Source: Corbicula japonica (taxonomy: Eukaryota > Mollusca > Bivalvia > Venerida > Cyrenidae). From it: a DNA stretch of 64,000 nucleotides. The notes under the pieces were generated by a model. It was not told where the DNA came from. It did not search any database and saw only the letters and a list, made by a program, of their open reading frames with translations. The stretch is taken from contig JAZAYU010000007.1 of NCBI GenBank assembly GCA_038501625.1, forward strand, positions 2,521,685 through 2,585,684, written 5' to 3'. Positions 1 through 64,000 of this stretch are shown here, in pieces. Position numbers and translations under genes: made by a program. Position 1 is the stretch's first letter. Each line of letters opens with the position of its first letter.

Positions 1-1539
1 GAAGTCCGTATGCATGTCTGTGTTTGCGTCCATTCCGTTCGTGACCATGGTGCGTCAATGAAAAGCTATTTCATTCTCTAGCAAAATTTGCAATGCGTAA
101 AATTGAAATTGTAAAATAATTGTCTAACAATCAATGCTGCTGGGATAATAGAAAGATTGAAGAATGGACGATAGGGAATGAACGGCAGATATCCAACGTA
201 AAAGAAAGCAGTATTTCAACGCCAAATGAAAGAAGATAGAGGGGTAGGATAAATTTGTATTGAGCGAAAACGAAGCTGGTAAGGTATACTTTTCTAGATA
301 TCAAACGATTTGTCGTAAAAAAAATTAATCAATAGAGTTAAAAAATCAAAATTTAAATTTGCAGATTTTTTTATAATCAACGAAAACCGCGATTTTTTAA
401 GCAAAACGCGACGTCATTTTGTCTCTGAAAACGGACGTTAAAGACGCATTAAATTTGTAAAACGTGAGCCACGGATAAGAAAATTATATGTACATGAAGT
501 AATTTGTAAGACGGACTGGGTGATGAAATTTTGTAGCAATAAACGCAAAATTGACTGAAATATCAGCTTTTGTTGCTTGAACGCGGGAAAATTGACAGAC
601 GTCTCAAAAGTGACGTTAGTGGCATACTTTGAAGGCTTGTAGTTTCGAAACGGCTAAGGATACTAAAAAAGTAAGCACACATCCAAATCAGGCATATGCT
701 CAATTATATGTATGCGAAATTTCGTGAGGAAACTCGAAAAAAAATTTTGAGGCGCGTTCCACCTTAAATAGCATTAAGTATTTTCAAGTTAGATTTTAAT
801 TTTTAAAGCACATTATTTTTGGGCATTAATATTAAAACTCCTCTCAGAGGATTTTGTTCAATATTTGGACATCTTACCTAGCATTTTGGGAAACTTAACC
901 AGAAATTAGGGAAAAGTTTCTGCCACAGTTGGGAAAAAATGCTATATTTATGGATTTGGAAGTGGCCTTATATATATAAGGATGAAAAGCCCTTTTTAGT
1001 ACATACATGTGCATGCACAAAAGATGTGGTGTAAAAAAATAGACAATTACTATCTGACATAGACTAACAGATATCTGCTCTAGACAACTAACTTCCTAGC
1101 TCTTACATCAGATCCATCTACAGGAAATAATAAACAGAAATTTTGAAAGTCATTAACTGTCATTGGCTCACATGTATATGCCAACACTTATCTGTTATAC
1201 AAGTATCCTTTATTCCATGGAAACATCTTCCATTATATTGGTGACCAGTGCAGATCTATATCAGCCCACATATCCATGCCATCTGCTACCAATCTACACT
1301 GTTTGCTTCTTGGTCAGAATTAACTTAATAAATCTTAAAGCAAACAGTGGAGAACCTGAAAGATGGCACTGTTCCGGCTGATCTGGATCTACCAATGTCT
1401 GCCAATAAGATAAAAATCATGGTATCTTTGGAGTAAAAAGTTGAGCAAAATCATCATCACCATGAAATTTTAATTCATTAAGATGAATAAACTCGGTATT
1501 TTCTCTGAATCAACCAATGTTGGATATTTACATTCACTA
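1..1539. other. Repeat-like intergenic or intronic DNA, no gene
   Basis: AT-rich sequence on the probable path of the SLC49A3 intron 3. Around 740-770 there is an element end reading GCGCGTTCCACCTTA, whose reverse complement recurs at 18943-18956. A segment at 1326-1347 is inverted relative to 3488-3510 (GTTTGCTTTAAGATT core). This looks like two arms of a dispersed GCAAACAGT/GATCTGGATC-type repeat. Open frames here show no recognisable protein. Confidence 0.5.
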
Positions 1540-1549
1540 GGACTGGAGG

Positions 1550-1846
1550 CAGGTCGCCATTTCAGCCAATCAGATGCTTGAGATTTGAGACTGGTTTCCA
1601 ATCTCAGTTTTATAACCTTGAGCACAGATCTTCCCTAAGAAAACAGTCATACTTCAGACTGTTTGCATTTTGCATTGGAAAACATTAGGTTCAGGGCTGA
1701 AGGTTATAAAGCTGAGATTGGAAACCAGTCACAAATCTCAAGGATCTGATTGGCTGAAATGGCAACTGGTTGCCATTTCAGCCAATCAGATGCTTGAGAT
1801 TTGAGACTGGTTTCCATGCTCAGTTTTATAACCTCGGGCACTGGGC
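1550..1846. repeat. Inverted-repeat element, three alternating copies of a 72-bp arm
   Basis: A roughly 72-bp arm beginning near GCCATTTCAGCCAATCAG occurs three times: forward (1553-1624), reverse complement (1691-1765), forward again (1768-1842). The first two form a foldback pair around a 66-bp loop; the second and third are almost touching. A decayed copy of the same arms occurs at 50412-50530. This is the structure of a non-autonomous foldback or MITE-type element; no transposase is encoded. Confidence 0.75.
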
Positions 1847-1849
1847 ATG

Positions 1850-2169
1850 GCTACAACAAAAGCCACCCACAAACTATTGGTCTACCACAATGTTTAGCCT
1901 TGTGACATTGATGAGCATGCATGTTTTAACATGACTTGCTGCAAAAAGAGTGCTGTCTTTCACTTGATCCCCAATGTGACAGCTCCTACAGCTATTCACA
2001 AGACCATGATATCACACACTCTTTGTCAATTTTTTATTGAGAATTAAGAATAATTAGTAGCATAAATATTAGAATCAAATATACTATTTTATTGCATTCA
2101 CCAAGATATGAAAAATGTTTGGATTGTTTAAAGTAAGAATGAATTCATTCTTAATAATAAATCTATTAA
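1850..2169. other. No recognisable feature
   Basis: Single-copy-looking AT-rich sequence between two inverted-repeat elements. I see no exon, RNA gene or repeat in it. Confidence 0.5.
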
Positions 2170-2893
2170 GGGGGCGTCACACTATGACGTTCTGGTCAAC
2201 ATTCTCTGAACGTTTCAATCGTTCATTTTTTTTTAGCGTTCTTTAATGAAGATGACAAAGCTGGCCTGTTATTAACGTTTGATCTAATGCACCACTAGTG
2301 TGTGTAAAACGCACTAGAAGCGTATACTTGCAACCAATAAGAAAACCCTAAAACCATTACAATGTTCTCATGGGCCACTGGCGCGCGAAGAAATATTTTG
2401 TCAACATTAGACGAGCGTGCTGAAGCATTGACATTCGGGTAACACTGGAATGGCGCTCAATGGACACCAAAAGGACGTTTATTTAACTTTAGTTACAAGC
2501 TGCGTGTGCTTGGGGACCGTTCAGCAGTCGTTGACAGGTCGCCAGTTAGTTGTTCACAGCAAAGCAAACGATTTGTAACAACCAAGTAACATTTGAGTAA
2601 CGACTGACTCACGATAGCCGAACGCGTGCAATGCTGGGCGAACGTTAGTTTAACGTTCCATGAACGTTCTTAAATGTTATTCAGCATTTAAAATTAAACG
2701 TTTAAGAACGCTGGTCTCGGTGAAAATTTTTGTGCATGTTCAAAAATATTCCCGGCGATCACTGACGTTCACCGACATTCACTAGCGTTCACACAAGGCA
2801 CTTCTGGTGCTATCCCAGCAACCATGGATGACTAAGAACGTTTCCTCAAACGTCGTAGAACGCTGGCCAGAACGTCATAGTGTGACGGCCCCA
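2170..2893. mobile_element. Non-autonomous TIR element (about 720 bp)
   Basis: Ends are inverted repeats of about 25 bp: GGGGCGTCACACTATGACG at 2171-2189 and its near-exact complement at 2872-2891, the right end carrying one extra C. The inside is rich in AACGTT and CGTTC words, unlike the flanks, and has no long open frame. Lies between the visible SLC49A3 exons and the left edge. Family not assigned; the target duplication is not clear by eye. Confidence 0.8.
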
Positions 2894-3267
2894 TAAACAA
2901 TAGCTTATTAATTAATAACTTTAAAAGAGTAAAATTCATCATAGATGTATATCACTGTAGACTCTCTAAGTTTTCAAACAATAACACTAGATAAAATTAT
3001 TTTTCTGATCATTGCATTAGATGAAAAGGAAACTTTGAAAGCCACCCCCCCCCCTCCCCGAAAAAAACAAACAACAACAACAAATTAGTCTGATCATTGC
3101 ATGTTTGACTTATTTTTTTTGCAACAAACTCATACTGAGGGTTGCATGCAAGACTTCTTCTTAATTGCAATTTAGTTACCACAGTCTTGCATGCATTCCT
3201 CGAAATTTCATATGTCATATTCTTGTCCCACTATCTTGTAAGAACTGTAATCAACATAAAGATATAC
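2894..3267. other. SLC49A3 intron 3 sequence (start)
   Basis: Intronic on the minus strand directly after the exon 3 donor. Contains a poly-G/C and poly-A purine/pyrimidine tract near 3043-3080. No other feature. Confidence 0.5.
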
Positions 3268-3370
3268 CAGCAAGGCACCAGGTGTATTTCTGGTCTTGGG
3301 GTATTACATCAAATGCGCTGACATTCCTGAGGAAGCTACCAACTCCATTCAACCATCCTGCCAGTATCAG
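3268..3370 (-). CDS. SLC49A3: SLC49A3-like transporter, coding exon 3 (gene continues beyond left edge)
   Basis: A 103-bp exon (34 codons plus one base) with a pyrimidine-rich TTTTCTTCAG acceptor (rc of 3371-3380) and a GTATAT donor (rc of 3262-3267), so the next exon is phase 1. It encodes TM3-like LILAGWLNGVGSFLRN, matching the family's GAWLNxxGSxLR segment, and ends CLAG, where the family continues with a Gln-rich helix. It joins in frame to exon 2 across a 594-bp intron. No further exon was found between 1 and 3267, so the remaining nine or so transmembrane segments lie outside the window or behind a long intron. Confidence 0.75.
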
Positions 3371-3964
3371 CTGAAGAAAACAAACAGACATCAGTCCTGA
3401 ATTATTCAAACTGATACCCCATTACTCTATAGATAACACTTTTATAGATTGTGTGAACAGTTAAGATCCATCTGATCAGGGTCTAAACTGTTTGCTTTAA
3501 GATTCATTAAGCTATTTCTGTCCATTGTAGATCCAGATTAGATAACACAGATGTGCTAGATGATCTGGATCTAAACAAGTCTAAACTGGATCGATGCCAA
3601 GGCATTCTGAATGCTTTATTTATACATACATTTATATATACATTTCATGTATACATGGTTATTTAAACATTGAAAGAGTTGATCATTTACCTAAGAGATA
3701 TTTACTGAATATATGTGTGTTTATTAATTTCCATTTTAACGACATCTGTAGTTTAAGTTGTGACCTTACCAATTTAAAGCACTTTGACTCATGCTTACTG
3801 ATTGACATTTTCGAAAAATAGTTAACAGGGAAAACCACTAGTGATTGAATTTATGGGCTGTTATCAGATCTAACATTTTGTTTGATCTGACTTCAGTGAG
3901 ATTGGGGAAAGTACTAAAGCTGTATTGTATACCAGGTTGTTACCAGGATGGGGAAAATACTTAC

Positions 3965-4123
3965 ACTGAAGCGGAGGCCTATAGTATCAAGTAACCAAGA
4001 TGCTACAAAGCCAAATGGAATACTGGCTACAGCAAATACAAGCACCAGAATGTTCAGTTCAAATGGAGTGATGTTGTAATAGGGCACTGTTGTGTCGGCT
4101 ATTGGTGAGAATGTTATCCATAT
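3965..4123 (-). CDS. SLC49A3: SLC49A3-like transporter, coding exon 2
   Basis: Exon of exactly 53 codons, phase 0 at both ends, bounded by a TTTCAG acceptor (rc of 4124-4129) and a GTAAGT donor (rc of 3959-3964). It supplies the rest of TM1 (IWITFSPIAD), an extracellular loop with a possible N-glycosylation site (NIT), TM2 (about LVLVFAVASIPFGFVASWLL) and the conserved LDTIGLR loop typical of MFS motif A in SLC49A3. Reading runs directly from exon 1 across a 9384-bp intron (4124-13507) and into exon 3. The continuous open frame through the acceptor is intronic read-through, not coding. No stop or frameshift is seen. Confidence 0.85.
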
Positions 4124-4289
4124 CTGAAATAAAATACAATTTTCATTTAACCCTTTCCTCCGTATATACCCCTTTTTACGCATGAAAGGGATATTACTTA
4201 ACACTTAACTCTCATAGAAAGTGTTACATGATCCTTTACTCCATATATATATGCATTTTAATGCATGTGCAACCAGTGTAAATCCAAAT

Positions 4290-4618
4290 CAGCAATCAAA
4301 TCCATCTGATCTGGATCTGCACTAGATACATCTTGGTTAAAAATACAAAATGAATCAAAAATGAATTGTGCAGATCCTGGTTTGACTGATTCTGATCTGG
4401 ATCTGCACTAGATACATCTTGGTTAAAAATACAAAATGAATCAAAAAATGAAGTGTGCAGATCCTGGTTAGACTGATTCTGATCTGGATCTGAATTGGAT
4501 ACATCTTGGTTAGAAATAACCTAATGAATCAAAAAGTGAACAGTGCAGATCTTGATTAGACTGATCCTGATCTGAATTGGTCACATCTTAGTTAGAAATA
4601 ACCTAATAAATCAACAAG
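4290..4618. repeat. Tandem repeat, about 112-bp unit x3, GATCTGGATCTG type
   Basis: Three consecutive degenerate copies of a unit containing GATCTGGATCTGCACTAG, ACATCTTGGTTA and GCAGATCCTGGTT. A fourth partial unit resumes at 5682-5740 after the inserted element 4619-5681. Similar GATCTGGATC words recur at 3480-3590 and 56750-56960, so this belongs to a dispersed family. Located in SLC49A3 intron 1. Confidence 0.7.
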
Positions 4619-5681
4619 AGGGTCCATAGGACCCTGGGTCGCTCACCTGTCAACAACTGCTCAATGGTTGCAAGAGTTGTGTGCAAGTTTGGTAAAATCA
4701 AGTCAAAAAATTAAAAAAATTAAGCTGCTATTGTGTAGAAAATGTAACTAGATGATGCTCTATACCAAATATCTAAGCTCTAGGCCTTACGGTTTCAGAG
4801 AAGATTTTTAAAGATTTCCTATATAACACTATGTAATAAAACTAGTGAGCCCCGGGGCGGAGCCATTTTTGACCCCAGGAGAATAATTTGAACAGCTTTG
4901 TAGAGGACCACTACATGATGACACATACCAAATACCAAGGTTCTAGGCCTTGTGGTTTTAGAGAAGAAGATTTTTTTAAGTTTTCCCTATATAAGTTTAT
5001 GTAAAACAAGTGACCCCTGGGGCGGGCCATCTTTGACCCAAGGGGGATACTTTGAATAATTTAGAGGACCACTAGATGATGTTGTATATCAAATATTAAG
5101 GCTCTAAGCCTTGTGGTTTTAAAGAAGAAGATTTTCATGTTTTTCCTATATAACTCTATGTAAACCAAGAGAACCCTAGGGCGTGGCCAATTTTGGCCCA
5201 GAAGACATAATTTGAACAAATTTAGTAGAAATCCATTAGACAATGCTACTTACCAAATATCTAAGCTGTACGCATTGTGGTTTGTGAGAAGAAGATTTTT
5301 AAAGATTTCCTTTATATGTCTATGTAAAATGAAGTGACCCCTGGGGCGGGGCCAATTTTGACCCCAGGAAAATAATTTGAACCATCTTTGTAGAGTTCCA
5401 CTAGAGGGTGCTAAATGCCAAATATCTAAGCTCTAGGCCTTGTGGTTTCAGACAAGAAGATTTTTAAAGTTTTTCCTGCCATGGCAACCAGAGTTCTGCA
5501 TGGAATTGATTTCTTTGAACAACTTTGGAAGAGCTTCATGCAAGGACTATCCATGGCAAGTTTCATAAACTTTGGCCCAGGGGTTTAAGAGGAGATGTCG
5601 TTTAAATTAAAAGTTTACGGCCGGACGCCGGACTAATTGCGATCACAAAAGCTCACCTTGTCACTACGTGACAGGTGAGCT
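4619..5681. mobile_element. TIR element with internal 158-bp tandem repeats
   Basis: Bounded by GCTCACCTGTCA (4641-4652) and TGACAGGTGAGC (5669-5680), a perfect 12-bp inverted pair. The right end is itself a 30-nt hairpin (5651-5680). Between them about five tandem units of roughly 158 bp recur, each with a TTTGAACA start, CCAAATATCTAAG, a GGCCTTGTGGTTT segment and a GTGACCCCTGGGGCGG segment. It interrupts the 112-bp tandem array, which resumes on the far side. No transposase, so non-autonomous. Confidence 0.8.
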
Positions 5682-5740
5682 AAAAAGTGAACAGTGCAGA
5701 TCCTGATCAGACAGCACAGATGTGATCTGGATCCACACAG

Positions 5741-6179
5741 TTTACCTACACAATAAAGGCGTATCTATGGAGTAAGCCTTAAAGATACATTTATATTGCT
5801 TAACAAAAAGATCATATCTTTAGGGAATTTTCCAAAAAGGGTCAAATGCAAAAGTGCCAGGTCAATATTGTTGGACAATAAACAAGTACAAGGGTGGTAA
5901 ACAGCGTCCCTTGATACATGTATATCTCGGCGTTTTTCTTTGATCGGCGTCCATTCTGCAGTCATTTTAACTGAAATACAGTTTAAATTGCAACAAAATT
6001 ATGATTTTGGTAAAAGCTTTAACTGAAAATTAAAATTTAACAGTCAACGCTGCATACGAATCGATTAAATTGATACATGTATTCTCCAAGTTCACAGACG
6101 TCGCTCTATATTTGCCGATTTATTTCAACATGTCGCGTTTTAAATTAATAAGAGAGTATTTTTTTTATGGAACAAATGT
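5741..6179. other. Intron 1 sequence, nothing recognised
   Basis: AT-rich intronic stretch between repeats; a 66-codon open frame on the minus strand has no recognisable features. Confidence 0.4.
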
Positions 6180-7404
6180 TTTTTTATTGAACTAGATGGG
6201 TGTTCAGTTGAACACTTGTGTTGCCCTCTGGTGCTATGTCGGAATAAAAATCCAAGTACAAAAAGGGGCATAACTCTATCAAAGAATTTGGCATCATCAT
6301 GAGCATGTTGTCATAAGCAATATAATATGAAAGTTTGATGTAAAAATATTAAGAAATGACAAAGTTATTGCCAATGTTAAGTTTTCGTGTAAAAATCCAA
6401 GTACAAAAAGGGGCATAACTCCATCAAATGTGACATTGACCTTGAGAATTTCACATCATCTTGAGCGTGTTGTCATAAGCAATATAATTTAAAAGTTTGA
6501 TAAAGAAATATTAAGAAATGGCAAAGTTATAGCCAACGTTAAGTTTTCGAGACGGACTGACGGACGGACGGACTCCATCAAAGAATTAGGCATTATCATG
6601 AGCGTGTTGTCATAAGCAATATAATTTGAAAGTTTGATGTAAAAATATTAAGAAATGACAAAGTTATAGCCAACATTAAGTTTTTGTGTAAAAATCCAAG
6701 TACAAAAAGGGGTATAACTCCATCAAATGTGACCTTGACCTTGAGAACTTGGCATCATCTCGAGCGTGTTGTCATAAACAATATAATTTGAATGTTTGAT
6801 GAAAAAATATTAAGAAATGACAAAATTAGAGTTTCCATGTAAAAATCCAAGTACAAAAAGGGGCATAACTCCATCAAATGTGACCTTGAGAATCTGGCAT
6901 CATCTCGAGCGTGTTTTCATAAGCAATATAATTTGCAAGTTTGATAAAGAAATATTAGGAAATGGCAAAGGTATAGCCAACGTTAAGTATTAGTGACGGA
7001 CGGACGGACGGACTCACATTTGAGGATAAGGTGGTTCTTCGACTTAGGTGGTATTTTGTCAGGTAATCGCTTAGGAAAAATAACCACATAATACCATCCT
7101 GAACACACATTATTACACTTAATGCCTTGATCGTGCGTGCACATTTACTCACTTTTGAGGATGGACTGTCCATCCTTAACTGGTGAATTTTTTAGTCAGT
7201 TTAATATACCACTATATGTCACAACAACTCCACAGACTGTGTCCAACTTGTCAGGTAACCGCTTAGGAAAAAATAACCACATAATACCATCCTTAACATA
7301 CATTATTACACTTAATGCATTGATCGTTGGCGCCAACGGACAGACAGACGGACAAAGCGATCCCTATGTATCGCCATTTCTTCGAAAGGGCGATACAAAA
7401 ATGG
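6180..7404 (-). mobile_element. Dispersed repeat with 147-bp tandem units, TCGCCCTTTCGAAGAAATGG family
   Basis: At least four copies of a roughly 147-bp unit (each with AATCCAAGTACAAAAAGGGG, CATAACTCCATCAAA and AGCAATATAATTT) start near 6246, 6392, 6690 and 6839. The repeat ends with the complement of CGCCCTTTCGAAGAAATGGCG at 7371-7391. The same family on the plus strand occurs at 19285-19554 and in the palindrome spacer at 31067-31383. Within it a 77-bp segment is duplicated directly (7058-7134 and 7250-7327). GGACGGACGG runs mark unit ends. Confidence 0.75.
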
Positions 7405-7700
7405 GATAAGCCAATCCAGAATTTGCCGAAAAAGAATTCTACTCTACATAAGTAATGAAAACTGGAGGATTTTGATTTTGTAAGGTAGAATAACAAATTT
7501 ACAATTTACATCTTAATCAAACAGTCACAAACATTCTTAAAATATTAGGATTACATTATAATGTAGTTATATTTTTACAATAGATTTCCTGTCGAAATAT
7601 TTCATTAACACACCGAAAATCTACAGTTGGGGTAAGTGTACATGATTTCAGATAGCACAAATTTTAAACATTATCTAAAATTAATTAAAGAAACCGAATT
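7405..7700. other. Intron 1 sequence, nothing recognised
   Basis: No repeat, exon or RNA gene seen. Confidence 0.4.
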
Positions 7701-8499
7701 ACAGTTGATTGCCCGGTTCAGGAGAATTTGCTACTTCCGGCGGATTCCAAATATTACTCACGTATTTCCGGTTGGCGCCTGTTGGCGGCGAAATGTATGT
7801 TGACAATTATGTTAGTCAAACATGGATTTATATTTATAGTGATTTTCAGAAACATTGATAAACATTAATTTTATAAAATAGAAATTCAAAACATGCCAGG
7901 TATGGTAATTTTGCATGGGTGAGTCGTGTTGGAAAACCACGTTCTATAAATACTCAAGTGACCTACATTCCAAATGTCAATTATGTTGCAAAAGCTGAAT
8001 CAATTTTTAATGTACAATCATTACAGATGGTATTAATACAAATATTGACTTGTTGAAATTATTTATTTGTACAAAATTTGCTGTGCAAGGAGGGCGACCC
8101 CCTTTGACCAGGTCCAGTGGATCATTCACATTTATTCATGATTTTTCTTGACGAGGCCCCAAATGGAGGAGCTACTTGCAAACACATTTGTCATTATAAA
8201 AGTTAAAGAGGAAACAATTTTAATTATTTTTGAATATGTTTGATCAGAAAATATCCAAAAAAGAAGTGTTTCCAACACGAATCACTAATGCAAAATTACC
8301 ATACTTGGCATGTTTTGAATTTTTATTTCAGTAACTTAATGTTTATCAATGTTTTTGAAAATCACTTCAAATATAAATCAATGTTTGACTAAAATAATTG
8401 TCAACATACCTGTCGCCGCCAACAGGCGTCGATTGGAAATACATGAGTAATATTGGGAACCGGGAACTAGCAAATCCTCCGGAACCGGGCAACCATCAG
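7701..8499. mobile_element. Foldback element with arms of about 235 bp
   Basis: Arms 7701-7938 and 8268-8499 are inverted copies around a 329-bp loop. Shared landmarks are GCCCGGTTC near the outer ends, GCCTGTTGGCGGCG, ACATTGATAAACATTAA, and GTGTTGGAAA at the inner ends. By eye the arms differ at roughly one base in eight to ten. A further fragment of the outer end (CCACCGGAACCGGACAACC) lies at 8986-9004. No coding capacity. Located in SLC49A3 intron 1. Confidence 0.8.
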
Positions 8500-9629
8500 A
8501 AAGCGCACAGGGTCGCTTGTAAAATTGTATAGCTCTGTAGGCAGTTCTTTTAATGCTGGAATCCACACAAGAGCTGCATTTACATCATGCACATTGGTAT
8601 TCTCAAGATAAACTTCCAAGGAAACATCCATTGGAGGCTTAATTTTGAAGTGATGGTAGCCTTTAATTACCGAGTGTTGTACATAAATTCTAATCTATTA
8701 ATTGTGATATTTAATGCAGATGTTGACCTCTTGGTATTTTACTTCATGAGAAAAAGTTTAAAAAATGACTTGACAAAGTCATTTTCCGGAAGTGGCAAAT
8801 GCTCGTCGCAACTAGCTAAATGATAACAGCAATAAGTCAACAATTTGCAGACGATTTCTGAATGAAATGTAAAAAACGAAAATTCTATTTTATAAAGGAG
8901 ATATTTTCCTACCGGTAATTATATGCAAACAACATCTTTCCTAGATCGACCTTATAAAACATTTTATGTACAAAATATAACAAATCCACCGGAACCGGAC
9001 AACCAACTGTATATGTTCTATGTATCTGTAAGACAGTTAATGATGAATCAGTAAAATGTACCGGTATATATAATTGAATGAAGAAATATAAAACTGGTTT
9101 AATAGAGTATTTCTCTGTCAATAATTTGAATAAACCATTCCAGTTTTGATACCCTACTTCCAGTTTGATAGGCTTCTGTATGCAGTTTTTAGCAGGTCTT
9201 GACTATTTTGATTTTTGAGTAATAGCACATTTTTACTAGTTAGATCCCTTAAAATTTAAAACGATTAAGCTTGTAGCATTTTGCATCCCTTAATATTGTA
9301 TGTGATTTTCATACGTCAAAAAGTTTAATAAGTGATAACAAAACAATTTGAAATAGCAACTTAATCATCTAAAAGTATTACATGTACATAACTTGTAAAT
9401 TACACTTATTATTAAAAACTGTAATATATGCCCTGCCTATGTGTATGAGTAGTCAGCACCCTGCCCCTTTTTTGTGCCCTTTTTGAGGTCTAGAATAAGT
9501 CCCAATATGATGCAGTGTTTTAAAATTAACCCTTGTCCATATATTTGCACACACATTTTTTTATGAATAAACTGAAATTCTTCAATTGGCAAACAGTCTG
9601 TATATGTGGCCATTTCTTGGACCTATTAA
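8500..9629. other. Intron 1 sequence with foldback fragment, no gene
   Basis: Holds the CCGGAACCGG fragment of the neighbouring foldback element near 8990. Several 60-120-codon open frames occur here without recognisable domains; their AT-biased composition suggests chance. Confidence 0.4.
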
Positions 9630-10523
9630 CAGGGCTTTTTCAGCCTATCTCATGGGGCCGATATTTGGCCTCGTTCCCAATGCAAAATAGCGACCGTTTT
9701 TCCCAATTTCAAGAAAAAATTTCCCAATCTCGTAAATTTATTCCTCTTTTGAACCGAAACACATTTGTCTTAAAAAATGATAAACGAGAAACTATAATAT
9801 CGAGACTTTTCAAGCCCGAATCGTTTGTTTATCGGCGATCTGTGAAAACGTCTTTCCGTGAAAAATGTATGTACTGGTGTAAAATCCAGTATTTACCGTA
9901 ACGCAAGTTGAAGATGGAGCGCGGGGCCCATGATTCCAGAAAACTTATATTATGGTCAAATTACGGTTTGAATATTAACAGAAATTATATTTTTATTTCG
10001 TTAACAAAATTGCGATAATCATTCGACTGCGTACAAAACAGAAAGGATGAATCAAAAATGGTATGTGCAGTACCAGCTTTTATACTGACCCGCAAAAACT
10101 AGTGACGAAAATTTAAAAATGTCGTATAATAGTAAAAACTATGCAAAAAGGCCGCGAAAAAAAGATGCCAAGGGTACTCCAAATCTAAACTCTCTGTGGA
10201 ACAAAACGTCAAATGTTTCAAATCAAAAGTTCTTTCCCAGTCAGTTGAAACTTGCCAAGTTTCTAAGGATCAGATGATGGCCATTCTACTGTATAAGTGA
10301 TACATCTGTAAAGCTGTCAGAACAAACCCTGGAAGAGATTTGTAACATTTCCAGGAACACCAAAGCAAGGCAAATCAAGCTATAGTGCAGATAAATGAAT
10401 GTTGAAATTTCCCAATTTGGTTTGATTTGTTGATACTTTTTTCCCAAATTTGAATATTTACCACGTCAAAAATTCCCAATTTTGGCAGGGGCCTTTTTCC
10501 CCAAAACCCCTGAAAAAGCCCTG
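9630..10523. mobile_element. Non-autonomous TIR element with CAGGGCTTTTTCAG ends
   Basis: A perfect 14-bp inverted pair, CAGGGCTTTTTCAG at 9630-9643 and its complement at 10510-10523, bounds 894 bp. The interior starts and ends with repeated TTCCCAAT words on both sides (9687-9730 and 10404-10470). The CAGGG-type termini resemble hAT-superfamily ends, but the 8 bp on each side do not match, so no target duplication is supported. No transposase frame. Confidence 0.65.
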
Positions 10524-10789
10524 AGTAAACAAGCCCAATGTACACACAGACACCTGTTTAGAGGTCCTTTTCTGGCCAGTATGTCAGTAGAGCTGTATAG
10601 GCTTAAAACAGAGCTCTAGTATCTAGTAAATGGGGGATCTGTTTCAAGAAATGTAACAACAATCACCCAGAACACAAAATATCCCCGTTTTTGAAAAAAC
10701 ATATTTCTCTCTATCCTAAATTATCTAAAGATAACAAAGTAACAGATCACGAAAAAATATGTGATCCCATTTGCACATTAATTTCAAAG

Positions 10790-11432
10790 ACAAAATGGTA
10801 ACTTACCGAACAAATGTTGATTCCCGTTGATAGATCCTTTATTAATCTTTCCTATGACACAAGTAACTAAACGTAAATTCATCTTTTGGTGGAGAAAATC
10901 CAAATTTATTATCAAAATTTATGGAAGTTTTCACTCGGAATCTCTTCTTAATCTCCGATTAAGCCCTGTTTATTTGAAAAACGATTTGGCTGTGCATTAG
11001 AGCCGGGTTAAAAAAAATGTTAAATTTGGTGGAAAATTCTGAATGTCCCCAAAACGTCGGTATGTTTCCTGTACGTACAATGTGTAATTTAAAAAAAAAT
11101 CAAGTAAATAGAATGTTGACCATCAAAACAACAGACACTTACCGAGATTGCTTGTTATTTTCAAGGTTTGTTTCAAACGATTGTCAAATATTTTCTTCAT
11201 TTTTTTTAATTTACTCATTTTTTGTAACTATGGGCGTTTCCGGAAATGACGTAATTTGCATAATTTCGGCAAAGAACAGATTCAGCAGACAAAAATGTGC
11301 AAACTTCAGTGATTTTGATGATAAATTTGGATTTTCTCTGCTAATAAACGGATTTATGTTTAATTTCTTGTGTCATCGGAAAGATAAATTATTTATCGAC
11401 CAACATCAACAATATTTGTTGGATAAGTCACG
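10790..11432. mobile_element. Foldback element with arms of about 145 bp
   Basis: Left arm about 10790-10935 and right arm about 11285-11432 are diverged inverted copies. The shared core is GAGAAAATCCAAATTTAT (10893-10910) and its complement (11322-11339), plus TATGACACAAG versus CTTGTGTCAT. A 142-codon plus-strand open frame (11017-11445) runs through the loop and right arm. It has no recognisable domain and is most likely fortuitous. Confidence 0.65.
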
Positions 11433-11445
11433 TTTTTGTCTTTGA

Positions 11446-12195
11446 AATTGGCGTGCAACTGGGATGATGTATTTTTCCGAGCTCTGTTTAGTTTGTTATC
11501 TATAGTTATTTACAGTGGTGTCAGGCAACTCTGCACACCTATCATAAATGCTTAATAGTGGTGTATAACACCTTTAATAGTTTAAGACAGGTACTGAACA
11601 GATAGAGTGTATCCATTCAGGAATTGGTTGGTTGTCTTTTATCTGCATAATTTGCTTAAGAGGGTTTAAAATGATGTCATACAGAAATCACACACATGTT
11701 TACATGATGTCAAAATTGTTGCCCAACTCTGCACATGCCTATTTTGACAGTCAATTTTCTGTTTATATTAAAATGTACCACTCTCCCAAGCTGCAAACTT
11801 TTAAATAGATTATTGAGTGAAAGGTCTGTTTAAATAGATAACATTTGTTGAAATCAAACACTGTCAAAATGGGGAAGTTAGCGTGAGTAGGGTGATATAT
11901 CATGTTTATTCAATGATTTTCCATATTTAAGAGCATAGAAATTTGCATACCAGATAGTTCTAGAAAGATTTACTCATCAGATGTTGCAAAAGTTGCCTCG
12001 TTTCTTGACACAAATCCAGACTAGCGGGCTATTTTTATGACATCAGTGTTTTTGTTAGTATGCAAAGCAGATGCGCAGAGTTGGGCAATGCACAGACTTA
12101 CCCCACACAACTGTAATATAACAAGAATTTTTTTTTTTCGAAAACGGACATATATTGTGTTTTCTGGGTGATTAAAGTTGCATCTCGTGATACAG
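11446..12195. other. Intron 1 sequence, nothing recognised
   Basis: Contains three spaced copies of AACTCTGCACA-like words (11527, 11725 and a related AGAGTTGGGCAA near 12077), hinting at an old degenerate repeat. No gene. Confidence 0.4.
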
Positions 12196-13352
12196 CATAC
12201 CTGCCATATTTCTGGAAAGCATTCCAGGGGATTTGGTTCAAAATTCCAAGGGATTCCGATATAATTCCAGGGGATTTTTTAACGCGGCTAATCAAGCGGA
12301 ATTTACTAGAAACTAAACTAAGATGCAATATTAAATATATTTAAAATATATTTATCCTCATTTTTTTAAACAATATTTTTATTATGTTTTTTTTTTGTAA
12401 CAGGGTGTCAACACATAATAAAACTATATAAAACAAACATTATATGAACAGACCGACAAACTCTGATGTGCATAGCACAGACTAACATCAGTTAGAACAA
12501 TTATTTAAGTTAACTAACATGGATGTTATTAACTTGCTGCAGATGCTGAGTTCGAACGCTCAACATATGGTCTCTGCAGTCAAACCAGACCATGTGTCAG
12601 TCTGGATCTTTCTAAGTATGCTAAGGGGATTTGTTTAGGAAAGTCATTGTGTATTTACATTATAATTTCTATTTTCTGTTCAAAATCCCCATGAAAATTA
12701 AATATTGCTACCCAAACATTGTGTTCGAGCAACACTACTGAAGTCCATCTGGATCCGTCCCTGAATATATTAAATGTTGCAGCTTGGCTATTATATTTTT
12801 ATTCCAAGAATTCAAGAATCAGCTTGACTGGTCATTTCTTCCTACTTTGTAATTAAAAAAAATATTTTTGCAAACGTGCCAAAACGTTAATTGTTGGTCA
12901 AAAGACGAATAATTTGTATCCGAAAGTGTCCCATTATCCTGATACACACATATTTTGGACATCATAAAAAAACTTTCAATCTTTAAACAAGTCCGCTAAT
13001 TGTACATAAAACAGATGGTATACTTGTGATTTCAATCACACCTATGCAAACAATCAATTATCCAATAAACAATCCTGTTAAGTGTCAATTCTCACTAAAT
13101 AATCGATAATCCTCTCGGTGACACTAATTAGACGAATTCGGAACGTTTTGACACAACCGTTAGGAGTCCGAGATACGTAACGGAGTATTCGGCGTTTAGA
13201 CAAATGTCTGATAAGAGCGACAAAAATGCATTTTTATACCTTTTTCTTAACTTTTGTCAATTCCGGGGGATTTTCGTCTCAAGCCGGGGGGCCAGGGGAT
13301 GGCTCTAAATTCCGGGGGATTTTTCCCCCCGCCGGGGGATATGGCAGGTATG
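12196..13352. mobile_element. Non-autonomous TIR element with flanking duplication
   Basis: Perfect 14-bp inverted ends CATACCTGCCATAT (12196-12209) and ATATGGCAGGTATG (13339-13352). ATACAG is directly repeated on both sides (12190-12195 and 13353-13358). If the terminal TG is counted as target, the direct repeat grows to the 8-bp TGATACAG, the size expected for hAT elements. Subterminal regions carry repeated CCAGGGGATTT (left) and CCGGGGGATTT (right) words. No transposase. Confidence 0.8.
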
Positions 13353-13507
13353 ATACAGATCGTTCATTTATTAGCTGAAATTGACCAAACTTGATTCTAG
13401 AGCTCTGTTTTAAGCCTATATAGCTCTACTGACATACTGGCCAGAAAAGGACCTCTGTAAACAGGTGTCTGTGAATGTACATGCACGCCGGGATATGACT
13501 TCCTTAC

Positions 13508-13663
13508 CATTCCATTTGTGAGATTTAGCAAAAACACCACTATAAGAATAAACCATCTCCTTCTGTAAACTTTGAATTCCGTGTCAGATTGGCCATAAAC
13601 GCCGCTTACACTCGAAGAAGCTGAATTTAACAATTTGGATGTATCATCTCTGGGCGCATCCAT
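13508..13663 (-). CDS. SLC49A3: SLC49A3-like transporter, coding exon 1
   Basis: First coding exon of a 12-TM major-facilitator transporter of the SLC49 family. It encodes 52 residues: a short acidic and Ser-rich cytosolic N-terminus, then YRRRWF and the start of TM1 (residues about 38-52, ending LLNLTNGM). The start ATG is at 13663, 13661 on the plus strand. An upstream in-frame extension exists but lacks family-like sequence, so this Met is preferred. The exon ends in a clean GTAAGG donor (rc of 13502-13507) at phase 0 and joins in frame to the exon at 4123. The YxRRW plus TM1 pattern followed by WxxFxPxAD fits SLC49A3 (MFSD7) better than FLVCR or SLC49A4 as known from those families. Substrate not inferred. 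An LTR retrotransposon lies about 290 bp upstream on the opposite strand. Confidence 0.8.
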
Positions 13664-13949
13664 TTTTAAGTCATGTGACAATAACAAACAATGTGCGCGA
13701 AAATAAATTTTGTCTGCGAAAAGAAGAAAAAAGGTGCAAAAGAAGGAATTTTTAAAGGTGTAAGAACTGTAAATAGACTTCTCTATATAAACTATAGATC
13801 TACTAAACATGATATTATGTTTCAAAAGGCTGGCAGTCATAGCTGGTACCATTTGATAAAGGGCTAACTTAGATGCTTTTGAAACTAAGTGGGTCTTCAG
13901 TCCATTTCAAGAAAGAAAAGTTGGGGTCATATATCAATTAACAGCGATT

Positions 13950-14168
13950 TGACACCTTGAAACCGGTGGTCTATTTTTTCTATTTATTTGTTGCTATATT
14001 GTATTGTTTGAAATAGAATATACTTTACTGCGCATGCTTATATATTTGCCGCTTTAAGTTGTCTGTTAAAGATTCAGTCTTATAATAAAACTCAATGTAG
14101 AAACACGCTTGTGTTCGTCTTAATAATCACATTAGTGATTGCCATACCATATCAACAACAATAAAACA
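13950..14168 (+). mobile_element. 5' LTR (left boundary approximate) of Ty3/gypsy-type element
   Basis: Sequence ending ACAATAAAACA at 14168 lies immediately before a primer-binding-site-like TGGTGTCAGAA. It contains TATATATTTG (14040-14049) as a possible TATA region and AATAAA (14084-14089), followed by a GTGTTCGTCTT stretch as in U5 regions. The left edge at TG 13950 is a guess, since no 3' LTR exists in the window to define it. It lies about 290 bp upstream of the SLC49A3 start codon on the opposite strand, where it could sit in that gene's promoter. Confidence 0.45.
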
Positions 14169-14179
14169 TGGTGTCAGAA
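14169..14179 (+). other. Primer-binding site (tRNA-Leu type, degenerate)
   Basis: TGGTGTCAGAA directly follows the LTR end. This matches the complement of a tRNA 3' end (with CCA) of the kind used by many invertebrate Ty3/gypsy elements; identity breaks down after 11 bases. Confidence 0.5.
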
Positions 14180-14889
14180 ATTAACTTTGCTTGTTAATAA
14201 CTGGATAACATTTATTGATTTATTAACATTTTTTAACCGTTGATAAAATTACAATGGAATTATGTGGAATTCCTCTGTCACAACGGGAATTTGTGACAAA
14301 TATTTAGTTAATAATTTTCTTAGCACAATGATATTATTTCTTAAAATGTTTACTTGTTTTGTACAAACATGTTGCAAAGGTATTCTTTCTAATGATTTTT
14401 AGAATTATTTACAGTTTTTTATTATTCAATCAACAGTATCTGACACCTCTCTTTATTTCATGATTGTAATCTTTAAAGAAGGGTTGCTTATTGTTAAAAT
14501 GTTTTAGAAGAATGACTTACTTTTGGATTATTAATCTTTTCTTTTTACACTTTTAATAAAGGTAATCATTGTGTTGTTAATATAATAATTCCCCATGTTA
14601 AAACACGAGACTTCTTAAATTATGGTTAAGTAACCAACAGGGTCTCCTTAGTGACCGACACATGTATAAAAAGAACTTAAAATATTGATAGACATTAGAC
14701 ATTATAATTTACTACGTGCATGCGGAATCTCGTGTGTGACAAATTCTGTCAAACTATTTGGTTAATTTTATAACTTGGACAGTGTAACTTTTAAACAAAA
14801 GGATAATATATTATATACAAAAAGATGTTTTATTGTTAATTCCCCCACTTAACTTAAACTAAGTGTGACTCACATGCGATAGTGATGTG
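14180..14889 (+). other. LTR-element leader, no open frame
   Basis: AT-rich leader between the primer site and the gag frame. The gag frame opens after a TGA at about 14887-14889 without an ATG, so the natural start is lost or lies in another frame. Confidence 0.45.
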
Positions 14890-15710
14890 ACAAACATTTA
14901 CCTTTGTCATACATCCACCGCACATAAACACGTCAAACCTACCAGAAGAGTGGGACAGATTTCAAACTCACGTGGAACTAATATTTAGTGGGCCACTGAA
15001 AAGCAAATCTGAAGAAGAGAAAACTTCTTTTCTATTGCTATGGGCCGGTGAAACTGGCCTACAAATCTACAAAACCTGGACACTCACAAGTGACGAGTCC
15101 AAAAAACTGAAGACGTATTATGACAAATTAAAGAAACATGTGCAGCCCAAACTTAATCCAATATTTGGGAGATATTGTTTTAACAATGAAGTGCAAGGCT
15201 CAGACAGCATTGATGCATTCGTGACTCGTCTGAAGATTAAAGCACGTGATTGCAATTTCCGGATCGGTGAAGTTGACATATCAGAAGATATCAGAAGATA
15301 TGATTAGAGACCGGATAGTCTTCGGTTGCTCAAGCTCGAAGGTCCGAGAGAAACTTATCAACGAGGGCGAAAAACTCACAATGGACAAAGCCATACAAAT
15401 AGTCCAGAACTACGAATACTGTCAAAAACAGCTTAATCAAATGTCAGTATCCAGTAACAATATTGATGCGGTTAACAAAAGGGCGCAGCAAGGAGCGCGT
15501 CCCAAAGAGAGTCACCAGCAAAGGAACCAACACACGCCAGCCAAAAGTACTTCGGGATCCAAAACACAAGGCTCCGAATCACACAGGAATCGAAACAAGT
15601 GTGGAAATTGCGGGACATTTCACGCTAGGAGGCAGTGTCCAGCTTACGATAAAAACTGCTACAAATGTGGAAAACGAAATCACTTCCAAAAACTATGTTG
15701 TTCAAAGGAT
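14890..15710 (+). pseudogene. Gag of Ty3/gypsy-type retrotransposon, frameshifted
   Basis: Gag-like capsid region (LPEEWDRF at about 14948-14971, then a long charged helical region) followed by two zinc knuckles. The first is CX2CX3HX4C (CGNCGTFH onward, near 15601), the second CX2CX4HX4C (CYKCGKRNHF, near 15658). This pair of spacings is reported for Mag-clade Ty3/gypsy elements, so that placement is tentative. The frame is broken at 15281-15300 by a perfect 10-bp tandem duplication (TCAGAAGATA twice), which shifts capsid from nucleocapsid. The protein packages element RNA in cytoplasmic particles. No ATG is found at its start. Dead copy. Confidence 0.8.
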
Positions 15711-16430
15711 GTTTATGAGATTGACTCTAGTGATGCAGATAGTGCATGTGATTATCACGGATATAATCGACAGTCGAACGACAGCAGCCACCCGGAATAT
15801 TACATTGACATGGTGAGCGCTTTTTCACATTCTCCAGACCGTGCATTTGTAAACATTCAGATAGGCCCCTCCCAGGTCCCCATCAAATTTAAAATTGACA
15901 CCGGAAGCGCAGTAAACATCCTTCCGAACTCAACTTTTCATTCACTGGCATTACATATCTCATTAGACGTCCCTGATTGCAAACTTACCTCGTACTCGGG
16001 TGACGCAATACGAGTACTTGGAAAGGTCAATTTGCCATGTCTGTTCAATGGCAAATCAATCACTTCATGTTTCTACATCGTAGAAAATTCAGCCACACCT
16101 CTGATTGGTTTACAATCTTCCATAGATCTCGATCTGATCAAATTGACATATTCGATTGAGAATCGTCCGCCGAGACATACATATCCCATGAGCAAAGAGT
16201 CAGTCCTCAATGAATTTGGAGAGCTGTTTAAAGGAATAGGGGTTATTCCAGGGACATGCCATTTACATCTGACACCCGATGCAATCCCCGTTGTAAACCC
16301 TCCGCGTAGAATACCGGAAGCTCTCAAATTAAGACTTAAGGCCGAACTTAATAACATGGAAAGGGATCAGATAATAACACCGGTATCCGAACCGACTGAT
16401 TGGGTTAATTCAACAGTAACAAGTCATTGA
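15711..16430 (+). pseudogene. Aspartic protease and start of reverse transcriptase (pol)
   Basis: Continues in the same frame as the zinc knuckles, so Gag and protease are read together here. The retroviral-type aspartic protease has FKIDTGSAVNILP with catalytic D and the usual downstream VLGKV and PLIGLQSS (flap and C-terminal LIG region). The frame then enters the pre-RT segment (PPRRIPEALK, LKAELNNMERDQIITPV, WVNS). It ends in TGA at 16428-16430, where the RT continues in another frame from 16427, so an indel lies near 16420. Confidence 0.8.
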
Positions 16431-17740
16431 AAAGCCCAAAACTGAGAATATGCTTGGACCCAAAGGCGCTCAATGAATGTATTCGCAGGCCACACTTCCA
16501 AATGCCGACTTTGGATGACATAACGTCGCAGCTGGCCGGAGCAAAGGTCTTTAGCATTTTAGACATCACTCATGCGTATTTGAATGTAAAGCTGGATGAG
16601 CAATCTTCATTTCTTACAACATTCGGCACACCTTTCGGTAGATACCGTTATCTCCGACTTCCCTTTGGCATTTCTTCATCAGGTGACATTTTTCAACAAA
16701 AATGCAATGAAATATTTGAAGGGCTACCAGGCATAAAAAATCTGGTAGATGATATCCTTTTTTACGGAGACAGCAGGCAGGCGCATGACCAGCATCTCCG
16801 AAACGCGTTGATTCGTGCTCAGGAAAAAGGAATCAGGTTCAATCTTGAAAAATGCATTATAGGTGTGACCGAGGTACCTTTTTTTGGACACATCATAGGC
16901 GAAAATGGCCTGAAGCCTGATCCTAGCAAGATTGAAGCCATCACAAAGCTTCCAATACCCGACAGTCGCGCAAAACTAGAGACCTTTTTAGGCCTAGTTA
17001 ATTATATGTCAAAATTCGCGCCAAATCTCGCGGAAACTACCGCCCCAATTCGTGCCCTTCTAAAAAAGGACACAGAGTTCTTTTGGGACGAAACTCAGAC
17101 TAGAGCATTCGAAAAGGTCAAAACAATAATCACAAACGCTCCAGTTTTAGGTTACTTTGACCCAAACAAACCTCTCGTTCTAGAAACAGACGCTAGCAAA
17201 AACGGGATAGGATGCTGCATAATGCAGGACGGTCGGCCGATAGCTTATGCATCGAAAAGCCTATCAAAATCTGAGATTCTATACGCACAGATAGAAAAGG
17301 AGCTCTTAGGGATATTATTTGGATGCAAACGCTTCCATCAGTTTACGTATGGAAGAGAGGTCATTTGCCATTGCGATCATAAGCCAATATCGTCTATCAT
17401 GAAAAAACCGTTGTCTGCAGCCCCACCGCGTTTGCAAAGAATGTTATTGCAATTGCAACAATACAACGTCACCGTGCACCACATAAGTGGAAAAGACATA
17501 CCGGTGAGCGATTGTCTCTCGCGCCAATCCCTTGCGGAAACCAGCCCAACATTAATTGAAGGCCTTGACTTACATGTTCACGCTGTAAAGCAGCATCTAT
17601 TCGTGACTGACAGGCGATTAAAAATTGTTCAGTCAGCAATTAAACGCGATGCTCAAATGTTAAAACAGGCTATAATTGAAGGATGGCCAGAATCGAGAGT
17701 AGGCTGCGTGCCAGAAATAATTGAATTTTGGAATCATCGC
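16427..17740 (+). pseudogene. Reverse transcriptase and RNase H (pol), 3' truncated
   Basis: RT domain with LRICLDPKALN, DITHAY (motif A aspartate), PFGISSSGDIFQQ (motif B), LVDDILFYG (motif C, the VDD catalytic pair) and FFGHIIGENG. The connection region follows, then RNase H with LETDASKNGIG and the EKELLGILFG glutamate. The chromodomain-less end runs through DCLSRQS. Homology stops near 17740, well before any integrase: no HHCC, no DDE core. An unrelated tail of about 14 codons follows to the stop at 17785. Together with the two frameshifts this is a dead element; the missing 3' half includes the second LTR. Confidence 0.85.
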
Positions 17741-17789
17741 AATCACTGCAACCACAGGCCAGTTTCACGGAATCGTTTTTATTAACCTA

Positions 17790-17955
17790 AATAATGCATT
17801 AACACAGTTGAAAAGAATATGTGTTTAATGAATCTTGCACAAACTGTGCATTCAGTAAAGACACTAAAATAAAACTTAGCACGATTGTAATTTCCCAGCA
17901 ATTAAGCCTACGAATCAATCTTTTATTCGTCGATTTTTAAAGATAACTTTCCAAC
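17790..17955. repeat. 165-bp dispersed repeat, second copy at 61925
   Basis: Begins AACACAGTTGAAAAGAATATG and includes CAATCTTTTATTCG and ACTTTCCAAC. A diverged direct copy stands at 61925-62090. It abuts the truncated 3' end of the LTR element and runs into a tRNA-like segment, so it may be the body of a SINE. Confidence 0.65.
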
Positions 17956-18030
17956 GACCCGGATAGCTCAGAAGAAGGAGCAGTCTCCCTGTTAGCGAGG
18001 GGTACCGGGTTCTAGTCCTGGCCTGGCTGT
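17956..18030 (+). repeat. tRNA-derived SINE head (A and B boxes)
   Basis: Contains an A-box-like GGATAGCTCAGAAGAAGGA (17961-17979) and a B-box-like GGGTTCTAGTCC (18007-18018) spaced as in a tRNA. The stems are too mismatched for a working tRNA. Such internal pol III promoters head tRNA-derived SINEs. Confidence 0.6.
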
Positions 18031-19284
18031 CCATCTTTCTCACCTTGTGACATTTGGTGCCTAACGGTAGACTGCAATAGCTAACAGGTTCTGCCACCAA
18101 CCTGCAATAACAAATGACATACACACAACTCTGGAATTCGAGGACGAATTTCCAGATTCGATGGTTGAATGTCACGGTACGAATCTAGTCTCTATTTGGG
18201 TGAGGATGTGTATGCGGCATGGATGGCTCAGTCACTCGCTCTGTAAGCGAACGGACCCGGTCTTGCTACACACTTTTCCCAACATGTGACACTTGCATAT
18301 CGTGAACAGGTCGAACAATTATTTGCTAAAATTTGTCAAATTTACATTAGACCACAGTTAAGCCTATAAAGCTCTATTGACATATGGTACCGTGAAAATT
18401 AAGCCGTGGTAGCTCTTTTCACATATTAGGCTATGAAAACAAATTACAGTTGAAAACTCTAAAAACATTACTTCCAAAATACAGTTATCTAGTAATTGGC
18501 CAATTATTTATGTGACATTTCTAAAAATTATTTTAAAAGTTGCATTTTCATAAATTTTGAAACACACTCATGACTCACTTTGGAATTGACGTCGTTGATC
18601 ATAATTTTAAAGTAAGAAATACATAATCTTAAGCCATTTTAAGATTTTAAAAAATAAAATATTCTGGGCAGCATCACATGTAATAATAGGTGTTTTTGAG
18701 ATATATATAACTATAAAAAGCCTTCGGACCTGTAATGCTTTGAGGACGAAAACTGGTATCCAGTTACACGTATGGTTTTATTTTTCATATTCATTCTATG
18801 AAGCATTACATTTTCAGCATAATTATGACCGTAAATCACATTAGCTTCATAACGATATACGGTTCATGATGCTAGTTTAAGAAATCTGTTCTTTTTCAAT
18901 ATTGATATAGTATTCACTAAGATGAAATTTATATTATAATTAAGGTGGAACGCGACACTGCGAACTTTCGAATTTCTTTTTGAAATTTTGTCATGAATGG
19001 TATTTATTGATGAGGACTCCAGCAAGAAGCCGTAAACCGTTATTCGATAAATCAAATTATTGTTTTGAATTTTACATTCAAAGTTAGCTATCAACGTTTG
19101 TTTTTTGCAGTGACCTCAACGGCGCTCGCCGAAAATGTTTTCGGGACTAGGTAAAACAATACTCTGACAATATCTTTCAGGTCATCTAAGATATAATAAA
19201 TTGAGACCAATTTTGAGAACGTTCTGTGTTAAACGCCGTTTTGCGTTAAAAAAGCCATCGAATTGTGAAAAAGTCCTAAATTTT
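18031..19284. other. Repeat remnants, no gene
   Basis: A second, poorer tRNA-like block (GGATGGCTCAGTCACTCGC, 18221-18239) lies here. So does a relative of the 10547 repeat at 18366-18385 and an element end TTAAGGTGGAACGCG at 18942-18956, matching the inverted end near 760. Open frames are short and unrecognised. Confidence 0.45.
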
Positions 19285-19554
19285 TGTGTCGCCCTTTCGA
19301 AGAAATGGCGAAAAATAGGGACCGCTTTGTCCGTCCGTCCGTCGGTCTGTCACGAAAAGGTCACATTTGATGGAGTTATGCCCCTTTTTGTGCTTGGATT
19401 TTTACACGAAAACTTAACGTTGGCTATAATTTTGTCATTTCTTCATATTTTTTCATCAAACTTTCAAATTATATTGCGTATGACAACAAACTCAAGATGT
19501 TGCAAAATTCTCAAGGTCAAGGTCACATTTGATGGAGTTATGCCCCTTTTTGTA
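19285..19554 (+). mobile_element. TCGCCCTTTCGAAG-family repeat, truncated by palindrome
   Basis: Starts TGTGTCGCCCTTTCGAAGAA and proceeds through the 147-bp unit motifs (GGAGTTATGCCCCTTTTTGT at about 19372 and 19536). It is cut at 19554, where the big palindrome begins. The normal family continuation after TTTTTGTAC is missing. Same family as 6180-7404 (opposite strand) and 31067-31383. Confidence 0.75.
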
Positions 19555-19921
19555 CATGTTTGTTATAAGTAGGACAATTCAAATAAGACGCCACAAACAA
19601 TTAAGAAAAAAAGAGAACAATTGCCGCTGGGTGTTTAAACCAGGTTCTAGGATGCACCAACCTTAAACAAGTACAAGTTGTCTTTGTGAAAAAACTCCAA
19701 CCCACCCATCAGCTAAACAATGTGTCAAGCAAAAGCACACAAACATATAAAACATAAGAAGCTAATAGCATTGAAGAGCCAAAGGGGCAGGTATCCAATG
19801 AATTTACCGAGACCAGAGCACCTGGAGTCAAATCTGCAAGGGCACAATGACAGTGATACAAGAAAAAATAAGCTTCTATGTTCTTTAAAAAAAGATACCC
19901 CTTATAAACCATTATATACTC

Positions 19922-21305
19922 TTAAAACCCTGCCACCGTTGTGTAACCAAAGAGGTAAGCGTAATGATAAACTGTAGATGGGTTAATCACACGGCTTGTA
20001 GAGCTCTGCAGAATATCATGCTGCTTGAATTTATAGATGGGTTTTACGAATGACCGGAAGAAATTAACATTGCCTTTTATTTTCTTAAGATTATAAATCA
20101 TATCTCCATTAAAATCGGCTGTGAAAAACCTAGTTGCAAGTTTCAAGTGATTTTAAAGTGAACCTGTAGTTTTGAATTAAATCTCAGTATCGGCGAAAAA
20201 ATACTTGCAAAAGGTTTTCCTTCATTTGTGATACCAATAACCTTGTTTTAAAAGTTTTTTGTTATGAAAAGATAACGTTTATGGAAATCATTAACATCAT
20301 TGCAAGCTCTAGAAAAGCGAACAAGCTGAGAGATATAAACCCCGTAAGATGTTGCACGAAGAACTTCGACGTCTAAAAACGGTAAATTTACAATATTAAA
20401 ATAATCTTTTTTATCATATATTTTAGTAGTGACGTATTCATTTTGATTAGAAATATTAATATCAAGAAAGTTTGTTTGCCTATCTGAAGTGTTTGCTTTA
20501 TTAAGTTGTAGTTCATTAGGATAAATTTTATTCACAGGAGCTAGAATATGGTTATGATCTATATTCAACAAATCATCAAGGTACCTTGAGGTGTTGTTTA
20601 AGGCTGAAATAATGTCATCCTGATAGTCGGTAGAAAGAGACAACATAAAATCTCTTTCACAAACGTATAGAAACAGATCAGCAACAAGAGGTGCACAATT
20701 AGTTCCCAATGGAGTGCCTATTACTTGTTTAAGAATAGGGATTACCAAATCCCAAATAAATATTATCCGATAAAATTTGAGCGCCTGGACAAGGTCTTGA
20801 CAGGTCCATGAAGTATAGTTATCCTAAGAACCATCTGTAAACAAATGCCCTTTCAGCGATAAATATTTTATTTTCTCTAGCAAAAGTTTTTCTTCAATGA
20901 GACTGCCTGTCTCTTAGTAAATTATGAGGGAGAGAAGTATATAAAGTAGAGGAATCATAATTAGACAAACAGAACGCCTGAAAATCATTTGATTTAAGCT
21001 TCATTTGAATTTTTTAGACCAAAATAAGATTTTGCCAGTGATTTTAAAATTATTTTCGCAATACCTAATTACATGTTCTTTTACAGCTGATAGACAAGAT
21101 GCACGGATTATTTAGTTGTTGTACAAGAACAAGTGTTTGCAATAAATCTGGCTTTGTACTGCGTTTTGTGCATTTTAGGCAACCAATACATAGTAGGTAC
21201 TTTGTCTTTTTTTTTGGCTCAACACTGATGCTAAATTTTACAATCACTCTCAGATGAAGAAGTCAGTCAGTAAGCATTATTACTATTAGGATTTTCAGTT
21301 TGAAC
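19922..21305 (-). pseudogene. Penelope-like element reverse transcriptase core and C-terminus, left arm
   Basis: The clearest frame (20248-20748, 166 codons) has GTPLGTNCAPLVADLFLYV, then YLDD at residues 56-59, the catalytic motif C, and KANTSDRQTNFLDI plus TKIYDKKDYFNIVNLPF and SYGVYISQLVRFSRAC. This combination is typical of Penelope-like RTs. The upstream part (VPTMYWLPKMHK, KARFIAN) is in broken frames to 21255. A C-terminal block (19922-20146) ends VINPSTVYHYAYLFGYTTVAGF. Many stops and shifts make this copy dead. Its N-terminal half lies beyond the inserted LINE at 26517-27830. Confidence 0.8.
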
Positions 21306-21311
21306 ATTAAT

Positions 21312-24300
21312 TCGTTTCGTTCCGTTTATTTGGCAACTCGGCATAAACAATGCCTGTGGCCATTTACAATCAGAGAAAAATATGACCATGGCATACATTG
21401 AAAATACAGAAATGACCAAAATAGATATAAGTTTTACATAGAGAAGAGCCACGGTATAATACATACAAAGCTTACAATACTACTCACGTCATTTGAAATG
21501 ATTCAAAAACATTCAAAATAATTAATTATAAATAAGGAGGCAGCATTTTCTTCAAGGGTTCATATCAAATTTACAGTGTGAAAGACATGTATTTTATACA
21601 TACAAAGCCTACAGCATTACACACATGGCTTGATTAAAATCAAAACAATTCAAAACAGTTAGGATTAAGAATTTTCTTCAAAGGTCTCATTTCTCAATTT
21701 ATTACATTTTTAATATATTTTGCTAAATGTATAACTCTTTTCTTATAAGTAATTGACATTATTGAAATAAATGTATTAAGAGACGGTCATGATATAATTC
21801 CAAAATATATTTCACGAACATCTCTGTACAGCGGACAACATAATACGAAATGATATTCTGTGTCTGTTATATTAGTAGAACATACTTTACATAATTATAC
21901 GATTTTCTCTTTGAGTTCCAATAAGACTACCCAACTCTATTTCAATATTATGCGAGTATAGTGTAAATCGGGTGAGTTGTATACATAATCAATTTATTAT
22001 TTTTATAATGAGAAAGGTAATCTTCAAATCAAAATGGTTTCTTACATTTTCTGAAAATGGTTAAAATTTATTTCAATATAATTATTTAACAAGTGTCAAA
22101 ATCGCAGTTTTTAATCATTTAGACCAGCAATTGTTATTATTTCCATTAAGTTGATCAATAATAATATTATGCATTGGCGAATCAGAAACGTTTACTATTT
22201 CAATCCAATATTTCAGCGTTCTTTCTTTCATAATAACTGAAAAACGGAATCTACCCGATTCTCCATAAGTTAAGTTAGGGGTTTGCTGGCGGACTCCTAA
22301 GACACATTTACAAAATTTTATCTACCAATTTTTGTAATGTCATAAATTCCCCATACTTCAGCTCTGTATAGAAGAATAGGTAACACCATTGAGTCAAAAA
22401 GGATAACATTGTGTTGACATCCAAATCTAGCCCTTTGAACAAAGATCACAAATTATTATAGGATCTTAGTGCTAATTCGTATAATGCTTTTACTGAAAAT
22501 GTAAAATTACCAGTGTAATTAAATGTTATTCTCATGTAGCGAAATTCGTTGACTATTTCAAGTTGCTAGCCATTAATAGTCCAATATAAGTTGTGATTCT
22601 GTTTGCTCTTTTCAAAAATGCATATTTTAGTTTTGTTAACATTAATTTTAAGTCCCTATTTTTCGGAATAATTATAAATACAGTTTAACTGAGATTGCAA
22701 TCTTTTTGGGTTCGTCGTTAAAAGAGCGATATCATCAGCAAAAAGTAAGATATACATAGACAACTATTCGAAATCGTTTTCAGTCATGGTACTAAATTCA
22801 ATCGACTGTTTAACGTCATTCATAAAAAAGAATAAAGAGCATTGGCGAAAGTGGCTCACTCTGTTTCAAACCAAATGATACATCAAAGAACTCTGAGCTT
22901 AACATTAGATGAAAGTTTAAAACATGACTTAACAACCGCATAGATATTTTTGATCATATTCAATATTTTAGAACTTATACCTATTTCTAAAAGTTTGATC
23001 CAAAATGCGTCTCTATCGACGGTATCGAAGGCCTTTTCATATTCATTAAAGGCACAATATAGTTAACTTTTTTTGCAAGTACTTTCTCTATAATTGAATG
23101 AAGTAAAAATATACAATCAGTAGTACTATAATTATCTCTAAATCCTGATTGATTTTCATTAAATTTATTTTCATTTTCACACCATTTATTTAGTCTTTCT
23201 GTAAGACAAAGTGAAAATATTTTGACATAATATTAACAAGAGTAATACCTCTATAATAAGATGCATTTGTAGGGTTTCTCTTCTTCTATATTGGCACTAT
23301 AGTACCCTTTCACCAAGACTCTGGATATACTCCAGTATCAAAATTTTTTTTAAAAAGTATCACAAGGTATGGGGAGATAAAATCATTGGCTTAAACGAAA
23401 AAGTCGGCAACATTGTTATCACGTTCACAACTCTACTGTCTTTTTAATCTTCAGACTACCTTTGAAATTCCTTCAGTAGTCAAAGTATTATCTAGTTCCT
23501 CACTTATTACATAATTATGTGTTTCAAAAAACTGTTGTTGGTATAAAACTTCATCATTACCATTTTCTATTACCAAAGTTTTAAATATTTTTAAAATGTT
23601 CTACAAAATCATTCATACGGATTTGAGAAGTATTAACATTATTTTTCTTGCTAAATTTTTTAATGCACTTTCAAAATTTTAGAGGATCATTTTACTCATT
23701 CTCGATAGTTTTGCCTTTTCCTTAGAATCAAAAGCATTTTATATCTTCTTTTTATTGAGCAAAATTCTTTCCTCAAGTTCAGAAAATTTAATTTATTCGC
23801 ATCTGATGGAAATAAGTGAAACATTATTTTTGCATCTAAACTGAACAAAAATAAAAAGTATCCACTTTTTATGCTTGTTTTTCCATTACCATATTTTCAT
23901 TTAACCAGGAACGCTTTGAATGGTGTTTAATTAGTTAATCTCAGTTGTTTTTGAGTAAAATTGTTCATGAATAAAAACTTCCACACCAAGACCTGAGGAA
24001 ATGCCAATTGAATAACAATTAATCATGACTTACAAAACACTACATATTCAATTTAAAGGGAGGTAATTGGAAATGGTTGGATTTTCCAACGTTGTTTATC
24101 GAGGACCAGTTGATTTATTTATGAAAATTTTGTGATTTTATTTATCCACAAAAGGTAGAGAACGTGATTTAATTCCAATAAATGTGAATATTTCAAAGAA
24201 TCGCCGACATTTTACTGAAACCCATATTATAATAAAGGGAAAGACAACTAAGTTGTGGCTGCAGATTTTCAAAAATACTTTATCCCTTTGCAATGATAAC

Positions 24301-26510
24301 AGAAAAACAAATGTGTACACATATAGAATTTTGAGTTTTCGTTTTCATATTTTATAAAATTTAATATAGGAAAGTGGATACTTTTTATTTTTGTTGAGTA
24401 TAGAAAACATCATTTGGCAAGTTTACATTCATCATTAAACCACAATGCTTTCCTCTTATTGTTAATTCTTTTGTTTGAAATAAAAGTTTTGCCATGTAAA
24501 TTAAATGCTATTTTATGTATAACAGAAGCAAAATTATTCACACAATTATCCAAATGTGTATCATCTTTACTTAATTTTATTATGAGTTCGTCAAAAAGTG
24601 TTTATTTTCAAGTAAAACTGCTTTAAGTACATCAGGATTTAAAGTCTTCCATACACTCTTCGTACATTCACCATTATCAGAAACTTGTCGTTTGAGATAA
24701 TAACACTCTAAAAAAAATTCAACAGGACAATGATCAGAATGATCTGTTATACCTAAAACAATAAAACTTGAAATCAAGGGTAGATTATTATCAGTTGTTA
24801 TTACATAACCAACAACACTGGCGGCAACGTTGAGATGAAAAATATTGTAATATGTTAAATTGCCCGTTTCTAGACGACCGTGTTGAATAATTAAATTATT
24901 TTTCGTTGTGAAGGTTCAACAATTTTAGCCAAAGTTATTCATTTTGCCATCTAGTGATCGGTGAACTGGTATATACACGCGATAATCGTTATTCGGTATG
25001 CTAACATGACGGTCAAGATTATGGTTTTCTAAAATATCAGATAGTTGACCTGTTCTAGAATTTAGGTCACTGGTTAAATACACATCGCCCTTTAAACTGT
25101 AACGTCTTACGTCAATACTTAACTGTTAAAAAATTCAAAATTGTACAATGGGGAATTTAAACTACAATAAACTGTGGAATCTTTAGGGGGAATGTAACAT
25201 GTACACATATAGACAATATTTACAAATCCTAATTTATCTTAATGCAATTTAAACAAAAAAAATTCATTATCTTTCTCACTTATTAGCAATATGTTATTAC
25301 TTTAGTCAGAATTAAAAAATATTATAACACCACCACTGTTACGTTTCGCTCTTTTGTTAGATTTAGGTCTATGACATCAAAAATTATCAAACCATGGAAT
25401 GTTAACATTCGACACTTTAGAACAACATGTTTCTGCAAACATCAATATATCATATTTTGATGCAAAGTTAATAAAATCACAGGCACTAAGTTTTGAAAGC
25501 AAACTCTGAACATTCCATAGGATGAATGTTAGCTGCTTCCCACAAGCTTCCTAATTGTCGGATTCATTGGGTGTTGCAGATGGCTTAAATAGCCTACCGT
25601 CAATATAGAGTTTGTCACTTTGGCCTCTTTTTCGCATCCTTGGCTTTTATTAGCTAAGGTTTGTGTGCCTTTCGTCTATCATGTATTGTCTTTAAAAACT
25701 GGTCACTAGATTTATTTATCCAATCCTTCCCTTTGTTGAGGAGTAACGATCTTTCTCAGATTTTGATTTTTATCAATATCTGATTGTTTTATAAGGATTT
25801 CATCATAAGTTTTGCTGCCAAACTTTTTTCAAGTTTCAATTTCCACGATTTGTTTGCTAGATTCGTGTACAATTCGTTCAATATCAGTAATTAATATATC
25901 CATACGGGTTAATTTCAGAGATATACCGGTTACTTGACTTTCTATTAAATCTAGCTTACTCAACCTTTTGTCAATCAAATTCAATTTGTCCAAAACGATT
26001 TTCATAAAATTTAGTGATATTACTGGCAGATGAAGATGCGAGGGCGGGGGTGGGAGTGGCGGAGGAGTAGAAACTGTAGAACCATTGAAGTTCTGGGGAT
26101 ATGGGTTATAATTCGCTGCTTGCCAAGGCGGTATATGCGAAAGAAAATTGTTTGCTGAGATGAATTCGGGATACTTGAGCTAGCGCACTGATCAGCCCTC
26201 ATTACCGTTACACATTTACCGGGTTTTATGTCCGTAAAATTGTGTTAACCTGAGACTTCTTTCTCTTGTGTTTTTCACGTCAAACATCAAACAATAAAAC
26301 AAAGAGTTTTCGCGGGAATCGAGATTTTTATACGAATATAAATTCCACTAGTGTCACGAAATAAATTAAGTCCACCAATTCAGAGAAATATCCAGCATAT
26401 GTTTTGATCAAATTTAGTTTATATGTTTTACACTTTTATGTTTTAGATCCATTTATTATGATAGAGAACAACATTTTCAATGTATGTCAGCCATATTGGT
26501 CACATGATGT
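21312..26510 (-). mobile_element. Non-LTR retrotransposon (LINE) nested in Penelope-like element, left arm
   Basis: Minus-strand copy of the LINE at 35967-40608, flanked by ATTAAT at 21306-21311 and 26511-26516. It is 5.2 kb here because of the 558-bp insertion at 23841-24398. The RT FADD motif is near 22732-22743. The 3' end carries the complement of AATAAACGGAACGAAACG (21313-21330). Heavily mutated, no full-length ORF. Confidence 0.85.
23841..24398. mobile_element. 558-bp TIR element inserted only in the left arm
   Basis: Inverted ends of about 28 bp: CTGAACAAAAATAAAAAGTA at 23841-23860 and CTTTTTATTTTTGTTGAG at 24381-24398, with one mismatch. The right arm at the equivalent point (about 38080-38090) reads straight through, so this is a filled site against an empty site. 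No transposase; non-autonomous. The target duplication is short and unclear, perhaps TA. Confidence 0.85.
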
Positions 26511-26516
26511 ATTAAT

Positions 26517-27830
26517 ATAGATTATACGTCACACTAAAAATACATTATTTGAAGCCTTATCAGCAGATTTTAAAACAAATCTGTTGTGAAAGTCTTGAAT
26601 ACTTTTTCAAATGACGAAAGTACAAACGAGGTCGAGGTGGTAATAAAGATGTGTTTCTTTAATAGAAGGATAAACGAGTATCAGTTATTTTGAATATTTG
26701 TTTTTTTTCCAGTTTGAAAGAGCATTAGGCTCAGCATGTTCTCGTTTACACCATTTATTGCAAAAAAGACTCTGCAATTTCCGCACGACATGTATTTAAG
26801 TCGATGTCCGATGGATTTCTATATTTCGGACCTTTTTAAATTAAATTGCGTATTCTAACGTCTTTGATACCATTTACTCACTCGTTAACGATGTGGCCGG
26901 CAGGTTGATAGCAAATTTTTGAATTTGAACAGTCTCGTCATTTTGGTGTATTTTCAACAATCTGTAAATCCGTGGTAATTTTGTTGTAATTGAAAATTGT
27001 GTTTCTAATTGGCTTGTTGTATTTGTGTCAAACGATGGGTGTTTTAGTATTCTTGAAATAATTAGGTATAGCCGATTCAACAATTTTATATTTAAATATA
27101 TTTAGAAGGTCAATAAAATCTATACCTTTATTTAAAAATGAAATGTTAAGGAAATGTCTTTGGTGGTCAGATTACTAGTCAATGTGTGGTCTGAGAACAT
27201 GCCGAGTGTAACAATGAGTAAGGCTAGCAACTTCAAAAAGTGGATGATTTCTTATAACAATATCATCGGCTTTCTTATCTACTTTCTGTAAACTTGATAT
27301 AGAACGAGAAGCCAAATGTGACAGCAAAGCGTGTCTATCAGAATGTTTTAAAATATTTAAAGGTCATGAATAGAACAAAATCACAACTCGATTTTCTCTT
27401 GGTGTTACCAATAGTCCTTTTTCGTGTGACCTCGAATTTTGTTTTCGTATTTCAAGCAAATCAAAAATGTCAAAATCAGGTGTTTTTTTTTAAATGTTGC
27501 CTTCTTGATAAACATTGTCACTTAAACCGAGTGGGTAAGGTGTTTGAAATTTTTGTATCCACATGTTCCGAAATAAGCCTTGCTTTAATTTTAAATGCTC
27601 ATGAAGCACTGTAATCGAATATAACTTTTTCAGCGGGTTGAATATTTACATGTTTTAAAGTGTGGCCTGATTGCTTGAAATTTTTATATAAAAATGTAGT
27701 GATTTCATAATTTTTTCTTATTTTAGAACAGTGCTGACTAAAACGTGTTTTAATGGGGGTACTGTTTGTCCAACATGATGAATTTCACAATTTAGGGCTA
27801 TCTAAAAATCTGTAGGATTGTTTAGAACTA
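26517..27830 (-). pseudogene. Penelope-like element, GIY-YIG-like region and RT N-terminus, left arm
   Basis: Mirror of 34650-35966 on the opposite strand. On the minus strand the order is: GIY-YIG-like block (near 27800-27440), linker with the DFIDLLNIF region, then the RT N-terminal part. It is interrupted at 26511 by the LINE. Short frames at 26874-27083 and others are pieces of it. The same stops and shifts as in the right arm show that decay preceded the palindrome. Confidence 0.65.
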
Positions 27831-27839
27831 TAATATCAT

Positions 27840-30800
27840 ATTTTTATGTAGATTTACAACTGATAATGAGCAGGTCATAACCTCACTCATAAAATAAGGA
27901 AAATCACATTTTTTCAAAACATATGTCTTAAATTACATGTTAATTATATGCTAGTTATATTTAATAAATGAAAATATAGCAAAACAATTCGATATTACAT
28001 CTAAGTATTTTGAAGTTAACTTTTTATTCTATGTTAGATTTTCTTCCATACTATTCAGGGTTCGCAATGAAAAATACTATCCAGGCAACATATATTTAAT
28101 AAGACATACTATAAACTTTAATAAATGTTCAGCTTCGGAATTTAGACTTATAACACGATATCTTATGTTCAATGCGTTTGCCTGCGCGAATATCTTTTGA
28201 GGATTTATGCTCTAAACAAGAAATTCGGGTCGGGCGTATACTAAAATAATTATCTCAGTTCAAAGGTATTTATTAGTTCACATTTTATATTTAAATGTAA
28301 CCATAGCAAGACTGAGGGAAGAATTTCAGTTTCAAAATAACCCGCTATATAAAGGTTTAAAATGATTCATAAAGACTCTAATGATGTTTTCACATCAGAG
28401 GTCAATACAGAAGAGTCATTTTGCTACATTTTTTCGTAATAAGGTAGATTTTAGATCCATACAATTGATATGCAGAAAAATACATCTGAAAATATTTCGA
28501 TAAATTCCTTTATTAAAATAATAATCATGTACTACATGGAAGTTAACTAGAAAGTCACGAGGAGGCGAGTTTCAAATAATTGTGCCGAGAGACGGACAAG
28601 GCGATCCCGACTTTTTGTTATCGGGTAAAAAATAAAGGTTATCAAAACTGTTCGGATTTATAATGGGTTAAACGAAAAATAACGAAAACAAGAAAATTAA
28701 ATTATCTCTTGTCAGGCATATAATGTACACATAACAGAAACACCTGGTATTATTAAATGCCTTTCGAGTAAGGTTTAAAACGTTTTTAAAGGAATACGTT
28801 TGGCTGGATTTAACCAGTACTATGTTATAAATCGTTACTTGTGCATCATTTTGACGTATGAAACTTTATTTTATGTTAAATATTGACAAGTTATCTCTTG
28901 TCAAAGATCCGTTATTTGCAAAATCGGCGGGCATCGATGATCGTCGCCATGTTTGTTCCCTTTTCGATGCGCGCACCTGCTAGTGACGTCATTTACACAC
29001 TTCCGGTTCGTATCGTTTCATTTTTATCATTCTCAACAATGGAATATTCATTTATTTAACAACTACATAATAGCCCATGATTTTGAGCCTGAAAAATCTG
29101 AAATTGAATTAGCCGAGATTGAAAGAAACTGCTTGTTATGCCACCATTAAATACAAAAGAATGCCGACAACAGTAGAACGTGTAACCCTATTTTCTCGTT
29201 TAAGAGTATGGAGTGAGGCCAGTCAAAGACCTAAATAGGTCTTTCGGCCAATATATAGGTGTAGAGCTTGTGATATTTTTTCCTGATCGACTTTGCAGAT
29301 TTTTTTTGGCCGAAATGCGTTTACTTCGTGAGATGGATACACGATGTCCTTAATTAAATTGGAGGTAAACGTTTGGCGATCTAGCGACATTGTTGTATGC
29401 GGCATCTGAAGCGATCTAATTAACCACTTTTTTTTATTTTGTATTAACAAATACCATTGACTTTTATATAAATGTTTTATATAGATCCTTAAAAATACAT
29501 TTTTCTTGAATTTATTATTCAACTGTCGAATAATACTTTTTGTCACTAAATTCACATAGTTTTGTTTTTCTCCTGGTGCAAAAATAATAATTATAATATT
29601 TAACCGTTACTCGACTTCAGGTGGCCCTCGCTATCAAAAGACACTAATATGTTTACTAATCGGGAGGCGGAGTTTACCCAGAAAAAAGTAGAGAAATCGA
29701 TCGTCATTGGCTAATTTGCTTTACCATAACGTTTTTGACCTGTAAATTTGATTTGCGACATGTAGACAGTGAAATACACAATAACTTTTTGACACGACGA
29801 TTTCAGGCCCGGTTTGATTGAGCTTGTTCATGGGTATTAATTAAAATGCATATTAATCCCTGCGCCGCTAAGCCTGGGGTTGAGTGCAACTTGGTACTTC
29901 AATACGAACATTTACTGTAAAATTGTATGTTTCTTTCTTAAATCTAATTATAAAATTTAATGTTGCACACTGAGTGGTATAGTATCGTTTTAACACGCAT
30001 GTCGCTAACTGATACGTTAATCTCACTAGCCAGCTTGCTCCGAAGAAGATCGGGTGACATATTAAAAAGGTGTGAAAAACTTAACTGACATACTTAATTT
30101 TAGAAAACGTGAGGGGACAATAGTAAATTCAATTTACATTTTTATACTAAAAGGAAATATTTCAATTTAGCGATCGGAGCCTCTAACATTCTCATTTAAA
30201 CACATTGTCTTTTAAATCCTAATTACCGATGCAATTACTTGAGCAAAATGTAAGATAAGAAGGTAAGAATACACAATACACTATAACATAATGTGAAATT
30301 TTCCTATTTTTGCTACTTTGCAAATATTTTTCCACAAACAGCGATGTTTGCATATAATTAATTTTGCCTGCTTTCAGCTCTGCGCGTATTCAAATTGAAA
30401 GGGAAGTGTGTAAATGACGTCACGCCTCGTTTTTATCTCTCGCGAGACAACGAGATGTCAACAATGGCCGCGCTCGTGCTACGCTTGAAAAAAACGATTA
30501 TCAGTGTAATTAAAAGTACGTTTTACAATTATCATATTCGTCGTCATCGATTGATTACGGTAATTGTGTTATTCAAAATATGTTTTATCATTTAAACAAA
30601 TGTTATAACCAGCCGAACGTATAGAATCTATAAATCAGAAAACATCTTTAAAATGTAGTACTCCGTTTTGTCAAACCTACTCATATTTCAGCCCTGAGTT
30701 TAGCATTTAACTGTCTCTAATTTTATTTACAGGGAATTTTTGTAAAGGTTCAATACATAGAATATGAAAAATTTGATTTCAGCTGATTCCTTTAGTTTTT

Positions 30801-31016
30801 GTGTCCTTACAACTTAACTATTCAAAGCAACAACCTTTTACTTAAGAGTTTAAAACTGGTCTGGAATTGTTCGTACGTTTTAACAATCTACGGAGAAAAC
30901 CATTTGCCTAAAAGTTTTGTTATGCGTGTATATTTTATATGTATTTATATGTATATTATTTGTATATTTTATGGGGCTGTCCCGACTAGCATTTCGGTTG
31001 CATCGTTCGAATTGCA
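27840..31016. other. Inner part of left arm, probable 5' region of the element
   Basis: No confirmed gene. It holds TGACGTCA at 28984-28991 and 30415-30422, each inside an inverted 21-bp word (TGACGTCATTTACACACTTC and its complement). There is a 110-codon minus-strand frame at 29223-29555 without recognisable domain (its right-arm twin is shortened by a frameshift). There is also a 65-codon plus-strand frame at 28953-29150 ending in acidic EPEKSEIELAEIE and CLLC. A diverged relative of this region stands at 58430-60410. Confidence 0.5.
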
Positions 31017-31388
31017 TATGCAATATAAATGAACAATAAGGTAACAATATTTATGAAACAGCTTTTTGTGTCGCCCTTTCGAAGAAATGGCGATACATAG
31101 GGACCGCTTTGTCCGTCCGTCGGTCCGTCGGTCTGTCACGAAAACTTAACGTCGGCTATAACTTTGCCATTTCTTAATATTTCTTTATCAAACTTGCAAA
31201 TTATATTGCTTATGACTACACGCTCGAGATGATGCCAAATTCTCAAGGTCACATTTGATGGAGTTATGCCCGTTTTTGTACTTGGATTTTTACACGAAAA
31301 CTTAACGTTGGGTATAACTTTGTCATTTCTTTATATTTTTACATCAAACTTACAAATTATATTCCTTATGACTACACGCTCATTGATC
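31017..31388. other. Palindrome spacer containing TCGCCCTTTCGAAG-family repeat
   Basis: The 372-bp non-paired centre. Most of it (31067-31383) is a plus-strand copy of the same mollusc-type repeat that borders the palindrome at 19285-19554. It includes GTCGCCCTTTCGAAGAAATG and two 147-bp unit fragments. The repeat is truncated at its 3' side, ending ACACGCTC before the right arm starts. Confidence 0.85.
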
Positions 31389-31395
31389 TGCAATT

Positions 31396-34300
31396 CGATC
31401 GATGCAACCGAAATGCTAGTCGGGACAGCCCCATAAAATATACAAAGCACTTTAAAATTATGTAGAATATATATATCATTCCAAGCAAGAATTGATGAAA
31501 AACGCGATATTTTTAACCCAGGTATAACATACCAATCATATCAATAGAATGCACAAATACACGCATAACAAAACTTTTAGGCAAATGGTTTTCTCCGTAG
31601 ATTGTTAAAACGTACGAACAATTCCAGACCAGTTTTAAACTCTTAAGTAAAAGGTTGTTGCTTTGAATAGTTAAGTTGTAAGGACACAAAAACTAAAGGA
31701 ATCAGCTGAAATCAAATTTTTCATATTCTATGTATTGAACCTTTACAAAAATTCCCTGTAAATAAAATTAGAGACAGTTAAATGCTAAACTCAGGGCTGA
31801 AATATGAGTAGGTTTGACAAAACGGAGTACTACATTTTAAAGATGTTTTCTGATTTATAGATTCTATACGTTCGGCTGGTTATAACATTTGTTTAAATGA
31901 TAAAACATATTTTGAATAACACAATTACCGTTATCAATCGATGACGACGAATATGATAATTGTAAAACGTACTTTTAATTACACTGATAATCGTTTTTTC
32001 AAGCGTAGCACGAGCGCGGCCATTGTTGACATCTCGTTGTCTCGCGAGAGATAAAAACGAGGCGTGACGTCATTTACACACTTCCCTTTCAATTTGAATA
32101 CGCGCAGAGCTGAAAGCAGGCAAAATTAATTATATGCAAACATCGCTGTTTGTGGAAAAATATTTGCAAAGTAGCAAAAATAGGAAAATTTCACATTATG
32201 TTATAGTGTATTGTGTATTCTTACCTTCTTATCTTACATTTTGCTCAAGTAATTGCATCGGTAATTAGGATTTAACAGACAATGTGTTTAAATGAGAATG
32301 TTAGAGGCTCCGATCGCTAAATTGAAATATTTCCTTTTAGTATAAAAATGTAAATTGAATTTACTATTGTCCCCTCACGTTTTCTAAAATTAAGTATGTC
32401 AGTTAAGTTTTTCACACCTTTTTAATATGTCACCCGATCTTCTTCGGAGCAAGCTGGCTAGTGAGATTAACGTATCAGTTAGCGACATGCGTGTTAAAAC
32501 GTATACCTCTCAGTGTGCAACATTAAATTTTATAATTAGATTTAAGAAAGAAACATACAATTTTACAGTAAATGTTCGTATTAAAGTACCAAGTTGCACT
32601 CGACCCCAGGCTTAGCGGCGCAGGGATTAATATGCATTTTAATTAATACCCATGAACAAGCTCAATCAAACCGGGCCTGAAATCGTCGTGTCAAAAAGTT
32701 ATTGTGTATTTCACTGTCTACATGTCGCAAATCAAATTTACAGGTCAAAAACGTTATGGTAAAGCAAATTAGCCAATGACGATCGATTTCTCTACTTTTT
32801 TCTGGGTAAACTCCGCCTCCCGATTAGTAAACATATTAGTGTCTTTTGATAGCGAGGGCCACCTGAAGTCGAGTAACGGTTAAATATTATAATTATTATT
32901 TTTGCACCAGGAGAAAAACAAAACTATGTGAATTTAGTGACAAAAAGTATTATTCGACAGTTGAATAATAAATTCAAGAAAAATGTATTTTTAAGGATCT
33001 ATATAAAACATTTAAATAAAAGTCAATGGTATTTGTTAATACTAAATAAAAAAAAGTGGTTAATTAGATCGCTTCAGATGCCGCATACAACAATGTCGCT
33101 AGATCGCCAAACGTTTACCTCCAATTTAAGGACATCGTGTATCCATCTCACGAAGTAAACGCATTTCGGCCAAAAAATATGTGCAAAGTCGATCAGGAAA
33201 AAATATCACAAGCTCTACACCTATATATTGGCCGAAAGACCTATTTAGGTCTTTGACTGGCCTCACTCCATACTCTTAAACGAGAAAATAGGGTTACACG
33301 TTCTACTGTTGTCGGCATTCTTTTGTATTTAATGGTGGCATAACAAGCAGTTTCTTTCAATCTCGGCTAATTCAATTTCAGATTTTTCAGGCTCAAAATC
33401 ATGGGCTATTATGTAGTTGTTAAATAAATGAATATTCCATTGTTGAGAATGATAAAAATGAAACGATACGAACCGGAAGTGTGTAAATGACGTCACTAGC
33501 AGGTGCGCGCATCGAAAAGGGAACAAACATGGCGACGATCATCGATGCCCGCCGATTTTGCAAATAACGGATCTTTGACAAGAGATAACTTGTCAATATT
33601 TAACATAAAATAAAGTTTCATACGTCAAAATGATGCACAAGTAACGATTTATAACATAGTACTGGTTAAATCCAGCCAAACGTATTCCTTTAAAAACGTT
33701 TTAAACCTTACTCGAAAGGCATTTAATAATACCAGGTGTTTCTGTTATGTGTACATTATATGCCTGACAAGAGATAATTTAATTTTCTTGTTTTCGTTAT
33801 TTTTCGTTTAACCCATTATAAATCCGAACAGTTTTGATAACCTTTATTTTTTACCCGATAACAAAAAGTTGGGATCGCCTTGTCCGTCTCTCGGCACAAT
33901 TATTTGAAACTCGCCTCCTCGTGACTTTCTAGTTAACTTCCATGTAGTACATGATTATTATTTTAATAAAGGAATTTATCGAAATATTTTCAGATGTATT
34001 TTTCTGCATATCAATTGTATGGATCTAAAATCTACCTTATTACGAAAAAATGTAGCAAAATGACTCTTCTGTATTGACCTCTGATGTGAAAACATCATTA
34101 GAGTCTTTATGTATCATTTTAAACCTTTATATAGCGGGTTATTTTGAAACTGAAATTCTTCCCTCAGTCTTGCTATGGTTACATTTAAATATAAAATGTG
34201 AACTAATAAATACCTTTGAACTGAGATAATTATTTTAGTATACGCCCGACCCGAAATTCTTGTTTAGAGCATAAATCCTCAAAAGATATTCGCGCAGGCA

Positions 34301-34640
34301 AACGCATTGAACATAAGATATCGTGTTATAAGTCTAAATTCCGAAGCTGAACATTTATTAAAGTTTATAGTATGTCTTATTAAATATATGTTGCCTGGAT
34401 AGTATTTTTCATTGCGAACCCTGAATAGTATGGAAGAAAATCTAACATAGAATAAAAAGTTAACTTCAAAATACTTAGATGTAATATCGAATTGTTTTGC
34501 TATATTTTCATTTATTAAATATAACTAGCATATAATTAACATGTAATTTAAGACATATGTTTTGAAAAAATGTGATTTTCCTTATTTTATGAGTGAGGTT
34601 ATGACCTGCTCATTATCAGTTGTAAATCTACATAAAAATA
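31396..34640. other. Inner part of right arm, probable 5' region of the element
   Basis: Inverted twin of 27840-31009. It has TGACGTCA at 32065-32072 and 33488-33495. Short open frames (32427-32615, 32928-33158, 33329-33526 minus) are not recognised. In the right arm the 32427 frame is open for 62 codons. About 75 bp at 31443-31530 have no counterpart in the left arm. Confidence 0.5.
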
Positions 34641-34649
34641 TGATATTAT

Positions 34650-35966
34650 AGTTCTAAACAATCCTATAGATTTTTAGATAGCCCTAAATTGTGAAATTCA
34701 TCATGTTGGACAAACAGTACCCCCATTAAAACACGTTTTAGTCAGCACTGTTCTAAAATAAGAAAAAATTATGAAATCACTACATTTTTATATAAAAATT
34801 TCAAGCAATCAGGCCACACTTTAAAACATGTAAATATTCAACCCGCTGAAAAAGTTATATTCGATTACAGTGCTTCATGAGCATTTAAAATTAAAGCAAG
34901 GCTTATTTCGGAACATGTGGATACAAAAATTTCAAACACCTTACCCACTCGGTTTAAGTGACAATGTTTATCAAGAAGGCAACATTTAAAAAAAACACCT
35001 GATTTTGACATTTTTGATTTGCTTGAAATACGAAAACAAAATTCGAGGTCACACGAAAAAGGACTAATGGTAACACCAAGAGAAAATCGAGTGTTCATTG
35101 TTCTATTCATGACCTTTAAATATTTTAAAACATTCTGATAGACACGCTTTGCTGTCACATTTGGCTTCTCGTTCTATATCAAGTTTACAGAAAGTAGATA
35201 AGAAAGCCGATGATATTGTTATAAGAAATCATCCACTTTTTGAAGTTGCTAGCCTTACTCATTGTTACACTCGGCATGTTCTCAGACCACACATTGACTA
35301 GTAATCTGACCACCAAAGACATTTCCTTAACATTTCATTTTTAAATAAAGGTATAGATTTTATTGACCTTCTAAATATATTTAAATATAAAATTGTTGAA
35401 TCGGCTATACCTAATTATTTCAAGAATACTAAAACACCCATCGTTTGACACAAATACAACAAGCCAATTAGAAACACAATTTTCAATTACAACAAAATTA
35501 CCACGGATTTACAGATTGTTGAAAATACACCAAAATGATGAGACTGTTCAAATTCAAAAATTTGCTATCAACCTGCCGGCCACATCGTTAACGAGTGAGT
35601 AAATGGTATCAAAGACGTTAGAATACGCAATTTAATTTAAAAAGGTCCGAAATATAGAAATCCATCGGACATCGACTTAAATACATGTCGTGCGGAAATT
35701 GCAGAGTCTTTTTTGCAATAAATGGTGTAAACGAGAACATGCTGAGCCTAATGCTCTTTCAAACTGGAAAAAAAAACAAATATTCAAAATAACTGATACT
35801 CGTTTATCCTTCTATTAAAGAAACACATCTTTATTACCACCTCGACCTCGTTTGTACTTTCGTCATTTGAAAAAGTATTCAAGACTTTCACAACAGATTT
35901 GTTTTAAAATCTGCTGATAAGGCTTCAAATAATGTATTTTTAGTGTGACGTATAATCTATATTAAT
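34650..35966 (+). pseudogene. Penelope-like element, GIY-YIG-like endonuclease region and RT N-terminus, right arm
   Basis: Read across several frameshifts. A GIY-YIG-like start (ALNCEIHHVGQT, about 34680-34715) is followed by FLYKNFKQSGHTLKHVNI, a region with PAEKVIF and ARLISEH, and FQTPYPLGLSDN (about 34930-34970). This is the order seen at the C-terminal side of GIY-YIG domains in Penelope-like elements. Next come RSISSLQKVD, CYTRHVLRPHID and FLNKGIDFIDLLNIF. The last part before the LINE is DFHNRFVLKSADKASNN. The endonuclease thus lies upstream of RT on the same strand, opposite to canonical Penelope but as described for Naiad/Chlamys-type elements. Dead copy. Confidence 0.65.
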
Positions 35967-38900
35967 ACATCATGTGACCAATATGGCTGACATACATTGA
36001 AAATGTTGTTCTCTATCATAATAAATGGATCTAAAACATAAAAGTGTAAAACATATAAACTAAATTTGATCAAAACATATGCTGGATATTTCTCTGAATT
36101 GGTGGACTTAATTTATTTCGTGACACTAGTGGAATTTATATTCGTATAAAAATCTCGATTCCCGCGAAAACTCTTTGTTTTATTGTTTGATGTTTGACGT
36201 GAAAAACACAAGAGAAAGAAGTCTCAGGTTAACACAATTTTACGGACATAAAACCCGGTAAATGTGTAACGGTAATGAGGGCTGATCAGTGCGCTAGCTC
36301 AAGTATCCCGAATTCATCTCAGCAAACAATTTTCTTTCGCATATACCGCCTTGGCAAGCAGCGAATTATAACCCATATCCCCAGAACTTCAATGGTTCTA
36401 CAGTTTCTACTCCTCCGCCACTCCCACCCCCGCCCTCGCATCTTCATCTGCCAGTAATATCACTAAATTTTATGAAAATCGTTTTGGACAAATTGAATTT
36501 GATTGACAAAAGGTTGAGTAAGCTAGATTTAATAGAAAGTCAAGTAACCGGTATATCTCTGAAATTAACCCGTATGGATATATTAATTACTGATATTGAA
36601 CGAATTGTACACGAATCTAGCAAACAAATCGTGGAAATTGAAACTTGAAAAAAGTTTGGCAGCAAAACTTATGATGAAATCCTTATAAAACAATCAGATA
36701 TTGATAAAAATCAAAATCTGAGAAAGATCGTTACTCCTCAACAAAGGGAAGGATTGGATAAATAAATCTAGTGACCAGTTTTTAAAGACAATACATGATA
36801 GACGAAAGGCACACATACCTTAGCTAATAAAAGCCAAGGATGCGAAAAAGAGGCCAAAGTGACAAACTCTATATTGACGGTAGGCTATTTAAGCCATCTG
36901 CAACACCCAATGAATCCGACAATTAGGAAGCTTGTGGGAAGCAGCTAACATTCATCCTATGGAATGTTCAGAGTTTGCTTTCAAAACTTAGTGCCTGTGA
37001 TTTTATTAACTTTGCATCAAAATATGATATATTGATGTTTGCAGAAACATGTTGTTCTAAAGTGTCGAATGTTAACATTCCATGGTTTGATAATTTTTGA
37101 TGTCATAGACCTAAATCTAACAAAAGAGCGAAACGTAACAGTGGTGGTGTTATAATATTTTTTAATTCTGACTAAAGTAATAACATATTGCTAATAAGTG
37201 AGAAAGATAATGATTTTTTTTGTGTTTAAATTGCATTAAGATAAATTAGGATTTGTAAATATTGTCTATATGTGTACATGTTACATTCCCCCTAAAGATT
37301 CCACAGTTTATTGTAGTTTAAATTCCCCATTGTACAATTTTGAATTTTTTAAACAGTTAAGTATTGACGTAAGACGTTACAGTTTAAAGGGCGATGTGTA
37401 TTTAACCAGTGACCTAAATTCTAGAACAGGTCAACTATCTGATATTTTAGAAAACCATAATCTTGACCGTCATGTTAGCATACCGAATAACGATTATCGC
37501 GTGTATATACCAGTTCACCGATCACTAGATGGAAAAATGAATAACTTTTGCTAAAATTGTTGAACCTTCACAACGAAAAATAATTTAATTATTCAACACG
37601 GTCGTCTAGAAACGGGCAATTTAACATATTACAATATTTTTCATCTCAACGTTGCCGCCAGTAATGTTGGTTATGTAATAACAACTGATAATAATCTACC
37701 CTTGATTTCAAGTTTTATTGTTTTAGGTATAACAGATCATTCTGATCATTGTCCTGTTGAATTTTTTTTAGAGTGTTATTATCTCAAACGACAAATTTCT
37801 GATAATGGTTTTATGTACGAACAGTGTATGGAAGACTTTAAATCCTGATGTACTTAAAGCAGTTTTACTTGAAAATAAACACTTTTTGACGAACTCATAA
37901 TAAAATTAAGTAAAGATGATACACATTTGGATAATTGTGTGAATAATTTTGCTTCTGTTATACATAAAATAGCATTTAATTTACATGGCAAAACTTTTAT
38001 TTCAAACAAAAGAATTAACAATAAGAGGAAAGCATTGTGGTTTAATGATGAATGTAAACTTGCCAAATGATGTTTTCTATATGCAAAAATAATTTTTCAC
38101 TTATATCCATCAGATGCGAATAAATTAAATTTTCTGAACTTGAGGAAAGAATTTTGCTCAATAAAAAGAAGATATAAAATGCTTTTGATTCTAAGGAAAA
38201 GGCAAAACTATCGAGAATGAGTAAAATGATCCTCTAAAATTTTGAAAGTGCATTAAAAAATTTAGCAAGAAAAATAATGTTAATACTTCTCAAATCCGTA
38301 TGAATGATTTTGTAGAACATTTTAAAAATATTTAAAACTTTGGTAATAGAAAATGGTAATGATGAAGTTTTATACCAACAACAGTTTTTTTGAAACACAT
38401 AATTATGTAATAAGTGAGGAACTAGATAATACTTTGACTACTGAAGGAATTTCAAAGGTAGTCTGAAGATTAAAAAGACAGTAGAGTTGTGAACGTGATA
38501 ACAATGTTGCCGACTTTTTCGTTTAAGCCAATGATTTTATCTCCCCATACCTTGTGATACTTTAAAAAAAAAATTTTGATACTGGAGTATATCCAGAGTC
38601 TTGGTGAAAGGGTACTATAGTGCCAATATAGAAGAAGAGAAACCCTACAAATGCATCTTATTATAGAGGTATTACTCTTGTAAATATTATGTCAAAATAT
38701 TTTCACTTTGTCTTACAGAAAGACTAAATAAATGGTGTGAAAATGAAAATAAATTTAATGAAAATCAATTAGGATTTAGAGATAATTATAGTACTACTGA
38801 TTGTATATTTTTACTTCATTCAATTATAGAGAAAGTACTTGCAAAAAAAGTTAACTATATTGTGCCTTTAATGAATATGAAAAGGCCTTCGATACCGTCG

Positions 38901-40608
38901 ATAGAGACGCATTTTGGATCAAACTTTTAGAAATAGGTATAAGTTCTAAAATATTGAATATGATCAAAAATATCTATGCGGTTGTTAAGTCATGTTTTAA
39001 ACTTTCATCTAATGTTAAGCTCAGAGTTCTTTGATGTATCATTTGGTTTGAAACAGGGTGAGCCACTTTCGCCAATGCTCTTTATTCTTTTTTATGAATG
39101 ACGTTAAACAGTCGATTGAATTTAGTACCATGACTGAAAACGATTTCGAATAGTTGTCTATGTATATCTTACTTTTTGCTGATGATATCGCTCTTTTAAC
39201 GACGAATCCAAAAAGATTGCAATCTCAGTTAAACTGTATTTATAATTATTCCGAAAAATAGGGACTTAAAATTAATGTTAACAAAACTAAAATATGCATT
39301 TTTGAAAAGAGCAAACAGAATCACAACTTATATTGGACTATTAATGGCTAGCAACTTGAAATAGTCAACGAATTTCGCTACATGAGAATAACATTTAATT
39401 ACACTGGTAATTTTACATTTTCAGTAAAAACATTATACGAATAAGCACTAAGATCCTATAATAATTTGTGATCTTTGTTCAAAGGGCTAGATTTGGATGT
39501 CAACACAATGTTATCCTTTTTGAATCAATGGTGTTACCTATTCTTCTATACAGAGCTGAAGTATGGGGAATTTATGACATTACAAAAATTGGTAGATAAA
39601 ATTTTGTAAATGTGTCTTAGGAGTCCGCCAGCAAACCCCTAACTTAACTTATGGAGAATCGGGTAGATTCCGTTTTTCAGTTATTATGAAAGAAAGAACG
39701 CTGAAATATTGGATTGAAATTATAGTAAACGTTTCTGATTCGCCAATGCATAATATTATTATTGATCAACTTAATGGAAATAATAACAATTGCTGGTCTA
39801 AATGATTAAAAACTGCGATTTTGACACTTGTTAAATAATTATATTGAAATAAATTTTAACCATTTTCAGAAAATGTAAGAAACCATTTTGATTTGAAGAT
39901 TACCTTTCTTATTATAAAAATAATAAATTGATTATGTATACAACTCACCCGATTTACACTATGCTCGCATAATATTGAAATAGAGTTGGGTAGTCTTATT
40001 GGAACTCAAAGAGAAAATCGTATAATTATGTAAAGTATGTTCTACTAATATAACAGACACAGAATATCATTTCGTATTATGTTGTCCGTTGTACAGAGAT
40101 GTTCGTGAAATATATTTTGGAATTATATCATGACCGTCTCTTAATACATTTATTTCAATAATGTCAATTACTTATAAGAAAAGAGTTATACATTTAGCAA
40201 AATATATTAAAAATGTAATAAATTGAGAAATGAGACCTTTGAAGAAAATTCTTAATCCTAACTGTTTTGAATTGTTTTGATTTTAATCAAGCCATGTGTG
40301 TAATGCTGTAGGCTTTGTATGTATAAGATACATGTCTTTCACAATGTAAATTTGATATGAACCCTCGAAGAAAATGCTGCCTCCTTATTTATAATTAATT
40401 ATTTGGAATGTTTTTGAATCATTTCAAATGACGTGAGTAGTATTGTAAGCTTTGTATGTATTATACCGTGGCTCTTCTCTATGTAAAACTTATATCTATT
40501 TTGGTCATTTCTGTATTTTCAATGTATGCCATGGTCATATTTTTCTCTGATTGTAAATGGCCACAGGTATTGTTTATGCCGAGTTGCCAAATAAACGGAA
40601 CGAAACGA
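35967..40608 (+). mobile_element. Non-LTR retrotransposon (LINE) nested in Penelope-like element, right arm
   Basis: A 4642-bp element flanked by ATTAAT on both sides (35961-35966, 40609-40614). In order: a proline-rich and coiled-coil ORF1-like region (about 36275-36650, with LDKLNLIDKRLSKLDLIES); an apurinic-type endonuclease (about 37000-37780; CYIPPKDS, GDVYLTSDLNSRTGQ, ITDHSDHCPVEF); and RT (about 38640-39700; ENQLGFR, FADDIALL at 39175). The 3' end is AATAAACGGAACGAAACG with no long poly(A). Many stops and shifts; no intact ORF. The clade was not assigned by eye. Confidence 0.85.
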
Positions 40609-41998
40609 ATTAATGTTCAAACTGAAAATCCTAATAGTTATAATGCTTACTGACTGACTTCTTCATCTGAGAGTGATTGTAAAATTTAGCATCAGTGTTG
40701 AGTCAAAAAAAAGACAAAGTACCTACTATGTATTGGTTGCCTAAAATGCACAAAACGCAGTACAAAGCAAGATTTATTGCAAACACTTGTTCTTGTACAA
40801 CAACTAAATAATCCGTGCATCTTGTCTATCAGCTGTAAAAGAACATGTAATTAGGTATTGCGAAAATAATTTTAAAATCACTGGCAAAATCTTATTTTGG
40901 TCTAAAAAAATTCAAATGAAGCTTAAATCAAATGATTTTCAGGCGTTCTGTTTGTCTAATTATGATTCCTCTACTTTATATACTTCTCTCCCTCATAATT
41001 TACTAAGAGACAGGCAGTCTCATTGAAGAAAAACTTTTGCTAGAGAAAATAAAATATTTATCGCTGAAAGGGCATTTGTTTACAGATGGTTCTTAGGATA
41101 ACTATACTTCATGGACCTGTCAAGACCTTGTCCAGGCGCTCAAATTTTATCGGATAATATTTATTTGGGATTTGGTAATCCCTATTCTTAAACAAGTAAT
41201 AGGCACTCCATTGGGAACTAATTGTGCACCTCTTGTTGCTGATCTGTTTCTATACGTTTGTGAAAGAGATTTTATGTTGTCTCTTTCTACCGACTATCAG
41301 GATGACATTATTTCAGCCTTAAACAACACCTCAAGGTACCTTGATGATTTGTTGAATATAGATCATAACCATATTCTAGCTCCTGTGAATAAAATTTATC
41401 CTAATGAACTACAACTTAATAAAGCAAACACTTCAGATAGGCAAACAAACTTTCTTGATATTAATATTTCTAATCAAAATGAATACGTCACTACTAAAAT
41501 ATATGATAAAAAAGATTATTTTAATATTGTAAATTTACCGTTTTTAGACGTCGAAGTTCTTCGTGCAACATCTTACGGGGTTTATATCTCTCAGCTTGTT
41601 CGCTTTTCTAGAGCTTGCAATGATGTTAATGATTTCCATAAACGTTAACTTTTCATAACAAAAAACTTTTAAAACAAGGTTATTGGTATCACAAATGAAG
41701 GAAAACCTTTTGCAAGTATTTTTTCGCCGATACTGAGATTTAATTCAAAACTACAGGTTCACTTTAAAATCACTTGAAACTTGCAACTAGGTTTTTCACA
41801 GCCAATTTTAATGGAGATATGATTTATAATCTTAAGAAAATAAAAGGCAATGTTAATTTCTTCCGGTCATTCGTAAAACCCATCTATAAATTCAAGCAGC
41901 ATGATATTCTGCAGAGCTCTACAAGCCGTGTGATTAACCCATCTACAGTTTATCATTACGCTTACCTCTTTGGTTACACAACGGTGGCAGGGTTTTAA
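40609..41998 (+). pseudogene. Penelope-like element reverse transcriptase core and C-terminus, right arm
   Basis: Twin of 19922-21305. The clearest frame, 41172-41648 (158 codons), carries the GTNCAPL block and YLDD (residues 56-59). It stops at TAA where the left arm has TAT, so the left frame is eight codons longer. The C-terminal block is at 41774-41998. Upstream KKDKVPTMYWLPKMHK-like sequence (about 40705-40760) directly follows the LINE target site, showing that the RT gene was continuous before the LINE arrived. Confidence 0.8.
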
Positions 41999-42450
41999 GA
42001 GTATATAATGGTTTATAAGGGGTATCTTTTTTTAAAGAACATAGAAGCTTATTTTTTCTTGTATCACTGTCATTGTGCCCTTGCAGATTTGACTCCAGGT
42101 TCTCTGGTCTCGGTAAATTCATTGGATACCTGCCCCTTTGGCTCTTCAATGCTATTAGCTTCTTATGTTTTATATGTTTGTGTGCTTTTGCTTGACACAT
42201 TGTTTAGCAGATGGGTGGGTTGGAGTTTTTTCACAAAGACAACTTGTACTTGTTTAAGGTTGGTGCATCCTAGAACCTGGTTTAAACCCCTAGCGGCAAT
42301 TGTTCTCCTTTTTTCTTAATTGTTTGTGGCGTCTTATTTGAATTGTCCTACTTATAACAAACATGCTTTCTCTTCCTCTCTTCGTTTTCGCTGCGTGGGA
42401 AGGCTGTGTTTTGTAAGTGTGCCGATTCCTGATATGCATATTCACTTTAA
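41999..42450 (+). mobile_element. Penelope-like element 3' end, right arm and beyond
   Basis: The non-coding 3' segment after the RT stop, containing ACCTGGTTTAAACCCC, TTGTTTGTGGCGTC and, outside the palindrome, CCTGATATGCATAT (42427-42440). Partial copies of it lie at 48297-48711, 54507-54740, 55503-55880 and 62277-62330. The left arm holds it only to 19555. Confidence 0.7.
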
Positions 42451-42950
42451 ATTGTATAACAAATTTTATCATGAAGAATATGATATATGATAAAAGCTTA
42501 AAGTTGTCGTTGAAACTACTCTACCCACATCATTATACCAAGTATTCTTTTAATAAAAATTTAAATGGATAATGAATTCATTTTATGTAAATTTATTTTG
42601 TGATTTAGAAGTATGATCTCCAGGGCTGGACAAACCCACAAACACTGGACAAGTTGAAAATATATTTTGACGTGTCGAAATTTTCAAACACTCTCTAATC
42701 GTGCTGGCTTAATGCTGACTTGGATCCTAACCATCAAAACATTTCCTTGTTTTTCTTTATTAAAATTAAGGAGTTTTTTTCAGAAATATTTGAGTACTGA
42801 GCGAAATCTCGTCCTTATTGAAAATATGTATCAATGGCGAAATTATATGTGCAAGGACTGCATCTGTCTGGTTGTTAAATTACAACGGTTTAATAAATAG
42901 TATGTTTATGTATTGTATATATTTTAAAACACTTTATCGTTATTCTAATT
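42451..42950. other. No recognised gene
   Basis: AT-rich sequence between the palindrome and the GCNT exon. A 77-codon frame at 42667-42900 ends in a CKDC-containing stretch that I could not assign. It may be an upstream exon or chance. Confidence 0.35.
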
Positions 42951-42968
42951 TTTTATTTGCTTTTTAGG

Positions 42969-43951
42969 TGCAAGATCCGATTGCAGTCCAATGGTTATTA
43001 ACATTAATGGCCTCTGCTACTATGAAGTCTGGGGGAATCACTGCTGTCTGCTTACTTCTGGGAATTTCGCTCATTTTGATAGAATATAGAGACCTCCACA
43101 ATACTTCTAGAAATGCAGTACCTTTTTTTCACACGATCAACATATTCAAACAACGATGTAATGAAATACTTTCGTGTGCAAAAGTACAGACTTCAAAATG
43201 AGGATCTTGAGTTGGTGGGTTATGCAAATGAAAATGATAGGCTAATAAATAAGCCATTACAACTGACTATAAAAGGATTATCTCATCTGATCAATCAAGC
43301 TAAGCCTTTTATACAGTCAGATGAGAAGTTGGAAAACATAACTTTACATATCAAACATTACTTTAAGGATGCTAGGAGGACTAGTGATGTAAGTTGTAGA
43401 GCTCTTATAAAAGGCAATGAACAAGAATTGGCTAAAGCTGAGAAACTTTTGAAAGAATTTCCCAAACAAGCATGGACAAATGAACACTATATTAAACTTA
43501 CTGAGAACTGCACACATTTTATTGAAGTGCGAGGATATATAACAGATCATCTTACTGAAGTCGAAAGGGAATTTTCAATAGCTTTCAGTTTATTAATGTT
43601 TAAAGATGTAGAACAGAGCGAACGACTTTTACGTGCAATTTACAGACCTCAAAATATGTATTGTAGTCATGTTGACTCCAAGAGTTGAGATGAGATATTC
43701 AAAGCTATGGCAAGAAGATTGATTTGAAAATGTGTTCATTGCAAGTAAACGTTTCAATGTTCAATGGGGAGCAATGACTGTTTTGGAACCTGAGTTACTT
43801 TGTATGGAAGAACTCTGGAACAAAAGTAAAACATGGTAATATTTTATCAATTTGACTGGACAAGAGTTTCCTCTAAGAACTAATTATGAAATAGTTCAGA
43901 TATTAAAAAGTTATAACGGAGCAAATGATGTGTCGGGTACAACTGAACGGT
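42969..43951 (+). pseudogene. Beta-1,6-N-acetylglucosaminyltransferase (GCNT/core-2 type, GT14) exon, broken
   Basis: Exon-like block with an acceptor (TTTGCTTTTTAG ending 42967) and a strong donor GTAAGT at 43952. An ATG at 43007 starts a type II signal anchor (GGITAVCLLLGISLILIEY), then frame changes near 43150-43190. The second frame (43113-43688) carries stem and catalytic-domain start with CTHFIEVRGYI, FSIAFSLLMFKDVEQSERLL and RAIYRPQNMYCSHVDSKS, the hallmark of GCNT-family Golgi enzymes that branch O-glycans. It then meets TGA codons at 43686 and near 43722, plus TAA at about 43837 inside the WKYF-like motif. GQEFPLRTNYEIV follows. The three stops and the shifts make it a pseudogene; a functional relative is presumably elsewhere. 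Confidence 0.8.
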
Positions 43952-44019
43952 AAGTTTTTTATATTTAATAGATCTTCAGATTTAAGAAATGAAAATGAAA
44001 TGCAGACATAATGTCAGCT

Positions 44020-44632
44020 GAAGGTAGGTAGGTAGGTAGGTAAGTAGGTAGGTGGGTAGCTGGGTGGGTAAGTAGGTGGGTGGGTAAGTTTCGGGTGGGT
44101 CGGTCGGTAGGTAGTTAGGTAGGTAGGTACGTACGTACGTACGTAGGTAAGGAGGGAGGGAGGCAGACAGGCAGGCAAGCACGAAGGTAGGTCGGTCTGC
44201 CGATAGGCAGGTTGCCGCAGATAGTAAGGATGGACGGTTGTCGGTCTGAGGTAGGTAGGTAGGTAGGTAGGTCGGAAAGATGGGTAGATACGTACATACG
44301 TACATAGGTAGGTACGCATTGTGTGGGTGGGTGGTGGGTGGGTGGATCGGTGGGTGGGTGGGTGGGTCGTGGGTCGGTGGGTCGGTCGGTCGGTCGGTAA
44401 GTAGGTGAGTAGCTAGGTAGGTAGGAAGGTAGGTCGGTCGATCGATATGTAGATAGTTAGGAAGGTCTGAAGGTTGATCATCGATTGGTCGGTCGATCGA
44501 AGGTAGGTTGGTCGTTCGGAATTAGGTAGGTTGGTCGGTTGGTAGGTAGGTAAGTAGGAGTTTGGTAGGTCAGTAGGTATGTCGGTGGGTCGGTCGGTCG
44601 GTTGGTAGGTAGGTAGGTAGGTAGGTCTGCAA
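44020..44632. repeat. Tetranucleotide satellite, GGTA/GGTC/GGTG arrays
   Basis: About 600 bp built almost wholly of GGTA, GGTG, GGTC and ACGT-type four-base steps, with runs such as six GGTA copies at 44249-44272 and five at 44606-44625. Shifting variants suggest slippage and point mutation. It begins about 70 bp after the donor of the GCNT exon. Minus-strand open frames rich in PTYLPTYL are by-products of this repeat, not genes. Confidence 0.95.
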
Positions 44633-44639
44633 ATTCCCT

Positions 44640-45516
44640 GCAAAAATATTTTTAGGTCTGATTACCAATATTAAGTGGTCTATAACCTCATGTTGATGAA
44701 TAGAGGTTGCAATGAAATGCCATTTAATTGATGATTTACTGAAGCAAATATATTATTCTTGATTAGTGCATGTCAGTTGTATTTGTCAGTTACTATCGTA
44801 TTCATTTATTTAGAGAAATAACTTTGCATCGCCAATCACTACTAACGCCGGGAAACAATAGAAAGAATGTAAGCAAAAGCCCATAGCGTCAATAATTATG
44901 AATGCATTGAAACCAAAAGCATAGAGAATGAAATAAAACACGAAAAATAAATCTTTATTAATATGTTTAGTGCGCACTTTTATAAAAAAAATAATGGATA
45001 AGTTTAATACTTACATAATACACGTATTATTCTTCAGTAACTATGTTAGTGCGCACGTTTTATCCACAAAATCAATAGAATTATAAAACTTAAAAAACAC
45101 ATATTATTCTTCAGTAACTTGAAGACACATCCAAAAATTTAATTGACAATGCTTATGCTTAAAGTGCAAGCATTGTTCTTTTGAGAAACGTATTACCAGT
45201 AACATTTCCGCATGTTAATTCATGTGTCTACTTGCACATGTAGGATTATATGCGCAGATGCAATATAAGTGTAGACACTTAGGTAGGAAAACGGAAACTA
45301 GTATTCAGAACCCTTTTAGAACATGGGGAAAACTTGAATGGTTTTTCATCAACAGAAACGTGTTACCAATATTCTCCTGCTGAAAAGTTTATAAAATTGG
45401 TGCAGCATGTTATTGATTATGATCGCGCGTGTTATGTCTCTTTAGAATGATTTTACGATTAAGGCAAACGTAGCCCAAAAAGTAAAATCATAGTTCGACC
45501 CTGATTAGAATAAACA
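44640..45516. other. No recognisable feature
   Basis: AT-rich non-coding sequence. Two imperfect direct copies of TTAGTGCGCAC...TATTCTTCAGTAACT occur at 44968-45043 and 45045-45119, about 77 bp apart. No exon or RNA seen. Confidence 0.45.
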
Positions 45517-46201
45517 AAAATCGTGGGTTGAGCGCAATAGGGTTGTAACTCCACTTTTTTTGAAAAATGACTATTTTGCATAATATGGCTCATTTTATAT
45601 TAATACATTGTACATAATATGATTAAAGAAAAATGTTTTTGAAAAACAAAACTCTAAATATTGCAAATAAGTCCTAAGGCTAAATCTCATATTGAATAAA
45701 TTTTGTGTGCAATACGGTTGTAACTCAAATTAAAACCATGTTGCACAAAAAGGCATTGACTTAACTGGGATGAGTTGTAAGTGGAATAGAGATGTAACTC
45801 AGTCTTTATGCGTACATAATTTATAAAATGTAAAATATAAGCATGAATTCAAATTGTCATTACTCGGGTTTCATTAACAGAAGTCCCCTTACCAGTTACC
45901 ATGAACTATGAATGACTTTAAACCAGAACGTTTTGAATGTATAGTTGTATTCAAAGATCTCTTTTGCAATAAAAAATAATTGTTCTCATTTATGTCAAAT
46001 TTTAAGTGGAAAACGGTTGTAAGTCAAATTTTTTTTTTTGGAAATTATTTTTTAACATTTCTTCTTGATAAGTTTATATGCATATAAACAAAAAGAATAA
46101 ACATTCAAATATGAGAATCACAAATTAGTTTTTTGTTAATACTGAAAACTTTTTTAAAAAGTGACTGACAACCGTGTTGCGCTCAACCCACCCACGATTT
46201 T
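45517..46201. mobile_element. Non-autonomous TIR element with repeated GGTTGTAA motif
   Basis: Ends are inverted: AAAATCGTGGGTTGAGCGCA at 45517-45536 against 46176-46201, the right copy having an extra GGGT. The motif GTTGTAACTC or a near variant recurs at about 45548, 45726, 45790 and 46015, each followed by an A/T-rich spacer. No coding frame. Confidence 0.75.
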
Positions 46202-47169
46202 GCGCTGAGTAGTTTCCCTGATTTTCTCATTTCCCCTAACCAAGTTAGATAACGACGGCTAAAACAACCAAATAATCAAATAGGCATAATACACATTTCA
46301 AACAGGTTTACAAATAGTTAAAATGGAATGGTTTGACACAAACAGCTCGCTTTTTAGGCCGTGTACTTCTTTTGCTGCATTAGCAGCAACTTTTTACTTG
46401 TGTACTACATGTAACAGGTACAAAGCAATACTCCTCTTTTCATTAAAAAAAGAGATAAACCGATACGGTCAACAGCAATTTGCCAGTAACCTGATACAAG
46501 ACCATCACACCAGCATGTGGAATCAAATAAGATCAAAAGATTCTTAAATTATCTACAAATATCTATGTTAAACACGCATGTCTCGTTTCAAGAAAAAAAA
46601 CAAATATACATCACCAACATATGTCGGGAAAAACCTCAATGCTAATTTTGCGAATGAAACAACTATATGTATAGCCAATGTGAAATTGGATAAGATTCTG
46701 GAATTGATCGTGTTAGTGTTGTACATTGCGGTGAAATTGCCTCGAAAACATGAAGTAGGACTTATCTTTCTGGCGCAGAATATATAACGTATAATTTCAT
46801 AATTATTATGTATTTCAATAGTGCGAGATAAAACAATGTTTGTTTGCTTTTTCAGCAATATCAAGTTTGCTATGCTTGGTGATTCAATAATATAATAGTT
46901 GACCAGAGACAAAAATCGAGTTTAAGACGAAAATTGATGAGTTCATAAAAGTATAGTTTCCAGATCGATCGGCGTTTGAAATTCAAAGCTAGCTGGTGAA
47001 AAACTATATAACTTTCGTTAAAAAATGGTTACAAATAGTAATTCGTACTCTGCAATGATGCATTGCAAAGCTCTGAACCATTCATTGGCGATTTTTAGAT
47101 TCTTCTAATTGCTTACTAACGGGATAGTTTTGAAATTTCATAGTAGGAGTACATTATCTGGATTACAGC
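46202..47169. other. No recognised gene
   Basis: Open frames of 60-114 codons on both strands (46323-46547 plus, 46568-46912 minus, 46578-46787 plus) have no recognisable domain or splice context. Confidence 0.35.
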
Positions 47170-47363
47170 AAAATCCCTCTATTAAGACCAACGCTTGGCC
47201 TCGACAAAAGAGGTCTATACACACACACACACACATATATATCTTTCAGTTCTGTCCATTTTTATCAATTTTCTAGCATTTTCTACCCCATTATTTAGAG
47301 CACCCCTCTATAATATAGACCTATTTTGTGGAGGCCCAGCGTTGGTCTTAATTGAGGGATTTT
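47170..47363. mobile_element. Foldback MITE with 50-bp arms and CA/TA microsatellite loop
   Basis: AAAATCCCTCTATTAAGACC starts the left arm (47170-47219) and its complement ends the right arm (47313-47363), differing at a handful of bases. The loop has an (AC)n then (AT)n microsatellite at 47219-47241. Confidence 0.8.
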
Positions 47364-48296
47364 ATATGTGAAATGTTTAAGGCTTTATTTTGTCTTGCAG
47401 TTTAAATAATATTTTTTTTATTTATTCATGACATTAAGTTTATTAAAATTTGTAATATTCAAAAGTTGATCATTATAGAAACCCCTTGGAGTATTAACAA
47501 ACTTTCCATGTCAAAATCATTACTCTGTTAAACATTTCATCCAGCAGGATAAAATATTTAAAAAATATAGATTAGCTTATTCTGTTACAACTTAACATTT
47601 CAAAAATCATCAGATTTAATTAAGTTCTGATGTTCGATTTGTTAACGTCCGGGAAAGCATTGTCTGAATTAATTTAAAATATTTTGTAAATAGGTTATTG
47701 GTGCTAAAAAGGAAATTTAAAGTAAAAAAAATGACGAAGGCTGAAAACCTTTTTTCCATAATTTCTAAATGAAAATTCGACAACGATCTATGAAATTGCA
47801 TTTATTATTTTATAAGTAATGAGACGAAATGCAAGGCTCAATCTTTTTAACAAAGCCGGTAAACTTGGTCAGTAAAATTCCTTAAAACGAAATGCTTACA
47901 GTTCTGACCGACACTGGTCAAGGTAAAACAGTAACTATTAATTTTATGGGTTTGTATATCATTTCCAAAGGTAACCCATAAGTAACGGACCCGGCAGTAA
48001 TTTAACATTATTTGCCGAAAAAAAACTATGTTTATCTATTTTTAATCATAGTCTAAAATGCATGTTATTTTACTATTTGCTGGCTAAAATGCGTTTGAGT
48101 CGTGTTGTTAGGTCATTTCCTAATAATACTAGCATTCTGTATAATTTTACAGGTCATCTTTATAATAATAACACACTTAGTGAGCTAAATTCAAAACAAA
48201 ATGTTAGCAACTGGATACAGATTCCAATCGACAAAAGTTTTTCATCTCGTATTATTTGTAAAATGTTCTATAAGTCGCATTGAATTGAAAAAGAAT
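47364..48296. other. No recognised gene
   Basis: AT-rich. A 73-codon frame at 48062-48283 is not recognised. Confidence 0.35.
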
Positions 48297-48711
48297 ATGC
48301 ATATAAGGAACTGCTACAGCCAGAAAATACAGCCTTCCTGCGCAGTCAAGAAGTAAAGGGCAAGATAGCACGAGTTCGTATGAGAATCAGTTTCAAATAA
48401 GACATCATAAACAACTTACGATAAAGAGAATTATAAGGGTTACCGCCCTGGAACGGTCATTGGCAAAATAATTTGCTACTAGCGGTTTCTAGGGTGCATC
48501 AACACACATTTGCCAAAATAGTTTGTCATATGAACTAACCAGTACAAATTTTCTTGGTGAAATAACGCCAACCCCCTAATCTACTCGACAATGTTGCCGC
48601 AAAAGCACTCAAACATATAAAACATGAAAGCTTAAAACATTATTAAGCAAAAAGGCGGGTACTTAATCACTTTAAAACCAGAGTACCCGTAGTCAAATCA
48701 GCAAGAACCTG
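48297..48711 (-). mobile_element. Penelope-like 3'-end copy (diverged)
   Basis: Matches, in left-arm orientation, the terminal segment of the palindrome element: GCATAT start, GGTTACCGCCCTGGAACGGT, TTTCTAGGGTGCATCAA, CAAACATATAAAACATGAAA and GGGTAC...ACCAGAG near 48690. More diverged than the arms are from each other. Confidence 0.65.
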
Positions 48712-48917
48712 ATGAAAAGTTTTATTCTATGCATTCAATCATGCATGACCTTAGCAAATGTATTTATGCAATTTTATTTACTCAATTTTATCAAAATTTA
48801 TCAAAAATGCAAAATATAGTGAATGTTTATTAAACTAATAGTAAAAACTTGTATTTTATTCTAAGCCCAGAAAGAAAAGCAAATTCAAAACATTTTGACT
48901 TTCCATCTGAAATGTAG

Positions 48918-48995
48918 GAAAAGGATTTTGAAGATGATGAGAAATTGGTGATGAGGAAATTATCATCTCTAGTTCAAGAGCTCCATCAAGAAGGG
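48918..48995 (+). CDS. Possible 26-codon internal exon, gene unknown
   Basis: A 78-bp open block with acceptor AATGTAG and donor GTAAAC, phase 0 on both sides. It encodes an acidic, helix-prone segment (EKDFEDDEKLVMRKL, then VQELHQEG). It is more codon-like than the AT-rich surroundings, but a partner exon is not certain. The block at 53566-53640 is on the same strand and phase. I do not recognise the protein. Confidence 0.35.
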
Positions 48996-49320
48996 GTAAA
49001 CTTTTGTTATTCTAAATTATGTATCTTTATAAAAAAAACTGAGCAAAAATGAAAACTTGACACTGTTAAATTTTCATTTTTTACCTTTACTGTTCAATAA
49101 AATATTTTGAACAGTATGAATAGCAAATGAAAACGTTGTGACTGCGTCACGAATTTCTTGAAACTGTACAGTCACGTGCATCCCGTGACCGTGTAGACCT
49201 GCAACCCGGAAAACAGGAAACGCACGTGCTTACACCAAATTGGTGGACGTTTTCTTAAACTATAGAGGAGTTTGACAGAAAAAAAAGAATTAAAAATTTC
49301 ATTTTTAAAATTTTGAGCAA
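48996..49320. other. Tc1 element 5' region
   Basis: Upstream of the transposase start. GAACAGTATGAATAGCAAAT (49110-49129) could be a terminal repeat, but no matching inverted copy was found after the gene, so the element end is unproven. Confidence 0.4.
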
Positions 49321-50315
49321 ATGCCGCGTCTTTCAAATGAAGAACGTCATCAAGCTATAGGGAGACTCAATGCTGGCCAACTTGTAGCCGCTGTGGCAAG
49401 AGCCTTTAATTGTTCCAGACACACTATTTCTAGTCTCCGGACGCGAGTCTATAAAACTGGAACAGTTGCCGACCGCCCGAGGCCAGGAGCGTCACGTGTG
49501 ACGTCAAGTCGTGTTGATCAAGCAATACGATTACGTCATCTTCGCAACAGATTTCTGACTGCGACTTCTACAAGCAGAAAATTGTTTGATGGAAGAATAA
49601 CTGCTCAAACTGTAAGAAACAGCCTGCGTGCCACTGGACTTCGCCCACGGAGACCCTATAATGGACCAATGTTAACATCGCTTCATCGCCGCAACCGACT
49701 GGAGTGGGCCACAAGACATTTAAGGTTCAACCAAAGACAGCGGAATTCAATTGTCTTCAGCGATGAATCCCGATTCACATTGAGATTTGCCGACGGCAGG
49801 TCCCGAGTGTACCGCAGGCGAGGTGAACGTCATGCTCAAGTCTGCGTCCGTGAAGTTGACCTATTTGGCGATGGCAGCGTCATGGTTTAGGCTGTTTTTG
49901 TGCACACGGACGTGTTCAAGACAACTTAAATGCTTTCCAGTACAGGGATCAGATTTTGCAACCTGTTCTTCTTCCGTTTATGCAGAGACATGGCCCTGGA
50001 TTTACGTTCCAGCACGACAACGCTAGACCCCACACGGCAGTTCTTACGCAGAACTTTCTGAGAAATGCCGCTGTTCAAGTCCTAGAATGGCCGTCGCGTA
50101 GTCCCGACCTCAATCCAATCGAACACATCTGGGACGAGCTAGGTCGACGTTTTCGTCAAGGAGTCAATCCACCGCAGACGTTGCAAGATATTCAACGTGC
50201 CCTTGATGAACAATGTAGACGTCTTCCGCAGACAGTGTTCACAAACGTGCTGAGATCCATGAGGAGACGTTGTGTGGCTGTAACAGACGCTAGAGGTGGA
50301 CAAAATCGTTACTAA
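49321..50315 (+). pseudogene. Tc1-family transposase, DD34E, disabled
   Basis: Cut-and-paste DNA transposase. The N-terminal bipartite helix-turn-helix spans residues 1-110 (RLNAGQLVAAVARAFNCSRH, then a second HTH and GLRPRRPY). The catalytic domain starts RRNRLEWA and has the first aspartate in FSDESRF (residue 148). The frame ends at TAG 49888-49890 where the family has Trp, and a frameshift follows within about 25 bp. The rest (49956-50315) has the second aspartate in QHDNARPH, then SPDLNPIEHIWDELG. The spacing from that Asp to Glu is exactly 34 residues (DD34E). The normal family length is about 330-340 residues. One stop plus one shift only, so a rather young loss. Confidence 0.9.
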
Positions 50316-52311
50316 ACACCACGTTTCCACAATTCTTTATTCTGTGAACTTTATTTTAGAGGGTAGTCCTACATCATTAATGTTAATTCACGTTAAAGAC
50401 AAACGGATCGGCTGACATGGCAACTAGTCTCAATTCGCAAGCATCTGATTAACTACAATTGTTACCAGTCGCCAATTTAGCCAATCAGATTCTTGAGATT
50501 TAAGACTAGTCATTTAACTCAGGTTTATTATGTAAGGACCAAAATGTTTGTTAGTTGTTCGCTCCTTCCTTTTGATTATAAAGTACTAGCATTGATAAAT
50601 GCATTTTCACTTAATTGTTTGATGTGTTGAAAAGCTGCACGTTTTGTTGTGTCGCCATAGTTCAAGTTTAGGAAAGAATGCCACACCGTATGAACATGGT
50701 CCATAGCCTTCAGGTTTTGTAGATTTGTGGCATTTTCTCTGTGTATATTTTCAATCAGTTCACCCGACCTGACTTTTAAACGCAGCAGTTGTATTAATAA
50801 TTACCAATATTTCATATCCGTTCATTTAATTTCATCATTTCATTTATTTTATCTTTAGCGACATAGTGTACACAATTATCTTCTTCTTTGCGCATTATTA
50901 AAATGTTAATAAAATTTTGATATGGGTTCATTGCAAACCATGCAAAAGAACTTTTTGTCATACTTTCTCTGAGTTGCATTGTAAGTCTCCTGGATATGAA
51001 TGTTGTCGGTAAATACCGTCCCTCTGGGCATGCCCCAGTGAATATGCATTATTTTACGACATGGAAATGCAGTTTTTTTTTCCTCTGTACTATTTTTATC
51101 TTTCCTCTTTTAAGATTGACTGTTTCGTAAATCTTTTTTAATCTGGTTCCTACGGAACTAATGAAGACGTGCTCGAATCTGACGATTCTTCTTTATAATC
51201 GCTGTCATTCGCACTGTCCATTGAATTCCTGCGAAATAAAATAATAGACATCAAAACATTTATCAAGCAAACTACAAAATTTTAAGTATAATTAAGTACG
51301 TAGGTAAATTATTTATTATCGTTACATGTTTATATACAAAATACAAAATCTCGGAATTTAAAGAATCATACAGAAAGCACACGACCCTATGGGCCTATGA
51401 GTCACAAGTTAAATAATTAATATAAAAAATCCGTTTAACGGTGCAAGTTAACATAGAACACAACTGTAGTGTTAATATTGATATTAACTGTTTTCACAAT
51501 GTTCGTAGCTTTAACAATATTTAAAAGCGAATGTTTAATGTAATGTTAATATCTGATGATGTTGCATAATCACGATAGTGGAGTAATTAGGTATTCAAAA
51601 TTAATGCCAATGTCTTCGGATTTATATTTATCGACTTAACATCTTAACATACTGTGTTTTGTTTTTTAAATATTAACAACATTCTGAACGGGACATTACC
51701 ATAGGTATATAAGCATATATACCTATATATTTAAGCATAGAAATGACTTTTGAATAATATCTTTACATTCCGAGCTTTTGAGACAAGTCTATATTTTCTT
51801 TCAAATTTCCTGTACACGAACGTTTCGAAAAAAAGATAATGAAAACAGTATTGAACCTGAACTTTAAAAATATTCAACAATAATTAACTCGAAATACTGA
51901 CGAACCGTTTTTCACTTGGTATATTTGTTTGTTTGTTTTTTTAATTAAATTTTTAGGTTACTTGATTTAAATGATCAAGAAAATATATTATTTATGTTAA
52001 CCACTTAAGATTTCTGCTTTTTTGAAGGTTCTGATCGTGTTGATACATCAGTTACACGTCTTGTTTTTTTTATACAATTCGAGAATGAAGCTTCATCGTT
52101 TGTTGCTAGATATATATCAGGCAAATCCGTTTTGTTTAAAGGAGTATATTACAATAGTTTACGCGCATATTTCTGCGCAAGCGCTAGTTTCACGAAATGT
52201 ATTTTTCTCAGTGACCGGTGTTAGTTGAGTAACGTTAGTACTTCGACTGTTGCGTAAAATCAGTCGATTAAATATTTCAAATTATTTCTCACAAAGTAGT
52301 CGTCCGTGAGA
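50316..52311. other. Non-coding, with foldback-element remnant
   Basis: 50412-50530 holds a decayed copy of the 1550-1846 inverted-repeat arms (GCCAATCAGATTCTTGAGAT). The rest is AT-rich without recognisable exon or RNA. A 68-codon frame at 52022-52228 is not recognised. Confidence 0.45.
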
Positions 52312-52724
52312 ATGGCCTCACGCGAGAAAAACAAGAAGGGCAGGTTCGTTAGTGATGGAAATCACCAAGCTGTGAAGAAACGTAAATTATTTGGTTCGAT
52401 AATTTGCCCTGACAATGATTCAAGTGTTTCGGATAATTTGACGTCCGAAGTAGATAATGTTACTTTCATGTGAAAATGAATGATGTTAATTTTGATATTC
52501 TTGAATTTTTAACCAAACAGAAAATACTTTCATGTCAAATGGCAAAGAAAATTGCAGCATCCGGTTTGAATTTGAGTCATATAAAACTTGCTGTCTCTCG
52601 TGGTGGGTTAGATGGATTGTCTCAGCTGTTTGGTGAGAAACTTGACACAGGCAAACCTAGAGTAACATCTCTTAAATCTTTTGTTCAGAAATTGTATAAT
52701 TACTTAATGGATCATAAGATTTAG
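52312..52724 (+). pseudogene. Unassigned ORF pair (basic N-terminus, helical C-terminus), frame-broken
   Basis: An ATG at 52312 opens a 53-codon frame (MASREKNKKGRF, KKRKLF with nuclear-signal-like basics, then an acidic stretch) closing at TGA 52471-52473. A second frame continues at once from 52476 for 82 codons (NFDILEFLTKQ, AKKIAASGLNLSHIKLA, GRxRVT-like GKPRVTSLKSF). The touching frames look like one gene split by a one- or two-base indel. The pattern of basic leader plus helical repeat resembles uncharacterised multi-copy invertebrate proteins, possibly element-encoded. That is an impression, not a family call. CDS if spliced, pseudogene if not. Confidence 0.4.
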
Positions 52725-53565
52725 GGATTGTTATATGATTTTCATTCATTATCAGTGTTAGGTGTTTTTCGATATGTATGGAAACTTTGGCAACACTCAG
52801 GGCTGCATTTGTGGGAATTTTATGAAAGAAATTTGATAACTGTAATGTAATTCTTGATAAAGAAATAGTTAATTCTTTCAAAATATGAAATTAGTTTTGA
52901 TGAGCATGTTATAAAACTATTTATACATGTTATGATGGATATTTGTAGAATTGAATTAAAATTAGAGATATTTTTTACTTATATGACCAACTTTGAAGGA
53001 ATATAGTAAAAAATTAAGCCTGGATGCCCCTGTTTTTTTTGTTTTGTTTAGAAATATATACTTTGTCATTTTATGGAGATTAAAAAAAATCTGTCCGTTA
53101 CACAAAAAGATATTTAGATTTTATTCCAGTCAGGGACTTAATTGTCTCCCTTTTTTGTTGGATATTTTGGTCATTTTCCAAGTCTTTTCTTTAAATATAC
53201 AAAAAATCTCACATAATTCCATCCAAAACCATACATACACATAATTCCAAACAAAAAATGCATAGATAATAAGGTGTTGATTAGGAATTCCAGATGTAAC
53301 AATCATTTAAAAGATATATGTGCGTTTTCTCAAAATCCCTCCAAAATGACCGTATAGAGGGGTCTAATAATGAGCGATTACTCAAAAACAAGCATGGAAA
53401 GCTATATTTTTCTTTATATCATTTTGTTTGTGAAGGAATTCTCTTTACTTGTGCAAAGTTTTAAAAAATTCTGTCCGTAAGAACTTATTGTCATATACTC
53501 CTTTAAACCACGTTGGAGTGTTTATTCATTAATGATACTGTAAATTTCACATGTTGATTTTCCAG
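52725..53565. other. No recognised gene
   Basis: AT-rich; an 83-codon frame (52993-53244) is not recognised. CTGTCCGTTACACAAAAAG near 53091 and TTCTGTCCGTAAGAACTTAT near 53469 hint at a small repeat. Confidence 0.35.
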
Positions 53566-53640
53566 TGGGAAGAAAACAGTAAGCTGAACCAGTATGTTTG
53601 GAATAGAAAGAATATCTGCCGTTACTGTTCGTTGGAAATT
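53566..53640 (+). CDS. Possible 25-codon exon, gene unknown
   Basis: Follows a good acceptor (GTTGATTTTCCAG) and reads WEENSKLNQYVWNRKNIC with a CRYC pair. The downstream donor (GTGTAT) is weak, and the frame remains open to a TGA at about 53686, so it could instead be a terminal exon. In phase 0 with the block at 48918-48995. Not recognised. Confidence 0.3.
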
Positions 53641-53673
53641 GTGTATGTTTTTGCTGCTTTATTTAATTCTCTT

Positions 53674-54000
53674 TCAAAAAGCATTTGACATGCGTTTCTT
53701 GTTAGAACATAAGGTGTTTTCTGATCGAGTTCCGAGATTTTTACATGTCGATTGATATGAACTGGAGATAATCCTACATTTCCCGGCTGCTAAGACCTTA
53801 TCATTGTGAACACACTTGCAACTGTTCTGGCGGTTATTGTGCGATAAGGTCGCTTTTCTTCTACATTTCTCCGGGTGGACCCTTTCATCTTGGCCATCAA
53901 CAGTTATTAAGCTCTTCTTTTCGTCCAAAAGTCCTTGTAGTAACTCTTTTGTGTACAGTGTGTTTTCTGTCAAATTTTCCGAGACTATCTGCATTGTCAA
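53674..54000 (-). CDS. Unassigned 108-codon ORF, Cys/Lys-rich
   Basis: Minus-strand frame with a charged N-terminal half (KELLQGLLDEK, VDGQDERVHPEKC) and a C-terminal half with spaced cysteines (SCKCVHNDK, GKCRII, STCKN, TLCSNKKRM). The composition is less AT-biased than nearby chance frames, but I see no domain that I can name and no splice or promoter support. Low confidence. Confidence 0.25.
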   Translation of the reverse strand: MTMQIVSENLTENTLYTKELLQGLLDEKKSLITVDGQDERVHPEKCRRKATLSHNNRQNSCKCVHNDKVLAAGKCRIISSSYQSTCKNLGTRSENTLCSNKKRMSNAF

Positions 54001-54506
54001 GTCAAAAGAAATACATTTAGGATCATTTTAATAGTCCCGTAAATGAAGCAGGAATAGAAAGTCAAAGTATTGCATTGCGTCTTATACAGCAGTTTCATAC
54101 TTTTCTACCAGTGCTGCTAAAGGATAATTTTCTTGACTCTGAGCTTCGAAGAAAACGAGAAATTCCCGAATCCATCATCTGCAGTTACGTATATCTTTCT
54201 ACATCGAATGTTCTCGCAGCATAAAAGTGATTTACTGTCTTTAAGTTCCTTTTGCGTGTAAAGCATTATACGGCTTTTTTGTTATGGGTTTGATTGTAAT
54301 TCCCCGATCCAAAGTAATAAGGGTTTTATAAGGTCTTAATGTAGGTCTCTCGCACAGGTCTTCTAAAGGGACCTGATGTTCTCAGCCAATGGGGCTGCTG
54401 AGGTGAATAAATCGTGCTCTCCATAATAAGTGATGAGTTCTTCTTGCAAATCTGTTTTAAAATAGCGTAACTATTTACTTGTTAGTTAACATGATGTTGG
54501 GGCAAG
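54001..54506. other. No recognised gene
   Basis: No repeat or exon identified. Confidence 0.3.
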
Positions 54507-54740
54507 TGTGAGGTTGGTGCACCCTAGAACCTGGTTTAAACCCCCATTTGCAATTTATTTTGCCACTGACCGTTCCAAGGCGGTATCCCCAAAGTTTCTC
54601 TTTTTTGTTAATTGTTTGTGGCGTCCTATTTGAATTGACATACTTACATCAAACATGCTCTCTCCCTTCCTCTCTTCTTTTCAGCGCGTGGGGAAGCTGT
54701 GTTTTGTGAGTGTGGCGATTCCTGATATGCATATTTTACT
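54507..54740 (+). mobile_element. Penelope-like 3'-end copy, plus orientation
   Basis: Collinear with 42230-42445: GGTTGGTGCACCCTAGAACC, TTGTTTGTGGCGTCCTATTT, CATGCTCTCTCCC and CCTGATATGCATATTTT. Includes CCACTGACCGTTCCAAGGCG, which the right arm lacks, so the palindrome copy has lost a short internal piece. Confidence 0.75.
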
Positions 54741-55502
54741 TCTTATTATGTTACATTATTGTGATTATTATTATTAAAATATCTTAATGTGTCTTGGTTG
54801 AAGCCAAGTTGCACTTACAAATCGCCTCTTTTCAGCCCTACATAGTCCATCCCGTCTTGACGTTAAGATTGACGGCGTCTATCGACTTGCTATAGTTGCG
54901 CCGCAGAACTGGATTACTGAGTACGGAACGGTATGCGGTACGTGCCTGACCTATCCCTACATTATGTGCTTCCGCTTTTGAGTCCGTTTGTTTCTACAAA
55001 GCCTATGTCAGGGTTTAAATCTGTTCACATTTGCATAAAGAGTTTCTAGGTCTCTTACGTACGAAAGTATGTACACATTAACGCAAGTGGCTGTCATTTT
55101 ACCAACAAGCCATACAAAACCAACGATTTTAGGATTTGTATTCTACAGTTCTTGCTAGTAGACTGACCGAAGAAAGAATTGCTCAGTTGTGTAAGTCTCA
55201 GATAATTTATATTGAACTAGCCTGTCGAGCAAACATTGTACAATGCCGAAGAATAAACCACTATCCTTGGGTAATTTTTCGAAGTTTTTCCCCATAAGCC
55301 TGTAAACATAGCTATTATAAGCTAAGAAATCCCTTTTACATGCAGCTAAAATACATAGCCAAAGAAATTAAACCAAAACCTTTTTGACCGTTACTCTGTT
55401 GATGCAGATGTTTCTATGGTTAAAAACACAAATCATAAGTGAAGTTTTGCTACCCAAGTGATTACAAAATTCAGACTATAACTGTTATTTTTGAAAAAAG
55501 TG
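54741..55502. other. Spacer between two facing Penelope-like 3' ends
   Basis: 762 bp of unrecognised sequence, bracketed by inverted element ends at 54507-54740 and 55503-55880. A possible composite inverted unit. Confidence 0.45.
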
Positions 55503-55880
55503 AAATATGCATATCAAGAATGGCCAACTCCAGCAGACACAGCCTCCCCACACTGCTAAAATGTAGAGAGGAAAAAGAGTGCAGTTTCAATAAGGACGCC
55601 AAAAACAATTAACAAAAGTGAGAACCCAAAGGGGTTACCGCCTTGGATCGGTCAGTGGCAAAACAATTTGCCATTGGGGGCTTAAACCAGGTTCTAGGGT
55701 GCATCAAGTTAACCCTTGTCCCAACAGGTTCTCATATCACAAAACAAGTACAAGTTGTCTTGGTGAAATAACTACAACCTACCCATCAGCTCAACAATGT
55801 TGTATGCTAAAGCACACCAACATATAACACAGAAGAAGCTTATAGCAATGAAAAGCAAAAGGGACAGGTACTCAATGAAA
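55503..55880 (-). mobile_element. Penelope-like 3'-end copy, minus orientation
   Basis: Collinear with the left-arm outer end: ATATGCATATCAAGAATGG, GGTTACCGCCTTGGATCGG, TAAACCAGGTTCTAGGGTGC, CAAGTACAAGTTGTCTTGG, and ACAGGTACTCAATGA at the far side. Confidence 0.75.
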
Positions 55881-55900
55881 GATTTCAATAAGGTTACGTA

Positions 55901-57518
55901 TAGACGATTCTATTTTTTAGTACAGTCCGAATAATCTCCCCTGACAAATACTCTTCAATCACCCCGTCCGCCATTACGGAAATGAAAACAAATAATGTAG
56001 CCTATGTAATACTGATGCCTTAGAGGATGAATTTCACTATTTTTTGCGATGTTTTTCAAACATAAACAGAAACCATAATCCAGTCGAGTATACTAGACAC
56101 CCTAAAACATTCAAATTTTCATCACTTATGAATAGAAAGGATAGAGTTTATTTTCATTACTCTTATCCAGTAACCAGTTTTTGCAAGAAGGTAATACTGA
56201 CTTTCAGATCAACGATCTCAATTTGGATGTGGTTTAGTGCTTATAATATTTATACTCATTTCTCGTTTTCTATTATGCTCATGTACAATTACGTACATGT
56301 ATTTTACTTGTTTGTTCAGATGATGTTACTATGTGTTTGTAATCAACTGTTGCCTCTCTTAGGCCCTGACATGTGATGTGAAATAAAAAAGTTGAAAGTT
56401 GACTGAATAGAGATCCATTGGTAAAAGACGCTATAATTGAGTGAGGCCAGTTTGTGAGACATTAACGTTGACACGTGTGTTATTCTGTCTACGTCTATAA
56501 ATGAAAATATGTACCCTCTAATTAATAAAAAACACGACTGTATTAATTAATTTTTAATATCAAAAGTTACCACTTCTAGTAAAAAAAGTTACCTAGCTCT
56601 ACAAATTAAGAATTAAATGGTATTACAGTTAACAAGGTACGGATAAATTTTCCCTTATTTGTCTCATAATGTATTCCCCTTGCTTAGATACATTGTTCCT
56701 TACTCTTTAATTGAATGGTACAGCTTTAGCTTTCATATTAAATGGGCAACTAGTGTAGATCCAGATCAATACTGCACTCGTTCCTAATTCGTATCTACAC
56801 TGTTAACTTTTTTTTTGAAACTTTATTTATAAAAAAACACTGGTACTGGTTGTACATCCTGATCAGAATATATGGATATGCCGGTCGATCTGGATCTGCA
56901 CATGGGTACACATCGGGTGTGCCCGATCTTATAGAATGAAACTTGATCTACACTGACCATCTGTACTGGTTAATTTCAACTTTCACGAAGCTGTCTACAA
57001 CATTGTTTTACCCTTTACTTCACATGTTCGACTTTTACTGTTCAGATTACATGACAGTTAAATAACTTTCTTTGAAAAAGTTTAAAGCACTGAATCAAAA
57101 CCAAAGCTGAAATTAATAAAATAAATATCGTATTTAAGTTTACATACTAATTTATCATAAAACATGATTGTCAGCTCATCTGTTTTATGTTAAACTGTGT
57201 TACAGTATTTTTCACATCTGTGACCATTGTAGTTTCTATTTCTAAAGTATAGATCCTGGGTCTACAGTGTTCACTTTCCATTATCACCATCACCAGGAAC
57301 AATTAATAGGAAATTTATAGTTGCATTTAAAAACACAATTATTTCAATAATACTGCCTAAGAAACTGCTTGATATCTGTCATTGTTTGGCACGAATTTGG
57401 ATTTTTTGTGTATAGCGTTGTCAAGGACTCTCAGGAATTTTCACCTCTGTAATGGCGGACAGTCACGTGACATAAAAATGGCGGCTGTCAAATTAATGGT
57501 ATTGGAATCGTCTATTAG
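55901..57518. mobile_element. TIR element of about 1.6 kb (imperfect ends)
   Basis: TAGACGATTC at 55901-55910 is inverted as GAATCGTCTA near 57509-57518. Some 55-60 bp inside, GTCCGCCATTACGGA (about 55967) is inverted as TGTAATGGCGGAC (about 57449). The interior includes GATCTGGATCTG-family sequence (56750-56960) and a 110-codon unrecognised frame at 56044-56376. Confidence 0.55.
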
Positions 57519-58429
57519 TAATGATAATATCATTATCATCTCCCATCATGGTGCTTAACATTTGCTTTTTTACTTAACAAATAAATTATGGATTATTTTT
57601 TTTATTTGTAACGCATAGCCTTCACAACGGCAATCATCATGAAATCTTCTGCGGCTGGGTATTTCTCCAACAGTTGTCTTTACACATTCTATTTCGCCGT
57701 GTCTGCTTTATCTACTATTTCATGTGTTTTAGTAAATTTGACATAGTCAATAAGTTGGTGTATGTGTTGGCGATAATTTACACAGGCGATGTGTACAACA
57801 AAAACAGAAATCATATCATTTTTCTCTCGCCTTTCAAACTTTGTCAAAGAAGTTGATATTCAGGTCTGCTAATTGCAAGAGTAAGAGCGGATGTTTTTAT
57901 ATAAACATATGCTTTCGTGATAGATATTGAATATTTGTTTCATGTTGATTTATATCCCGAGTTTTCTTAAAGACCAAAATGATTAGAGCAAGTGTTTTTA
58001 AAAATCTTTTCGAAATCCCTTTTATGGGTAGAATTGCTGCCAAAATATCAGTGTAAACGTATTTTGCAAACTTACACTAGTCAGGGACCAAGTATCTAGG
58101 TATATTGCTATGAAAACAATATGTGGGTTATACTATCATCTTCCGGTTGGTAACAGTGTTGAAGACTATTCTAGATACATTGTTCATTTTCGATATAAGC
58201 ACTACCATAAAAATATATATATGGATTTTCTTTTGGATATTACAATTAGCCTACTAATGGCTTGATTTACACAGATACTAGGGTTCACGATCCTAGTAAC
58301 AGAAAGCAAAATCTAAAAACAAAGGGTCTTGACTCTTTCTTAGGGTTACCTTATACAAACTTAGTATCAGACACAAGAAACAGTTAGCAATTTTTAATTT
58401 ATTAAGCAACCTAATTATTTTTCTAAAGG
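57519..58429. other. No recognised gene
   Basis: AT-rich, no repeat or exon identified. Confidence 0.35.
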
Positions 58430-60410
58430 TCTACATTAAGTTAAATTTGTGTATGTAGTATTATATTTGAATTCAAACATAGCAAGACAGAAAAAAGGAT
58501 TTCAGTGTAAAATAACCAGCCATGTAAAGATTTAAAGTGATACATAATGTAATGTTTTCACATCAGAGGTTAAGACTGAAGTGTCATTTTGTTTCTACTT
58601 TCCACTATCTTGTATATCGGGAGCAGAACTGAAAATCCTCTTATTCCAGAATTCCATGAAATCAATAAATATTGTGGAGTTTTCTACCTGAAGAAACGAC
58701 CAGGGTTTCCGGAGATCGACATTTTGAAACCTAGCCCAAATTCCATATGGATAAAATCATGAAATTCAAAGCAATTAGTCGTCTATCAATTTATTGATGT
58801 CACTACCATCGAATAAGAATTCAATATGAATATAATAAATCTACAATAACCTTAATCAATTCCTTTATAATAATCATGTAAGTTAATAATGGCGACACAA
58901 AACTGTCCGAGAGACGAACAAGGTGGTAAGTATATGTACCCGAATCTCTGTTTCGAGGAAATAATAAAAACAAATGATAATCAATAGAGATAGCAATCAA
59001 TATTCGAACGTTTGAGTATTCGGATATTCAGGGGGCATTCGAATACTTTTTGGTGTTGGAATATTTATATTTGCAAAACGAAAAATACAGACAACATAAA
59101 TAATAAATTTAAATTTAAACGTGTGAGTATTCGAATTCCAATTAAGCTTTATGTTGAAATCCGACCATGATATTCTATACCGCTGCGCATACCGACATTT
59201 GTCATCATAGCCTCGACAACTGTCGTAAACTAATCACTTTGTATCTCTTCTTGGTGATTGGAAGACAACATTTGTTATTAATATTTCTTAATATTTCTAA
59301 AAAAATGTCAAATGGAATTAAAATAAAAATACTCCCTGGACAACTTAACGATATTTTTTAATTTCAAAGCCAATCTCTTTACTCTTTAAAGGGCCTTTTT
59401 GATCATGCCTAAAATTCCAAATGAAAGAGGCTATTCAAATTCACAACGGAACTTTATTGTCATTTTAAAACATACGAGCGCTGTTCGGAAAGTTGTGAGA
59501 CAGTATGACTTTCTCTGTAACTAATTATTGCTGCGCAGAATATTTACTACACATTACAGTTTAATATGTAATTTATCCGAGTAAGGGTTTTAAGACGTGG
59601 TAACGTTACTATTATCCATATAATCGTTTCCATAGCAACAACTGTCCACGAATCCTGGCGCACGGTGTATTTCTTGTTATAATTTTTCTTTCTGAATGAA
59701 AAGAGCCCCTAAAATTGCGCCATACGTCGCGAAATTTTTATGCCGGTACTTCTGACTTCTGTACGTCATTTCCACCAGCTGTTTAAACCGTTATCTCAGA
59801 TCGTTATAGTAACACTTGAGCGACAAGGCAGGGACTATGGAAACATCGTCAACAGAAGAACAGCGTGTTTTATTAAGTTTTGCGTTCATCTTGGGAAAAC
59901 GCCAACATAAACCAAGCAACTTCTATAACAGGCAAACAACGGACTCACTGTTATTCGGCCATTGATGTTTAGATTGTATAAGAAGTATCGAGATGGCAAA
60001 AAGTCAACAAAAGACAAGGGAAGAAGCGGTCGCCCGTTCGTCCTCGATGTAGCATTCATATACACGAAGCTATTATAATGAAATTTTACTCCAAAATTGA
60101 ATCAGAAAACATCTTTACAAAATTTATACTCCACATCGTCTTTAGTCAAAGTTCAGCCCTGCTTGTACCATTGCATTGTCTCTGCCTTTATTCACAGAGT
60201 ATTTAATTAAAGATTCCATGTATGGAAAGTTTTATCATTTGATATTTAGTTGTTTCCTCGAGTTCTGGTGTCGTTACAACCCAAGTTTAACTCAAGGCAA
60301 CAGTCGTTTGATAAGAAATGGTCTTGTACGTTTCGTAAGTTTATTAATCTACGGAGAAACCGTTTTCCTAAAGTTTTGTTATGAGTATATAATACTAATA
60401 TAATTGTTTC
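58430..60410 (+). mobile_element. Diverged partial copy of the palindrome inner region
   Basis: 58430-58930 resembles 28290-28640 (CATAGCAAGAC, GTTTTCACATCAGAGGT, TTCCTTTAT...ATAATCATGTA, GAGAGACG..CAAGG). 60105-60390 resembles 30630-30935 (TCAGAAAACATCTTTA, TTCAGCCCTG, AATCTACGGAGAAA, AAAGTTTTGTTATG). The middle differs and holds a mariner fragment. So the inner, presumed 5' region is itself a dispersed repeat. Confidence 0.65.
59475..60050 (+). pseudogene. mariner transposase 5' fragment
   Basis: Starts with a possible terminal repeat (ACGAGCGCTGTTCGGAAAG, 59475-59493). The ATG at 59837 opens METSSTEEQRVLLSF. Across a frameshift come FCVHLGKTPT, a stop, then LYKKYRDGKKS and KGRSGRPFV (to about 60045), the N-terminal HTH and linker signature of mariner transposases. 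At least two stops and one shift, and everything after the linker (the whole catalytic domain) is missing. Confidence 0.7.
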
Positions 60411-60964
60411 TATACATGTGTTAATAATGTCGCGTGCTTTCACAAGTTCTTGTTTTGTAATTAATAATTTATATTTTTATGTCCTTTGTTTCACAGATCT
60501 TAAATCAAACTATAAATTGTTATTCTAAATATTTAAGAGTCGGTCTAATATCTGGTGTTATGTTAATATAAGTCTAAGAACAGAAACACATATATACTTC
60601 CTCAAAATACATCGCCGCTATGATTCGTGTTTTTTTAAACATTTGAACAAGTTTGGTTTTACCAAATAACATTTGCAATAAAAAAAATATTATGAAAGAA
60701 CAATTAGAAACAATATTTGTGAAAACAACTTTTTATCTCCTACGTACCTTATAACCAATGCCTCCAGTATATTTCGAGTGCAAAGGTTATTAAATTCTCA
60801 AAAACTATACCTGACAAAATTAAATGGAAACACTATAAGAACGATACGAGACTCTGCGCGCGGAATCCTTTATAATTGTTTGTAAAGAACTGCTGGGACA
60901 ATTGCAGGTACGCGGACAGTATTCATTGGTTAGCTGACACCCACGTGTATGTATTAATTAATTC

Positions 60965-61149
60965 AAGAAACAAATCCGTTACTGTCGGGAATTTAGTAAA
61001 AAGAAGACACTGTATCATTATATCAATGAGTTTAACAAAATCGTGTTGAGATTTGATATGTCAGCGATGTCACAGTTTGCTTTTGACATGGGTTCAAACA
61101 TGAGCTTGATTTCCAAACACCTCACAGCTGTTGCTTATGTATTAAGGTA
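60965..61149 (+). other. Unassigned 60-codon open frame running into a splice-donor-like TIR
   Basis: An open frame after a TAA near 60960 with little AT-bias repetition (KKQIRYCREFSKKK, FDMSAMSQFAFDMGSNMS, KHLTAVAYVL) runs to AAG|GTAAGA, an ideal donor. The donor lies inside the terminal repeat of the element starting at 61142. Could be an exon captured by the element edge, or chance. No domain recognised. Confidence 0.25.
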
Positions 61150-61929
61150 AGACCTGTGTAATGAATACCTATATCCAGAAGAGTATCCAAGGGAGGTAAC
61201 TATAGAAGTAAATTAGGATAGATTTCTATCATGCAAGAGGACCAGGGTTCAAATCCCACTGGAAGCTAATTTTTTTTGTAAGCCTAGAGCTTAAATAATT
61301 GGCATATTTCTTTTTTTCCTGTGTAATTCTGTTATTGAATATAAAATTTTCATGATTTAAACTAAAATAAGCAAAATAATCAAGATTAAAGGGGTTTTCA
61401 CTATCAGAATAGTGTTTATTCAAGTCATCAATTTGAAAATTTCTAAAACTGGACGGTAAACTTCTCTGAAATTTTGTTTAAATTTTGTTTAAGGTATATA
61501 GTTAAAAAATGGTAAAGTTTGATATATTGCACCAATCAGGATTTTGCACAATTTTCATTAATTTAGTCTATTGAAATATAAAAAATGCATTTTTTAAATT
61601 TATTTGGTCAAAAAATGTCATTTTAAGACAAATTCTATATTTATATATTATATCTTAAATTGGTTTAGTAAAATATAACATATTTTGGATAAACTGTAAA
61701 AAATGAGGGTCGAATTTATCAATAACAAAAAATTTTGTCACCGATTAAAGAAATTGGATACTTTCACGTTTTTTCTCACTTTTTTAAATAAACAACGCTA
61801 AAAATCTCAAAAACTACACGGTGAAAATCATTAAAATTTTGCATACAAGTCAGTGGTATGAAGCAGTTGATGAAAATATAATCAGATGTTGGATTCTTAA
61901 TAGTGCCTATTACACAGGTCTTACCTTAA
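61142..61929. mobile_element. 788-bp element with perfect 21-bp terminal inverted repeats
   Basis: TTAAGGTAAGACCTGTGTAA (first 20 of 21 bp) at 61142-61162 and its exact complement at 61909-61929. Inside, a B-box-like GGGTTCAAATCCC (61245-61257) marks a tRNA-derived segment. No transposase. Perfect ends suggest recent activity. Confidence 0.85.
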
Positions 61930-62090
61930 CACAAGTGTAAAGAATATGTGTACAATAAATCATGCACAAAATGTGCATTTATCAATGAAACAGTTTAAAG
62001 TGAAGCAAGAAAGGATTGTAGTTTTCCCAGCATTTCAGCCAAACAATCAATCTTTTATTCGGCGATTTTAAGAAACCTTTCCAACTGTAT
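61930..62090. repeat. 165-bp dispersed repeat, second copy
   Basis: Direct diverged copy of 17790-17955: GTGTAAAGAATATGTGTA, ATGTGCATTTATC, TTTTCCCAGCA, CAATCTTTTATTCGGCGATT and CCTTTCCAAC. Directly follows the 788-bp TIR element. Confidence 0.65.
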
Positions 62091-62915
62091 GTTTACCATA
62101 AAATTGACATAAATTGGTCTTCTATAAAATCAATTAGATGTTCTCATTAAATGGATGGATTTATGCCGTCGGACAGATATTATAAATACACTTTAGAATT
62201 TGTTCGGTATTGTGATCATGAATCCTTTTTTTTCGTGAACTGATTTCTTTGTTACAGTTATAGTAATACATTAATTTGGCCACTGACCGTTCCAAGGCGG
62301 TTACCCAAATGCTTCTCTTTATCATTAATTATAATTGCATTTTTTACTATAAATAGTAACAAATTTACGTTACGACCGGAAGCGTTATTCAAGGTCGCAG
62401 GGCATTAACTGATGAGAGCCAGGGCCATTATCGATAATGGCACTGCGATTTCATTTTTAGGTTTTCAATTGTTATCATTGATTTAATCACATTTCATCAT
62501 TACAATAAGAATAAATTGTACATACCCGTAAAATATTCCCAATTAAAAATCACTTCTTTCCTTTTTCTTTTCCATTTATTTGTACCATAATATTCACAAA
62601 ACTAGCCTAAAAGCCTGGTGTAAAAGAAGCTCGCAGCAGAGGTATAAGAATGAAACACTCTCAAATCATTGCATTTACAGACTTATACCACGATTATCAC
62701 TTCAAGCATTCAAAGTTTAGCGAATTCATATCCTTTCCCTGAGTTAAAACAAAATAAACAAATGGTATTAAATGAAATTATAGTAAACATTCGTTAAATG
62801 ACGTCACATATAAACTCAAATGACGTAGTCACTGACATCATTATGCAGTAATTGTATCAATGAAAGTGCCAAATCAAGCACAAGGTGAAGCGAGATTAAC
62901 GTACGCATGTAATAA
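62091..62915. other. Non-coding with small repeats
   Basis: Contains a Penelope-like 3'-end scrap at 62277-62330 (GGCCACTGACCGTTCCAAGG) and a perfect 18-bp palindrome GCCATTATCGATAATGGC at 62424-62441. No gene. Confidence 0.5.
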
Positions 62916-63048
62916 ATAGGTAAATAAATGGACAAGCAGTGCCACTTGTCGATAGTGTCCCTGCCATATAATAATGTCCCTCGGGCCATTATTCATATGA
63001 CAGGGCCATTATCGACAAGTGGCACTGCTTGCCCATTTATTAACCTAT
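62916..63048. repeat. 133-bp hairpin repeat
   Basis: Arms of about 48 bp: ATAGGTAAATAAATGGACAA (62916-62935) is inverted as the end of 63001-63048. Shares GGCCATTATCGA with the 62424 palindrome. Non-autonomous element or hairpin-forming repeat. Confidence 0.8.
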
Positions 63049-63050
63049 AC

Positions 63051-63153
63051 TTACTCACTTTAACGTGAGTAAATTAATTATTTCCTTATCTCATAATACG
63101 TAAAAAAAAACAAAAAAAAACTAGGAATAGGTCGTTGTATTCAGCGGTAATAT
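63051..63153 (+). repeat. 103-bp direct repeat, left copy
   Basis: Begins TTACTCACTTTAACGTGAGT and ends TTGTATTCAGCGGTAATAT; repeated at 63732-63833 in the same direction. Confidence 0.85.
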
Positions 63154-63731
63154 ACATTAAAATTTTTAAATGTCTGTAAAGTCCATGTTCAAGTTGCTCA
63201 AAAACTGTCCAAAGAGGTAGAAATCAGTGGGCCTGTAGTGTGCGAACCGTCCGAATGAAAAGCTGACATCCGTAGTTCTGGCTATTTAGCAGTCCAGAAG
63301 ACGAACGGAAAACTTTCAACACATCTGGATAAAGCTTCGTCTAATAGTATCACTCGAACCAGAAACTAGTGAATGGCCTTAAAATATCCATATTTCTTAC
63401 ATGATAAATAAATATATTGTTTATGACTAAGAGAAAACAGCAAAACTCGAAACACCTGAAACAAAAATAAACACTTTATTTACACCCATTTTTCAATTTA
63501 TTCTCTGAAAGTTCTGTTAAACCTCGACAACCATCCAAAAATAATATTAACAACCTATAGGGCGGGTGGGCGGGTGCCGACATGTTTACCGCTGAATAGA
63601 AACGCCTCGAATGGTGTACACAGATAAAACCAACACTTAAATAGCCTAATCGCACGAGATACACGCACCTTTTCCCTCCACACTGACAATTACCGTCAAG
63701 TTCGTATTATTCGAAACGGAAATAATTTCAT
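63154..63731. other. Interior between 103-bp direct repeats, no gene
   Basis: 578 bp without recognisable coding sequence. Contains GGGCGGGTGGGCGGG (63559-63573) and an inverted scrap of the repeat end (TTTACCGCTGAATA, 63584-63597). Confidence 0.5.
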
Positions 63732-63833
63732 TTACTCACTTTAACGTGAGTAAATTAATTATTTCCTTATCTCATAATACGTAAAAAACACAAACAAAAA
63801 CTAGGAATAGGTCGTTGTATTCAGCGGTAATAT
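63732..63833 (+). repeat. 103-bp direct repeat, right copy
   Basis: Near-identical to 63051-63153 except in the A-rich middle. The pair could be short LTRs of a tiny TRIM-like element or a simple segmental duplication. Confidence 0.85.
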
Positions 63834-64000
63834 CGAATCAAACAAAGAGAGACAACTGATGAGAACTGCAGTTGAAAGGCATTTACATTTATAAAAATCT
63901 TAAATTGTCACACCTTTTGTAACTTGCATGCGTCGTTTCAACCTTTGAAAAGATTGTACTTCATACTATCAACAAAATGAAAACAAATTTACTCATTTAT

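Follow-up and report, generated by a model that had tools for sequence, protein, structure and literature searches.

By what route did a near-perfect palindrome of 22.8 kb come to lie in this stretch of bivalve DNA, and is it a feature of the chromosome or of its assembly? The earlier note on the window, by which we mean the whole stretch of 64,000 bases analysed here, had offered a fold-back event, upkeep by arm-to-arm gene conversion and an assembly artefact. Our analysis points, with moderate confidence, to an inverted segmental duplication of fairly recent date, in which 11 kb of repeat-filled sequence were copied during the repair of a break and 372 bp of native sequence kept as the loop.

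Geometry and divergence of the arms

Self-BLAST of the window returned two inverted matches, 19555-23838 against 42365-38078 (99.16%) and 24387-30931 against 38093-31557 (99.27%), and global alignment together with the base sequence set the edges at 19555/42365 (outer) and 31016/31389 (inner):

19555..31016, plus strand: left arm, 11,462 bp, with a new junction at its outer end
31017..31388, no strand: spacer, 372 bp, comprising 46 bp of seemingly native inner flank of the left arm, the 5' part of a HINE element and a 1-nt filler (C)
31389..42365, minus strand: right arm, 10,977 bp, with what appears to be ancestral sequence at the outer edge and a new junction at the inner end

The extent and spacer length first given for the palindrome proved exact, as did arm lengths of 11.46 and 10.98 kb. 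An origin by chance is out of the question, since only one perfect palindrome with arms of at least 10 bp occurs in the 64,000 bases. The arm alignment that had been called for, taken up to 30931, holds 57 substitutions in 10,800 aligned columns (0.53%); they are scattered as the earlier note had described, yet at about one per 190 bp they are somewhat denser than its one per few hundred. It was right about one large insertion and a length difference near the centre, but missed 13 indels of 1-4 bp seen in the global alignment. The two larger differences are:

23835..24398, plus strand: insertion of 564 bp in the left arm only, with inverted ends matching at 32 of 34 bp
30931..30958, no strand: shortened tract of the left arm near the centre; right-arm counterpart at 31448-31556

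The right arm carries the empty site of the insertion which, read by eye, probably has a 4-bp target duplication. As to the tract near the centre, two paralogues fit the right-arm form better than the left-arm one.

The 57 substitutions were polarised against repeat copies elsewhere (44 loci), each arm serving in turn as the reference. Under either reference 43 are resolved, 25 as derived in the right arm and 18 in the left, while four depend on the reference (20116, 29298, 29301, 29468) and ten are unclear; with the right arm alone as reference, the count is 25 right against 23 left, with 9 unclear. Polarisation with two repeat families had looked one-sided, all eight resolved sites being derived in the right arm for one family and all five in the left for the other, an impression that was dropped when more repeats and both references were used. 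As private derived bases occur along the length of both arms, these have evidently mutated independently since the duplication.

Repeat and gene content

The arms consist mostly of old repeats:

28786..30622, plus strand: left-arm copy of repeat family TE1, with a counterpart at 31866-33693 in the right arm
34685..35966, plus strand: right-arm copy of repeat family TE2, 88% alike to the 38 other copies scored
36738..42442, plus strand: decayed dispersed repeats, of which related copies elsewhere continue across 42365

The main matches of TE1 in six fetched loci are 85-92% alike, and the same ~320 bp of TE1, present in other copies, is missing from both arms. The decayed repeats are, by our reading of their open reading frames, reverse-transcriptase-like, and a weak Pfam match to RVT_1 (E 0.053, 38667-38927, below cut-off) fits a decayed retrotransposon. 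It is one of four weak matches in a scan of 21 of the 40 right-arm open reading frames of at least 55 aa, none of which reached the curated cut-off; the others, to HAP (E 0.046), DUF2616 (E 0.079) and the botulinum toxin helical domain (E 0.049; 13.6 bits against a cut-off of 52.2), were taken as chance. No intact gene was found among these 21 frames, the window gave no hit in tRNA and Rfam scans, and no function of the palindrome is evident. The window also contains a BIV160 satellite, which speaks strongly for a bivalve host.

Searches of the 1.07-Gb assembly with arm pieces, the best 40 candidates being scored in each, returned loci that have repeats in common with the arm interiors; the palindrome itself did not turn up a second time. 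Nor is there a further long palindrome in the 60 top-ranking self-matches of the window.

Junctions and HINE elements

Which of the four edges are new? HINE elements, non-autonomous Helentrons by the module definition outlined in PMC7492417, lie at two of them, and two further features bear on the question:

19281..19555, plus strand: HINE copy S1, which the left outer edge interrupts within the central repeats; the junction has a 1-bp overlap (C)
31063..31387, plus strand: HINE copy S2, within the spacer; its central repeats break off at the start of the right arm
31011..31024, no strand: perfect palindrome of 14 bp, ATTGCATATGCAAT, whose axis is 1 bp from the end of the duplicated stretch
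58461..60725, plus strand: older collinear paralogue, 68-79% alike to low-copy arm parts, with the native inner flank without HINE

Six full HINE copies elsewhere, of 890-900 bp, share the order of 5' subterminal repeat, microsatellite, ~160-bp repeats, 3' subterminal repeat and terminal palindrome. S1 and S2 carry the 5' features (subterminal repeat with its inverse copy, microsatellite, central tandem repeats) and lack the 3' subterminal repeat and terminal palindrome present in the six; judged by these modules, they are remnants of HINE elements, cut at the junctions. Similarity to the HINE majority sequence is 98.0% for S1 and 91-93% for S2. The module order is that of the oyster Cg_HINE elements outlined in PMC7492417, a likeness at the level of modules; unlike those, the elements here mark breakpoints and are not themselves the palindrome. 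Since other HINE-like sequence makes up 883 of 103,999 bp of the surrounding region, two breakpoints in HINE are unlikely to have arisen by chance, by a reckoning that is post hoc and of small sample.

Our results support the left outer edge and the right end of the spacer, each of which cuts a HINE in its central repeats, as the new junctions, and the left inner and right outer edges as ancestral. The right outer edge appears ancestral because related repeat copies at seven other loci (eight matches, 72-87%) run across 42365, and the left inner edge because the older paralogue carries it on into the spacer as far as the point where the HINE is inserted. There, paralogue positions 60691-60725 align to the 46-bp flank (31017-31062) with a score of 44 against a best of 37 in 300 shuffles, a short match of 35 columns; past the flank the paralogue goes on as CTTTTT, without HINE. 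This short match makes the left arm the likely home of the spacer, and together with the intact 5' end of the spacer HINE it suggests a native, single-copy spacer. An assembly search with 30640-31062 gave four candidates, all scored, and the two outside the arms are paralogues of 70-73% on the same contig. The inner junction at 31388 has 0 bp of microhomology and the 1-nt filler, and end joining fits it better than strand annealing. A possible 4-bp microhomology there was given up when the end of the element became clear from other HINE copies. The hairpin at the inner edge folds no better than shuffles (z 0.28).

Discussion

What kind of event could have left such a scar? With an inverse second copy, sharp novel junctions and unduplicated outer flanks, the locus has the features of an inverted segmental duplication. 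In the course of events that we favour, a chromosome end would have broken within a HINE; one sister would have lost about 0.4 kb, as far as the axis of the 14-bp palindrome, and the other little, and the two would have been joined by fold-back or end-to-end fusion, keeping the native 372 bp as a loop. The inverted dimer would then have broken again 11 kb out and been rejoined to the left-flank HINE S1, which is probably the other side of the first break, and the arms would have drifted by mutation thereafter. Two template switches during repair synthesis could leave the same scar. We count against this model that the single-copy ancestral allele was not seen. Among the options of the earlier note, formation of a fold-back type is the best supported, since the spacer appears to belong natively to the left arm and break repair suits both new junctions; what is missing is strict fold-back microhomology, and given the filler-bearing junction at 31388 we class the event as a break-repair inverted duplication instead.

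Related scars have been described in other organisms. The human fold-back inverted duplications outlined in PMC3907307, copy-number variants with a native (disomic) spacer, likewise have two inverted copies, a short native single-copy spacer and a second break that ends the duplication, but 13 of their junctions bear 2-8 bp of inverted microhomology, of which the inner junction here has none; those cases lie mostly beside terminal deletions and have larger spacers, whereas the present one is interstitial, with 11-kb arms and a 372-bp spacer. In yeast, dicentric breakage is induced by inverted repeats and healed near repeats (outlined in PMC10164571). The likeness is an inverted duplication beside repeats, whose second breakpoint was healed within or close to a dispersed repeat; the difference is that here the pre-existing inverted element pair is inferred, and healing would have been to a nearby flank. 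Sex-chromosome ampliconic palindromes, such as those of PMC8981503, also have arms more than 99% alike and a short spacer; unlike them, the present arms yielded no gene and no clear sign of gene conversion, and no companion palindrome lies among the self-matches examined. A literature search for inverted duplications with Helitron and palindrome found no paper.

Could the palindrome be a product of assembly or library preparation, the contig having taken in a read folded back on itself or joined two haplotypes in inverse orientation? Artefacts of this sort, fold-back reads as well as amplification palindromes, are known, as outlined in PMC12870357 and PMC6218980, and the arm divergence and the presence or absence of an insertion are also possible between two alleles. 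A read hairpin, however, would pair arms of one molecule, identical within read error and free of outgroup-polarised mutations in both, whereas 43 consistently polarised mutations are divided between the arms here, which argues against it, and it would not place a mobile insertion in only one of them. Such an artefact would also call for two separate false joins, both exact to the base and 11 kb from each other, and no haplotig of the arm or left flank appeared among the best 40 candidates of each assembly search. Independent mutation of both arms and the ancestral right edge make this explanation rather unlikely. It is also unlikely that frequent gene conversion, as in sex-chromosome palindromes, has kept the arms of a possibly old structure alike. 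The inner half is poorer in differences (16 of 51 events, p = 0.011), and there is an identical stretch of 1,040 bp, but tests for clustering gave p = 0.09 to 0.12, private derived bases line both arms, and the insertion has neither spread to the right arm nor been erased. Youth alone explains the similarity; the upkeep suggested earlier gains no clear support, although the inner deficit leaves room for some of it.

Further explanations concern the spacer and the HINE elements. A palindrome without a spacer might have formed at the 14-bp palindrome, its centre later being filled with 364 bp between two TGCAAT copies: if 31025-31388 are omitted on paper, the axis falls exactly on ATTGCATATGCAAT, and only 0.11% of window positions are so near such an axis. 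Since the spacer start matches the collinear flank of the paralogue and none of the four candidates found with 30640-31062 is a donor, although one of 38 bp could be missed, we regard this as distinctly unlikely. That both cut HINEs keep an intact 5' end without the 3' module would fit a transposition in which the 3' end was lost and the arm dragged or captured, so that the mobile element itself made the duplication. Yet S1 and S2 differ more from the HINE majority than the arms do from each other, and capture by a Helentron is expected to land the copy elsewhere, not inverted beside its source, which makes this origin quite improbable. Most improbable by far is a large transposon with giant terminal inverted repeats. 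Its size would be in keeping with that of the largest DNA transposons, but an older dispersed repeat encloses the right edge, and we rejected this candidate on the repeat copies that cross 42365; moreover, no target duplication was seen beside the palindrome edges, the 21 of 40 right-arm frames scanned gave no transposase, and the assembly searches gave no second copy.

We are left with break repair as the preferred origin of a palindrome that exemplifies a known kind of structure and by itself alters no established view. It is a young, well-preserved large palindrome without a detected gene, and both of its junctions can be read to the base. HINE Helentrons are widespread in bivalves. It is conceivable, if doubtful, that opposed pairs of them are fragile sites that seed inverted duplications, a break yielding both HINE-cut junctions and the large palindrome. 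If so, bivalve genomes would be expected to hold many palindromes with HINE remnants at the spacer and outer edge, and structural variation would be linked to a transposon common in bivalves.

Geometry and content of the palindrome

Self-comparison of the window yields a single large inverted repeat, for which the arm alignment and the bases at each edge bear out the coordinates, arm lengths and spacer length given in the earlier note:

19555-31016, left arm, 11,462 bp
31017-31388, spacer, 372 bp
31389-42365, right arm, 10,977 bp

Aligning the arms to count substitutions, as that note had proposed, gives 57 in 10,800 columns (0.53%), along with 13 small indels (1-4 bp) and a large one of 564 bp, all up to 30931; from there to the inner edge, via a length-variable AT-rich tract, arm divergence is higher. 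Where the arms differ by a strong (G/C) versus a weak (A/T) base, the strong base lies on the left arm at 24 of the 34 sites (p = 0.024; 19555-30931 versus 31557-42365), which may be chance. With the 40 best candidates scored per arm search, the palindrome itself was found once in the assembly (1.07 Gb, 1,630 contigs).

About 80% of the right arm consists of repeats, each present three or more times in the loci fetched (40 best candidates scored per search):

31866-33694, right-arm repeats, three or more copies in the fetched set
34685-35966, as above
36738-42365, as above

An ORF at 41097-41645, presumably reverse-transcriptase-like to judge from its motifs, has no Pfam match; its family is very large, with E values of up to 0.001 for 7,968 of 8,000 scored candidates. 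Out of 40 ORFs with 55 aa or more, 21 were scanned against Pfam and none attained a cut-off. The low-copy parts have an older collinear paralogue within the window at 58461-60725 (31442-31855 versus 60489-60100, 68%; 34056-34194 versus 58591-58461, 79%) and a second one at 2477566 of the same contig (73%).

Surroundings

A tandem array of ~165-bp units (4747-5477) matches both primers that PMC5139131 gives for BIV160, a satellite of bivalves; matches occur in five places with 1-4 edits, the best for the two primers having 1 and 2. On this evidence a bivalve host is very probable. An LTR-type retrotransposon remnant, whose second ORF carries reverse transcriptase and RNase H domains, lies at 15234-17785, and a Tc-type transposase in two overlapping frames at 49309-50315. 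Directly right of the palindrome is an ORF with a partial Core-2/I-branching enzyme domain (43083-43688). A degenerate long array of 4-bp units occupies 44022-44626. The segments 17799-17955 and 61926-62085, in direct orientation and 76.5% alike, may be part of old local duplications around the palindrome.

Ancestral edges and new joins

Two edges look ancestral from sequence comparison. The right outer edge (42365) is crossed uninterrupted by related repeat copies at 7 other loci (8 matches, 72-87%). At the left inner edge, the start of the spacer aligns with the paralogue at 60691-60725 in the right place and order, a short match with a score of 44 (maximum of 300 shuffles: 37), beyond which the paralogue continues without a HINE, a non-autonomous Helentron. 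The left outer edge and the spacer/right-arm edge are new joins, each in a HINE: at 19555 the truncated copy S1 meets the left arm with 1 base common to both, and at 31388 the copy S2, oriented like S1 and likewise truncated, is linked to the right arm via 1 extra base. Six full copies of this family (890-900 bp) agree in module order with the oyster HINEs of PMC7492417; compared with them, the right module is missing from both S1 and S2. Since HINE-like sequence besides S1 and S2 makes up only 883 of 103,999 bp of the surrounding contig stretch, two HINE breakpoints by chance are unlikely, on a small sample and a post hoc test. A further HINE-like repeat cluster lies at 6200-7013 (minus strand). 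A 14-bp palindrome has its axis 1 bp from the point where the duplicated sequence stops; 0.11% of all positions in the window are that near such an axis, a post hoc figure for one of four edges examined.

Independent ageing of the arms

The 57 substitutions were polarised with 44 outgroup loci, aligned to each arm in turn. Both references agree on 25 changes that arose in the right arm and 18 that arose in the left, with 4 reference-dependent and 10 unclear; an earlier polarisation with the right arm as only reference had given 25 versus 23, with 9 unclear. The 564-bp insertion, whose inverted ends match at 32 of 34 bases, is present in the left arm only, opposite an empty site in the right. 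A loss in the left arm is the best reading of the shortened tract near the centre, as both paralogues align better with the right-arm form. Given private mutations in each arm, the left-only insertion and this tract loss, the arms thus had a common source and then aged separately. Neither a hairpin read nor an amplification chimera would readily produce such ageing. A false join of two haplotypes would predict similar arm divergence too, but would need two false joins, each base-exact.

Origin and upkeep

By which route could such a structure have arisen? The pattern of a native loop by the left arm, a native flank by the right arm and two new joins fits an inverted dimer that would have formed via fold-back or unequal sister fusion and then been broken a second time and rejoined. 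We infer an opposed HINE pair as a possible fragile site, which would account for both joins falling in HINEs. Human inverted duplications with native spacer are explained by fold-back or sister fusion and renewed breakage (PMC3907307), and yeast dicentric breaks are healed near dispersed repeats (PMC10164571). The absence of microhomology at the right arm's inner join favours end joining rather than strand annealing, and of the fold-back origin suggested in the earlier note the strict form is disfavoured. Two template switches during repair synthesis would leave an identical scar, and the sequence does not discriminate between them and the broken dimer.

Upkeep by arm-to-arm gene conversion, also raised there, is not needed for the similarity of the arms: tests for clustering of their differences gave p = 0.09, 0.12 and 0.10. 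Some conversion may nevertheless have occurred, with 16 of 51 difference events in the inner half of the arms (p = 0.011). The palindrome, within which no gene was found and whose junctions can be read, looks like a real inverted segmental duplication of young age and of an already known kind.
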